DNA of 64,000 bases from Hysterium pulicare CBS 123377 (lineage: Eukaryota; Ascomycota; Dothideomycetes; Hysteriales; Hysteriaceae): assembly GCA_000467715.1 (NCBI GenBank), contig AJFK01001090.1:124001-188000 (forward strand), read 5' to 3'. Shown piece by piece: positions 1 to 64,000 of this stretch. Numbering within the stretch: position 1 is the stretch's first letter; each line of letters opens with the position of its first letter. Position numbers and translations under genes: made by a program. The notes under the pieces were generated by a model. It saw only the letters and a list, made by a program, of their open reading frames with translations. It ran no database searches and was not told the origin of the DNA.

Positions 1-345
1 CTTGGCCAGCATATCCATCCAATGAAAGCCGGGCGCCGCGGCATCTCTTGTCGGTTTCTCATCTACGACAAGGCTGATGCTGAGGTTTGACAAGGAGGAC
101 TACGCGGCACAGCTCCTGTGGGCATCCAACTGTGAAATCTGGACATCAGTCCTAAGTGCTTGGCCGCTTGGATTGCTGGAACGAACCTCAGCAAACATGC
201 GCGATATACCGCAATGGTTGTCTTGTCGCTCTAGACGCTCGCCCAGAAGAGGTTGGATGATGTCGGCCAAGTGCGCGCAAAGCTGGTTGATGATACCTGT
301 CGGAAGGCCATGGGAGGACAGAGTTTTTAATCAACTGTCTTGGAT
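1..345 (-). pseudogene. possible broken coding fragment at window edge
   Basis: One minus-strand frame reads about 115 codons of protein-like sequence with only one internal stop and runs off the left edge. It includes stretches such as LPTGIINQLCAHLADIIQPL and MFAEVRSSNPSG. I do not recognise the family. The plus-strand frames over the same bases are also open, so coding on this strand is suggested only by composition. It could be the tail of a decayed gene that begins outside the window or noise. Confidence 0.25.
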
Positions 346-840
346 GGCCATCGCCCAGCCTCTGTTCCACCCGCTTGCGGACACAGATTGTATCGCCGCA
401 TCTTGGCTTGTCCAAAAAGATGTGCGACGAATTCCTGGGACGTGACGGGAGGGGCGCCGAGAAAGTCTCTCTATCGCGTTGTGGCCAAGAGCCGTGGCTT
501 GTCTATGAAATACTCCTGCGTAACCTGTAATTTATGAGGTTGGGGGCGGAATGACTGCACGTGACTCGTATGATCGGTCCGAATACCGACAAGGCTGAAG
601 CACCAGCTTCACCACGGCTGCCTGAGTGCTGCCTTCCATTCACACAAGCATGTCTTAAACGCAAGGTATCATTGAAACGGCAGTCAATTTCATTTTCTCA
701 TAGTTCATCTTTGTATCCTTCTATTCACTTTACATTCACTGCCTTGCGAAGCGCTTTTCTGAAAGTGTGTTTAGCCCTAACCCAGCCATCCACTTTCCAG
801 GCCTCGTTCTCCTAGCTTCAAGCCGACCAGTATCTTTGCA
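346..840. other. intergenic, upstream of the FG-repeat gene
   Basis: Nothing gene-like is supported here. Short open frames occur on the plus strand but none is continuous with a splice model. The last 200 bases are pyrimidine-rich and lead to the start codon at 841, so they probably hold the promoter and 5' leader of the FG-repeat gene. Confidence 0.4.
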
Positions 841-3800
841 ATGACAAAGAATGCCGTTCAGCCCAATTTCATAGGCACTTTACGTCAAACAATGGATAAA
901 GTCTCCACATATGGAGAGCGGGCACGAAAAGCTGCTTTTGCCTTGACAACTATCAACCATGCAACAACCAAAACAGATTGTGTTGTAGCTGGGGTAGCTA
1001 ATAGGCTCTTCTCGATCTCTGTCATGTGTAGTCTTATGAAGGACTTTTCTTTTGAGGGCTATTCCGACAACGAGAGTAACTTTCCTCTTTATAAACCAAA
1101 TGTTGTGGAAAGCGCACTGAAGTGTCTCGAGTCTTGTTCTTCTGTGATTAGCAAGATAGAGTCTTGTGCAAGTGATACAGATCAATGGTTTGATTCCGAG
1201 CAAAAAAACTCTGCGCCCACCGATTCCTTATCCACCAGTGATAAAAGCTGGTCCACTTTGACCACATGTCTTCACAATCTTCGTGCTATTGTCAGCGCTG
1301 CGAGGATCGAACAGCTCCATGGAATCACCACTAAGTGAGTATATAATGGTCAAATTATTGGGTGAGAAGTGCTGACGTTGTCACCAGGAAAAGCACGACT
1401 GAAAAACGCGAGCTTCGCCGTCTGGATAACGCAATGAATCACCCTATTTTCAAAGATTCACTGAACCTGCTTACCACGACACCCATAATTCCCTCTCCTC
1501 CTCTGTCATATCCAGACACCCGCCAACCCGATAAAGCTGCGACCGGCTCTACTACTTATTCTGGAAAGGCATTCCTGGAGCTTCAGCATCCACGCGGATT
1601 TCGAGGAAGATACGGACACCCGGACTACCCGTTTCTGTTCAAACAAGTAGACGTGCGTCTTGAGCCTCCAGATTCTGAACTACGCTTCAACAAAAGCTTC
1701 GAAGAGTCTGAACTAGAGAGATATAACCAGAGGTTTGTTAACTCAATTACATTTGTTGGCATCTTCCGCTAATCATTGCTAGCTTGGAAGGAAAATATCC
1801 GAATATCTCCGTCTTCGGCATCTGGCCTCCTGTGGGCATCGAAAAGAACTCAATACAAGACCGCCAGATTCAATCCATAATGACGGGCGGGGGCCGTTCC
1901 CCAACGCCATCATCTTCTACAGGCAATCCTCCAATCAATACACCTACAACTACCCGCGACAGCTCTCCCGCCATTCCGAAAATCAATGTCACAACACCGA
2001 GTGGCACTTTCCTTACACACCCAAACCAGTCGACAGCTGGCTCACAAGCTGCTCCCCAGTCGCCGTCTACAGGTGCAAGCTATCTACCTACGATGGCCAA
2101 CCAAACACCAGCCAGCAGTCAGCCCACAGCTTCGACTTTCTCGTCCTTACGGCCTGCAGAGCAAAATATTGTGGAAAAGACATCTCCATCTTCGTTTACG
2201 AATGAGAAAGCTAAAGAGTTAGAGGCTTACATGCTCAGCCCACAGTCGGATGAGTTTCACGGTGCAGTGGAGTGGTCTCACAAGATTGAACGCCTTCCCC
2301 TGGACAAAGGTCAAATCGAGGCACACCTCCGCCGACTTGGGCAGGACTATTCTGTGGTTAATTCTATTGCAACGCTGGACGCAGGACAATGGAAACCGAT
2401 ATACGCACAGACGAAGAATAGGCATGGTACACTTATCTCCCTTGAGAAAGCCCATGGAGTGAGTATGTGGACGAAGTTTGGTACATTCAAGATGCAACCG
2501 GTCATCTTCATTATTCAGACTGCCGATCCTCCTGTTCCAGAGGGCGAGGGAAACCCTACAGGCTTTGGAAATGTTCAAGGTCGTACCGGGCAGCAAGGAG
2601 GTGGTCTGTTCGATCAAGCACCTACGGGAGGCCTATTCGGCCAAAAACCTTCTGGTCAGCCACATTCTGTTGGTCTATTCGGTCAAGTACCTCCTGGTCA
2701 AGCACCTGCTGCAGCTTTTCTCGGCCAAACTCGTTTCGGTCAGATTCAACCTGCAACTACTGGAACAGCTACAGCACCATTTCTGGGGCACACCGAGAAA
2801 GACGGTACGACTACTCAACACTATCAATCCATCACCTCTGTACCTCCATACGACGGCCAGTCTTTCGAAGAACTTAGAGTAACCGACTATGCCGCGAATA
2901 GGAAGGGCTTTGGGACTGCAAACGGAAGTGGAGATGGCATATTTGGTGTGAGAGCCAACAACGAGAATGAGAACAGTGGGGCTCAGTCGCGGCCATCTGG
3001 AACAGTGTGCGGAGGAACTCATCTTCCCAATCCACCACCAGGGCATGGGCTCTTCGGCGTCGGACAGCCCCAGACTCAAGCCAACCAGAACCCATCGCTG
3101 TTTGGCAATCCAACTCCATCTCTGTTCGGTACAAACGCGCCCTCGCAAGCATCGACGGGACAACCCACAGGGCTTTTTGCCAACCTTCAGCGCCCTGAAA
3201 ACGACGACAATCGCACAGACGTCTTCGGCAATCTTCTTCCTAGGGCACACACTACGCGAGGACTGTTCGCCTTGCCGCAAAATCCAAACCCTCCATCCAC
3301 CACATCTACACTCCTCTGGGGTAAGCCAATAACAGCCACTGGAACTGGTGGTCTTTTCGGAAACTCATCCACAGCTCCAACAACCACGTCGGCTTCTTTC
3401 TTTGGCGGCCCGCAAAACACCATCCAGCCCACAACTCCGCTGTTCAATACAAGTATCCGTACAAATGACGTACCTATCCCCGGTACCTCACTCTTCGGCA
3501 CTTCGAATCCGAATACTCAACCCGCAACATCGCTATTCGGCGGTGCTGCCAACCCTGCAATACCAAGCACTACATCAACAGACCCCGATGACTCAACTGT
3601 GGTTCCTGGCAGTTGCAAAACCACGATGAAGAACGGTGTCTTGACCATGACAAAACCATCTCTTTTCAGTAATCTAGGGCAAACAACAAGTACAACTTCC
3701 CCCTTCAGCCTTGGACCCAAGCCTCCAACTCCAGCTGCGCCGTCGCTCTTTGGCGGTTCTGGAACCGCGAATAACTCCACAACTGCTCCGTCTCTCTTCG

Positions 3801-4501
3801 GGGGGTTTGGGACTCGGAAAGACACTTCTACCTCCCCAGGCCCATCTCTCTTCGGTGGTCCAGGGGCTGGAAAAGCCACCTTTAACTCCACTACCCCATC
3901 CAACCCCTTTGGCAGCTTAGGGTCCGGAACAGCTAGCACTCCTTCCACCGGCCCATCTCTCTTTGGTGGTCTCGGGACCGCAACTACAGCTCCAACCGCC
4001 TCATCTCCCTTCGGTGGTTTTGGGTCCTGGAATCCCACTCCTAACTATACCGGCCCATCACTTTTTGGAAGTCTCGGCGCTAGAGTAAGCGGTGATAATA
4101 CCACTGCTCCCGGTGCCCCGCTCTTCGGTAACAGTGACCAGAATAACCGAGCTGCCTTCTCTTTTGGTAAGCCGCATGTTCCTGTAGCTGAAGAAGGCCC
4201 AGCGACGGGCTTGGGTGGAAAAGGAGTTATTTCTTCCGCTTCGAAGACTGAAGAAGCGAAGAAGGAGGATGGGAAGAGTGATGCGGGAGCTGGCTCAAGC
4301 AAAGCTGATGGGAAGAAGGATGTTTCTTCGGACGAGCAAGGGGGCGTCAATGTCAAGAATGAGGCAGATGGTGAGAAGAAAGATAAGAGCCTGGTGGATA
4401 AGGCTGAGGCGGGTCGGAAGAGTGGAGACGAGAATAAGGAGCTAGCGAAGGCATCTGGCGATTTGGAGGTGGATTCTGAGGACGAGGATGATTCGGAGTA
4501 A
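841..4501 (+). CDS. FG-repeat nucleoporin-like protein
   Basis: Three exons, 841-1334, 1388-1732 and 1783-4501, joined in phase by introns of 53 and 50 nt (GTGAGT..CAG and GTTTGT..TAG), give a protein of about 1185 residues. The first third has no repeats and no domain I recognise; it includes a hydrophilic, folded-looking block at about residues 420-520. The centre, from about residue 540 to 1060, is rich in Gly, Ser, Thr and Pro with dozens of GLFG, SLFG and FG units, the hallmark of nucleoporins that line the pore and bind transport receptors. The last 100 residues are Lys/Glu/Asp-rich and end in an acidic run. The repeat type is known for Nup98/Nup100-like and other FG proteins, but the N-terminal part does not look like a standard Nup, so the exact name is left open. 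Confidence 0.75.
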
Positions 4502-4960
4502 GACTATGGTGGTGATGGATGGAGTGCTATGTATGGTGTGAGTAGAATGACATGACGGGTTATTGTTGCTGGGGAACTGAAGTCGCTTAGAAGGTTAAAT
4601 TGATCTCTACACTTCCCTCTGCACTTCCTTTTGACGGTGGGAGGGGTTGGTAAGGGCGATGGGGATAAGACTTTGTTCTGGATTTGTCAAATAGATTGAA
4701 AATAATGATACTAAATTGTAAAATGGTTTTCTTATCCTAGTATAGATTGATACGCCGTTCGCTCTAATATTTATGACATGGTCTATTTCTAGATTTACCA
4801 GCTCTACCTTCCGTCGGTTTTCTCGCTCAACGATACCAATACCTCTCTCTATTTTCCAGATTCTTCCCAACCCCAACGCCATGAAATGCTTCTATCGCCT
4901 ACCAATCAAGCCGTCTAATCAAACTCTATCAAACTCCATCCCACTACATCTAGTCTTTCC
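4502..4960. other. convergent 3' intergenic region
   Basis: It lies between the 3' ends of two convergent genes. It is moderately AT-rich around 4680-4790 and probably holds both 3' untranslated regions. I see no RNA gene or repeat. Confidence 0.5.
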
Positions 4961-6189
4961 CTACAACTTCGCTTTAACCTCCACGGTATCCGCTCCCAGC
5001 CGCACCCCCTCCTTGAAGACCTGCTCCTGCGCCACTCTATTCCCCTCCTCATCAAACCAAATCGTCCTCCCCGTTCTCAAACTCTCCTGCAACGCACACC
5101 CAATCCTAACCGCCATGACGCTCCCCTCAAGCCTCACAGGCACCTCCTTATCATCCAGCACGCACGCCGTGAACTCATTCGCCTCGCCCACAAACGCCAG
5201 CTCAAACCTCCCATAATAGTCCTGCGGAATCTCTCTCCTGACGCCCGTATTCTCCGAGACCTCAAGCAGATCCGTCATCGGGTTTGCGTTGATGCTAAGC
5301 TGGCGCTTCGTCCCGATTATATGCGTCATATCGTGCTGCCCCGCCGCCATGATGCGGCTAGAATAGAAATACGCAAGCCGTCCACCATAGAACTCCACAA
5401 TCCCCACCCCATTATCCACATCCCCATACTTCTGCAAATCGGGCTCGACGGCCGTAATCCCCTTCGCGACCACCGACTTCACCCTCGGCTCGTCGGCTGC
5501 GCCATCGGGCGTCGTCGGCGTCCCGAAGTACCACAGGGCCAGGTCGATGTCGTGGATGTTGCAGTCGACGAAGATGCCGCCGCTGAAGCGGGCGTATTGC
5601 ACGAAGAAGCCGCTGGGGTCGAGCTTGTCGCAGGTTTGCGAGTGGATGATGCTGACGCGGCCGATGGCGTTGTTGCGGATGTGGGTGTGGGCGGCGCGGT
5701 AGGAGGGGTCGAAGCGGCGCGAGAAACCGCACATTACCTTCAGATGGGGTTTTTGGTTTGCGATGTTGAGGACGTGTTGGCACTGTGGGAGGAAAAGAGT
5801 TAGACATTCGGTGGTGTAGGGGAGGGGAGGGGAGGGGAGGGGTGCAAACGACATACCACTTCCACACTCGTACTGAGCGGTTTCTCACAGAGCACATGTT
5901 TCTCCTTCTCAATGGCCTTGATCGTCTGCTCTGCATGCACCGTCGTCACTGTCGCTATACACACAGCCTCCAGCCCCTCGTGATTCAGCATCTCATCGTA
6001 GTCGGTGTATAGCTTCACGCCCCGCGGCTCGAGGTGCTCTTTCGCCCATTGGATCTCAGTAGGCTTGTCCGCGGGGCAGAATACGGCGACTAGCTCCGCT
6101 CGTGGGGTGCGGTTTAGAAAGTGCTCTGCGTGGCGGGCGCCCATGCGGCCTAGACCTGCCACGGCGATTTGGAGGCGGCGGATGGGCAT
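4961..6189 (-). CDS. Gfo/Idh/MocA-family oxidoreductase
   Basis: Two exons (6189-5857 and 5782-4961) encode 384 residues. The intron of 74 nt has GTATGT and CAG ends. A Rossmann fold opens the protein with GLGRMG at residues 12-17, followed by the family's EKP motif at 102-104 (lysine is the usual catalytic/cofactor residue) and the C-terminal substrate domain with an HDIDLALWYFG stretch. The family includes inositol 2-dehydrogenase, glucose-fructose oxidoreductase and biliverdin reductase; length fits. The start was set at the Met just before the beta strand because upstream in-frame codons add only a leader-like tail. The substrate cannot be read from sequence. It sits 0.8 kb from a polyol dehydrogenase on the same strand, which suggests sugar or inositol metabolism. 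Confidence 0.88.
5815..5843. repeat. (GGGGA)n microsatellite in intron
   Basis: About five perfect GGGGA units lie inside the intron of the Gfo/Idh/MocA gene. On the coding strand it is a C-rich pyrimidine tract between the donor and the acceptor, so it may have grown from the polypyrimidine tract. The G-rich strand could form a quadruplex. Confidence 0.8.
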
Positions 6190-6967
6190 TGTGGTGACGG
6201 GTGAGAAGGTAAAGGGAGAAATCAAGTTTGTTGTCTTGCGAGTGTGGACGAGGTGTAGAGATTGCACCCGGGATTGGGTATCTCAGGAATGGGGTTCCAG
6301 AGGTTCGGAAGAGCGGTGAAGAGAGGGGTGTTTGGTGGACTCTGAGATGGAAAGACTGGCAATGAGAATGTGAGAGGAAGGAATTTGAGAGAAAGGCTCT
6401 TTGAAGAACAAGCACTGGACAGAGGCTCAAGACATCTTGAGTGTGGATTGATGTTCAAGAGAAGACGCAGATCCCATCCTCCCGATGCCGAACGACCCAC
6501 CCCAGAACACACAGCAGGCAGCTTGGTGACATTGGGCACAGGCCATTATCGTGATGTGTGCGGTCGTGTTTTAGCGGCGGTCCCTCAGTAGTCAGGCCGT
6601 AGTCAGACCGAGTGCAAGCCAAGCGTCTCATGATCAACTAGGCCATCAATGAAAGGGGAAATTCTGCCCGCTCGGGAAGGACCCGCCCACACATCCGTCG
6701 GCAATTGCTTCCAGCACCGGGAAATGCCTCGTTTGCATGGCATGGACTATGTTTGCTGCGCGGCGTGCAATCGGAGGACGAGGTCGAGGTGACATGTAGT
6801 TGGGATGGGTGCAGCGGGCGGAAGTGGGAGTGGCTTATTATTAAATTCCACGCGAGCATGCATGAGCGGAAACCCTGATAGGTGCATCGTGCAGCGACGC
6901 GACACAACCAGCCGTGAGTTTGTGCGACTGCAATTCAGAGAGTACTAGGGCATTTCATATCTAGGCC
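6190..6967. other. intergenic, promoter of the Gfo/Idh/MocA gene
   Basis: No gene is supported. It lies upstream of the minus-strand Gfo/Idh/MocA gene and downstream of the zinc dehydrogenase on the same strand. Open frames here are short and not conserved in style. Confidence 0.45.
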
Positions 6968-8307
6968 TCATAGGCGAGCCTTGTCTCCATCGTCCGTCTC
7001 CAGGACGACTTTGATCACCAGATTGCCTTGCGCGTCCATTGTTTTGGCTGCCATTTCGAACGCCTCTTCTGCAGCTTCCAGTCCACTGTACCTATGAGTG
7101 ACTAGCTTGGAGAAATCTGGGCAATCCGGCCCCTTCTTCGACACTACTTCGATCCCGATTGGATATGTATCTGCATATCTAAAGACGCCCACGAGATCAA
7201 CTTCGCGGAGCGCGGCAGCGGATATCGGGAGTGTTTGTATTGGGTTGCCCATGCCTATTAGCATCACTTTCCCACCAGGTCGGGTTGCCTATACGAATTA
7301 GCCTGGATTTTCGCGCAGTTGTGGCGGTTGCCTACGTATATCGACGCTTGGAGACATGATGGTACTCCTGTGCATTCAAACACAGCGTCCACTTCTCCAA
7401 CGGCCGTGCCATCCACTTTGAGAATCTTCCCCACTTCCGCAGCCGTCTCTTTTGCGATCTCAAGGTTCTCCTCGATCGAGTTCCCTCGCTTCATTGGGAC
7501 CGTGTATCCTTTGTGGGCGAAGGCATTCTTGACAGCGAAATCCACTCGGCCTTGGTCAATGTCGGCAATCACTACAGTGCTGGCTCCTGATATCCTTGCC
7601 ATTGCTGCAACGAGGAGACCAACAGCACCTGCGCCGAATACTAGAACAGTGCTGCCATTCGGAAGCTGTGCCCTTCTCGACGCATGTATAGCAACACCCA
7701 TTGGCTCGAGTAGTGCTCCAAGATCCAACGATACGTCCTCGGGAAGTCTGCACTGATCAGCCGACTTACAGGCCTCGGGATTCCCAATTGAACACATACT
7801 TATGACACCATGCAGCAGGATGATTGATCCTGTCCTGCAATGTCCCTTGCGCATGCGGAAATGCCTTTGCCGAGCTTCGAAATTTCATTTCCTTGCAGAT
7901 GTTGTACCTCCCTTCCTGACACCTCTCGCACTTCTCGCAAGGCTGTCCCACTTCCAAAGCCACCTTATCACCGACTTGAAAGTCTGTCACACTTGAGCCA
8001 ATACCAACTACCACTCCAGCGGATTCATGGCCCAATGACATGGGTTCCCGGACGAGAATGTCGCCGTTGCGGAAATGCCTGTAGTAATGGAGGTCTGATC
8101 CGCAGAGACCTGTTGCCCGGACGGCAATTTGCAGTTCATCCGGTCCTGGGGGAAAGATGCTTCTGCTTTCCTGTCTGGAATCAGCAAGGATTTTATACTG
8201 ATATTGGAAATCGATCTCACAATTCTCAAATCCTTAGCTCCGTGTAACACCGAGGCGCGAATCGTGAGTGGGTCGGCAACATCTGGTTTGATTGAGGTGA
8301 CGGACAT
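6968..8307 (-). CDS. zinc-dependent polyol (sorbitol/idonate-type) dehydrogenase
   Basis: Four exons (8307-8221, 8170-7800, 7747-7336, 7288-6968) join in phase across introns of 50, 52 and 47 nt and give 396 residues. It is a medium-chain dehydrogenase. Catalytic zinc ligands are C52, H77 and E78 in GLCGSDLHYY and GHES; the structural zinc site is complete with C107, C110, C113 and C121. A Rossmann motif FGAGAVGL is followed by ADID at the end of the second strand, where an acidic residue usually favours NAD. The best family match by eye is fungal sorbitol/xylitol/L-arabinitol dehydrogenase, which also covers idonate dehydrogenases. It shares a 420-nt promoter region with the divergent short-chain dehydrogenase. 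The precise substrate is not determined. Confidence 0.9.
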
Positions 8308-8727
8308 GATGGGTATGGATAGTTCAGAAACTGTTCAAATTGTTAATTGAAGACGAGGATAACTAAAGAAAAAAATCATCGGAAGCAGCCATGATGTATA
8401 TCGGCATTCTTTCTCCAGACGGTGGCGTTGTGTAAGAGAAGCGTTCTGTGGTTCGTCGTCGGCGAACGAATCTGCGGGAAATGCGGGACATCAGATGCCG
8501 AGGGAGAACGTCATCACCACCTTCATCCCATCCGCTTCAACGCCGAAACATCAACGGGCCGACCGCTAGAATTTGATTGCACTGTCAATGAGCCCGGAGA
8601 GCCAATCTAGGTATCGCATTTCCGATGGCACTCTTGTCGCGATTTAGACGTCTTCGTACTCATGGCTTCCGGGCGTCTACAATAGGTTCAACAGCAACTT
8701 GATTCGAACGGGCGTAACATCTTCAAG
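8308..8727. promoter_or_regulatory. shared divergent promoter region
   Basis: The 420 bases separate two divergent oxidoreductase starts, so both promoters must lie here. Several CGG/CCG triplets occur (for example around 8465-8490 and 8535-8570), which are half sites for fungal Zn2Cys6 regulators, but I cannot show any is functional. Confidence 0.5.
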
Positions 8728-9569
8728 ATGACTTCGATACAGCAATTGTTCTCGCTAGAGGGCCAGACAGCTCTGGTAACAGGAGGAACGAGGGGAATTG
8801 GTCAAGCAATGGCATTAGCGTTGGCTGAAGCTGGAGCAGATATTTTGCTGGTTCAGGTACCACCACAGTTTTCCCCCGACGCACCATAATGGTGTACTGA
8901 TGTTCCCAGCGAGATACCTCAAACCAAGCCACGAAGACAGAGATTGAGAAACTCGGCCGCAAAGCAAACATATACGTGGCAGACCTCTCATCCCGATCTT
9001 CCATGTCTTCTTTGGTCCCTTCAGTCCTCGCCGACGGCCATCGCATCTCAATTCTGCTAAATTGCGGCGGCATCCAGCGGCGGCACCTGGCCCACCAATT
9101 TCCAGACAACGACTGGGATGCGGTGATCCAGGTCAACCTGAACTCAGTCTTCACGCTCTGCCGCGATGTAGGCGCTCACATGCTCGCCCAGGAACCCTCG
9201 TTACCAGGAAATCGCCGCGGGAGCATCATCAACGTAGCTTCGCTGCTTTCCTTTCAAGGCGGTATCACGGTCCCCGCTTATGCGGCGTCGAAGGGTGGAG
9301 TGGCGCAGCTCACTAAAGCGCTGAGCAACGAGTGGTCGGCGAAAGGTATTACGGTGAACGCCATTGCGCCGGGATACATTGCGACTGAGATGAACACTGC
9401 GTTGATGGACGATAAGGATCGAGCTGCTAGCATTTTGGCGAGGATACCAGCGGGCAGATGGGGGACCCCGGAGGATTTCAAAGGCGCTGTTGTGTATCTT
9501 GCAAGTCGAGCTAGCGCTTATGTGAGTGGAGAGGTCTTGACGGTTGATGGGGGGTGGATGGGAAGGTGA
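8728..9569 (+). CDS. short-chain dehydrogenase/reductase
   Basis: Two exons (8728-8856 and 8910-9569) with a 53-nt intron encode 262 residues, the normal size for a classical SDR. The cofactor motif TGGTRGIG is at residues 18-25, an NCGG stretch follows, and the catalytic Ser154, Tyr167 and Lys171 (YAASK) are all present. The end reads [20 protein letters not shown], typical of the 3-oxoacyl-ACP reductase/gluconate 5-dehydrogenase branch. An Arg directly after the second strand may favour NADP. Divergent pairing with a zinc polyol dehydrogenase resembles the idonate dehydrogenase and 5-ketogluconate reductase pair known from bacteria; that role is inferred only. Confidence 0.9.
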
Positions 9570-10660
9570 AGTTTGATCTTTCAGTTACGATTTCTATGCA
9601 AGTATAAAGCGTTCATTCAGGATCTCCTTAATACATTCGAGTATCAATTTCATACATTTGGTCATCTATTTCTCTCAAATTCTTGAAACTGATGTTCTGG
9701 GTGAAGCTGATCCGTACTCACCAGGACATTCCTACATATTCCATTACCACTGACTTCAATCCTATGTTTTCGCCTGCAGCAACCTCCAATCTAGTAAAAC
9801 TTGAGCTAGAGCTCACATAAGGGAACCATGTAGATAGCCTAGTAAGCTCCGTTTACGCCGACATATCAACATCCATACTGTGGGCCTTGTCCAGTAGATG
9901 CCCAACTAGCCTCTTTCCTTCGTCATCCTCTTATTGCGCGTCGTCCATCTCAATTCCCTCCAGTTATGTCGTCCTCAGCCGCCTCGTCCCTGCTGTGCCT
10001 CTTATCCACAACGGTGCTCTTCTCCTCCTCCAAAAGGTCGTCCTTGTCATTATAAGGGTCCGCCCTCTCGCGCTTAGCCTTCAATGAAAGGTCGGTACGT
10101 GAATTAACGCGGTCTTGTTGTCTTGGTAAATAACATTCACATTCCGCTTGAAATGTAGTTCGACGATGGAGGTAGGACTTCCCGAACCCGACTGATAGAG
10201 AGCTGGTTATCTACGGCTGGAATGGGAAATAATTCTTTTCTACTCCTGTAAATTCCGGTTGCTTTGCTTTTGTGATTGCTATTGATGCTCTACCATTTCT
10301 CGCTCTTTGTCGCCGTGGAACTGATGCGGCGTTGTGCTGATTCTCAGAACTCGTTTCTGGGCTTCTAATGGTGTTTACCATACTGTATAGGCTTTTGACC
10401 GAGTGCACTGTTCTGTCCGATCTGGCCTCTCGAGGTAATTCGTCCTTGTTACTCGTCTTTTGCTGTTGGCTTTTATTTTACCGCCGTTGAAGCTCGTACA
10501 TCTGAGCTCTGTACTACACCTTAAGAGCCATTAGCCATATAGAGGTGAGGGTGTAAGTTGCTCTTAAGCATAGTCTCCACGTCAAGACTTCTTAACTTAC
10601 CGCACCTCCACAGCTTGGAGTAGGTAATTGGGTATACCTCCAGGGCCTGAAGTCAACCCC
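9570..10660. other. gene-poor spacer
   Basis: The first 300 bases are likely the 3' region of the dehydrogenase gene. The rest has only short open frames in no consistent order. It is the left flank of the repeat island. Confidence 0.45.
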
Positions 10661-11163
10661 CGTATGCCTCCTTCAACGTCTCTAGCTGAATGACGGACAA
10701 CGTCGAAGATCCTTTTGACATAATTGTATTCAGAACTCTTCACTGTTAGAAAAGCTGTATATTTCTATCCTGCTTGTTGATTGATATTTAAGATCAATAT
10801 CAATGCTAGAATAGACCTCCGTACACCTTCCTCGACGTCTCTGACCGACCGATGAAGGACGTGTAAGATCCTTTTAATATAACTGCATATCCAGAGCTCT
10901 TCACTATTATAAAACTCGCCTATTTCCATTCTGCTTGTTCAATACTATTCAAGTCTAATCTTGATCTTGAAATCAATCTCCGTGCACCTCCCTCAACGTC
11001 TATGGTCGAGCTATGGACAACGTCCAAGATCCTTTTAACATAATTGCATATTTAGAGCTCTTTACTAATATAAAACTTCTCTATTTCCATCCTGTTCATC
11101 CAGTGCTATTTTAAACTAGCCTCAAACCCAATATCAACCTCCGTACACCTCCCTCAAAGCCCC
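10661..11163. repeat. degenerate ~160-bp tandem repeat, 3 copies plus start of a fourth
   Basis: Units start near 10661, 10820, 10981 and 11142 (periods 159, 161 and 161) with a shared head CGTRYRCCTYCCTCAACGTC-like block, then GATCCTTTTRAYATAAYTGC and a TATAAAA-type segment (clear in units 2 and 3 near 10910 and 11070), then a pyrimidine-rich tail. The copies have clearly diverged. The fourth copy is only a stub. It has no coding capacity. Confidence 0.8.
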
Positions 11164-11188
11164 AGACCACATCCAGTGTTCCCCAACA

Positions 11189-11431
11189 ATGTCATTCACC
11201 ACCAACCCTCTTTCACCATTCACCTCTCCCACACCTAATTTCCCCGACCCACTTTCAAACGCACAGTCGTACCATATTTTCAGGCAGCCATTGCAAAGTT
11301 TCTGTCCTTCACTGGCAGTTTGGGGGCCTTTTAAGATGGACGTCTGCCCTCGTCTCTTCTTCCTTCTTTTTCTCTCTAACCATCACACCTTTTTCGTAGA
11401 AGACGACAACCAAAATTCTACGCCAGCTCTC
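11189..11431 (+). CDS. possible first exon of an unknown gene
   Basis: An ATG just after the 160-bp array opens a frame that begins MSFTTNPLSPFTSPTP and contains one hydrophobic stretch (RLFFLLFL). A good donor, GTAAGT, lies at 11432 after 81 codons. I could not find a downstream exon in phase with confidence. It may be chance; the only support is the TATA-bearing repeats upstream and the donor. Confidence 0.2.
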
Positions 11432-11510
11432 GTAAGTATCAGTATTTCTAGTTCTAGTTCTCTTTGCGTCGTTTCCTTTGCACATCTGCGCTTTACGAGC
11501 TTGGAAAAGC

Positions 11511-12217
11511 TGCTCCCGTCTCGTTGTCGCTCACTGCCCGTTCGAATTTACCCTCAATCCTCTGTTTCTTTCCAGGCTTTGGAACTGTCTCTTCCCTCTC
11601 AAGATCCAGCCTCTGCTAGCACGCTCAAGCTGCTCTAGCCTTTCTGTTACCTATCCCTTCATCGCAATTCCTGAGTCTGTCTTCCTATCCATCCTCCAAT
11701 GCCTTTCACTACTCTGCAATTTTGGCTCTCTGGGAGCTTGCCGAACATGCTCCCGTCTCATCACTGCTTCACAATTTCATAACTACCTCTTCCCCCTCAT
11801 TGCTCATCCTGTAATACCCTTCCCTGCCATTCAATAGTCTAGCCTGCGGAAGCAGGGCTAAACTGCTCCTGTCTCTTTATCGCTGATCCTCATGTTCACA
11901 ATTCCCTTATCCTGCTTCCAATCAAACCCCCAATAGCTTCCTTCTGTCTATCCTGTTTGCTGTCTGGAAGCCTGCTTCAACTGCTCCCATCCCCCCGTCA
12001 CTGTTTTAAAGATTCACAATTCCCTTATCCTACCTTTCATGTATCTTCAAATGCCTTTCATTCTTCTGTACTGATTCCCTTTTGGGAAGAGGGCTAACCT
12101 GCTCCCGTCCCCCCGTCACTGATTTGCAGATTCACATTTCCGTCCCATCTCTTTTATCACACCTCTCACTAACATTCAGCCTTCTCTGCAGGATCCACCA
12201 TCTCCAAGTAGGTTCAC
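11511..12217. repeat. degenerate ~118-bp tandem repeat, 6 copies
   Basis: A TGCTCCCGTC-like core recurs at 11511, 11631, 11748, 11864, 11982 and 12100, that is at steps of 120, 117, 116, 118 and 118. Cores in the last units are followed by CCCCCGTCACTG and an ATTCACAATTCCC block. The whole array is pyrimidine-rich on the plus strand. It is distinct from the 160-bp repeat. Copies are diverged, so the array is not recent, but the spacing is very even. Confidence 0.8.
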
Positions 12218-12308
12218 CTATCACTAGAATCCCTCCGTTACCCTACAATTCTTACGCCCCTTTCCACCATACCGCAATCGCCAACCATGATCTTAACCCT
12301 CTCATAGC

Positions 12309-12551
12309 ATGCTCGACTTCACACCAAGACTTTCCCCTGCCGAGGAGCAGGGCATTAGGACGTTTCTGTGGGGGTTGGGACCGGCCAGCGAAGCCTACCT
12401 CTTCGCCTCCGACCTGTGGGCCCACCACCGAAGCATGCCTCCTGGCGCGATCGGCACTACATGTGTCGTTACAAAAGGATGGCATGGGTGGAGCCCAGCC
12501 CACCCAGGTTGGATAACGTGCGAGTTTCGCTTTGTGTTTTTTTGGGGGTAA
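12309..12551 (+). CDS. possible exon, unknown
   Basis: All three plus frames are open over this GC-rich block, and one starts with an ATG and reads 80 residues beginning MLDFTPRLSPAEEQG. Donor-like sites lie at its end (GTGCGA near 12519, GTAAGT near 12550). There is no recognised domain and the correct frame cannot be chosen from sequence alone. Confidence 0.2.
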   Translation: MLDFTPRLSPAEEQGIRTFLWGLGPASEAYLFASDLWAHHRSMPPGAIGTTCVVTKGWHGWSPAHPGWITCEFRFVFFWG

Positions 12552-12716
12552 GTTATCTATAATCCCAGGCTCTCCCAATGTTTTGCACTACTCTACACAT
12601 TTTCCCACCTACCCAATTCCTGCTTTTCCAGTCGTTGTGGATTTGGTCTCTGGATAAGGTAGTGTATGGATGTTGATACGTGTTGGGAAGTGGGCAAATA
12701 TCGTATGGGAAAGCCC

Positions 12717-12814
12717 ATGTCCACGCAGATGGCTCGGAGACGAGGGACGAACCGGCCCGCTGCGGAGGCCGTAGATATACACGTGCAGCAAATGGGACGC
12801 TGTCAATTGGCCTG
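12717..12814 (+). CDS. possible short exon, unknown
   Basis: An ATG frame reads 32 residues starting MSTQMARRRGTNRPAAE and ends at a strong GTAAGT donor. It is followed by a pyrimidine-rich stretch with several acceptors. Its phase does not fit the only clean acceptor of the acidic block downstream, so the link is unproven. Confidence 0.2.
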
Positions 12815-13072
12815 GTAAGTTTACCTTTTGCTACCCTACATCAATCCAGAATACACCAATACCCACTAGTCCTATTCCTTTTACCACTTCTACCTCCGCA
12901 TGTAGCCTCTTCCCTAACCTCATTCTTCCCTCTTCCTACCCTTTACCTGTTCCTGTCCCTTCTACTCTATTCCTTCTAGCCCCTTTTATGTTTCTTACTG
13001 CAGCCCTTTCTTTTTATCAAGCCTATCCCTTTTCCTCCCTCCCCCAATCCAAGTACGCTGAACTTTCCCAGA

Positions 13073-13499
13073 TTCGCCCGCCTGTCCCTGCTGCGCCTCT
13101 CCCTACGCCCGCACCACCGCAAACGCACCCCCTGCCGGCCCGACCACCACCACCCCAACAACAACCACCACCACCACCACCACCACCGCCACCATCAATA
13201 GACCGCGACCCAGCGCCGCGACCTCCCTCCCGACCTCCTTCTCCGACGCCGGCCTTCGGGCTCACTTTACCGTCCGCGTCCCCTCCTCCGACCTGAGAGA
13301 CCCTCATCCTCTCCCATCCTCCTCCGACGAAGAAGACGACGACGACGACGACGAAGATGACGAAGAAGAAGAAGACGACGACGATGATGACGATGATGAT
13401 GACGACGACGACGACGACGACGACGACGAAGACGACGATGAAGACAAACTTTTACCCTTTCCTAGCTCTCTGGGCCTGCACAATGAAGGGTTTCCCTGA
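13073..13499 (+). CDS. possible last exon: Thr-rich region and 40-residue Asp/Glu tail
   Basis: After a good acceptor (TTTCCCAG) one frame stays open to a TGA at 13497-13499. It reads a Cys/Pro start, a Thr run over a CCA repeat, a non-repetitive middle (SFSDAGLRAHFTVRVP), then exactly 40 codons that are all Asp or Glu, and a short tail ending EGFP. The middle and the uninterrupted acidic frame argue for coding, but no upstream exon matched in phase. The competing frame, which reads Pro/Gln over the CCA repeat, stops before the acidic tract. Confidence 0.35.
13148..13194. repeat. (CCA)n microsatellite
   Basis: A run of CCA/ACC triplets with a short CAA interruption. It reads as Thr, Pro or His according to frame. 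Confidence 0.85.
13326..13445. repeat. (GAC/GAA/GAT)n triplet tract
   Basis: 120 bases made only of GAC, GAT and GAA codons in one frame. Mixed codons rather than pure GAC suggest that it has been kept acidic while drifting, or is old. Confidence 0.9.
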
Positions 13500-13639
13500 G
13501 TGTGGGTAAGGAGGTGTTGGGAAAGGAAGGCTCCGTTTCTTTGCGAGTCTGGCTTTGTCTAAGCTAGGCTTTGCGGGTTGCGGAAGATTTTTTGAACCCC
13601 TTTGGGCTATGCCCTTTTTACTTATTTTCCTTGGTCGCT

Positions 13640-14440
13640 GTATCTTGTGTACGGGGTTGAGGAAGAAGAGCTTGAGGTGGGGTGTAGCTTGGTATAAGGA
13701 CGGTAAAGAGAAGGAGGGGAGTATGATGAGGGGGAGGGAAGGGGAGAGGAGGGAGTGTGGATTTTGGTTGGGTGGAAAGTAGAACTTAAGGAATTAGGCT
13801 GTATACTGCCCTCTAGGTGTTCTGCTATAATTTATCTAAGGTAAGGAGGCGAAGGGCTACAAAGGAAGGCTGGGGTGCGTTGACGGTCTCTAAAGAGCTG
13901 GAGAGGGCTAAGTGCATAGAGCCTGAAGACAACATCAGAGAGCATCACTTAGGATAGAGTGGAAAAGGATAAGTATCTATTTATTCTATCATAGTCTTGT
14001 TAGCTGTAGGCTCTGCTTCTTAACATTTCTACAGGCTTGAGAAAGAAAAGAGGTAGTGGATCTAGTGATGCGGTAGAGAGAGGTATTGAGGTTGGTATGA
14101 GGACGGTAAAGTCTTGGAGAGAGCTGAGACGAGGTAGGAGAGATGGTGGGAGAGGGAGTGTAGTTTATGGTGCAGAGGAAAGGAAGTCTTAGGACATCCT
14201 TACATCCTACCTACTGGATCCTTCTAAGTTTTTGAAAGGTTGAGCATAAACCTGCTGCAACGAAACGAGGGAAAGACTATGAAGGGGGTTCGGGATGGGT
14301 GTACAGTCTTTAAGGAGCTAGCGCGAGGTGAGAGTATAGAACCTGAACAGCATTCCAAGGGTGTGGTTCAGGAGAGAATAGCAAAGAGATCAAAGCCAGC
14401 TATTAGGATTATGAGGATGCTGAACAATCCATAGCAATCA
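13640..14440. repeat. diverged ~410-bp duplication
   Basis: Two copies with several matching landmarks: TTGGTAT(A/G)AGGACGGTAAAG at 13689 and 14092 (step 403), and CT(C/T)TAA(A/G)GAGCT blocks with following ATAGA(G/A)CCTGAA at about 13889 and 14309 (step 420). The plus strand is purine-rich. No coding model is supported. Insertions explain the unequal spacing. Confidence 0.55.
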
Positions 14441-14689
14441 TGTTCACATTCTGACCAAAACCCCAAAAAGGTAAGGATGTGGTCTGCGCAGAACGCCGTG
14501 ATACTTGAGCTTCTTCAACAATCACATCGACAGCCCGAATTATACCCGCAGGCGATCGGAATCTGACCAGTGCCAAAAGAGGTACGCCGGAGGACTATCG
14601 AACGCCGACCGTGCGCTTACGAGTAGTCGTCAGCTGTTCAGTGTCTGTGCCGTCGCACACTTGGCACTATGACTTCGGAGGAGCCGATG

Positions 14690-15340
14690 AAGCTTAAGTT
14701 ATGAATATATTACAGGCCAGGCTCTTCTATTAATTTATACTTTAAGGTAAAGATTATGCTAGACTTAAGAATAACAATATAATCTAGTTTGGTAATTTCG
14801 ATTTTACTAGTTATTAACAAACAGTATACAACACTGAGAATTTGTACTACAAGTCACTCTTATTTGCCACTATAATTTTCCGAATATGCTTCTCTTTGAT
14901 AGCTTCTCTCTTGCAGGCTATAGATTAAGTAGCAAGGCAAATCTGCAAATAATAAGGCAAGTAAGTGGATAAGCAATAGCTAAGATGTATATGCAATGCA
15001 TAGATACTAGCATATTTTATGCATACATTTGATGCATATATCTCTTGCTATTAATCTTGCATATGTTGGAAGGCAGTGGGCTGTAGATAGATTTTGGTAC
15101 TACTAACTTTATTACAACTTATATTCTATACCGAGTGTTTTAAGGTATATTCTAATGCAATTAATCCTATCTTTATAATTCTAACTCTTTACTATCTCAA
15201 ATCAAAGAGCACTTTACTTACTTATTATTCTATTGTTATGGATTTGTTAAAACACATACTTCTTATTGAAAAGTTATAGACTTTATAAGTCTTTTCTTTA
15301 TAATTACTAGTTATACAACCAGCTCAGGGCCGCAATAATC
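14690..15340. other. AT-rich block, possible RIP-mutated repeat remnant
   Basis: About 650 bases with a sharp rise in A+T, rich in TA and with many stops in all frames, flanked by balanced-composition DNA. In ascomycetes such blocks are often transposon remains mutated by RIP. No terminal repeats or protein traces are visible, so the parent element is unknown. Confidence 0.5.
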
Positions 15341-15574
15341 TTAGTATTACTACTGTACTGGGGCTAAGTTTAGCCATCTGGAGCAGGATAGGTGTCACGC
15401 AAGGGGCTGGGAGCGGATCGTCACACCGCCCCCTTGTAAGCGCCCCTTTGGGCAACGCAGCCCTGGCTCATTGTAAGTCAATGGTATCCCACGCGTACCC
15501 AACGAGCCGTCCCGCTGCTCCCCGATTCCCTCGCGTGCATCACTGCATATACATGTATGAACACGTGTTGAACC

Positions 15575-15913
15575 ATCTACCAATTCACCCGCTTACCAGA
15601 CCACTACACTATACAAAGGCGCCTCGAGTTCCATGGGTGGAAAGACGCCTCCCGGAGCCATTCTCTTCAACTCTTTTCCTGAAACGGAAGTTCCATCGAA
15701 GAAGTGTGCAATCCTGACGGTGCCGGGCCGAAACGGCTGGCACTATCTACCAATCCACCCGCTTGCCAGAACACTACAGCGTCCAAAGGCGCTTTCAGTT
15801 CCGTGGGTGGATACAACGCCGTCCGGGGCCATTTTCTTCATGCTATTTTCCTGAAAGGGAAGTTCCATTGAAGAAGTGTGCAAACCTGACGGTGCCGGGC
15901 CGAAATGCCTGGC
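15575..15913. repeat. 170-bp tandem duplication, 2 copies
   Basis: Copies begin at 15575 and 15745 (ATCTACCAATYCACCCGCTT) and end with CTGACGGTGCCGGGCCGAAA. They look well over 80 percent identical by eye, so this is the least diverged duplication in the island. No coding model fits. Confidence 0.85.
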
Positions 15914-16600
15914 TCCCCTCTCAATGGCCCAGTCTGCCTATGAGTGCTGGACACAACCTGGTCCGCTTCCTCTTCATTACCTACGCACTGTCGAGTCGAA
16001 GAACCTCCTACAATACAGCTGTTTATAACGCTCCGAGATATGATCTCTTCGATCATGCACGCGATCTGGATCCCAACCTGAAAGGTTGCGCGTTGTGATG
16101 GTATCTCAATGTTTGGCTGAGCGCGGATTGACTTGCGTGTTACAGCTGGATGATGAAAATCTCCTCGACGCCAGGAGACACGGTTTCAAACTCTTGAGCA
16201 TGCCAGCTTGTTCCTGCGGCTAACTTAGATGGCTCTTGATGGCTTCAGTGCCTCCATCTAGGTGTTACTACGAGAGGGCGGGCAGTGAGCTCGAGGATCT
16301 GCCAGAGCGTCGGACGCGTTGAGGTGAATAGGATATTGAAGCAGCTATACAGTGTTCGCGGTACTGGAAGGAACTGGGGCAGCAGTAAGTTGATCTTGAC
16401 GGGATTGTTTAGTAGCTGACTGACGCGTGAACGTAGGTTCGACACCAACTCCCTCTGACCCTTTCGCCCCGAGCCCTCCACCGAAAAGCCATGCCGACAG
16501 TTCATAATGTTCGAATTTGCCACTTCCGAGTACCCTTGTACGCGTCTGCGTCATTGATCATACATTGGGTATACACATCAGGCAGCCTCATCTCCTTCAT
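15914..16600. other. gene-poor spacer
   Basis: Only short overlapping open frames in all phases. I see no domain, RNA or repeat. Confidence 0.4.
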
Positions 16601-16970
16601 CGCTCCTTCGCCAGCCTCCACTACCTATAGGAAACGTAGACGTTGATCCCATTAAACAATGAACCGATGCCCACTCCTCAAGAACAGCCACTTACAGGCA
16701 CAACTAAATATTTTCCCCATAAATGTACTAACGCTCGAGTGTCGACCAACGATGCCAAATGACCACACCAAGCCACTTCCTCCCTCGCTTCTTCGCCGAG
16801 TCCCACTACCTATAGAAACATGGACTTTGATCCCTTCGACTAACAGACAGATGCTCATCTCTCAAGAACAGCCGCTTACATGCATAGTTGTTGCCGTGTA
16901 CCTACCTACGATACCCAACGATGACACCACAACGACGCAATTACGACGACGACAAAGCGATAACAACAAC
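16601..16970. repeat. 185-bp tandem duplication, 2 copies
   Basis: Copies start at 16601 and 16786 (CGCTYCTTCGCCRRSYYCCA) and share CACTACCTATAG, TTGATCCC, CTCAAGAACAGCC and CTTACA(G/T)GCA blocks. Divergence is moderate. It is followed by CAA/GAC-rich sequence. Not coding as far as I can see. Confidence 0.7.
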
Positions 16971-17979
16971 TTGGGGAAAACGGGGATGAGGGACTGAGAG
17001 AAAGTCAGGGAGGAAAAGGTTTATACTTCTTTGAAGATTTGTCGAGGTCGCGACTGCTGTATAATACTATGATCAAACAATCGAACAATTATCCAAGAAG
17101 CAACTTCAAATACAGAGTCAAACAGACAAACACTTCGGGAAACAATTCAGAAGAACATCAGACAAGTAAAAGACCGAGAGCGATGGTTGTCTTGTTACTA
17201 GTGAACAACAGGAGATCAACACAGTGATGAACACAAATGAGAGCTTGGACAATGGAAAGCATGTTGGAACGGAAAAGAGCGCTGGAATATCACGCGCAGC
17301 AAAGTCGAAGATCCAACAAACTATAAAGCGAGACGAAAGGACAACGTCACATAAAATCACTAGGACTGAAGTCCCCCGAACCCTTCACAACGGTGATAAG
17401 AAGCAACACAATACAATCGAATGGGGCAGACAGGACGGGACGGACGTGTGTAGATAACCTACAGATAGAATTGCGACAGGTTGACTAGGTGTATCTTAAG
17501 AGAGGAATAACATGATGCGGTACGTCGAAGTAACATTGATCAGGTCAGGAGCGACACCAACACTTACTCAGGCTACGTTGCAACAGGTAGCGATGACTCC
17601 CAAGACACCATCTTACATTTGATACACTCAACAAATGCGAACGTTTACAGCCCGAAGGACAAAAGCAGGTCGCAAGTCCAATAGTATGCAGCCTTATAGG
17701 AGATGATGTTGCGCGTCTTTGGTTATAATACCACATATGTAAAAAGTTTAACAATGCTACGCTAGTATTCAAACAAAGGGATATTTTAATAGATCGAAAT
17801 GACCGTTGCAATGAAAGCGAGAAGTCACAAGCCCTAAATGTACCCGCCGCAAGAGCTGTAAGTCGCTATTTCGTTCAAGATAATAGAATCATGGAAAGAG
17901 ATATATAAGAATTCAATGAGAAGCTTCCACGATGTCTACTTTATTTTTACCACCCAACAGAATTGATGAGCTTCCCAGC
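16971..17979. other. gene-poor spacer
   Basis: A-rich on the plus strand with scattered short open frames. The last 150 bases are probably the 3' untranslated region of the oxygenase gene that ends at 17980. Confidence 0.45.
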
Positions 17980-19023
17980 TCACCACTTGATCTTCTTGTC
18001 CTTCCCAAAGTAGTCATCGATGAGTTTCATGTAGTAAGGCTGATCTACACATTAGCTAAAGTCCTTTTTTATGTGAGCAAAGTGAGAGAAATGTACCTTT
18101 AGCTCCTCGGCTTTGGGGATGTCGTCGCTCTTGCTGTACAGATCGTACGGGTTGAATGCTCGCACAGCCTCCAGCATCTTCTTGTCCTTATCATTCATCA
18201 TCCATTGATAGGCATTTTCCGTGTGCCATGGGTAAAAAGAGTGATAACGGATCATGGCCAGAGCCTCCTCAGGTAGAGTGCTCTGCTCCTTCGCGATGTG
18301 ATAGAGATATTCGTCATGACCCCAGCTAAGCATGACATTGTCCATGCCGCAACCTGGGGAGTAGATGCCATACTCGGTGCTGTAAATTTCGTTGTCGTGG
18401 TCGGGGTTATTCTCGAAGGTGTCGGAGTAGATGATCCGCTTGTCAAAAGCACAACCGACTGGGAAAGTGTCCCCGACGACATCCCACTGGCCTCTAGCAT
18501 CGAAGAAGAAGAGAAGCTTGCCAAGGTCGTGAATGAGACCTGTAACCTGCATCCAGCGGGGCTTGCCGTCTCGACGAATGGCTTCGGCAGATTGGAGAAG
18601 ATGCTCAATTTGCGAAAGAGAAGTGTCGGGGTCGGATTCGTCGATAAGCGTGTTGAGCTTCTCTATAGCTTCCCAAATAGTCATCTCTGCGCGCGTCTTC
18701 GAACGGAAGTCATTGCGAGCCTTGAGGTTGTAGGCTACCGTCTGCTTCTCATGTTGTTCGCGGTAGAAACTCTTTATACGATCGCATGCTTCTTCGTATT
18801 GACGAAATTGGGTCTTGTCCTTCTGGGCATCGAATTGAGAAGCCTCGTAGATGTCCTTTTGATTCTCTTTCGGTGTTGATGTGCCATTCTTGACCTTTAT
18901 AGCAGCCCTGAGAACATTCACTTCATCAATGTTGTCTGAGGTGGCTTCTAGTGCTACGCCATCTCGGTAATTGTTGAAGTGTTCGTTGATATTGGGTTGT
19001 TCGGAAAGAGCTCCTGGTGCCAT
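17980..19023 (-). CDS. MIOX: myo-inositol oxygenase
   Basis: Two exons (19023-18097 and 18039-17980, intron 57 nt) give 328 residues. The enzyme uses a di-iron site and O2 to cleave myo-inositol to D-glucuronate, in the cytosol. All six metal ligands of the family can be placed: H141, H165 and D166 (in GLIHDLGK), H236 (WGHDEY), H261 (RYHSFYPWH) and D294. Their spacing (24, 1, 71, 25, 33) nearly equals that of the human enzyme (25, 1, 70, 26, 33). The second exon adds the conserved ending PYYMKLIDDYFG..KIKW. It is divergent from an aldo-keto reductase 1.2 kb away that could take the next step. The start is the only Met before the aligned region with a plausible leader. Confidence 0.96.
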
Positions 19024-20216
19024 GTTGACCGAAGAGTATAACTTTGTACTCTCAGGTAAAGTACAAATGAAACGAAATATGTTTGGGTATCACAGAAAGC
19101 TTCTTAGAGAAAGGGGAGAGTAAGTTTGGAACATAAGTGATGGATGAGTTGAAACGTTGGACAGCTGTCGAGGAGATATTTAAACCCATGAGCTACTTCG
19201 GGAACTGACTTTGAGCTCGGTACCGTGAATGACAGTCCCAACACCATCCATGGCTCCACAAAATGTCCCAAGAAAAGTACGAAACCAATGCATATGCAGT
19301 TCCGACCTACCATAGGGCGCTGCACTATCCAGACCCCGCAACTGACCTGATCTCCTGCACCACCAGCAACCTGCACTCAATTGATAATGGCGTTCAGTCC
19401 AATTCGACAACTCCTAATTGGCGAGAACCCCACCAAAGATAGACGGGATGAAGACGTCAAATCCCGTCCTTCCCGTCCCGTGGTGCAGCATAAGCTCAAG
19501 GGGCGATGTTCTTGCGGCAAAGTGCGTCACTCAATACGACTGAGCGGAAACTAAGTCTTCAGCTTCAACTTTAGGGATACACCATCCGGGCACAAAGTAG
19601 CGCTACGGCCTAGCGTTTCGTCGGAGGTGAGAAGATGGTTAGTGTTAGCTAAATTCACTGTTGCTCTAGGCTGCTGAATCCGTTAAGTCTCGCCGGTACT
19701 TACGGTATTGGGAATTCGAACGATAATAGTATCAGACTGTTGGGACGAGGTTACCATCATGACGCTTCCGTCCGGAGTCTGGTCCCAAACATTGCCACGT
19801 CACTCTGCAAGGAGAATTTTCGTTCGGGCTACTATGTATGGTAAGTGGAATCTGAAGATGTTTTATGCTGTTGTTAGTCAACCCAGCCGGGACGGCCCGA
19901 ATATGAAGACGTCGTGGAAAAGCTGCCGCACCTCTCACACGCACTCGCAATAAAATTCATCGCATCAACGTTTCTCCGCTCTCCGCTGCCCTGCATCGGG
20001 CCGCCGCGGGGTAACCAAAATGACGGCACGCATACATTCATCTATCCCCGACCAGGAACGGAGAAAATATGCAAATGCCGTAGATTAAATCCCACATCAA
20101 TAGAATAATCAAAAACTACACGGTATTCCGTGGTCCCGTTCTTCGCAATGAATCCATCTCTCTCCAAGTTCATGCTTGCTCGAACTCCTGAGAAAATCCT
20201 ACATCCGACGCCAACC
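19024..20216. promoter_or_regulatory. divergent intergenic region between oxygenase and reductase
   Basis: It must carry the promoters of both flanking genes. A TTTAAATAT stretch near 19176-19184 lies about 155 bases before the oxygenase start. GC-rich CCGCGGGG-type motifs near 20000 face the reductase. Short open frames inside are not convincing genes. Confidence 0.45.
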
Positions 20217-21292
20217 ATGAATACTGGAATGCCCCTCAACACTGGCGCCGAGATTCCTGCCCTGGGGCTCGGCACTTGGCAATCAGAGACTGGGCAGGTC
20301 AAGAAAGCGGTTTCTCATGCCATTGAGGCTGGGTACAGGCACATTGATGGCGCATTTTGCTATCAGAATGAAGATGAGGTCGGCGAAGGACTCAAGGAAG
20401 CCTTCAAGGCGGGAGTGAAGCGCGAAGACGTATTCATTACCACGAAGCTATGGTGTACTTTCCACACAAGAGTAGAAGAAGGACTAGATACGAGTCTGAA
20501 GGCTCTGGGACTGGACTATGTTGATTTATTCTTGATCCATTGGCCAGTCCCAATGAATCCGAAAGGTAGGTCGTCCATCTTCCAAGGTTTATACGTCCGG
20601 GACTCTTGAATGAGTACATATCTATGCTCTACGCAGCAATATTAACAATTCCTAGGAAATCACCCGCTCTTCCCCAAGCTTCCGGACGGTAGCCGTGATC
20701 TCGACCACAGCACAAACCACATCAACACCTGGAAAGCAATGGAGAAGCTGCTCGACACCGGAAAAGTAAAAGCAATTGGTGTTGCCAACTACTCTGTCAA
20801 GTATCTTGAGAAGCTGCTTGCTCAAGCCAAAGTCGTTCCGGCCGTTAACCAAATCGAGAACCACCCCTATCTACCCCAGCAAGAAATTGTCGATTTCTGC
20901 AAATCAAAGGGCATCCAAATCACAGCGTACAGTCCACTTGGTAGCACGGGAAGCCCTCTCATGAAAGAAGACGTGGTCAAGGAAGTCGCAAAGAAACACA
21001 AAGTCACTCCAGGCGTCGTTCTTCTGAGCTACCATCGTAAGGTTCCATATCATAAATCCTCAAGTGCACAAACTAATTCGTTAAAGTTGCTCGGGGGTCA
21101 TCAGTTCTCGCCAAATCCGTGACCCCATCCCGCATTGACGAAAACCGCAAACTCATTGCTCTGGACGAGTCAGATATGGACAAGCTAGAGGGTATCTCCA
21201 AGAGCAAGGGTGTCACACGCTTCGTTTATCCAGCATTCGGTGTCGAGTTGGGCTTCGAGGACAAGAAAGGAGGGGTAGATGTGAGCGGTTGA
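20217..21292 (+). CDS. aldo-keto reductase
   Basis: Three exons (20217-20565, 20656-21036, 21087-21292; introns 90 and 50 nt) encode 311 residues. The AKR catalytic tetrad is complete: D44 and Y49 ([11 protein letters not shown]), K77 (ITTKLW) and H108 (LIHWP). The C-terminal cofactor part [16 protein letters not shown], which binds the NADPH phosphate, follows. Fungal relatives reduce glycerol, xylose, galacturonate or glucuronate. Proximity to myo-inositol oxygenase makes glucuronate reduction to L-gulonate the most attractive role, but this is inferred. An in-frame Met 23 codons upstream would add a leader-like tail; I chose the Met at the conserved start of the fold. Confidence 0.93.
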
Positions 21293-22455
21293 AAAATATA
21301 GTATACCCTGTGACCAATAGCATAGAGCGTTATAGATGGATATGGAAAGATGTGCTGCAGTAGAGCGCTTCTCGAATCACGCATGATCGCTTGAGGAAAG
21401 TGATAGCTACTAAGTGACGTCGTAAGCAGCGTATCTCATTCTCCGCCATCTATAAAAAAGAGAGCTTGATTTATACTGAGGAGGCGATCTCGAGCGAGCG
21501 AAATGACTTTAGGCTTTCCTCATAGCTCAAGTTGGCTGTCGTCCGCGACCCCATTGCAGATGGGCAAGGGCACGCCTACTGTTTGTGACTTCAGGAGTAT
21601 CGCCTTAGTATTATCTCTGTTATTGCTCACCTCCTCTTTCCACCAGTTCAATTTATCTTCGAGTTTATAAGTTGACCAGTCCACAATCCTTTAAGCCTTC
21701 ACCCCTTCACTTCCCTGTAATCCATAGACCCTATCCTATCAACTCTTTCCGCGCATCTCTCTTCATCAGACCCTCTTCCTCAATCTCTCGCTGCTCTGGC
21801 AATGTCTTCCTCTCTACCTTCTCAAACCTCAACAGCGAAACCTGTTAAAAGCCGGAAATTGTGGAAGGGAAGATAAGTATCATAGTGAAAGGGTGGTGTG
21901 ATAGCCATGCGATATGTAGGAAGAAAGAAAATCATTGGCCGTTCTATAAATCTTGGCGTCGGTGAACTGCTCTTTGGTTGCGAAAAGGGTATGTGCATTT
22001 TCATTTCCGCTCTAGGCATACATTCACCATTCACCTTCACGGGCCTTCAAAAATTCCGCACAATAGCCGAGAAGCTCTTTTACCCTTCGCTCCTCCGCTG
22101 CTTACGCTCCGTGACACTACCCTCCCTCCGAATAGCTATTTTGGCTGATGCGAGACTAACACATTGCGGAACCAGGCATACCTTATCACACTGATCCGAA
22201 GCAACTATTTTCACGATCTGGACAGGATAAGCCGAAGACCGCACTTTATTTCAGTATGTGGAGACCACCATGTCACGTCGTCTGCTCTCGACACTTGACT
22301 AACTATAGTTCATGTTGTATAGGGTCGTCAGTTGTCTTCCAGAACAGTCGAATTTAGAGCAAAGTCCTGCAGCACTCTTTGGAACCGTTGGACCTCAGTG
22401 TTGAACATCCGGCTTTGCTTTGAAGTCCCAGTCTCCAAACGATCTGAGAAGGAAG
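21293..22455. other. intergenic
   Basis: No gene is supported. A short ATG frame at 21801 (MSSSLPSQTSTAKPVK...) ends after 24 codons and might be a first exon or upstream frame of the gene at 22456. The rest is plain. Confidence 0.4.
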
Positions 22456-23280
22456 ATGCAGGAGGCAGAGATTAAATGTGTGGCCACTGGTCCGGATCGC
22501 GTGACGCAGCACTCTCGCTCACCCAAGAAAGAAGATGATGATGAGTTGGAGTGGGCCGGAGAACGAGAATCAACATCACCGATGCGCGGCCGTGTGAAAC
22601 ACAGATCTAGAGCTCAGTTTCAACACCCAAGACCATCGAGCTCAGAGGAGACTAGTCGTGAAGATGGACGGATCGGCGACAACCAACAGGATAGCGCACT
22701 GACTAACGAGACTGGAGAGGAATCTTCTCGTTCAAACTCATCCTCAGATACTCTCTCAAGCTCTCATACTCGATCTCATTCACCACCCTTTCCTTACTCG
22801 TCTTATCTCTCCCCTCAACCACTCTCCATACCAAAACTTCACAGTCTGATCTCTGACCAGCAAACTAATCTTCCCTCACCCTCAGCGCCATCAGCGCCAC
22901 CATCAGCCCCACTCCGATCCGCCTCGGAAGAGTACAAACGTTTCCTAGAAAGCATTGGCATGCCCACAGACAATTCCGTGAGCATAACCTCCTACCAGCC
23001 ACCATATCGCGAACGCTCTGTCTCCCGTGGACGCCGCACCCTCACTTGGTTAGAACGCCTAACTCCACAGCCAAATAGGAGGCTGACTCAGAGGAGATTC
23101 CGGTCACTTTCGGGAGGGGCTCTATGTGACAGGAACGGGATGATATGCACTCTTGAGGAGCGAGGAGGAGGAACGAGGGGATGGTATCAGGGAGAAATCG
23201 ATTTGGATGTGAATGAGGAAGTAGATTTGGCGGATTGGCATGAAGGTGATTTGGATAAGGAAGAAGAAGAGACGTACTGA
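22456..23280 (+). CDS. hypothetical low-complexity protein
   Basis: One open exon of 274 residues. The first 150 residues are Ser/Pro/Glu/Arg-rich and look disordered; residues about 165-180 (SEEYKRFLESIGMP) and 200-235 (arginine-rich, SVSRGRRTLTWLERLTPQP) look more ordered, and the end is acidic. No domain is recognised. The open frame extends 12 codons upstream of this Met through possible acceptors, so an upstream exon is possible. Confidence 0.6.
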   Translation: MQEAEIKCVATGPDRVTQHSRSPKKEDDDELEWAGERESTSPMRGRVKHRSRAQFQHPRPSSSEETSREDGRIGDNQQDSALTNETGEESSRSNSSSDTLSSSHTRSHSPPFPYSSYLSPQPLSIPKLHSLISDQQTNLPSPSAPSAPPSAPLRSASEEYKRFLESIGMPTDNSVSITSYQPPYRERSVSRGRRTLTWLERLTPQPNRRLTQRRFRSLSGGALCDRNGMICTLEERGGGTRGWYQGEIDLDVNEEVDLADWHEGDLDKEEEETY

Positions 23281-23698
23281 TATTGGAGGGGATGAAGTTA
23301 AGGAAGGATGGATTTGGAGGACGTGTTGGATGTACAGGAGAGGAAGATGAAAGAGAAGGGTGTCGAAGGAGGAGGAAGGGGAACTGAAATTGGCATAAGC
23401 TGGGATGTGAGTCTGTTATACTTGGGAAGGTGCTTGGAGTTGCAGATAAGGCGAGTTTGTCGACCTTGAGAAGCGAAGGATCCTGAAATTGTGCAGTGTT
23501 ATACGAAGGTTTTGCAAGGCTGGCTATGATGGGTGTTTATACTATGAGATAACGACCCAGGAACTCCTTTTTTCGTTTTGATGGAATCTTTTCTAGTGAT
23601 GACAACATGTCTGGAAAGCCCATCCATCATGTAAACATACCCAATGGAGACTCAACATAAAAGAGTGAGTATGTTGACGTGTGAACATACCTCAACAC
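23281..23698. other. convergent 3' intergenic region
   Basis: It separates the stops of two convergent genes and likely holds their 3' untranslated regions. Purine-rich; nothing else is seen. Confidence 0.5.
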
Positions 23699-26600
23699 CT
23701 AAACATTCTCAAAAGAAAAGCTCGGACTTCCAGGCTCCGCACTAGCAGCAGTTGGTGGCAAGTCCTCCTTCTTCTCACCCTCCTTCCCATCTTCACGCAC
23801 CACAACCCCCATCTTCCCTCCTTCTTCAACCCGAACAATATCAACGCTAACACAATGCCTAACCGTCTGTTTCAGACCCGGCACCATCGCTCTCAGAGTT
23901 TCCAGCTCATCGAATCCCAATTCACGATTCAAGACTTTGTCTTGAGGCTCCCCTTGATCAAGACGACGTTTGAGGTTGTTGATGAAAGGCATGGCTTTCT
24001 TGGATTCGGACTTGTCGATTTTCTTTGAAACGTCCTTGATGTTAATGTTTGGATAGGAGGTGCGGAGGAGATCAATGTATTTGGTTTGCCAGGCGGGGTA
24101 GGATTGTGCGGCGAAGATTGTGATTTTCTTGTCTGTGGGCAGGACGTTAGTTTAAAGATGATGGTGAGGAGTTAGAATAAGAGAGGAGGGAAAAAACCTT
24201 TCTTCGGATCGAATAGAGCTACTTTGCCCTTCGCTAGTCGCTTGACTTGAGCGCCTTCTGCTGAGGTGATGTTGGACGAAGTCGTTCGTACGTATTCGCG
24301 TGCTGCGGTCAGAGATGGGATAGCCTCGGGAACCTTGGGGTACAGAGCATTCTGGATGGTATCGCCCTATATGGAAGTATGATTAGTATCTGCTATGGGA
24401 ATGAGGTGCATCTCATTGACAAACCTTTTTCAAGACTTCCTGCCAGACGTAATCTGCCCAATGCGGTGCAATCGGCGTCAAGAGCAGAGCTTGAAGCTCA
24501 ATATATCGCTTCGCCAGATCTTCATGCATACCAACACCAGCTGCTTTAGTTGCCTCTCGGTAGAAGTCACGGGCGGCGGTAAAGTCGAAATAGCCCGACT
24601 TCAAGGCATTCTTGTACATCGTGGCTTCGTAATTTTGCTTCGTCTCCGCAACTAAGGAGTTCATCTCATTGTCGAACATAGCATCCCATAGAAGTTTAGG
24701 TGAGCCTGACTTTCGCTGGATGACATCAGGGTTCTTGATGCGCTCGTTGTCTCGTGTGTGCTTGTACTTCTCTCCGTCTTCTACAATGACCGCGTCATTG
24801 ACCAGTTCCTCACACCATTTGCGCAATTCATACAGTTTCAGGATGTTGCTGTTCGCCACGGTTTCTTCGAAGTTAGCGTCTTCAATACCATCTCCTGCGT
24901 CCGCGAGAGCAATTCGAGTTGCATCAGCACCAAACTTGCTGACAGCTTGTTCTAGCGTCAAGAAGTTTCCCGTGCTCTTGCTCATCTTCTCGCCGTTCAA
25001 CATTAAATGGCCGTTGACGCGGAAACTCCTTGGCCAATTAGGTTTATCGAAGATAGCAGTGTGGACGTAGAGATTGAAGGTCAAATGATTCTGAATAAGA
25101 TCTTTTCCACTGGTTCGGAGGTCTAGTGGGTACCAATAATCGAACTGTCGTCGGAGGATTTCCAGTTTATTCTTGTCAATCTCGGTCTTAAAGTCGAGAT
25201 CGGTCCGCTCCCGGCGAGCGAAGATGTAGTCCCACACGTCATCTGTCATTTGATCAGGTGTGATGCCCAGAGGTCCGGCTTCTTTTCCGAACATATCTCG
25301 TTGCAGTAGATGCGCAAAGCTATAGTAAGCCTGATATATTGTGGAATCACTCAGAGATTCGACCATGACGGAGTGGTCCCATGGTAATTTCGTCCCCAGA
25401 CCGTAGCTCCGGGCGCAAGACCAATATTTAAGCCAAGCAACGACTTGAATAAAGGCGTGTTTGGACTCTGGGTAATAGAGCTGTAGATCGCTGTTGATGT
25501 GGTCCAACACCTTCTGTGCCCATTCCCCATCGCCTCCATTCTCGGCGGTACCATAGTTCATAAACCATTGGTCCAGAAGTGCAGCCACGCAGACATCGGA
25601 GCTTCTGCTAATGACTAAACCATCCGGTTCTGCATAGTTGAAAGCCTCACCGGCATTGATCAGTTGTTGTTTCACTAGATCCTTAGCTTGCTCGACCGGT
25701 TTGCCCTTAAAATCACCATAGATCATCGTTCCTTTGTAGAACCCTTCCTTGTAGGCTTTCTCTTTGGCTTCCTCAAGCTTCTTCGTATCTTTAGGTGATT
25801 GAATCTTAAGCTCAGCCACAAGCTTCGGTGCTGTTAGGTTGCCATAAGTTGGTGTGTCGATGATTGGGAGGATATCCAGCTCAGCCCATTCTTTCTGAAT
25901 ACCATCTTAAGAAACGTCAGCCTTCCAATTGGTGCTTTGGGATGAGATTACACTTGCAGTATTCAGCCTTCTTCGCCAAATCCGTTACCGTCGCGAAATC
26001 ATCAGGCGAGTCACTTGGTACACACTATTCCACAAGTTAGTCCTTTTCCTGGGAGGTAGCTCCAGATCAACAGGGAGTACTCACAGTCACAACAGCAGTA
26101 CCTTTAGTATCCTTTACGGTCTCCATGGGCAAAATCCTTACACCATCTTTGTGGACAGAGAGTGGTGCGTTGATGATGGTTCCAACAAGGTCTTTACCCA
26201 AGAATTCGACAGCTTGTGGGTATATACCCCATTGTGGGAAGATGCTTTGGAATGACATGTTCCGGGCGGCACGTTCGCTACAAACAAAATACTCTTGCTC
26301 GGAGACCTTAAAGACCCCGTACTTAATGTTGGGCCCTACAAAACAGCACGTTTGTCCGTACATCGTTTCAGGCCGGAGAGTAGCCGGGATGAAGTAGACA
26401 TTTGCGTCAGATTGGAGTTTGCCTTCCAAGGTCTTCTGAGCCTTCTCTGACCACTGCTTGACTTTCAGCTTCAAAGCAGTATACTCTTGGACAGCAACAC
26501 CCTCTCCAGACTGTCTGTCATGGTCCAGACAAGCCTGACCGTCCTTTGGACTGTCTACGAAATTTGTTAGCGGAGAGCACTACATTTTCAGACTGTGGAC

Positions 26601-27785
26601 TGTACGTACAGATGGTGTATCTCTTTCCGAACTTTATCTTACCCATCTCTTTCAGCTTTCGCATTTGCCACGACACGAATGAATCATAATAGGGGTTAGC
26701 ATCAGTGGTGACGAATTGGCGACGCCAGTCAATCCGGGCTCCAAAGCTAGTGAGATCGCGTTTCGCCAATGGTGGGAAGAAATGAATCCAGTAATAGGGG
26801 TCCGCAAATTTCTGGATTTCTTCTAAAGGAATGCCGAGTGCCAACATAATCTGAAATTGATATTTCGTCTTGACCGTTTTCGCTGCAGCCTTGCCCTTCT
26901 TGGCTGAGAACTTGCTCAGATCAGTCTTAGTCTCCGCTTGAGTGGGAGCTGGAGGCAGCGATTGGTTCGCGCCTTCATCGATAATGTCCTCGACTGGACA
27001 TCCCGCAAAGGTCGGACCAAACATTTCGATTTCTCGAACGAGTTTGTCTGCGCATGCTTTGATCTAATATTCACATCAGTCTTAATACTCAACATAACAC
27101 CTCTCAAACAAGGTGATCATAGGTGTAAAGTGGCACAACAAATAGATCGTCCTTCCAGATGCTGATGTCGCATGGTTTGGTATTGGGGTATCCATTGTAG
27201 GCGCCATGGCCAGTTGATGAACGATATTGACTCACAGGCATGCCCGTGACGTGGTATCCTAGAGGAAATAAGGCTCGTTTGCCTTGCATTCTCGCAAACC
27301 CAGCTGTAAACTCGACTTTACTAGCGGTGAAACTGTGACCGGCGTGTAAAGTTCCGTTCATGTATGGACTATGCAAACGTAAGCAGGCAAGGAGATAATG
27401 ATGCTGGCACACAGCAAGGACAAGGCTTGAACAAGACATACTAGGCCATCGTCCCAAAGAACTTGGGATACTTCGAATGCAACTGCTCCGGGGTGGTGGA
27501 ATCGAAAGGCTCTTCCTCCAAGGTCGGAGCATCTGCTTGAAAGACACCCTTCTCTTCCCATAGCTTCTGATACTTTCTCTCGGTCTCGATCAAAGCATCT
27601 CTCTTTTCTGTGTTTTCGATTTTAAGGGTCTAACCACACTCAGCACATTGGACGAAGGATAGCAAGGTTTCAAGCGGATCTCTAGCGAAACCCACATTCT
27701 TTGAGCTGTGTTCAGGATCAAGGACCGTCAAGGTCGCTGTGACAGCGTCATTGGGCAGCTTGTCGGGCGCTGGGACCTCCGCCAT
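23699..27785 (-). CDS. CDC60: leucyl-tRNA synthetase, cytosolic
   Basis: Class I synthetase that charges tRNA-Leu. Exons: 27785-27696, 27629-27442, 27368-27236, 27063-26610, 26554-26085, 26024-25958, 25905-24425, 24366-24198 and 24132-23699. They keep phase throughout and give about 1161 residues, right for the eukaryotic cytosolic form. The HIGH motif appears as HAGH at residues 101-104 ([14 protein letters not shown]) and KMSKS near residue 773 ([11 protein letters not shown]). The editing domain lies between. The intron 25957-25906 has a GC donor (GCAAGT); using it restores AEY-YGIQKEW, while the nearby GT breaks phase. The first exon is the least certain part: [13 protein letters not shown] is clearly conserved, the 30 residues before it are not. 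Intron 27235-27064 is unusually long (172 nt). Confidence 0.95.
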
Positions 27786-28088
27786 TTTGAGCGGTCTCTG
27801 AAGGTGAGAATATGATATTGGAAGAATGTTGGTCGCCGATGCCGCCAGGAGACTTTCTGGCTTCGAAGGAGAGTTTCTTGGCCCAGGCGAGAAGCTCTGA
27901 ATAGAATTAATCCTTTGGAGTCACACTTGAGGCTTACGTCCACAATCTGATGTTGTTTTGCAGGATTATTCGGAGTCATTATTTTGTGCACCGCCAAGAC
28001 GTCTGTGCGTCGGCTTTTATCACGAAGCCTTCCGAGCATCATCAAGATCTCAAATGATTCCGTGCCATCCTAATACAGATATCAAGCC
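27786..28088. promoter_or_regulatory. divergent promoter region
   Basis: A 303-nt spacer between the divergent synthetase and the small membrane protein gene. It must hold both promoters. No clear TATA box is visible. Confidence 0.5.
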
Positions 28089-28587
28089 ATGTTACGAAAT
28101 TTAATACGACGTCCTGCCGAAACTCCAAAACCGTTATTCGACTTCAAAAAGAATCCCTACAAAGCCAAGCGCCAATGGCCGCCGGACTTCACGAAATTGT
28201 CACCAAAGCATCAATTCAGATTTGAGAGACGGTACAAGAGACGGGCAGCGCTGAAATGGGCACGACCGCGGTGGATGAAATTTACGAAGCTGGCACAGTG
28301 GGGTTCAATATTGTGTTTGTGATATGAAGTCATTTGCAATGCCATTGAACGCTCACCATCACAACAGGCGTTCTAACGTACGGGGTCTTGTTTATGGACG
28401 TTGGACAAGAGGATAACACTTTCTCACCCGTAAGTCTAGCATTTAGCTTGTTGAATATTCAGCTAACGAGATGAAGATTCGCGATTGGTATAAAAGCATT
28501 GCAGACTCGATATGGACTCACAGCCAAACCCTCGATCGACCCAGCCCTGCGCGACCACCGAACGCTAGACAACCTCCGAATCAGTAA
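28089..28587 (+). CDS. small membrane protein, likely mitochondrial
   Basis: Three exons (28089-28314, 28368-28429, 28477-28587; introns 53 and 47 nt) in phase encode 132 residues. The first 75 residues are Arg/Lys-rich with almost no acid (MLRNLIRRPAETPKP, RFERRYKRRAALKWARPRW), which suits mitochondrial import and contact with RNA or ribosome. A single hydrophobic segment follows at about 70-85 (WGSILCVLTYGVLFMD) and then a polar tail with IRDWYKSIADSIW. I do not recognise the name; it looks like a conserved fungal inner-membrane or mitoribosome-associated protein. Mitochondrial location is an inference from composition. Confidence 0.75.
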
Positions 28588-29091
28588 TGCCTTTCACGAT
28601 GTACCATTTGCCTTTAGCCTTACGCTTCATGTATATCAGATATATTATAGGAATAATTTACATCCTGCTGGATGTTGGGGGAAGAGGCCGAAGCACGGGC
28701 AGAACACCTAAGAGGTTGAGGTACCATAGAGCTTCCAGGCGGCATGTTCGTTATATTATCAAGGGTATTCAAATCTCATAACTCGAACCATATCATGATC
28801 TGACGGCGTGAGGATTCGCTGTCCATCAGGTTGAGCCAACAAGGAACGATTATATTCATATGTGGATATCCCGTACCTGCGAGGACGCGATTTTGCTATT
28901 CTTTTGTACCCTGCCGCGGATAGCCATCTAGGTGTTTTCTAGAGGACACTACAGACTTGATTCAAAAGCGTTTAGGCCAATTATCAACATGGTACATACC
29001 TTGTTGCAGGGGACCTCCAATTCAATATCAGCAAGATTGAATTTTCGCTCGAGAAGGACTTATTTCACAGACAGAGAAGCTAATGGTAGCG
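28588..29091. other. intergenic
   Basis: 3' region of the small membrane protein gene followed by sequence with no supported gene. The right part may include more of the decayed kinase. Confidence 0.4.
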
Positions 29092-29726
29092 ATTTTCCGC
29101 AGACTGGCATTCCTCGCCTCATGTCTCAACTGTCTTGCGCATGCTCTGGATTTTATTCACGCAAGCACTACCAAGCATATGGATATCAAACTTAAGAACA
29201 TCCTGGTTAAGAAGACGATTCCCGACGCTGAGGTTGATGCCTGTGCCTAGCGCATCTATATTTCCGATTCTGGCTTTTCCCGCTCATTTGCTTCCGAGGG
29301 CCATGGTCGAAATGAGGTTCCCCCTGCCCGAACCCCAAGATATTGCGCGCCAGAAGTTTATGATTATGAAAAGCATGGTCGCTCAGCCGATATCTTCTCT
29401 TGTGGAAGCGTGTTTTCGGAGATTCTAACGGTTCGTAACGGTAGAGGCCTTGATGAATTTGCTCAGGCACGATTGAGGGCGGCATCTACGATGACTTATT
29501 CCACGGCAATCTTGGCGCAGTATTCGACTAGATTGAGCGAATTTTCTCTCCTTGCTACTACAGCTTTGGGGACAAGTTACGGGATATACTGCAGAGGATG
29601 CTGTGTCGGGATCCTATGCAACGACCAAAAGCATCTGAGCGTAGACGGTTCTTCGAAGTGGCATCTCCTTCAGCTATAATCAGATGCTGTGAACCTCCAC
29701 CGGAACAGTATGAAGAAGAATCGTGA
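29092..29726 (+). pseudogene. broken protein kinase-like gene
   Basis: One frame reads a kinase catalytic loop, with HALDFIHAS then HMDIKLKNILVKK (catalytic Asp and Asn present), a stop codon (TAG) soon after, then the metal-binding motif as SDSGFSRS (DFG changed to DSG) and the activation segment end RYCAPEVYDYEKHGRSADIF. Further on a second frame carries a C-lobe end, DKLRDILQRMLCRDPMQRP, to a stop at 29726. The stop, the frame change and the lost DFG show that it is not functional. The N lobe is not found intact upstream. The style is that of fungal accessory kinases, not a core cell-cycle kinase. Confidence 0.7.
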
Positions 29727-31540
29727 ATATTTTATGTACAGGTGCAGTATTATGGCTCACTACCTTATCACTACGTTACACGGCTTACTTGAGGACATTT
29801 GGTTGCAATTAGCTAGTATTGTAGATCCCTCACTGGGGTTCTCGTGTTCTTTCTAATCGTCATCATTCATGACGTTTTTTCTGTAATTTCTTCTGAAGTT
29901 CTTCGTGCTACAATTCATGTCTTCCAAAACGGAAACACATGCTTAGTCTAGTGGCTCCACATTGTCTCATTCCAAAATGGCCAACACAGGCCTCATCTTC
30001 CATCTACAGAGTCTTCTCTCCGCCACGTCACTGGTACCGCTCAAATCCAAAATCGTGCTTCTAGCGAAGTTCATGTGGCTTGGTGTAGAGTGCCATCGCT
30101 CAAAATCTGGGGTTGCGCCATAATCAAAATCGCATTCCAATCATGGAGTGGACCGCTGGAGTGTTAGGTTCAAACACACCTTCACGATGACAATGATGTT
30201 CATAATCTCTCAGCGTTAATGATATTCATCACCATCGCCACCCTACCATGGTGTAATCAATATCACCAAAGATTCCTCTAACTACAAGCGGAAACCAGTA
30301 CGGCTTCCCTCAATCTCCACCGACAATTAGTCATCCCCGACCTCCACGTGACCGCCACCTCATTCCTTCGCCTATATAAACTCTCCCCCCTTCCCTTCCT
30401 CGAACACCACAACACCCTCATGCTTGTTGGAGACCAACAGAGTGAGCGTCAAAGTTCGACAATCAAAGAACACAGCAGCGGGAGGGCCTAAAACCATGTG
30501 GAGAGGCTCACCGATTGGATGCGTGGCTGGGGCTCCAATCAGATGTCGTCGGTAGGTTTTGATCCTCCTGGTTACTGACTCGTATATATAGATTCAAGGT
30601 AGTTTCTACTGGATTGAATGTAGAGTGGTGAGTGGCATGCTTTATTGGACTTGGCATCAAGGAAGCAAAAGTTTTGGTTTTGAGACGATATGTTGGGTGC
30701 GTGACTGTCGGCATGCAACTAAGTCTTGATACTAAATGGAGATGCTGATGTGCCTTATCAGCGAACCCCATTGAAGGTGAATATCATTATCTCTAAGAAA
30801 TTGGCGCAAGACCTGATGTCATACTTCCAGTGCAGCTCATACTCACACCAAAGAACCACCATCGCCTTCTTCAGCTTCTATGCTAACTAAATCCAGTCCT
30901 CCGCGACGCAACGCAACTCTATCAAGCGTAGAACTCCGAAAGGCCCCAGCAGTCAATACCTGCTTGCCCCATTTGATTTGAAAACATAATCTGAGGTCTT
31001 CGGAACAATTTTTGTTCCCCGAACATTACTATAGGGCTTCTGGATGTTCTGAAATTCTGTGTCTGACCTTCCTGGTCCGTGAGGGAGAAGGAATAATGCC
31101 ATTGATCCAAGAGATTTTATATCCCATCAAGATGAATGGACTGACCGGCGAGCGGGATCACGAGGGACTTTTCAAGCAGGGTATTAGTCATGTATCCCTA
31201 ACTTTCTCTCTACTCTTCTAGTTAAACAATCTCGTTTTCCCAGCTTCAGTTCTACTTCACTACCTGCTCGTGGCGCTCGGATTACATCAAGATCTCGACC
31301 AACTGCATGGCCAGAAGCGGAAAGCAAAGAGCCAAGAATAGCGACGCATGGCTCTTGGATCAATACTACAAAAGTATCAGGGACCAATGTTTGGCCTGGC
31401 AGATTGCTCCTCCTCTATGTTCCTAACAGCAGGCAACTGCTCCTACATGGCTGGAGGTTTGGGCAATGGGTAATGCGGCATAAGAAAGCGGGCTGGACCT
31501 CCATCCCTTAGCATGTGGTAACTAAATATGATGATAATAG
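29727..31540. other. gene-poor spacer
   Basis: No supported gene. Short frames on both strands. It includes the isolated plus-strand TATA site listed separately, followed by a frame of only 21 codons. Confidence 0.4.
30373..30380 (+). promoter_or_regulatory. TATA box (TATATAAA)
   Basis: Lies in GCCTATATAAACTC, followed by a pyrimidine-rich stretch and an ATG at 30420. The same 14-mer occurs at 31923-31936. The ATG opens only a short frame (MLVGDQQSERQSSTIK...). Confidence 0.4.
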
Positions 31541-31925
31541 TCATCATCACTAACCAGAGTTCCTACTGCGCCAACTCCGACACGGTCCGACGCACCCCCA
31601 GCTTGCTCAGGGTTTGGCACACCCGGTCCACTGGCTCCGCACCTTGTGTTCCCAATTTCCCATAGTTGGTTGACTTCACACCAACCTTGGCATGTAACCT
31701 AGCTATTAGCTGAAGAAGCAACATAGATATCTTTGCGTGCCAGATGTCGAAGGACTTCATAAAGCCAGCTGTTCTTTAGACTTTGATCTGGGGGGGTGGG
31801 TTTTTCAGTGCGGAACTCAAACAAAGCAGTGTAAGGGAGGTATTTGAACCTGCGGAGGCTATCGATATGAGAAGACTTACAAAGACATTACTAATCTACT
31901 ATCCGACTTTAGTTTCCAGGATGCC

Positions 31926-31933
31926 TATATAAA
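31926..31933 (+). promoter_or_regulatory. TATA box (TATATAAA)
   Basis: Same GCCTATATAAACTC 14-mer as at 30370, followed by a pyrimidine-rich leader and ATGs at 32002 and 32013. It points opposite to the array units. Confidence 0.4.
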
Positions 31934-32012
31934 CTCCCTTTCCCTTGACCTCTTTCCGCTACTACACTGATTTCCAAGGGACTAAGATTATAAGCCCGAA
32001 GAATGCCGAGCC

Positions 32013-32240
32013 ATGCCCGGAGGTAGATATCTGTACCGTATTGTTGGGTTTCGTATTCTTTGGAAAATCATAAAAGCTGACTTGGTCACATCATGCCTCA
32101 ACAGCCGATGGCCTTTCATCAACCGAAAAGGGGCAGCAGACAAATCCATGGTTGCGGAGCGTGGGATCAAATCACAATCTGGAAGGCGCTTCGATGGTGG
32201 AACTCGAGGCCATGGAAGAATTGAAGACTTAGAGGGTTGA
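32013..32240 (+). CDS. possible small ORF behind a TATA box
   Basis: 75 codons starting MPGGRYLYRIVGFRILWK, about 85 bases after the TATA box at 31926. No recognised domain. An earlier ATG at 32002 closes after 8 codons. Weak support. Confidence 0.2.
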   Translation: MPGGRYLYRIVGFRILWKIIKADLVTSCLNSRWPFINRKGAADKSMVAERGIKSQSGRRFDGGTRGHGRIEDLEG

Positions 32241-32755
32241 GAAGATGAAGAGAATTGATACCGCTCATCATCACAGGCACCTACATATGATGCTCATTGG
32301 CCATATCCACTACCTCTCGCTACCTTTTTCTCGTCCTCCTCGCTCTATGTCCCCACTCCAACTACCATAGTCAATTCCGGATTCTGTAGTTGAATTCGAA
32401 TTCGCGAATATCCCAGCCCATAGGCTCGTATTTTGACATGTTTCAGAGCCAGAAACAGATACTCTCGATGTCATCACGTTCAACGTCTTCTCAACAACAA
32501 CAACATGCGAGTACAAGTTTGCCTCGTTTTGGAGGACTAAAGTCCGAGAGACGTGACTCCTGCAATGTCTAAGATATAGACCACTATGAGCCTTGGTGTC
32601 TGTAGATAAGAGAAGAGAGAAGTGGGGAGGAAGATATGGCTTTATAGAAAGGCGAGCAGGATTGAAGTCACGTTGATATCGGTCAAAGAAAGGGAATCGC
32701 GGTATGAGTTAGCGGAGTAGGTTCTTGAAGATAGGGGTGATGATGCCGGGCTTTG

Positions 32756-33091
32756 TTATCCATGCAGCAGATGGTGGTAGTCGTCATATCCTCCGGACTC
32801 TTCAACTTGACCAGACGCACCAAACATCCTATGAAAATCGAGGATTTCGTATTTGACTCCGACCTTCCAAGTCCACGACCGGGTTAATGGCTTCAGCCAT
32901 TTGGGTATATTGACAATCATAGCTGAGAGGCATGGGAAGTGCTCGTTCCAGAACGCAACATCGCGTGCAGTTTGCCCATGTTTGGGAACGGGAGCCACGA
33001 GTCCACAACCATGAGGATCTCGCGTTTCCCTGTTGAATGCAAAAACCCAGAGTCTGGTTCTAAGGTGCAGAGAATTAGAACGGGAGAACAT
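32756..33091 (-). CDS. small ORF of the tandem array (111 aa)
   Basis: An ATG frame of 111 codons placed just after a TATATGAAAG box near 33104. It is Trp/His-rich (RLWVFAFNRETRDPHG, WLKPLTRSWTWKVG) with no signal peptide that I can see. Its DNA matches neighbouring units in at least two blocks, but the frame is broken in the next unit. It may be an expressed member of the family. Confidence 0.35.
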   Translation of the reverse strand: MFSRSNSLHLRTRLWVFAFNRETRDPHGCGLVAPVPKHGQTARDVAFWNEHFPCLSAMIVNIPKWLKPLTRSWTWKVGVKYEILDFHRMFGASGQVEESGGYDDYHHLLHG

Positions 33092-33592
33092 AGAGAGGCT
33101 TTCATATAGGGGTAATAGTCACATTGGTGCTAACTTGATTACTATGTCGGCATAAGTCGCGCGGGCCGGGTTTGAGGAGGCGGATTTTCGCGGTGATGCC
33201 CATCACCTATCAGGAAAAGAGTATGGTAATTATCAGTATAGACCCCGACATCTTCGACTCGACCCGACGCACCCAGATCTCATGGGCCTTGTCGTTTTTC
33301 GCATTTGGCCCCAAAATCTCCGAGCCATGAGCATGAAGCCATTTTCGTGGACATTTTCAGTCTGAAGACAGCCATTCTTGAGGTGCTCGAATGATTTTAG
33401 CTCGTAACCACAACATAGTGTGCAGTTACTGCGGTTTTGGAGACGGTGACATTGGGTTCACAGCCATGACGCTGTAGATCCTTTCTTTTGAAGACAGGAA
33501 ACCAAATGCTGGCTTTGGGGTGAGGATGTGAAAGGTCGATGAAGGAAGAGGAGGATTTATAGCAGAATTGGAGAAAGAAGGTTTGTTAGTGC

Positions 33593-35751
33593 TGAGTCAG
33601 ACCTTGGAAAGGGAGCGGTATACAGTGCAAGTCGCTTGAAGGTGGATTGAGGAGGGTTAGGGGATGAAATTGGTGATGCCATCCATTATTCATGAAAGGA
33701 TATAGGCGTCGGCAGTACGGACTCCTACATCTCGCGTCTTAACCAGATGTCTCTTTAAGCCCCATCTTCGGTATCATTTTGAGTCCGGACTCTCCGATGC
33801 CGCGACCATTTGTATGTATAGAAGCTGTTTGGTCCAGAAACAGCCATTTTATCGGCCTCGAGTGTTTTATAGCTCTCGACAACATGACATCATCTTTGGG
33901 CTACCTTGTGGAGAACCACCAGCCCACAGTCATGAATAAGCTATCTGGGCGTCTTCAAAGACGCAACTCCGGAAGTGCTCCGTGAGTGAAGACGATAGGA
34001 AAGAGAGAAAAGACTGAGGCTTTTATAGATGAGTTGGGGTGGAGATAATCACGTTGGTGCTGAGTCAGGCTCTGGGAAAGGGGGTTCTTTACGCTAAAAC
34101 CGCGCGGGAGAGGCTTGAAGGACGAAAGGTAGGTGCTGTTCATCATCAACAAGAAAAATGGTAATCAGCAGCATATGCTCTCAGTCCCTCAACAAAGTCA
34201 AGCGTATCCAACCTCCATGGTCCGGGTTCCAATCGTTGTTATGGATTGATTCCCAAACGACACATCCGAAAACATCTGTACATCCTCCGACAAAGTTTTG
34301 GCCCCGGAACGGCGTGTTGGGATATTTCGAGATGTGAAAGATTTCTGCACCAACAACATGGGGTTCGAGGATGTTCATTTGCAAACCACACTCCGAGGAC
34401 ATGCCGTAGTGGCAAGTTTTGTATTGTATGAAGTCATCCGGGTAGTGCTTATGAGTGACGGAGAAATGGGCAGGGAAACAAGAGGGAGCTTTAAAGTTAC
34501 CTATGGGGTAGCTTGGAGACGCGATAATTCCATTGGAGCTGAGTCAGCCGTCAGGTAAGAGAAGTGCCTACGGGCCGAAAACAGAATGCTGTATACTGAT
34601 CATTATCAATGAGGATAAATAGTGATTTTCAACAATATATTCACGACTTTCCTCCAGCCAAAGCACCCCATAGACTGGGCTTTTTTCCGCACTTGGTTTC
34701 CAATCCACCACTCTCCACACATGGATCATCTCAACGTCGGATTTTGGTCCAGAGTAGCCCCCTGGAGAGGCAAGCAAGAGTTTTGCTGCAACATGTTTCC
34801 AGATCACCCTCGTTTTGGAAAACCACACTCCGCAGACATTTCTTGGTAGCACTATATTGATCGGACTCATCCAGACAATTTCTTCTTAAGTGACGGAGAA
34901 GTAAAAAGAGAGCGAGAGAGATTTTATAGATGGATTAGGAGGGAGAGTGGAGACAAGCATGTTAGTGCTGAGTCAGTCTTTAAGAAAAATGCTAAATCAA
35001 GCCAGTGGAAATACTATTGAAGTATATCATCAATTGAGCTCATCGAATGAAGACCATCGATCCAGCTATCTCGTTGACGTTGCCAGGTGCACCCAGCACA
35101 ACAACATGTTTCCACTGTTTTCAATCTCCGACTTCTCAACACATGCGTTAATTTTCTGTATTGGTTTTGCAGGTACATTTTAGAAGACCGCTCACCAAGG
35201 CCATGTAACCGTCGGGTTGTTTATTTAAACTTTGCCAAATAGTGCTTTATAAGTAAAGAAGAAGTAGAAAAAAAGCGAGAGGAGGTTTTTATAGACCGGT
35301 TCCATAGGGGATCGTCACGTTGTTGACGAGTCAGCCTTCAAAAAAGAGGAGTAGTCAAATGGTATGAGTTTGAAAGAGGATATAGAGGCGAACGGGTTTA
35401 CATGCTGTGCATCGTCAATGAAAGAATATGATGATCATTAATGATGCAGTCGAGCTTTTCTTCCCGCTCTACCACACCATGCCTGCCATTTTCCCCATCA
35501 GTTGATCTCCAAGTCCACACACTCTACACATATCCCGCTTTAGTGTCGAATTCTGGTCCAGAACAGCCATTTAGCGGATGCTTGGATAGTGTTTGCACCA
35601 TCATCTTTGTCGGGTATCTCTGTATTTTCCGGAGTGTACGAGTTGTACCCAGCCAAACAGTGGTTTGAAAGTAAGGAAGAAGTAGAAAGGGAAGCGGGAG
35701 GAGGTTTTTTATACACGATGTGAGGTGGGGTGTCACGTTGTTGCTGAGTCA
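33593..35751 (-). promoter_or_regulatory. five TGAGTCA sites phased with TATA boxes
   Basis: Exact TGAGTCA occurs at 33593, 34061, 34540, 34969 and 35745, with a degenerate copy near 35328. Each lies about 35-50 bases upstream, on the minus strand, of a TATAAAA-like box (33555, 34020, 34490, 34922, 35287, 35706). TGAGTCA is the core site of fungal Gcn4/CPC1 and AP-1-type bZIP regulators. Steps of 468, 479 and 429 bases show that the site travels with the repeat unit. Confidence 0.6.
34568..34870 (-). CDS. small ORF of the tandem array (100 aa)
   Basis: The ATG lies about 52 bases after the TATA box at 34922-34928. It reads MSPINIVLPRNVCGVWFSKT and is Val/Trp-rich with no recognised domain. 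The first 20 codons align base for base with the start of the unit at 34437 (which closes after 20 codons) and more loosely with the ORF at 36216. Confidence 0.4.
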   Translation of the reverse strand: MSPINIVLPRNVCGVWFSKTRVIWKHVAAKLLLASPGGYSGPKSDVEMIHVWRVVDWKPSAEKSPVYGVLWLEESREYIVENHYLSSLIMISIQHSVFGP

Positions 35752-35910
35752 GAGAATCTGGAAGTGGAGACGGAGGAGGAAAAAGAGCGGTGGAGTAGAT
35801 ATTCCTGTGGTCCACGCAGTATCGAGGTTTGATCCTGTTCTTCGGCATCAGAATTCCAAAGATGCTACTCATCAGCATAAGTCACTGAAGCTCATCACCA
35901 TCATATCGTT

Positions 35911-36216
35911 TTATTCCAGTCCACCTTCTTTACCCAGAGCCATCACCGATATCCCATCAACTCGGTATCTTTTGCCGGTTAGCTTTCCCACCACCCACCA
36001 GCCCATGCCGGTTTCTGGTACCATCTTCTTAATCCCCAGCAGCCATAAAATTCCAAGCCACTTCATTTCAAACCCCCAGAACCCCATGGTGCAACCTCTC
36101 TCACAGTGTGAGAATAACCCCATCGCTCTCACAGACCTATCTATTTTGGAAACCACAGCTGCGGACTCCGGCATTCGCTTTTTGCACATGGTCGACTTGA
36201 TGAATTGAGTCGCCAT
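35911..36216 (-). CDS. small ORF of the tandem array (101 aa)
   Basis: The ATG is about 50 bases after a TATAAAA box (36265-36271), the same spacing as in the 34870 unit. It reads MATQFIKSTMCKKRMPESAA, then a hydrophobic, Gly/Trp-rich centre (MGFWGFEMKWLGILWLLGIK) and a basic end. No family is recognised. Of the array members this has the best promoter-to-ORF arrangement. Confidence 0.45.
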   Translation of the reverse strand: MATQFIKSTMCKKRMPESAAVVSKIDRSVRAMGLFSHCERGCTMGFWGFEMKWLGILWLLGIKKMVPETGMGWWVVGKLTGKRYRVDGISVMALGKEGGLE

Positions 36217-36496
36217 CTCCTTGACGGAGAAGTGTAGTGGGGTTGAAGGGAAGAGAGAGCGAGGTTTTATATTCTTTCGGGAGAAGTTCTTGAAGGGAGT
36301 GGATCACGAGACCTAATCTAGGCCTACCTATGCAGCTGAGTGCGAGGTCATGGGAAGATAGTGGGATAAGCACGTGGAATCGAAAGCACGAAGTATGACT
36401 TTGGAGCGAGGAGATCTGTTATCGTAAGAAAGAGAGAGAAAGAAGAGTCAAAGAGAATTTCAGTCATCAAAGTTCCGCTTTAATGCTCATCACCAC

Positions 36497-36721
36497 CTAC
36501 CTCATAATCAAGCTCGTCACCATCATCCCCACTCTCCCAACAGCCAACCCTTCTCGCCCATCCCCCCTCTCAACCACCAGCCCATGTTCGATTTTTTTGG
36601 CCGAATTGAACCGCACCCAAACCCCACCAACCCACATAATCGTACTTCCAGAATGTGGATAGATTCCACCATACCAAAGCCATTCGCGGTTGAAACCCGG
36701 CCAATGCAGCAGAACAGACAT
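36497..36721 (-). CDS. small ORF of the tandem array (74 aa)
   Basis: Reads MSVLLHWPGFNREWLWYGG and later KKIEHGLVVERGDGREG. It shares the CCACCAGCCCATG block and the Trp-rich centre with the unit before it. A TATATA box lies near 36860. The open frame extends upstream to 36979, but that part would overlap the promoter, so the shorter form is given. Confidence 0.3.
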   Translation of the reverse strand: MSVLLHWPGFNREWLWYGGIYPHSGSTIMWVGGVWVRFNSAKKIEHGLVVERGDGREGLAVGRVGMMVTSLIMR

Positions 36722-36730
36722 CACGAAGGA

Positions 36731-38059
36731 TAAGGGTCGGTTTTGGCACCCGAATTCCACAGCATGGGCGGAATTGCGCAACACGTTCGAGTAAAGCTCA
36801 GTAGGCAGTAGTCGGTAGAGGAAAGGAAAAGAGCTTGAGACGAGGGGAGGAGAATATGTATATAAGTCGTTGGCGGGATTTGGGAGGATGCTGGCACGTG
36901 GTCCCAGCCTTGACCGACTTTCTAGAGTGCCCTGACTCCGATTAGCTGCGCGGTTGCGATGGAGGGCGGAAGACAACATCGACGGGTTCCGGAATTATCG
37001 ATGTAGGTGATCATGTCGCGAGCCATACATCACGACCAGCCAAAAGTGAACCGGCCGTTGAACTTTTCAAATATTCAATTATCACTCCCTACTTTCCACA
37101 ACCTCTGATCAACCCGATCAACCCAATCCTTGTTTCCATCTCCTCTCCCTCAAACTCAGACCCCATCACCACAAGCCCCGTATCAGCTCTACCACTCTCC
37201 TCCCCAACACAGGTAAATTACACGACTCCCCAACCAACCCAAGTCAATTCACCCTTCTCAAAAACTCCAAGGTCGATTGTAAAGGTAATCCTCCGCGTTC
37301 CGACCAATCCCAACTTCCTAACCAGGAACAAGACCCAAGAGAGACACACACGCACAGAGGAAAATGATGGTGAAAGCAAAACGAAGGCAAGAAAAAAAGG
37401 ATATGCCAGAGATCTATAAATATATGTACCCGTTTGGCCAATTGAACATGCCGTTAGGGTCTTCGTTCCGCGGTACCCAGAAAGCCAATCACCGCCCCAA
37501 GAAGCGCTAGGAAACAAATTACGGACAAGGGGGAGTCTGAGCCTGCCAGGACGACGAAGATAAAGATGGGGTATAGCTGGCAAAACGCGCTCGCTGGTCC
37601 CTAAGAAGAGAAGGTAAAGGCTGGAATTTATACAGGTGAGAGCATGGTATACACAGACGCCTTCGAAGAATTAGGTGGGCGTCCTTGGTTTAAAACTGAT
37701 CGATCCTGAAGCTCGAAGCTTGAACGGGGGGAAGGAGGGTATCGAATCGAAAAAGGCGCCAAATGACGGGATTCTGAAGTATGCATTACCGAAAAATCGA
37801 TTGTGGAATAAAAGGAAGCCTCCAGAAAGAACATAGATTAAGCCGTTTAATTGCGCCGATTGACTCCGTGTTGTATGCAGGTGACGGGCAATTACTAACT
37901 GCGCCATCGTGAACGCTGATGAGACGTCTATAATTACGCACTTGATTCGTGCAGTTGTGATTGCTTTTGTTGAAGTCGTATGCCGTGGCCACATTAGGTA
38001 GATGTAAGAAAGGGCAGTCGCTAAGATTGGAGATAAAAAGTTGTCGTAGAGAGGAAGTG
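36731..38059. other. gene-poor spacer
   Basis: Short frames only; a TATATA site near 36860 belongs to the last array unit. 37.7-38.05 kb is probably the 3' flank of the KRE6-like gene. Nothing else is supported. Confidence 0.4.
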
Positions 38060-40348
38060 TTATGTAGAGCAACCGTCCATTAGTGAGTTCTTTGGCCACT
38101 CATAACCGGTTTGTTTCCTAGTGATGTTAGTTCGGTGTCATTAAACTTTGAACTGGTAGAGTATCCTTACCATAACGTATGATTTGGGTTATTGTACGCT
38201 TCAGGATGTCGCGCAATGTATGATGTAGTCGGGTAGTCCGGAGGATCGCAGGTCATAATTTCGTCGCCCTCGTCTTGATAGATTCGAATATAATCCAAAC
38301 GCATCGTTGCGGGAAGAGTAGAGGCGATACCAGTGAGATTGATGGCAGAGAAACTGTTCGACATACCGAAATTGACGATGATAGACATGGGTTCCTCAGG
38401 GATCACTCGTTGTCCAATATTTCCGTTTGGTCCAATAGCCCTAGCATCCATAGTCCAGGTCTCTGCGTCTCCCACGTGCCAGGTAATGTAGCCGCTATCA
38501 CCAGTCTTGTATTCGAAAGCATATTTCTGGTATGCTTTACCATCGTACCAGTCGTTGTTCAGGTTTGAGAGACCCGAAATAGCCTGTTGGAAGGGACCAC
38601 CTTGGTAGGAGTTCATCGTAGTGATGGAGTGGTCGTAGACCTCAAGGAAGTCTGGGTATAATTGTTAGCGCAATGAAAGGGAATGAAGGCTTTTAACTCA
38701 CTATAATCCGGTCGGTACCAAATGTCAAATGGAGCAGACTGGAAACTTTGAGACACAACGCCAATACCGTCTGTATTTCCTGCGCCCAGAAACGTTACGC
38801 TGGCTTCGACAGCATCGATTTCCGGAGCACTTCGTGACTTTCCAGCATTAGGATGATCTGCACCAGAGCAGGTGCAGGCCGGCAGACGCATTCCCGGAAG
38901 GAAGCTGAGACCGTCTGTAGTGCTCTGGTTCGGTGTGATGCCTGCATCGCATTTGTCCCAGTAACTGTATGGCCACAACCCATCGGTGGTGGAGGCATAT
39001 CCTGGCCGACCTAGATTTCCCATGGCCCAGAAACCGGGCCAGAATCCAACGGTGTCACCTCGACCCGGAAGCGATATGCTGGCTTCCATGTGACCGCCTT
39101 TGAAGCACATCTTGTTCCAAGATTGGAGCATACCAGAACGATAGTTAAGCCCATTGTTCTTGAACTGGTCGAACTTAATGTTCAAGGTACCGTCCTGCGT
39201 AGTGATCGCATCAGGATCATACCACTAGGCATAAGGTTAGCATTTTAGCAGTTTTAGTAAGAATCCCACAAAAAAGCTTACCTCCAGATCCTGTGTGACA
39301 CCATACCATATGTCCACACCTTGAAAATAAGGGTCGTCACCGTCGTAAAAGGTTCGGCCGTCAGTATTGAATTCGTCAGAAAACTTATTTGGTCAGCACA
39401 CTATCTTCCAGTTGAGGTAATTGCGGTACTCACCACCAGGGTCTGTTTGGTGCCATCATGTGAAGTTCTGGACTTGGCGCTATCAGGTGTCGTTGTATCA
39501 ACGAGACTGGTACGGATATTCTTCATAAGAGGGGTGTTACGGATACCGTCTATACACAATGGATTGTTTGTGCATGGACCGACTGTTGGTGTTGTCAATT
39601 TGTGGACAAAAGTCCTACAGGAATGAGTCAGTAAAACTTGCAACGATGTTCATGTATCTTAAAAATAACCCAAGATTGGAGACCGAACGTACAATATAGG
39701 ATAGCCGATGAATAGTAGGAGCACTCCTACTGTGATAAGAGCTAGACCTCCAACATTCACCAACCCGCGTCGTGAGAAGATGTCGCAATCCCGCTTCTCC
39801 TTCTCATTGGGATCCGGATTGTGCAGCCAATCGTCCTTCTCAACATCTTCAGGAAATAGAAGCAGACCAGCCGATGGTAGAATGTTGTATTTTTCCGAGA
39901 CTGTCTGGGTGTTGAGGTCTTCGTCGCTTCCGGCTCGCGAAGGTGCCCTTGAGTCGTCAAACGGTGACACGAAAGGTCCCATTCGTGAATCACGACTGCC
40001 CTCTGAACTCCAACTTGTCCTTCGCGACGACATCCCGGAAGGCGATCGTGAGGGAGAATCATCACGAAACCTTTTTGTTCTCAACTTCTTCGGTGGTAAA
40101 AGGAGCTCGGCAGATTCTGCAACTGCACCTTGTCTGTACAGAGAACTCGCCGACTGTGGTGATCGTAAACTTGGGGAGGTACCGGGTCGTGTTTGATTTA
40201 ATAGCGAGCGTGAGGAGTTTTGCCGGGTGGCTTGGGGCCGCTGTGCGGATTGCGTGTCGATGGAGAGAATGTTGTCGGTCCCTGAATTGAGGCGGATGTG
40301 AGGAGGAGCATTTGCCCTTGACGGCGGCGATGCGTCGGGTGAGTCCAT
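38060..40348 (-). CDS. KRE6: KRE6/SKN1-type beta-1,6-glucan assembly protein
   Basis: Six exons (40348-39693, 39614-39434, 39383-39282, 39224-38702, 38651-38171, 38117-38060) in phase encode 666 residues. The family members are type II membrane proteins of the secretory pathway needed for beta-1,6-glucan in the cell wall. Residues 1-195 are a Ser/Arg-rich cytosolic tail, 200-218 (GLALITVGVLLLFIGYPIL) the membrane segment, and the rest is a GH16-like lumenal domain with the acidic motif EIDAVE at 448-453 in place of the EIDxxE catalytic site. The last exon adds the typical ending EWPKNSLMDGC. Length is close to the yeast protein (about 720). Confidence 0.95.
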
Positions 40349-42464
40349 TTCGAAGAGTAGAATAGGGCGAGAGGCGTGAAAGGGTTGATGTTAGAGAGCT
40401 GTCGATGCGAAGGTCGAGGAATGGCCAAACGAGTGTTGATGTAGTTGGTGGTACAAAGTCGAATTCCAAGCGATGGAGGAGGTCTCGTGGCTCGATGTCA
40501 GGGCAACCAGTCGCTCGCAGTACCAAATTCCACCAGCAGAAGAAGTTTGACACAGCAGCACTGTAGGAGCTGGATGAATGGAGCGGTTTGCGGCTTGGAA
40601 GAGGGTGAGACGTCGAAGGAGGGTGTATTATTGCCCAGGGGAGAGGTCGCTCCTGTCCGAAGTTGGAAGACCAGGGTAGGCCAGGAGCGCGCTCCACAGT
40701 TAACTTTGACGGGCACGCGGGCGAGAAGGAGGAAATCGCTGGCAAGACAACGAAGTAGAAGTGGCAATGCAAGAGCACGATGTCGAGAAACGAGCGTGGA
40801 GAAAGCAACTGGCGGTGGTGTTGCTGTGTTGAGGGTGAAATGGTGGCAAGCAGCAGAGCCAGCGATCCAAGGTGCGCCCTGGAGGACCAGCAACGACGAA
40901 ATTTGGCTCGTCCCTGGGCAGGGAGATCTTGACGCTCAATGCTACGCGGGCGAATCACGGCGAAGGGGGCGGTGGGGCGTTTAGGAGGCGGCGATTCCTC
41001 GCTGCAAGCTTACGCAGGTTTTTGCTAGACTGTGGCTTGCTAAATTTATCCGTCAACTCTCTCAGCGAATGTCATCATGGCGAGAACAACGACAGGTTTC
41101 GACTCGGTTTGATGCCCGGCGGTGCAGTCTGCCTCTTCTCGTCGCTGGAACATGGAATTCTGCGACTTCTGGAGACCAGGTATACTTGGCACGGTCATAG
41201 GAGCCGTGATACCGGCTCTTTCAATTGTCAGCCAGCCATTTTCCCCTGAGCCGCGATAAGTGAGAACCTTGACCTCTCCAATAAATCGTCGCCCGTTAAT
41301 TATGCCGCATACAGCAGCAGCGTAACGGCCAAGAGATTTAAAAACACCTCGATTTAGCTAGATTAGCTCCCTTTTCCAGCCATCCTGCCTGGCTTCACGT
41401 GCATTTTAACATACAAACAACTTCTAAAACACGGCATGCAAAGGGTCCCCTCCACAAGTCCGCCGTCTGTGTTTCTCTCGTTGTGGCCGAACGGGGCTGT
41501 GCCCCGGCCTATTGATGCTTCTTATCTGCCCAAATAAGATCGCTAAGGAATGCTGTTACGCGTTCCGCACCACATAAAATAACTGTCCGATCCTCTAATT
41601 TTCGTATTTCGATCTGAAGCAAACCGTTAGCGGGTAATCATGAAGATCGTTTTAGCCTTCCATTCGGCACATTAGGGAGCTGTGCCAGTCAGATGCATTT
41701 CTTTGGATTGGGTACATAGAGTAGTGGAATGCGAAAACATCTGCAGGACATCTGCAGTATATCACCATAAGAAACAAAGCTTATTGCGACGCCAATCACG
41801 ATATCACAATAATGTCTATTCATGGTAGCTTACTGGTCTGCCGACCAGACTTTGACACGTCGAGACTGGGCAGGCTCGCGATAACGAAAAACGCCTGGAG
41901 ACGCGTTCGAAGCAACTTTAGCGTCAGGTTCTCTTGATAGTTTGCAGTACATACAGACATAAAATCCCAATAGATCTATGGAGTACCTACTCATATACTG
42001 GACATAAAGTCCATCAGATCACTCGCTGACTCGCTATAAACATTGAATTCGCCTTAGCACGACGTTGTGGCTGAAAGGATCCGACACTGGAGCTTCTAGA
42101 AACCCGCTAGTAAGTACCACAACATAGAATGTATATCTACTTTGGTAAACAGTCTTCAGTTCCTTTCGGGCCTTATAAAGCTAGGTAGAATGAAAAAATC
42201 TTTGCTATGATCCCAATTCAAGCCTTCTTTGGGTTTGAGCGCATAGGCATTATATTCCACATTTCTTGTTACCACGAGAGCTGTACTGTGATGACCTTTG
42301 CATAGCCAAGCTCAAACCCACACGTATGGTGTCGACTATTCCACATTGCTATTTGAAGCAATTGCCATATTGACTTGCGCCGTCGCCAAATAAATCACCA
42401 TACCCAATCCAAAAGCAAATATACCGTTGCCTACATCCCAAAAAGGCCACCACCGTAGCATAAC
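40349..42464. other. long upstream region of the KRE6-like gene
   Basis: 2.1 kb without a supported gene. Immediately upstream of the start the minus strand stays open for hundreds of bases in more than one frame, consistent with a long GC-rich 5' leader rather than a second protein. A CACGTG E-box lies at 41396-41401. 41.5-42.4 kb is plain. Confidence 0.45.
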
Positions 42465-43042
42465 CTACGACTCTACAGCAAGAGCCTTCATACCCACCAA
42501 CCTCCCATTCTTCTTATCCAAGCTCACGACATAGTACTCTGATCTCGTACTGCCATGCTTAACCCTAAATATACTGAGGTCCTTGCTGCCCTCTTTCTTA
42601 ACCGCATCCACAACCTTCTTATACTGGCCCTTCGGATCGAATTCCTTCTCGCTTATCGAGGAGACGTCGGAGTCGTGGGAGAGCAGTTTAGCAAGCTCAT
42701 CTGAAGCGCTTCGATATTAGTAACTCAACTTTCAACGATAAACGGGGGTGAATGCGGGGAGTGGGGCACGGAGTCGGACTTCCAGAGAGAAAAGGAAAAG
42801 AATGGAAGAGAAGACATACTAGCCGAAGGCACACTATCCCCATCATACTTCAGACTCACGGGCTCAAAGGGCTCATCGGCGTCAGAGACGTAGTATTCCT
42901 CAATCTCCGCCAGCGCCTTCGGCACCTCCGTATTCACAGATTTCGTGCCCACAGACTTCTTCGACTGCGTAGATGTCTTATTAGATCCCGTGTCTTGATT
43001 CGCTTTATCCAGAAATGAGGAATAGTCTGCGTCCGAGGACAT
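42465..43042 (-). CDS. conserved-looking small protein, unknown
   Basis: Two exons (43042-42820 and 42700-42465, intron 119 nt) give 152 residues. The N-terminal half is acidic and Ser/Lys-rich with SDADYSSFLDKANQDTG; the C-terminal half looks folded, ending STRSEYYVVSLDKKNGRLVG. That end resembles proteins related to nuclease A inhibitor-like folds by eye, but I cannot support a name. No signal peptide or membrane segment. The two halves being joined only by the chosen splice, with phase kept, supports the model. Confidence 0.75.
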
Positions 43043-44126
43043 CGTGGATCTTGTATGGAATTGCTTTCGAAGAGTTTTGCGCCGAACTGTCGATTGTAGG
43101 AGTTGGAGCTGTCCCGGTCGAGTGTGCTGTGCGATATAGGTAGGCAGGATTTGGGGTTCTAGAATATGTGTTCGTGAGGTTGAGATTCGTTGTCGCGAGA
43201 GCTGCCGCGGAATCTGGAGGTGGATCTTGGTCATTGGCACCACATGACGCAGCAAAAAGATCGTCGGTCGATGAAGCCGCTCCCGACGACACAAAACTAA
43301 TTCGACCTTGGCATTTCGTGTTTGCTGAGCAAATAATCACGTAAAGCGGAACTGCGAAGAGGAATTTGTTTCGTGAAAGTGAGACCAACTTCAGAGCTCT
43401 TAATTTCATCCAAATTTCATTGCGAGATTCCTAATTCGGAGAGTACTCCACACATTCCAAGTAGATAAAGGTCGCAACTGCAACAGTCTGCTATTCCCCT
43501 TGCAGGAACCAAGTGCAATGTTCACGATTTCTCCTCCATGTCTACCGCGTCACTTTTCAGAAAGAATACACCAAATACAGAACGCAGGTTTACAAAATTA
43601 GAAATTTCACATTCAAACTAGCTGATTCTCAATACCTAGTATAATCTAATCAGAAAACCAGGAATACTCCCACACAGCCAAAGCCCCCCGGCTATCATTT
43701 CATGGAAAACAAACAGTTTCCATGTTTACGCCGTCGCCCGTAACACCTTCATCATCACCGCCAGCAACCACGCCCACTCCAAGCGGAAATATGTCGCTAA
43801 AAGGCTCCAAGGAATTTTCCATTGATTGTGCCTTTACACACTTAATTCGACCGGTACTGTTGTCCAATTGTCCTAACGAATAAGGAAATAATCCGGTCGA
43901 CTTGGCAAAGGCCGACGTAAAGTAAGACAACAATTAACAGAACAAGGATCGCCTATGCAAGAAGAAGGGAAAATAATGATGATGCTGGGGTGTCCCGCAT
44001 GCAAAAGATCTTCTCCGTCTAATTTGAGTCTGGATCAAAGTTACATTTTCGAAGGAGTTAGAGAAATGGGTGAAGAAAGGGTATTTGAAGATGTTCGTCC
44101 TTCATCATCGTTAACAAGACGGAAAA
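43043..44126. other. intergenic
   Basis: 5' region of the small protein gene and 3' region of the SSN6-like gene. A 77-codon minus-strand frame near 43700-43933 has no support beyond being open. Confidence 0.45.
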
Positions 44127-47007
44127 CTAAGACTTTTGCTCCACAGGCGTAGGGCCATGAGATAATCCATTGGTAGGAGGATTACGCGGGCTTTCTCTCT
44201 CGGATTTGGGGGGAGCGATTGGCTTGTTGTCCTCGCCCTCATCATCATAATTCTCATCCATCTTTATCTGGCGAGCAGCCGGTTCATGATGCTCAGGTCG
44301 TTCTTGTTTTGGTGTCTCAGACATACGCGGCATTGGCTGCGATGCGTTAATGGAAGGAAGCGATGGAGGATGATGAGCTGCTTCAGAAGGATGGTAACCG
44401 TCGTTGAAGCGGCGAGGGTCTGGGTTGTCTTGCGGGCTGTGACGTGGTGGTGACGGCATTCGATGCGGCGGAGAGGCGCGTCGGCTGTAAGTCTCTTCCA
44501 TCTTTTGGCGCTTTTCATCACTCGCGGGTGGCTTTTGGCTCATAGGCTCGTCTTCCCATTCCCTGATCCGCTTCGGAGGTACCGTCGGGGGTCGTTCATC
44601 ACGTTCACGAGCTGCTGCTTCTGCGAGCGCAAGAGCAGAGGCGGGCGCCGGTGCACCGCCAGCAATACCGCCGGCTGATGAAGGATTAGGGTGATGCTGA
44701 TATTGCGACTGCGAGTTGCCCGGAGAGCCTGCTCGATTCTCAACAATGGGTCGGACTTCGGGTGGAGGACTCGTCATGCGAGCGTAAGGATGCATAGGTC
44801 GTTGATTAGGAGGCCCATTGAGACCTGTTGGAGGAGGAGGTGGCGGAGGGGGAACATTGTTCTGAGCATGCGGACCATAATTTGGATTGGTAATCCTGTT
44901 CGGAGGCTGCTGATGCTGGGGGAATGGCGTTTGACTCGGTGGTCCTTGAGGTGGTAATTGTGGAGGACCATGATAAGGGCTAGGAGCAACACTGTGCGTC
45001 TTCGGAGACGGCGACAATCCTCGACGCATGGGGCCAGTCGGTGCTGGTCGCGGCGGCTCTTGATATTGCCTCATAGGTTCTTGCCGTGGGCTTGCAGGCC
45101 GAGGGGGATGCTGCGAGGGTGGACGGATGCTATCCCGTTGGTCGTACGGATTGAGTTGCTGGGGAGGCAGATGTGGGTCGCGGATGCCGGCTAGAGGTCG
45201 ATTCCATTCCCCATCTCTGAGGGGCGGTGGCGCTGGTCCTGCAGGAGCTTGAGGCGCCGCACCCCATTGTGGACCAGGAGGACCTTGTAGGGTTGCAGGC
45301 TGGTACGCCTGAGGGTGTACATCTTGGGGAATAGGTGCGCTATTTTGGTTTGCACCACCAGCGGACTGACCACCGCTTTGCAACAATTGCAATCGAGCCT
45401 TGATGTGAACATTTGTCGGGTCCATCTCGACAGCTCGTTGATAAGCGTCGAGCGCATCAGCAGTTTGGTTATTGCAGGACTCGTACTTTGTGGAAGTTAG
45501 ACAGGGCCCAGCTGTTACTCGGAAAGGTACAGTCGAGACTTACAAGGGTACCGAGATCATACCAGACTTCTGATATATTCGGGTTCAGTCGTATCGCTCG
45601 GGAGTACGCATCGAGAGCGTCGCGATACTGATTGATTTGATAGTAAAGAACTCCGATTGAGCACCAAAACGTCGGGTTTCTACCATCACGGTAAACCGCT
45701 TGCTGGTACGCTTCGTATGCTTTGGGGTACTTCTGCTGTGACATGTAACAGCGGCCGAGCAGGTACCAACTCTGTGCGTCAGTTTGATCTGGTGGTGGCA
45801 ATCAGCCTCTGGCACATGACATCCGAGCGCGAACATAAAAATCTTACCAGAGTTTACGGATTTCTCTAGGTACTCGATTGCTTGTTCCTGACTAGCATAG
45901 TTTGTGCTTTGTTGGTGATGCAGCCAACCAAGCTGTTGGAGAACTTTTGCGTGAGTCGGTTCTCGGTCGAGGACTCGTCTATAGGCACCTTTCGCAGATT
46001 CATACTATAAATGATCATTAGCAAAGTAAAGTCAAGTTACAATGGACACAGCACGTACATCTTTTTGCTGCTCATAAACGTGACCAATCTGGAACCAGAT
46101 GTCTTCCTCAGTCAGTGGCCGAGGCGGATGTGTTACTATGTATTTGAAACACTACGATAGCAAACATTAGCATTTTATCAACCACGACGGAGAGACATAC
46201 ATACCTCAAGACTAGATTGGAATTTTTGTTGTTGTTTATAAATTATTCCAAGGCGGAAATAGATCTCGTTTGCCTTTTCGAAATTGGGTTCCATTCTCAT
46301 GACCTGAGAAAAGGCTTCCTCTGCATGTTCCAAGGATCCGTAGCGATCATAAAGGATTCCAATACCATACCAAAGTTTCGGTTCCTAGTTTTTTCGTGTC
46401 AGGGACTTCGCATTAAACGAGTATGGTTCATCGAACTGGCTTACCTTTGGATCAGATAGATGGTAGAGAGCCTGTTGATACGCCGAGTAAGCTTGCTGTA
46501 GATCATCCATCATAAGATAACAATGACCTAGGGTAGGTTAGTCGATGATCCGGATAGGTAAAGTGGTAAGGTTGCTTACCAAGACTACCCCAGACTTCAC
46601 CGTTGTTAGGGTCGACTTTCAGGATAGTGTTCAAGTACTCGACCGCATGCGGAAATGATTCCTTCGTACGTAGAATGCATGCGATTCCTTGCATAGCCGG
46701 CACTGACCAGCTGTTATGTCGCAGCGCTTGCTGGTAACAGTGAATTGCACCATCCAAGTCCATTATTTGCTCCGACAATTGGCCTGAGGAAGAGTTAGCT
46801 GTTGAAAGCGTAGTGTTCTGGAGGTTGCAACGAAGCCAACGTACCCATTTGTGTCCACACGCTCTCATTTAGTTGAGTGAGGTATGCTGAAGCAGTCTTT
46901 GCTTCAGCTTGTATTGGTGGGTGGCCGTTAGGCTGATGATGGCCTGGCGGCGGGCCATGTCGAGTGGGCATGCCGGCCGTCGGTGACGGCTGCTGGTGAC
47001 TTGCCAT
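44127..47007 (-). CDS. SSN6: SSN6/CYC8-type TPR corepressor
   Basis: Eight exons (47007-46845, 46783-46580, 46527-46445, 46384-46205, 46151-46059, 46004-45848, 45788-45544, 45485-44127) keep phase and give 827 residues. The protein partners Tup1 in a general transcriptional corepressor in the nucleus. Residues about 40-400 are a row of TPR units (for example GAIHCYQQALRHNSW, GWLHHQQ, DALDAYSRAIRLNPN). The tail of about 430 residues is Pro/Gln-rich with poly-Pro, then Lys/Glu-rich. Introns of 52-61 nt all fall inside the TPR part, the tail is one exon. This arrangement is usual for filamentous fungi. Confidence 0.96.
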
Positions 47008-50000
47008 GAGAAGATACTCGAGCGCGCCAAAGAAGGAGATGTGGTAGGCACTCTACGAAATGCCAATGCCCGTGATGGGATGGCGAAGTGGTGGTGAACG
47101 AAAAGGACTGGATGTGTCGGGGATGATGCAGGAACCAGGCGGGCTATACTCCGCAAATTGGGGGACTCTATTACGGTCAATACACATGTCGCACATGGTA
47201 CAGCTTTGCAGGACTTACGCTGAGAAGTAGATGCACCAGGAGAGAAAAACGGCCCTCGTCAGACGGCCCAAGGTTCCCAAACCCCAGCGACAGCTTAGCG
47301 CAGAATCAACTACGGTAGGGCAGAATTAAAGTTGAGTCACGGTGAAGGCGATGGGGATGGTGGTTGAGATGATGGAGGCGATGGATGCAATGGAAATGGG
47401 GTAGGGAACGGGGAAGACAGCGCGGTCAAGGAGTCGCAGCGCTCTCTGCCTGGGAGTCGAGGGAGCAGGAGAGATGGGCAGGAAGGGCCGAGCGAAAGAG
47501 CAGAACTCACACAAAGTGTCTCCGTTAACTCACCTAACCCAGACTTCGGGATATGGCTGGGGACGTTGCGACAATTGCAGCCTAGTGAACCAGCAGTGCA
47601 GCTCTGGCCTAGTGGATCCCAAGATGCGCCACGGGCGGGCACGCCCCTCGCCTGGCCACGGATTGCCTGGCAAGGTGTCCCAGCCCGGTGAAGAATCCAC
47701 CCTCTCTGGAGTCGCTGCTTGTCAAGCAAGGGGAGACAGCCCCCGGCCCGTGATACACACGCAAATTACTCGCCCATGGCCCACCGCGAATAACAATAAT
47801 AGCCGCCCTCGCGCACCCTCCTTGACGCCGCTGCAGACATGGCACCTGTCAACCTGTTCACCTGCACGTTCGCCATGGCTTGAGATGCCCCGATGAATGC
47901 TCCGTCCTTGAAAATATCTATCGTGCTGGCGGAGCCTCATAATCCTGAATTATCCGCTCCTGGAGATCGGTCTCCAGTCGCAGGAAACAGAAACATGATA
48001 CAAGCAAAAGCTTGGCGAAGTTCCTCGGGCCAACTTGCTGGCATTGCGATGAGAGTCGCCTCGCCCTGCGAATGCTCAATCGGCGAGATCCAGCCTTTGC
48101 GCCTCGAAACAGCCTCGCGTTAAGATAGTTATTGCCTGCTTAGCATCGCCCTTCCGAACGGTAACAACTCAATCATCGTCATCGAGGCCTCAGAGTAATA
48201 AACAGTAACATCGTTTCGACAGCCCTCCAGCTGTCAGACTGCGCTGATCCTCATGCGCGTGCTGCGGGGGGTCTATTTTGGCTGAGAGGCTGGCCGCTTT
48301 GCTGGAGAGATGATGGGTGGTGATGGGATTCGGCCACTTATGTGCCAGGGAGCTGCCCTACGAGGCGATCTCTCAGCTTCACCCGCTCACCAGGCCAGCC
48401 ATCCTCACCACCGCCTGCACGATGGTTTCTTCTTCATCAGACAGAAATGCGGCATTCTACGTCAGCAAACGCCTTCGCCGCACCCCCGAACTAGCACATT
48501 ATTACACGAGCGAGTACAGTGCACAGTGCAGGGTGGACAAGGAGTCATCGGCGCACTTGCTCCTCGTGGGTGGGGGTAAACTCGCGATGGGACCAGATCT
48601 GCACAATCTGCTGCTAAGCCAAGCCTTCTCACGTCTCTCCACACCTCGCAAGCTTCCGGCTAGCGCTTGGGAGATGCACCCTGCCGTGACGCAAAGTCGC
48701 TCCGCTTCCCGCGCGTCGGCAGCATTGTCACACCCACCTTCTCCAACCCCTGCCAGAAACCTTGTCGCCCGCTGCAACCAGACAAGAGGCGGTGCTTTGT
48801 TGGCCGCATAAGCATCATGCCGGGCTCTGAACGGCATGTACCTGGACCGTGGTATCTCCCTCGGGTGTGACCGTCGATTCGATGATTGCAGAACGCCAGC
48901 CTGCTGAGACTGGAGATGGCCTCCTTTGCACCATGACTCGCTGGGCACGCCTGGAAGCCGAGCGAAACTCCACAATCCCCTTTATGGCGTTTGATCCATT
49001 TTCAACAGCAGCCACGTGAAACGATATGGATGGCTGAACGAGCGCCACAACTTATCGTGTGGATCCAGGGGGAGCGCTGCGCGTCATTAACGAGCGGAAG
49101 TGCCGACAAGCGAGCTGTAACCATTTGATGAGCACGCCTTGCGTTCATAATGAGAATGTCGGCGCCAGCTGAACAATAATTCATCTACCCTCTACGCCAT
49201 ACAACAAACCTCCGAACGACTGGTGGAGTCAACAAAAGTAACGAGACGATGGAGCCTGGAACCATGCCTAACAGAATCGTCGCAGCACGCCCATGAGGTG
49301 GATCAGATCTCCATGGTTCACTTGTTTCGTCACCGGCGTTTCTCACCAACCCCGGCCTCATCAAATCAAATAATTACCTTTGTAGGTATTTTGAGAATTT
49401 GAGTCAGTCACCGTCCCAGGTACAAAGGCAAGACACATGATGAGATCTGTAATGATCCTTTCTAGCCCACCCAACTTTATGTTTCCAAGCTCTGTGTCAC
49501 ATCCGCAAACGCCCATGCAGTGCTTAATGGCCCCAACACCATGCAAGGATTGAGCAGTGACACTTAGACATCATTCTTATCGATATTTGCGAGGATTGAA
49601 GCAATCTGAAATATAAGTTAAGATACCTTCATGTCAAACCAGTCCCCCATAAACTTTGTTCTGTTGTTTCTCCAAGTGTCACTCTTCAACGGCTTCATCG
49701 CCAGGCACCGAAACCCGGAGTACACACGCAACTCTTTACAAACTACGGAGGTCCGAAGCCTTCATCAGCACAGCCAGCGCGGGATGCAATGACACTTATT
49801 TGGAACAACCACCTCGTATTCGGAATCCTTCCATATCTAATCCAACAATTGTCAATGCGTCGAAGGAAGGATGCTTACCTACTCCCGAGCCCTATTTAGG
49901 CAAACTTGGTCCCAAAATCCAGTAGCGGCGACGTTACCAGGATTGAGGCTTATGTGTCACTGAGTTGAGGCATATAACCGCACCATTAACGTTACAAGAC

Positions 50001-51387
50001 TTTTTCTCCTATTGGTGTGGGCACAATTAAGACGACGTTTCTGTGCCCCCAGCCCGTTTCGGATGAGCACCAACGACGCCTAATATCCGGCTTACTCAGC
50101 CTCTCCCCCCTCGGGCCGAACTCATCTAAACGCTCGGACTCGCCGTTTCCGTCAAACAAACAACCTTGAAAGTCTAAACGATGCCAATGGCTGGCAAAGG
50201 GCGATTGTTGGGGCCACTTAACAGCGCCCTATTTCGAAACCAGCGTTGTGTTTCCGCATAGTTGTTGGGAGAGAAGGGATTGCGTAAGACAGCAATCTGC
50301 CTCGAAATCTGCCCGAAGCCGCATAATTTATGCAGACACCCGCAACCTTTACATTCCTCTTCCCCGCTTTTCCCACCCAGCATTCTTGCTAGGTTTCTGG
50401 AGCGTTTGGAAACTTTTGCAGTGGCTGCATCTAATGCATGTACGCTCGGAATGCTGTATGTACAGTGGGATTGTGCTTGTATGGCATACCTCTTTTGAAC
50501 CGCTGACCCTATTGAGAAACTATTCCACGATTAGTAGAAGTGAGACTTTATCAGGTGTCAAAGTTTATTGAGACAGCAAGCACGAGGATTGCGAAAGCGG
50601 TAATATATAGCTCTAGTGTGTGTCTGGCCCTATCACCGGAGCTGAAAGAGGTCTACCTAGACCATTTGACTCAGCGAAAGCCATAAAAGCCAGTTGCCCT
50701 CATCAAGCAAAGCCAGAAGGTGCTCACTTATACCAAGCTTGTGCATGCATTGTTCTTAAACTGTTTAAGTTTACAAGCAATAGACGCGCACCCCGAATTT
50801 CAAGGTTTTGCCTCATAACTAAGCCTGAGCACAGCACACAAACATAGTGGCTGGTTCTCCAAAAGCATATCGCAGCCCCGACTGAGATCCCTCCCACTGG
50901 TCCTTCAGACGAATCTGCCTCTTTGCGTGGCTATCCTGTAGAACGGGGTTTACATATGCGTCTGCATGGTGGCGCTTTGCATATGCCTTCAGGCGTGCAT
51001 TAGCAGTTTCACTATCTCGTTCTCCGAGCCACCTACTGCGCGAAATCACATATCATGGTGTTAGCCACTTCAAGACGCACATTGCATTTGCCTTCGACTG
51101 CTTTAGTATTTCTCGTGTGGTAAGTGAGATATTGCGATAATAAATTTTTGTAGAAGACTCTTTTCCTCTTCCCATGCGAGGGAGCTCCAAATCGGCACAA
51201 GCGTCTTCGGGTAAATTTAGATCTTGCGCTCCTTGACTGTCATTATTCCAACTGGCACTACTGAGACTTTATGGGTTCCGATTCCTCGGAAAAGATCTAA
51301 ATCTGACGCTCTTGTGAGAATAACCTTAAGGGTGCATGTGTAGAAGACGCCGTGCATGTGCATACATAGTAATCGTATACCCCATCG
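47008..51387. other. long gene-poor region
   Basis: 4.4 kb with no supported gene. The first 2 kb is GC-rich, lies upstream of the corepressor gene and probably includes its promoter and leader. Open frames around 47.5-48.8 kb exist on both strands at once, as expected of GC-rich noncoding DNA. 49.2-51.4 kb shows nothing. Confidence 0.4.
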
Positions 51388-51911
51388 TTGGAAAGGAGTC
51401 TTGCTAATGGATTAAAAGGGTTATGGACCTTCGCTACTCTCGCTGTTATGCTTGCCTCCTTGGACTCACTTTTCGATTTAAGAAACAGCCAATTGTTTGT
51501 CGATGACTACCTTGTGCTTTGCGCCACCGCCTGCCTAACGGCAGACACTAGGATCATGTACCGTAGCTCTAACAAATTATTGAGATCATCAAGAAGTTTT
51601 ATGAGACATACGATAATACGTTGATGGATCATACCTGCCTGGATCTCACGACAGAGTGCCATGTATTGACGGTCGGTATGCTCACATTGGCGATGAAGTC
51701 TCTCGGTCTATTGCCCATTCGAGAGACAGGGTCAACTTCTACCCAGAGCGTGGCTGAGATCTCTAGAATCTCGAATGGCCTTCGGAGGGGTGTTTATCCT
51801 GACCCAAAAAACAGGTTCAACCATTCGCATTGCGCGAACCACATAAAGCTGTGCGATTTGATTCAGAATGTCGTCAGTTCTTACAAGGGAGGTTCAACAC
51901 AGACTTCATGA
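51388..51911 (+). pseudogene. possible remnant of a multi-pass membrane protein
   Basis: Two adjacent plus frames read FATLAVMLASLDSLFDL and LFVDDYLVLCATACLTADT, then a polar Ser/Thr-rich part. The hydrophobic segment plus DDYLVL resembles fungal rhodopsin-like (Pth11-type) receptors, where a DDW/DDY follows a membrane helix. Only a fragment is present, with no start-to-stop gene. Weak call. Confidence 0.3.
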
Positions 51912-52558
51912 AACAAGGCGAGTTGCCAATTAGGCAGTCCCATGGACTACTGTTTGTTCTAATCGAACGTCAGCCGTGTTAACAGTGACTGATTACTTGC
52001 GTTAGGCTCCAGTCTGAAGATTCGCTATTCCTATATATTTCAAGATCAAAAGAGAATTATGACAGATACGGATGCTTAATTATGAGAGCAGCATAAGGAA
52101 GTGTATTGATAAGGTGCCCATCTGCCTGGAGTTCACAATGGCATTTCTGCGTTCTTCCTGCTCCCTTCCTACTTGCTCTTACATTCCTCCAGCTTCACTA
52201 GCTAAGTCCCTTTCTTCCCTTCATGTTCAGAACATATCTTCCTTCATCCTTGAAGTATCTGTAATTTGACTCATGATATTGGCTGCCTTCCGAATATTTT
52301 GCGTAAGCAGCACGTTCGCACCTGCAGTAGATTCGATATGTTCGTATGGTCCGTGCGCTCGACATCACCCGATCGTAAGACTTGAGATCTCTTTCACCTT
52401 TCCCTTCCCGCGCTCCACAATGCGATCGTCAAGATCACCAATGCGCGTGGCTTCTAGTTGGAGTGCACTGGCCAACGCATCTCTTTATGGTCAACAGAGA
52501 CCACCCATCCGTCTGAGCGTTGGGTCATCCGGTACACCTATGGAAAGTAACAGCCACG
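51912..52558. other. intergenic
   Basis: Holds the upstream region of the first BTB gene. A frame from 52273 to 52677 is open but lies in another phase from the BTB domain. Confidence 0.4.
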
Positions 52559-53605
52559 ATGACCTTGTGGAGTCAGATCCAGGCCGAACGATTATTGAGC
52601 CCAAGCCAGATCGAGAATCAAACGGACGGTCATTCGATTCCAACCACGACTTCGGACCCCCGGACCATCAGTTTTGACGACACTGCCGATCTCACCATTC
52701 TTGTGGGTTCTGAGGACCATGGAGGCCAGGTGAAGAGCTTCAACGTTTGCTCCCAGGTCTTAAGAATTGTCAGCCCAGTTTGGAAAGCAATGTTCAGCGG
52801 CCGCTATCGAGAAGGGACGGAAAAGGAAGTTCGGTTCCCTGAAGATGACCCGGGTGCGATGCTCATAGTTTTCCGCATTGCGCACTTTCAATCTCATTAC
52901 CTACCTAAGACGATGACGGGCGATGAATTGCTTAAGCTAGCAATCCACTGCGACAAATACGATGTCACGCGGATAGTGCTTCCATACGTCAACGAGCACA
53001 AATGGATTGTCCCTTATCAAGGGATATGGCCAGGCAGTTTGCATGACTGGCTATGTGTGACAAAGGTGTTTGGATATGAAGCATGTTCCCCGCAGTTGCG
53101 GTCTGTTCTTGCCATTCATATGGAAAAGAAAGACGGAGAACATTATTGCACGCGGAATGATTCTCCACTTGGACAGCGAGTCATAGTGACCGATGGACTC
53201 GTCGGTAAGTTGTCGATCCGCGACTTCCCTAGCGCACTAGCTTACACACCTTCTATAGAGGAAGCCCTGACTCTCCGAGAGACTATCCTGGATGCGTTTA
53301 TCGCCGCATGCTATGATGTTCTCGATACCAATACCACCACATCACCGTGTAGAGACGAAGAAAGAAGCTGCTATACACAACGCGTCGGAGCTCTCATTGT
53401 GGGTTACAAAGAGGTGGGCATTTGGCCGGTCCGTCCAGCTGCCACGTCGATCACTCAAAGCGTTCTCGCCTTCTGTCAGCTATTAAAGGACATTCCTTTC
53501 GAAGTGTATAAGCATCATTGGAGTTGCTTTAGGACGAACGATCTAAGTTCGGCGTTGGAAGACGTTATGAACAGGCATGTCGAAAAAGATATACAGGCTA
53601 TGTAG
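52559..53605 (+). CDS. BTB/POZ-domain-like protein (paralog 1)
   Basis: Exons 52559-53204 and 53259-53605 give 330 residues; the 54-nt intron (GTAAGT..TAG) is a multiple of three and has no stop, so read-through adds 18 residues. A BTB-type fold starts at about residue 40 with FDDTADLTILVGS, then FNVCSQVLRIVSPVWKAMFS, EVRFPEDDPGAMLIVFRIAH and LAIHCDKYDV. These proteins mediate protein pairing, sometimes as adaptors for Cul3 ubiquitin ligases. The order of motifs and the intron site match the genes at 54.3 and 60.4 kb. Another ATG, at 52543, is in a different frame that stops at 52677, so the N terminus is uncertain. Confidence 0.85.
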   Translation: MTLWSQIQAERLLSPSQIENQTDGHSIPTTTSDPRTISFDDTADLTILVGSEDHGGQVKSFNVCSQVLRIVSPVWKAMFSGRYREGTEKEVRFPEDDPGAMLIVFRIAHFQSHYLPKTMTGDELLKLAIHCDKYDVTRIVLPYVNEHKWIVPYQGIWPGSLHDWLCVTKVFGYEACSPQLRSVLAIHMEKKDGEHYCTRNDSPLGQRVIVTDGLVGKLSIRDFPSALAYTPSIEEALTLRETILDAFIAACYDVLDTNTTTSPCRDEERSCYTQRVGALIVGYKEVGIWPVRPAATSITQSVLAFCQLLKDIPFEVYKHHWSCFRTNDLSSALEDVMNRHVEKDIQAM

Positions 53606-54299
53606 AAGAAGGAATGAGGCATAGTACGCAAGGCAATATTTCGTTTGTATACGTGTGGCGCTACGTTGTGTACTTGTACACTTTCATGGAGCAGTTCAGT
53701 GCTGTGAGGTCCGGGGGTCACTGGTTGATGTTTGCTCGGTACCAAGTATGCTTCAATAACGCAGAGTTAAACTGGAATATGTGGAATCTGGTGAGTATAC
53801 TTATCGATCAAACCTAGTTAACTGCATTGTGACAAACATACACCTCCCAATCTATTCTGAAAAGACGCGGCCGCAACCATATCCGTCTCAGCACCACTTC
53901 TTCTGCATATTCGGAGTCCTTGTTACCACCTCTCTTCCTAGTGGGTTTGCCTCGCTCTTCACTCAAAAATATTCATTTGCTCCCATCACGAGCCGCATTT
54001 CACCGATTCCTCAAACTGCACTTCTTTGTTCATCTGAGACAGTCTCTCCAAACAGCAGAAATATATGAATCTGATTCATACCTTCAAAGAATATGTGAAT
54101 TTGACTGCCTTGTGTTTCACGCGGCTTGCCGCGCACAATGTCTCTGGGGTAAACACGCGCACGCGCGGTTCCAGAATCACCCAGAGCTACAATCCTATAA
54201 GAATAGGCGACTAGGTTCATACTTCTTAAACTGTCCATCATTGCAACTGCTCTACACACAGCGATCTCTCATCACAGGCTCTGGATCCGTTACTGCAAG
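53606..54299. other. spacer between two BTB paralogs
   Basis: Likely 3' and 5' regions of the flanking genes. Open frames are short and unsupported. Confidence 0.45.
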
Positions 54300-55703
54300 A
54301 TGTCTTCACGAACTGCATCTCCTTCAGCTTCCCAGACTCCTGAGCCTGAGCCTCCAACATTACATCAGCAACTTCAGGCCATGGTTGTTGAAGAGCACAA
54401 CCCAACGATGCTACTCTCGAAAAAGCGTCTCTTTTCTGACATCGGCACCGAAATGTCAGAGGCTGATGACTCCCCATCTCCACGTTTACTGCGCCCTCTC
54501 AAGATGCCAAAGCGTAGGCGCAATCTAAACACCAACCCTCAACCATCAATACCACCAATTCGCACCCCCACAGCCCAAACTGACTCGCCTAGCTGGTTTA
54601 GCAAGCTAAACCCATTCAGCAAGGCGATAGATACGACCCCAGTCATCGCATTAGATGAAAAAGGCGACACATTCTTGACGTTGCACTATCCAAGCCCCAA
54701 CGCCAACCCCTACGCATTCGGGACGACCACCATCAAGGTAAAAGCCTCTTCCCAAGTTCTAGGCCTAACAGCTCAAGGCGCGAACTGGCATGCTCTCTTC
54801 GACGCAGCCAAAGGGAAGAAAGCAAAGAATGTAGACATGCCACACGACGATGCGGACGCTCTCCTTTTCGTCCTACGGATTGCGCATCATCGATTCGCAG
54901 ACCTGCCGCGAACACTGACATTTCCCCAAGCCGTCAAGATTGCTGAAATCTGCCATAAATATGATGCAGTCGGTATCACGAAAAAGGCTTTTGACGAGAA
55001 GATCCGGGGCTTGTATGATGGGTCCGCGAGCGCAACTGCCTTTTATCTCGACTCTGGGCGAGAGCAGTGGCTTTTCGTGGCCTGGACTTTCGGCTTCCCT
55101 GGAGATTTTAAATCCTTGCTTCACCATATGCTGATGACGGCGAAAACTGATGCAGATGGTCGGCTCATTAATGAAGTCGGCGATGTCATCGAAGGAAGCT
55201 TTCCAGATGGTACGATCGGTAAGTCTGCTTCGAACCTATGCGCTTCTGTTTCTCCTGGTATGGACACTGATGATTTCATAGACCACCTTCGCGCAACTCG
55301 TGAGGAGTATATGGACAGACTCCTCGATACAGCGTATGACTGGCAGTCGACCCTCCGCAAACCATCTCTGGCGTCTTGCCTCTCGAGTAACGCGGGATAT
55401 TGCTCTGCCATCCTCTGTGGGACCTTCAGTATAGAGCTAGCGAAGTTGTCTCTCCCACCCAGCCGTCCCGATGTCAGCACCGTCCATCTGAGCATCACCG
55501 AGCTCGTTGATCACCTTAAACAGATCAACGTCCATGCCTTTGATGTTGAAGATGAGACGGTGGAAGAAGCACATAGTTTACATCCTGGCTGCTTGTCTAA
55601 GATGTTGTGGAATTTTGTCGTGGATAGAGCGTTGGTTGGTCTAGATGATGGGCAGATCCCCGGAAGATTTGTTGGACATATTGATGCTCAGGCTGCGAAG
55701 TAG
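54300..55703 (+). CDS. BTB/POZ-domain-like protein (paralog 2)
   Basis: Exons 54300-55218 and 55282-55703 give 446 residues; the 63-nt intron is again a multiple of three without a stop and lies at the same place as in paralog 1, after the DG(T/L)(I/V)G motif. An N-terminal disordered part of about 110 residues holds Lys/Arg clusters (MPKRRRN) that could be a nuclear signal. The BTB-like core then reads TIKVKASSQVLGLTAQ, NVDMPHDDADALLFVLRIAHH, KIAEICHKYDAVGIT and WLFVAWTFGFPGDF. Its first strand is altered compared with the paralogs, so binding partners may differ. Role unknown. Confidence 0.85.
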   Translation: MSSRTASPSASQTPEPEPPTLHQQLQAMVVEEHNPTMLLSKKRLFSDIGTEMSEADDSPSPRLLRPLKMPKRRRNLNTNPQPSIPPIRTPTAQTDSPSWFSKLNPFSKAIDTTPVIALDEKGDTFLTLHYPSPNANPYAFGTTTIKVKASSQVLGLTAQGANWHALFDAAKGKKAKNVDMPHDDADALLFVLRIAHHRFADLPRTLTFPQAVKIAEICHKYDAVGITKKAFDEKIRGLYDGSASATAFYLDSGREQWLFVAWTFGFPGDFKSLLHHMLMTAKTDADGRLINEVGDVIEGSFPDGTIGKSASNLCASVSPGMDTDDFIDHLRATREEYMDRLLDTAYDWQSTLRKPSLASCLSSNAGYCSAILCGTFSIELAKLSLPPSRPDVSTVHLSITELVDHLKQINVHAFDVEDETVEEAHSLHPGCLSKMLWNFVVDRALVGLDDGQIPGRFVGHIDAQAAK

Positions 55704-56181
55704 GGTCGGTATGCTTCACTGACGAGTGTCACCTACGATTTTGCTGTGAAGTAATCAGCCCTGTATGTCACAGCAATGGAGGCTATTTGATCCTTTTTCT
55801 TCTCTTCTGTAACACTCTTGTTTCATTTGGCACATGGGTCTACAAAGGTAGACAGATCTATTTTGTTCAACATATCGAGCCGCGTTCTTGGCGTTCTGGG
55901 TTATATCACGACCTTAGATAGTAATGCATCCTCCCGTTTTCGATTTCGCAAAAGCTACATCGAACAAGCATATACCTGTGATATCAACTGTACAGCTTCG
56001 CGAAAGCCTGCACTGTACTCAACCCCCGCAAATATTCGTGGAAAGACAAGATGCCAGAGTTCCCAAACGCCGGAAATGCTGTTTTGTACATGTGTTTGGA
56101 ATTCTTGTCCTATATACAGTACGCCTCTAAATAAGCGCAGAGTGAAGTGATACGTTCCGTCTCGGCTTCCATCGAAGCAAA
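55704..56181. other. convergent 3' intergenic region
   Basis: 3' flanks of the second BTB gene and of COX11. Nothing else is seen. Confidence 0.5.
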
Positions 56182-57155
56182 TCAAGCTGTTGCTACAGGT
56201 CGTAGATGGCCATTCTTATCGTATCTCGCTTCTGCATCTGCCGTCAGCGCTGTATCCTTTCGCAGTGTCCACGTATTCAACTTACTAAAAAACGTATAAC
56301 TCAACGTGATCGTCTCAATCCCCTTCATATTCATATCCCTAGCAAACTCTGGATCAATGTAAAAGAAAACAGGCATATCGACCGTCTCGCCGGCATTCAA
56401 CCTCTGCTCCTCAAAGCAAAAACACTGAATCTTGCTGAAATATGGCGCTACTTGTCCCGGAGTCACTGAATACGTGGCTACCCCAATTATGTCTTCGTCG
56501 GAGGTGTTCGTCGCGGTGAAGAAGGCTAGCGCGGTTTCGCCGGGTAACACGCGGACTTCTCGTTGTTGTGGAGTGAATTTCCAAGGCATCACGTCTGAGA
56601 CGGATCCATTGAAGGTTATACGTAGGCGAGGGTGGTCGGTTAGGGGTGTTAGACGGACGGAAGGGTCGCTATCGAGGGAAGCGTGTCCCGCGGATTTTAT
56701 GGGTTGGCCGCCCCAACCGGTTGTTTGGCAGATCTGCGAGAAAGAGTTTGTCAGACAGGTAGGAGAAATGGATATAAAGAACAGTAAAATTACCATTTTG
56801 TACATGGGCACAGAACCGTAGGAGAGGGCGACTGTGCCAAGGATTACACTGAAGACGTAGTAGCTTGGTGATGTCAGTCATACGGGATAGATGAGCATTG
56901 GGACAACTGGGAGGAATCGTATTACAGGGTCGACTTGTTTTTTTCTGAGTACTGTGCACGTGCTTGTGCCATTGTCGCATTGACTTGCTGTCTCGGCTTC
57001 AGCGTTGAATTAATATTTCGGCGGAAGCTCGAGATGAATGGATTATAGCGGCGAGAAAGTATTTGAGGGCGGCGAGAGCAGGAATCGCATATCCATGGCT
57101 CGAGAATGCGATTTGAAGGCTTGAGCAATTGGCGGAGGGGTGAGGCTGTAGACAT
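56182..57155 (-). CDS. COX11: cytochrome c oxidase assembly protein COX11
   Basis: Three exons (57155-56926, 56863-56794, 56733-56182; introns 62 and 60 nt) encode 283 residues. COX11 sits in the mitochondrial inner membrane and delivers copper to the CuB site of COX1. The N terminus is Arg-rich without acids, as in a mitochondrial presequence. One membrane segment (YYVFSVILGTVALSYGSVP) leads to the intermembrane-space domain, which holds the copper motif CFCF with Cys204 and Cys206. A GWGG motif and YTFF near the end are typical. Length is normal. Confidence 0.96.
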
Positions 57156-57477
57156 GATGGAGGTTGTGGGAGGGTTATGGCAAGTGAAGTGAGCGTTTGG
57201 TGGAGTGATCTTTCGCCGCGGAAGATCTAACCGGTTCTGGAAACTTTGATAGAGCTTTGACCATGCTTCAACTTTCTGGCTTCAAACTTTCGTCACCATC
57301 ACTCGTCTTTCTTTGTAAGTTTGGGTCTACCGCATCATTGAGATATCTTCTCAGCGCTAATTTGCCACGAAGTAAAACCTTCCATTACGATCGTCCACCA
57401 TTTCGACTCGAATTGAAGCTTTTTCCTCCGCAGAACCCTAGCAATTCATATACATAACGTCGGGACTCAGAACAGCC
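57156..57477. promoter_or_regulatory. divergent promoter region
   Basis: A 322-nt spacer between COX11 and the HIT zinc-finger gene. Both promoters must lie here. Nothing specific is visible. Confidence 0.5.
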
Positions 57478-58152
57478 ATGGCCGCTCTCTGCGGAATATG
57501 CAACACAGAGCCAAAGAAATACAAATGCCCAACTTGTCAGCTACCCTAGTACGTGCCCGTCTTCCCTTTCCTCTACGTCTACTAACATTCCCCAAGTTGC
57601 TCTCTCACCTGCTTCAAAAGCCACAAGACCTCTCACGAGAATGACCCCGTGCTCCCACCCACAACCCCCAATGCCGCGCCAGTAACCATTCCACCTCCAA
57701 TCACAACCTCACAAGCCCAACCTCCGACTCGCCAAGCTACGCCTAATTTCTCGACCCTTCAAACCGACCCAAAGTACCAAGATATTCTAAAAGCCCACCC
57801 AACACTCCTTCCCACCCTCCGCAGAATCTACGCCTCGACATTAGAGCCCGATCCTGAAGATCGCTTTTCACCGTATAATCAGAATCGCTCTCGAGGAGGC
57901 TGGAGAGGCAGAGGAGGAAACTTCCGAGGGAGGGGCAGGGGTGGAAGAGGGGGTGGTGGACAACAATGGACGCCTAAGCAAGGCGAGAAAGATGCTATGA
58001 GGTTGTTAAAGAGTATAAGAGAAGGCAGAGCAAGGGAAGGGGAGAAGGAGGCTGTTGAGGAGTTTATTAAACTGATCGGAGGGATGTATGGGACAAGCGC
58101 TGCTGATGAGGAACAGGGCAGGGAAGACGACGATGGAATAGAAATCAAGTGA
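57478..58152 (+). CDS. HIT-type zinc-finger protein with RGG box
   Basis: Exons 57478-57548 and 57597-58152 (intron 48 nt) give 208 residues. The zf-HIT domain is at residues 5-37: CGIC, CPTC, YCSLTCF and HKTSH, with the full Cys/His set. HIT fingers occur in factors for box C/D snoRNP assembly and chromatin remodelling. The middle is Pro/Thr-rich; residues about 128-157 form an RGG box (GWRGRGGNFRGRG) that often binds RNA; the end is acidic. The RNA link suggests a snoRNP role, but a specific ortholog is not claimed. Confidence 0.88.
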
Positions 58153-58762
58153 TGTAGTGGCACACAAAGGTTCAAATCTAAACGAAATGAAGACCCGAAA
58201 GTTGGAGAGTCTCAAGCGTCTGCGGTACATAGGACGCATGTGAGATAGTCACCGAATACGACTCTTCTTCTCCAGAAGCATTGTGTAAGTTTTCTTCTCC
58301 CAACAACATCATGAGCTACCTTTAATTCGAGTTTCTTAGTTGCAAATGAGTACAGCGACAACATGGTGCTTATTTTGAAGGAGCTGAATGCGCCTAGAGA
58401 TAAGCTTTGCAACCGCTCGCCATTATCTCCGCCTTTTAGAAATTGGCCTCGGCAGGATGGGACATGGATCGTCAGATGTAGTTTACTCCTATGGAGTACA
58501 GGAGAATTGCCCCGGTCCCTAGCGACGAAGGTGACGAAGTTGATGGATTGAAGAAAAGGAGATTAGACAGAACCCAATATCGCGCTATTAATACTATTAA
58601 AATGTACTGTAGAAAGCTACCTAAACTTTGGATCCCACCCACCGTGTCCTACCCAGTTCAGAAGCGCAAGAGGAAAGCACCCCAAATTACGGATACCCTA
58701 CAAACGAAGGAAAAATCACCCCCCATAATAAGAAGCCTCAAAATCCCATACCAGACCACTTA
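58153..58762. other. convergent 3' intergenic region
   Basis: 3' flanks of the HIT gene and of the third BTB gene. Short open frames are unsupported. Confidence 0.45.
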
Positions 58763-60385
58763 TCACTTCAAACTCTGCGCCCTAATATGCTCTAAATGTT
58801 CCTCACCCACCGCACTCGGCATATCCTCCAACACAGTCTGAATCTCCTGCGCCAACAACTTCCCCGCATCACACTTCTCATGACCTCCACCCTGGCCCAT
58901 AACTAAACTCCCCTGCGACTTCTTCCACGTAAGCACAGGCAGGTTCATCAAAATATTCGCCATGTCATGGACGCTATGTGTGAGGTTTGCGGGGGTTTCG
59001 AGTTGAGGCCAGAGGTCTAGGAATTTCAGCTGGCGCACCATGGAACCGTGCATTAGATGCGTGCATCTGGCTGCTTCTTCGAGGTTTTCGGGACCGTCGG
59101 TTGCTGCTTGGTTTGAGGCAGTTCTGTGGGGTACGAGGGATTGGTGGGACGTGCTGGGTCTGCTGTCGTCGGCGAAGGAGTGCGAATAGGTGGATGGGGC
59201 CTGGAGACACATGTTTCCTGTTATCATGGCGTCGACTAGATCGTAGGTGCGGCGGAGGAAGGTGGTGAGCGTTTGGTAGCGGACTTGGGCGATGTTACCT
59301 GAGTGTGTGAATTAGCTTGGGCTCCCCTAGACTGTGTGAAGGGACTGGGACATACTCAAAATGGTGGCTGGAAAATGACCGTCTAGTATCCTTCCATCGG
59401 GATTCAATACACGTCCGTCCTCGTCCACCATTGCATGAAGCACGAGATGCTTCGTAATAGCCTCAAAATCGTTTTTGAATCCAAATGTATAAGCGACAGA
59501 AAGCCATTCCTCGTAGCCGGGTTTCAAAAACGAGTTTTCGAACGGCCGTACCCATTCCAGTAAAAAGGGTCGAACGACCGGCACAGCGTCATATGCTTCA
59601 CATACAACAGCCAGCTGTACCAACCCGTTAAAATCCAAAATCTTAGGCAATGCCCTAAATTGTACATGCGCGATGCTGAGGACAATCTGTAACGAATTCG
59701 GATCGTCGTTTGGAAAGGCGACTTCTTTGTTCGAGTTCTTAAGGTGCCATGCCGACAACGGTACAAGCATGCTCGCCCAAATCGGACTCGCACGTCGTAA
59801 CGCATCGCTGCAGACTACGAACTTTTTGGAGCCAGCAAGGTGCTCGGCGCCAGCGATGATCGTCAAATCGCCAGTGGGATCAAGCGTCACGATTCCTGGG
59901 GCTCGGATAACGCGAAACGAGCGACGACGGGGTCGCTTTAGCCACATTCCCTTGGTGCGCTCCTTGCCTAGAGCTATGAGATCAGTTGTGAAATTTAAGG
60001 CCGCCAGGCAACGCAGCTGTAAATGCTGGCAAGTGTCAAGTGCAATTGGCATAAGCCGATGATGAACGAAAGTTAGAAGATAAGATTTAGTACGACGATG
60101 AGAATGACGGATAGACGAATGATGCTGATGATGTTGACGGTTGAGGCGACGAAATTTGGAGATACCATTCTGCTCGGCATGCTTCCTGGGCGCGAAGGGC
60201 ATCTCGGGCAAGACGAGACTACCAATGGCTAGTTGTTGCGTCGGTTGTGGTGTCCTCATTTGCGAAGCACCGCTAATACTGACTCCGGAATCCGCGAAGG
60301 AGCCATTATACTGCGACTCGGCCATCAAGGAAAGACCTGTGGTAAAAGTGTGCAAGGTTGCGGAAGCGGAAGCAGAAGGAGTCAT
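58763..60385 (-). CDS. BTB/POZ-domain-like protein (paralog 3)
   Basis: Exons 60385-59356 and 59298-58763 give 521 residues. The 57-nt intron is a multiple of three and sits at the same place as in the two paralogs, but here it holds an in-frame stop, so unspliced mRNA would be cut short. The BTB-like core starts at about residue 175: IVTLDPTGDLTIIAGA, KFVVCSDALRRASPIWASML, EVAFPNDDPNSLQIVLSIAH and LAVVCEAYDAV. The N-terminal part is His/Arg-rich (HHQHHSSIRHSHRR). The C-terminal part, about 175 residues, is longer than in paralog 1. The start was set at the first in-frame Met (NMTPSASAS); the frame is open further upstream. Confidence 0.85.
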
Positions 60386-60996
60386 GTTGACGGAGAGAGT
60401 GGGAACAAGATAAGCCAAAATATGGGTAGACGTGAGCGGCAAGGCTCGTGAATGAGCTATAGTTCAGATTGGGTGGTCATTAAGAGAGTCTAATTCACGA
60501 TTAGACGGATTTCGCACGGGCAGATGAGCTTCGTCCATCCTCTTGGTGAAAGGCTTATCCCGAGTCATCATATGTAAAGTGTTAGTGATAGGCTGTAAGA
60601 TGCGGATATCTAGATGTATTGGATGGAACAATGACTGCTTGATGTACTCAATTTAGAAATGGATACTTTGGTAGAGGTACGGGTGAGGTGGGGAAAAGAA
60701 GCTCGTGCTGAACGTCCGTAAAATTGTAGTTCCGCTTCCGAGATCAATTCACTCCTTTGCTCTCATCATCTCGGGAACATCTAAGTAAACTCAGATAACG
60801 ATATTCTGTATTTACTAAGATACGATATCTAAGCTTGCAACCAAAAGGCCTACGTGCCCCGACCCATGTTGCTTCCCTTAAGACGCCCAGGGTTTTCGGA
60901 TTCAACCATTATCCGGGCGCTTATTTAACCATCCGCTGACTTTACTGACTGAATCAATATGCAGTCTTACATCTCCTCATCTAGAAAGTTAGAACC
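60386..60996. other. intergenic
   Basis: Promoter side of the third BTB gene and 3' side of the next gene. No gene or repeat is seen. Confidence 0.45.
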
Positions 60997-61960
60997 TCAA
61001 GCTCGTTTCCACCCCGTAACATGCGTAAGCCTCAAGATAGAACTCCCAGAATCCTCAGACGCTGCTTTCACATTCCGGCATTCCGAACTGTAATGGCGGC
61101 TCCCGATATCCAAACCACTATCTGAAATAGCATTGCGCCAAATGTTCTTCTTAGGATCAGGCTGGTGGAAAAACTGCCATTGCAAATAAGCTTCAGGAAT
61201 CGACTGTCGAGGCCACGGAGCAGAGGTAACCCGCAATTGATTCGATAACGTGTCGGAGTTCTGACTCGACTCACGGGATTGTTGCCTGCGTCTAGGTATC
61301 TGTATAGGTCCGGTTCCTGGAACTTGAGATATTCGGACCGGGTTATGAGTTGCTCTATCTGGGTTTCGATCGGCCTCGGTGGGAGTAGGCAGCGGTCTGC
61401 CAGGACTTGGTGACGTGAAATTGTTTGGTAGGTTTTTCTGGATGCCATCGGAATATTTTCGCGGCGAAGAACAAAATCGATTCGGCTCATCTAGCCATAG
61501 TTCGGAGAAGCTACTTTGAGTGGAGGAGTAGCTTGTCTTAAGTCCCACTACAGTCAGAGTCAGATTGATATCAAAGAACAGACATTGCAACTTTACTGCA
61601 GCCATAATCTTCATAGTCTGAAAGATTTTCCAAGCATTCGGTCGGAGCTAAAGATTGCCACTTGGCTGGAGCTGAGGCCGAAGGACTATTTGTAGGTGTA
61701 TGCGGCGAGATTGAGTTCGATCCCGCTGAGGCCAAACTGTAACTGGAATCTAAGTCCTCGTTGCATGACCGCTCGATCGTTGAGCCAGAGTCGAAGCTGC
61801 TCCACCATCTTCGCCAGTTAGAATCCGCACGTTTCCCATTAGCTGAACTCGCTGGAGACTCTCGCGGGATTGGCCCGCTCATGCTTCTGAAAGCACGGTG
61901 TTTCAATGGTTTGAGGCTCAAGACATCGAGGACCGGAAAATTTAGTGAAGTCAGGTCCAT
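60997..61960 (-). CDS. hypothetical Ser/Pro-rich protein
   Basis: Exons 61960-61597 and 61547-60997 (intron 49 nt) give 304 residues. It is Ser/Pro/Arg-rich and looks mostly disordered; short denser stretches are NWRRWWSSFDSGS and IPEAYLQWQFFHQPDP. No domain is recognised. The splice removes overlapping frames cleanly and keeps phase. The open frame continues upstream without a Met, so an extra 5' exon is possible. Confidence 0.55.
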
Positions 61961-63242
61961 CGGGAAACGAATAGTGGGTTGAGCTATGAAAACGATGGTT
62001 TTTTTGCAGTAGAAAGCGGTTTGGTTGGTAGATGTTCCTCCAAAAGCGATTGTCGTCAATATTCAAGCGATAGAAGGATATGATGCTAACAATTGTGCAA
62101 CAGATCAGACCAAACTTGCAGGTAAAACTGATTTGGTTTCCCTCGAGGGATGAGGCGGCGCCTTCCGCATGTTTCGAAGGGGTTGAGAGGCGCAGAGCAG
62201 AACGGAGGTAAACCAGGAAGCGACATGCCAGGAAGGTTAGTTACTTGAAAGAGCAGGACAAGTTTTCGAAGAATTCCTGCATAACGGCTTGAAGCAATGC
62301 CATGGTACTAATAACAAGTCATTGAGATTGGCCATCTCTCGATCTCGTGGTACCCCAGCACTAGAAATGATCTTGCTCCATAGTTACCGTTGATTGGATT
62401 CTCGCAGTCTTTAACATACACATCAAACATCTTCCTGCTATCCAAATCACCGGGTATATCAAGCATTCGGTTCAGAGGAAGTGGGTGAAGATCTTCGAGA
62501 ATGAGAAGAAAGAAGTCCATTAGGTTGAATCGATATATATCGACGAGATCTTTGCTACACTAGCGCATAAACTGTAAGTGACTATACTCTTGATACCGAA
62601 GCCTTAGATTGACCATTGATAATTCTCCTCGGTGCTGTTGTATAAATCCGTCCGAGGTTAAGCAACTTGAACATTCGAAGACTTTGGGGATTGATAGTTT
62701 ATACCATTCTCTTCGCACGAAAAGGGGGGTCAATTAAAGCGTGCTTCGCTCTCCTGTATGGCGCCTGCGGCAAGTAATCTTGCTTCCAATTGGCCTAGTG
62801 ATTACAAAGTCTCTTGAACTCTACTATTCGTGTTATTTCTGCCTTTAAAGGCATCTCGCCACTCTCTTGCCCTGATATCTTCTTCGAACTCTTTTGACCC
62901 ACGTTTCAACCATTTCCAGTGAGGGCTGATTCCCAGACTAATTTCCAGCTCCATTTTCCGTGATCCACGTTGACTGGACTCCTATCATTTCCTTCGGCCA
63001 GGGATGAGTGGCTAGCCATAGTTGATCGATTTGTTCTTCGAGACTTTCTGGTTATTTGGTCGATGGTTAGAGCATCGCGATATTGTCAACGCGATTTGTA
63101 CGTCCCCTTCAGCCTCGCACGACTGCGGCTGAGAAGGCAGCCTTGCAGCGTCTAGGTCTGTTGGCCCCAATCGCCTTCTTTGACAGTATATCCGTCATCG
63201 ATTTGCTCCATTTCTCACCGCTCCCTTATGTTCTAATCTGAT
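61961..63242. other. gene-poor spacer
   Basis: Contains only small frames, including a 70-codon minus-strand frame at 62308-62520 (MDFFLLILEDLHPLPLNRML) that might be a gene fragment. Nothing is firmly supported. Confidence 0.4.
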
Positions 63243-63599
63243 ATGGCTCCAACACGCAGACCTCCCTTCAATTTGATAGTTTTATCCTCGGAAAGCGTTG
63301 CTCCCGTTTCAGATCGAGAAGCCAATACGCAGCCTCTATTTCCAGCGACGTTCCGCACGAAAGATGCCGATTTGCAGTCTCCGGAACTTACAATCGCTGA
63401 GTTTCTCGATAATGAGCTTCGTGTTGACAAGTTCAATGTTATACACGCTTGGCTTTTCGTTGTCGGTCGTCCGATGCCGCCTCGGCCATTACATCAGCAA
63501 CGAGTCATGTTACGAAATATTGTTGTTATCGAGCGGCCGGATTTGCACCTGGTCTGGTCCGAAAGCCGCATATTCATCAAGCCTTTGCCACTATTTTGA
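63243..63599 (+). CDS. hypothetical protein, probably shortened
   Basis: 118 codons from ATG to TGA. The sequence looks like a conserved N-terminal domain of a larger fungal protein: TIAEFLDNELRVDKFN, then VIHAWLFVVGRPMPPRPLHQ and LHLVWSESRIFIKPLP. It stops right after IFIKPLPLF, where I would expect a longer protein of the fungus-specific unknown family to go on. So it may be a truncated copy. Family membership is recalled from style and not proven. Confidence 0.5.
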   Translation: MAPTRRPPFNLIVLSSESVAPVSDREANTQPLFPATFRTKDADLQSPELTIAEFLDNELRVDKFNVIHAWLFVVGRPMPPRPLHQQRVMLRNIVVIERPDLHLVWSESRIFIKPLPLF

Positions 63600-64000
63600 C
63601 CTCCAATTACTAAGAAGTTTGGTGATGATTGTGCTCTGCCGTTTCATAAGCACCCCGGAACGTGAAAAGATTACAAAGGCTAATATATACCTACTTCTCA
63701 AATGAAGGCAGCAGAGAGATCTCTGCTTCATAAGGGATCGACGTCGGCTTATTAGTAAGGACTGATGTGAAACCGATCATAATACCTAGCTCTTTTGGCG
63801 GCTTATAAGGTAAGGAATTTGATGACTAACTGAAATAGTTAACTAATGCATAGACACCGAGTGATGTACCAAGACTTCAGAATAAGAAATTATTAGACCG
63901 ATAATTACACAGGAAAATTGATGATGAACGGATATTCGGAAGGTCAGCTGCGGGGTCTGCGCATGAGATGAGCCACTCAACACCTCTAGTTTATACAAGA
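63600..64000. other. window end, nothing supported
   Basis: AT-rich sequence with short frames only. Confidence 0.4.

What the first reader, a model, noticed from the sequence alone, without database searches (positions are those of the whole stretch)
31540..36730. Tandem array of small TATA-driven gene units of unknown function
At least eight minus-strand units share an ordered set of blocks: bZIP-type site, TATA box, pyrimidine leader, start region and inner blocks such as CCACCAGCCCATG. Some units still encode 74-111 residue proteins with no family I know; others are decayed. Promoters look better kept than the coding parts. This could be a fast-evolving small-protein family, a source of noncoding transcripts, or a promoter array.
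Basis: partly seen in the sequence, partly recalled or inferred. Interest (0 to 1): 0.78.

Follow-up and report, generated by a model that had tools for sequence, protein, structure and literature searches.

The report
Eroded tandem array of small genes
In a fungus-like chromosome segment, about ten head-to-tail copies of a short gene-like unit have kept a similar switch-on region and start position while what follows has drifted apart, so this looks like an old, mostly decayed tandem gene family rather than a set of related working proteins.

Summary
The array is real. Ten minus-strand units (U1-U10, 36912 to 32201, 358-590 bp each) are homologous: a profile built without the unit being tested still finds it, E 1e-6 to 5e-30 for nine and 0.003 for U1. 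Identity among U3-U9 falls with distance along the array (Mantel p 0.0036), as tandem duplication predicts. The best-kept part in U3-U9 is the promoter (column identity 0.564 against 0.462 in the body, p 0.019): TGACTC 38-50 nt above the TATA in U3-U8, TATAWA in 8 of 10 units, an ATG 89-99 nt below the TATA in 8 of 10.

The protein reading is not supported. Six ORF proteins are not detectably related, the five ORFs of single units lack host-like codon usage, no Pfam cut-off is reached, and minus frames fit no better than plus frames. From the conserved ATG only 2 of 8 units read past 31 codons. Long minus-strand ORFs do exceed shuffles. No RNA fold signal, no RIP, no Rfam match. My verdict: an old tandem small-gene family in decay; some promoters may still fire. 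No fungal genomes or RNA data were available.

The parts
36351..36912 (-). U1, least secure unit: CACGTG near 36900, TATATA 36864, ATG 36765 (99 nt below TATA, 14 codons); a 74-aa ORF 36721-36497
   Evidence: leave-one-out E 0.0026; not found by promoter-only or body-only profiles; positions
35761..36350 (-). U2: TATAAA 36271, ATG 36174 (97 nt, 87 codons; two ATGs lie above it in the same frame, the 101-aa ORF starts at 36216)
   Evidence: leave-one-out E 1.3e-6
35343..35760 (-). U3: TGACTCA 35751, TATAAA 35713; no ATG 89-99 nt below the TATA
   Evidence: leave-one-out E 7.6e-23
34985..35342 (-). U4: TGACTC 35333, TATAAA 35293, ATG 35204 (89 nt, 18 codons); the shortest unit
   Evidence: leave-one-out E 1.2e-13; not found by the body-only profile
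34556..34984 (-). U5: TGACTCA 34975, TATAAA 34928, ATG 34839 (89 nt, 11 codons); a 100-aa ORF in another frame from 34870
   Evidence: leave-one-out E 1.2e-28
34077..34555 (-). U6: TGACTCA 34546, TATA variant CTTTAAAG 34496, ATG 34402 (94 nt, 73 codons); another ATG above it at 34437 (20 codons)
   Evidence: leave-one-out E 3.8e-25
33609..34076 (-). U7: TGACTCA 34067, TATAAA 34027, ATG 33933 (94 nt, 10 codons)
   Evidence: leave-one-out E 2.4e-19
33141..33608 (-). U8: TGACTCA 33599, TATAAA 33561, ATG 33467 (94 nt, 13 codons)
   Evidence: leave-one-out E 4.8e-30
32683..33140 (-). U9: bZIP site eroded, TATATGAAA 33108, ATG 33012 (96 nt, 31 codons); the 111-aa ORF starts at 33091, 17 nt below the TATA variant
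   Evidence: leave-one-out E 4.4e-19
32201..32682 (-). U10: CAACGTGA kept, TGACTC lost, TATAAA 32646; no ATG 89-99 nt below the TATA
   Evidence: leave-one-out E 2.1e-14; promoter alone not found (0.91)
31905..32336 (+). P2, possible inverted unit converging on U10: TATATAAAC 31926, ATG 32013 (87 nt), 75-aa ORF 32013-32240
   Evidence: E 7.8e-6 with the profile that leaves out U10; overlapping hits at 0.002-0.26 in 5 of the other 9 leave-one-out searches and none listed in 4; at best E 0.064 once 32201-36912 is masked, which also masks its last part: inconclusive
31525..31597 (-). Possible tail of a further minus-strand unit
   Evidence: E 0.042-1 in the 5 of 10 whole-unit leave-one-out searches that list it, best 0.0067 with body-only profiles: inconclusive

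Best explanation
An old, probably lineage-specific family of small RNA polymerase II genes that grew by head-to-tail duplication in a filamentous fungus and is now largely in decay. Shown: ten homologous minus-strand units; U3-U9 most similar between near neighbours; a common layout in the middle of the array (TGACTC / AACGTGA element, TATA about 40-50 nt lower, pyrimidine-rich leader, ATG about 94 nt below the TATA, body, 3' block, next promoter); promoter better kept than body in U3-U9; reading frames from the conserved ATG ending within 31 codons in 6 of the 8 units that keep it. Inferred: the ancestor was a small protein gene under a bZIP activator (TGACTCA is the Gcn4/CpcA-type site, recalled); duplication by unequal crossing-over and birth-and-death left copies whose promoters may still drive short RNAs while their coding content is gone or free to drift.
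For: Leave-one-out homology; reversed control; mean identity 0.481 in U3-U9 against 0.383 +/- 0.007 in 15 shuffled sets, and decline with distance, Mantel p 0.0036; gradient promoter > leader > body > spacer and p 0.019; ATG 89-99 nt below the TATA in 8 of 10 units against 19% at random positions; frames of 10-31 codons in 6 of those 8; no codon signal in the five ORFs of single units; no shared frame beyond the strand controls; ORFs not alike; no RIP; no fold signal.
Against: Minus-strand ORFs of 100 aa or more exceed shuffles (4 against 0.58 +/- 0.74), which complete decay does not predict; one of the four (35878-35540) runs across the U3 promoter, and that one scores -0.006 per codon, inside the range of the training ORFs. 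The promoter excess has a modest p value (0.019) and fails for U1, U2 and U10. Decay without any constraint would not by itself spare promoters, so some transcription may still be selected. The 'conserved' ATG is not the first ATG below the TATA in U2, U5 and U6. At one pair of anchors 6 of 7 units share the same length modulo 3 from the ATG to the 3' block (chance 0.02), which would favour coding; it falls to 3-5 of 7 over the grid of nearby anchors. No transcription was shown, and no relative in another fungus could be examined, so an ancestral protein is inferred from the ATG position alone.
Confidence: 0.52

Rival explanations
1. A working, fast-evolving small-protein family: several copies encode proteins of 73-101 aa whose sequences diversify too fast to be recognised.
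For: Excess of long minus-strand ORFs (4 of at least 100 aa against 0.58 +/- 0.74); conserved ATG position; U8/U9 collinear over about 92 codons with one 1-residue gap; an anchor-dependent hint of a kept length modulo 3.
Against: Codon scores -0.19 to -0.07 per codon for the five ORFs of U1, U2, U5, U6, U9, against -0.055 to +0.181 for the ten training ORFs; U6 and U9 lie near the upper quartile (-0.073) and the others below the median to near the lower quartile of 74 other window ORFs of 70-130 aa. The plus strand gives equal cross-unit scores (U8/U9 89 on plus, 85 on minus, all ten units; frame assignment 675 against 679 in 7 units). Gaps are multiples of 3 in 34 of 141 cases between ATG and 3' block, 13 of 77 in promoter and leader, 23 of 66 in the 3' part (7 units). 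Six ORF proteins not similar beyond shuffles in 15 pairs (lowest 7 of 300). AlphaFold mean pLDDT 43.7 and 36.2 for the two tried, single sequence, which says little.
Confidence: 0.17
2. A functional array of noncoding transcription units: short RNAs, or the act of transcription, matter, so mainly promoters and leaders are kept.
For: Promoter and leader best kept in U3-U9; no coding signal; repeated compact layout.
Against: Folding not clearly better than shuffles on either strand in any of ten units (z -1.75 to 1.47, 40 shuffles each); no Rfam family at gathering score; bodies differ strongly between units.
Confidence: 0.2
3. A transcription-factor binding or enhancer-like array: repeated TGACTCA/ACGTGA sites titrate or recruit a bZIP factor, and the rest is filler.
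For: 5 of the 13 TGASTCA sites of the 64-kb window lie in the array at the same place in the unit, with an ACGTGA element a few bases away in some.
Against: TATA, leader and ATG are kept at similar spacing as well; bodies are homologous beyond the site.
Confidence: 0.07
4. Chance or low-complexity similarity.
For: Pyrimidine-rich leaders inflate similarity; U1, and the pieces below 32200, are weak; single pairs in shuffled sets reach identity 0.503.
Against: Leave-one-out E-values to 5e-30 and the reversed control; the decline with distance.
Confidence: 0.02

Closest known systems
Tandemly duplicated, lineage-specific small-gene clusters of filamentous fungi undergoing birth-and-death (recalled, general concept)
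   Same: Head-to-tail copies, near neighbours most alike, mixture of longer and broken reading frames
   Different: No protein family recognisable; promoter and start position kept better than the coding part; no relatives could be examined
Gcn4/CpcA/CPC1-type (TGACTCA) amino-acid-control promoters (recalled)
   Same: Exact TGACTCA 38-50 nt above a TATA box or variant in five units
   Different: Only a motif match; one paper search on the site found none; no factor binding tested
De novo gene 'proto-gene' transcripts (recalled concept)
   Same: Short, poorly conserved ORFs behind a working-looking promoter
   Different: Here repeated about ten times in one array by duplication

Membership tests
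Tandemly duplicated gene family | Head-to-tail homologous copies above chance | tested here: met
Tandemly duplicated gene family | Neighbouring copies most similar | tested here: met
   U3-U9: mean identity 0.508 at distance 1, 0.506 at 2, falling to 0.409 at 6, Mantel p 0.0036
Protein-coding paralogue family | One shared open reading frame with host-like codons | tested here: not met
   an anchor-dependent hint the other way
Protein-coding paralogue family | Recognisable domain or relative | tested here: inconclusive
   Pfam, eight array frames: no match at cut-off, one at E 0.086 (DUF6248). PDB sequences: none for two ORFs, one weak hit for the third (E 0.0079, 28 residues, no stretch passing alone). 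Viral contigs, two ORFs: none. No fungal collection was available
Structured noncoding RNA or C/D snoRNA array | Fold better than shuffles, or Rfam match at gathering score | tested here: not met
   three C/D-box hits far below gathering score, E 4.5-4.7, one of them inside a unit
RIP-mutated repeat | TpA/ApT high and (CpA+TpG)/(ApC+GpT) low | tested here: not met
   array 0.64 and 1.27; whole window 0.72 and 1.23
bZIP-regulated promoter | Factor bound and activating | not testable with these tools
   motif only

The most novel reading that the evidence does not exclude
A nursery of new small genes: an array in which duplication copies a promoter-leader-AUG cassette that selection maintains, while the sequence behind each AUG is free to explore, so that each copy offers the cell a different short peptide or RNA under one common bZIP-type control.
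Probability: 0.1. Interest if true: 0.75.

Novelty: new member of a known kind. Interest (0 to 1): 0.36.

Why it matters
If the promoters are under selection while the bodies are not, the locus would be a compact natural experiment on what remains when a gene family loses its coding content, and a place to test whether new small proteins or RNAs arise behind ready-made promoters. If it is plain decay, it is an ordinary relic.

Tried and rejected
Coding potential by codon usage, six-frame cross-unit comparison with plus, reversed and complement controls, gap length modulo 3, and an RNAcode-like permutation score gave no strand- or frame-specific signal. The permutation score's listed best windows had z 3.0-7.2 on both strands and in several frames, so I judged its null too loose. 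A first gap count is not used: of the seven alignments printed there, three (U6/U8, U6/U9, U9/U10) had slid out of register; one search replaces it. A kept length modulo 3 from ATG to 3' block in 6 of 7 units was dropped because it depends on the anchors (3-5 of 7 over the grid). C/D-box snoRNA idea: three hits with E 4.5-4.7 in 29900-37500, only one of them (35841-35905) inside a unit, against none of that type among four hits in two control regions of equal size. A search for C and D boxes with a terminal stem found nothing in the array region or in any of 15 bins of the window, so it was too strict to decide. I leave the idea as weak. RIP as the cause of decay: rejected. Inverted unit P2 and the tail at 31597-31525: left inconclusive. 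P1, promoter-like on + at 30344-30397: best E 0.12 with a promoter profile; a whole-unit alignment showed only scattered agreement; not claimed. The whole genome is not held. Six of seven literature searches returned no paper; the other listed two unrelated papers, of which I saw only the listing and the start of the abstract. No paper was opened. No claim about what is in print is made beyond those searches.
Full report
What the window is. It carries genes of a fungal type: class I tRNA-synthetase segments (24416-25906, minus; Pfam synthetase and anticodon-binding domains; 'leucyl' is my own reading), a SKN1/KRE6 glucan-synthesis protein (38616-39224, minus), myo-inositol oxygenase (18055-19089, minus) and others. 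'Filamentous fungus' is my inference from these genes and from intron-like breaks; no tool named the organism, and no whole genome is held. The array lies between the tRNA-synthetase and SKN1/KRE6-like genes.

The array is real. Self-BLAST of 30500-37600 finds related stretches in phase with a repeating unit, best E 1.7e-13. I cut ten minus-strand units of 358-590 bp at the promoter element and tested each with a profile built from the other nine: nine give E 1e-6 to 5e-30 and U1 gives 0.0026. The reversed window, searched with a 7-unit and a 10-unit profile, gives at best 0.16. Mean pairwise identity of U3-U9 is 0.481, against 0.383 +/- 0.007 for 15 sets of shuffled units (highest single shuffled pair 0.503), and it falls with distance in the array (0.508 at distance 1 to 0.409 at distance 6, Mantel p 0.0036). 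With the first 150 and last 60 nt left out, 7 of 10 bodies are still found by the others (E 1e-11 to 0.0026; not U1, U2, U4), and with only the first 105 nt used 7 of 10 promoters are (U3-U9). So whole units were duplicated, not only promoters.

Layout. TGACTC stands 38-50 nt above the TATA in U3-U8; full TGACTCA in U3, U5, U6, U7, U8, which hold 5 of the 13 TGASTCA of the window. TATAWA is present in 8 of 10; for U6 and U9 I accepted CTTTAAAG and TATATGAAA. An ATG lies 89-99 nt below the TATA in 8 of 10, against 19.2% of random minus-strand positions (binomial 6e-5, but the units are related and the interval was chosen after seeing them, so this number is only a guide). It is the first ATG from 30 nt below the TATA onwards in 5 of the 8; U2, U5 and U6 have others above it. 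From that ATG the frames are 14, 87, 18, 11, 73, 10, 13 and 31 codons in U1, U2, U4, U5, U6, U7, U8 and U9. A TGATGA-rich 3' block lies roughly 57-92 nt above the next promoter element in U3-U9 (my hand count).

Conservation. In U3-U9 (21 pairs) the alignment score above dinucleotide shuffles is 0.138 per nt in the promoter, 0.087 in the leader, 0.050 around the ATG, 0.042-0.044 in the body, 0.044 in the 3' block and 0.009 in the spacer. Column identity is 0.564 in the promoter, 0.497 in the leader, 0.462 in the body and 0.509 in the 3' block; promoter against body, block permutation p 0.019. For U1, U2 and U10 against all units the promoter shows almost no excess (0.015) and the 3' block the most (0.041).

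Is anything encoded? For: the minus strand of 31540-36912 has 13 ATG-started ORFs of at least 50 aa and 4 of at least 100 aa, against 6.8 +/- 2.2 and 0.58 +/- 0.74 in 500 shuffles; the plus strand has 9 and 0. One of the four (35878-35540) runs across the U3 promoter, and the 111-aa ORF of U9 starts 17 nt below its TATA variant. Against: codon scores of the five ORFs of U1, U2, U5, U6 and U9 are -0.19 to -0.07 per codon, where the ten long ORFs used for training give -0.055 to +0.181 when each is left out (of these ten, five have a Pfam match, three have none and two were not scanned). The promoter-crossing ORF scores -0.006, inside that range. The best common frame assignment over 7 units scores 679 on minus, 675 on plus, 663 on the complement and 593 on the reversed letters. 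Gaps are multiples of three in 34 of 141 cases between ATG and 3' block, 13 of 77 in promoter and leader and 23 of 66 in the 3' part (7 units); the length from ATG to 3' block agrees modulo 3 in 6 of 7 units at one pair of anchors but in only 3-5 of 7 over nearby anchors. Six ORF proteins compared in 15 pairs are not alike beyond shuffles (lowest 7 of 300). U8 and U9 are collinear over about 92 codons with a single gap on minus, but about equally so on plus, which shows few frame-shifting gaps between these two and no more. In the first codons after the conserved ATG, U4-U9 show no strong difference between codon positions, with the third slightly more variable when 8 or more codons are counted: at most a faint hint of past coding. 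Pfam gives no match at cut-off for eight array frames; PDB sequences give one weak hit for one of three ORFs; viral contigs give nothing for two ORFs. No collection of fungal genomes was available, so absence of relatives is not shown.

Noncoding RNA? No unit folds clearly better than shuffles, and no Rfam family reaches its gathering score. Of three weak C/D-box hits one lies in U2's 3' part and two lie below the array near 30.2 and 30.8 kb; two control regions gave four hits, none of this type; my box-and-stem search was too strict to help. RIP is not visible.

Edges. On the plus strand 31905-32336 (P2) has a TATA box, an ATG 87 nt lower and a 75-aa ORF, and matches the unit profile at E 7.8e-6 when U10 is left out of the profile, with overlapping hits at 0.002-0.26 in five of the other nine searches; with 32201-36912 masked the best remaining match is E 0.064. 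I list it, and the tail at 31597-31525, as inconclusive.

Conclusion. Shown: a tandem family with promoters conserved above bodies in its middle part. Inferred: a small-gene family in decay, perhaps still transcribed. The most novel reading not excluded is a maintained promoter-AUG cassette behind which sequence is free to vary.

Noticed in passing
window 10655-11157: A separate tandem repeat of about 161 bp, 2 to 3 copies, with TATAAAACT in two of the copies by eye; it lies ahead of a possible plus-strand ATG near 11190. The 4.7-kb bins starting at 9401 and 14101 have the highest TpA/ApT of the bins computed (0.94, 0.90).
   Followed up: no
window 15575-15913: Tandem duplication of a 172-bp unit, 2 copies, 84% matches.
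   Followed up: no
window 29251-29676: Piece of a protein kinase domain on the plus strand (Pfam Pkinase, E 7.7e-8, profile positions 138-194 of 263), with a stop just ahead of it: a decayed kinase gene, or an exon behind an intron.
   Followed up: partly
window 5803-21119: Oxidoreductase of the GFO/IDH/MocA family, myo-inositol oxygenase and aldo/keto reductase within about 15 kb: possibly an inositol-use gene group.
   Followed up: no
window 30344-30397: Plus-strand CACGTGA plus TATATAAA promoter-like stretch resembling the unit promoters, E 0.12 with a promoter profile.
   Followed up: partly
window 26601-49400: TCATCA (TGATGA on the minus strand) is more frequent in the overlapping 7.6-kb bins that start at 26601-41801 (11, 13, 7, 9, 9) than in the ten others (1-5).
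   Followed up: partly
window 13143-13438: Two trinucleotide arrays, ACC and CGA.
   Followed up: no
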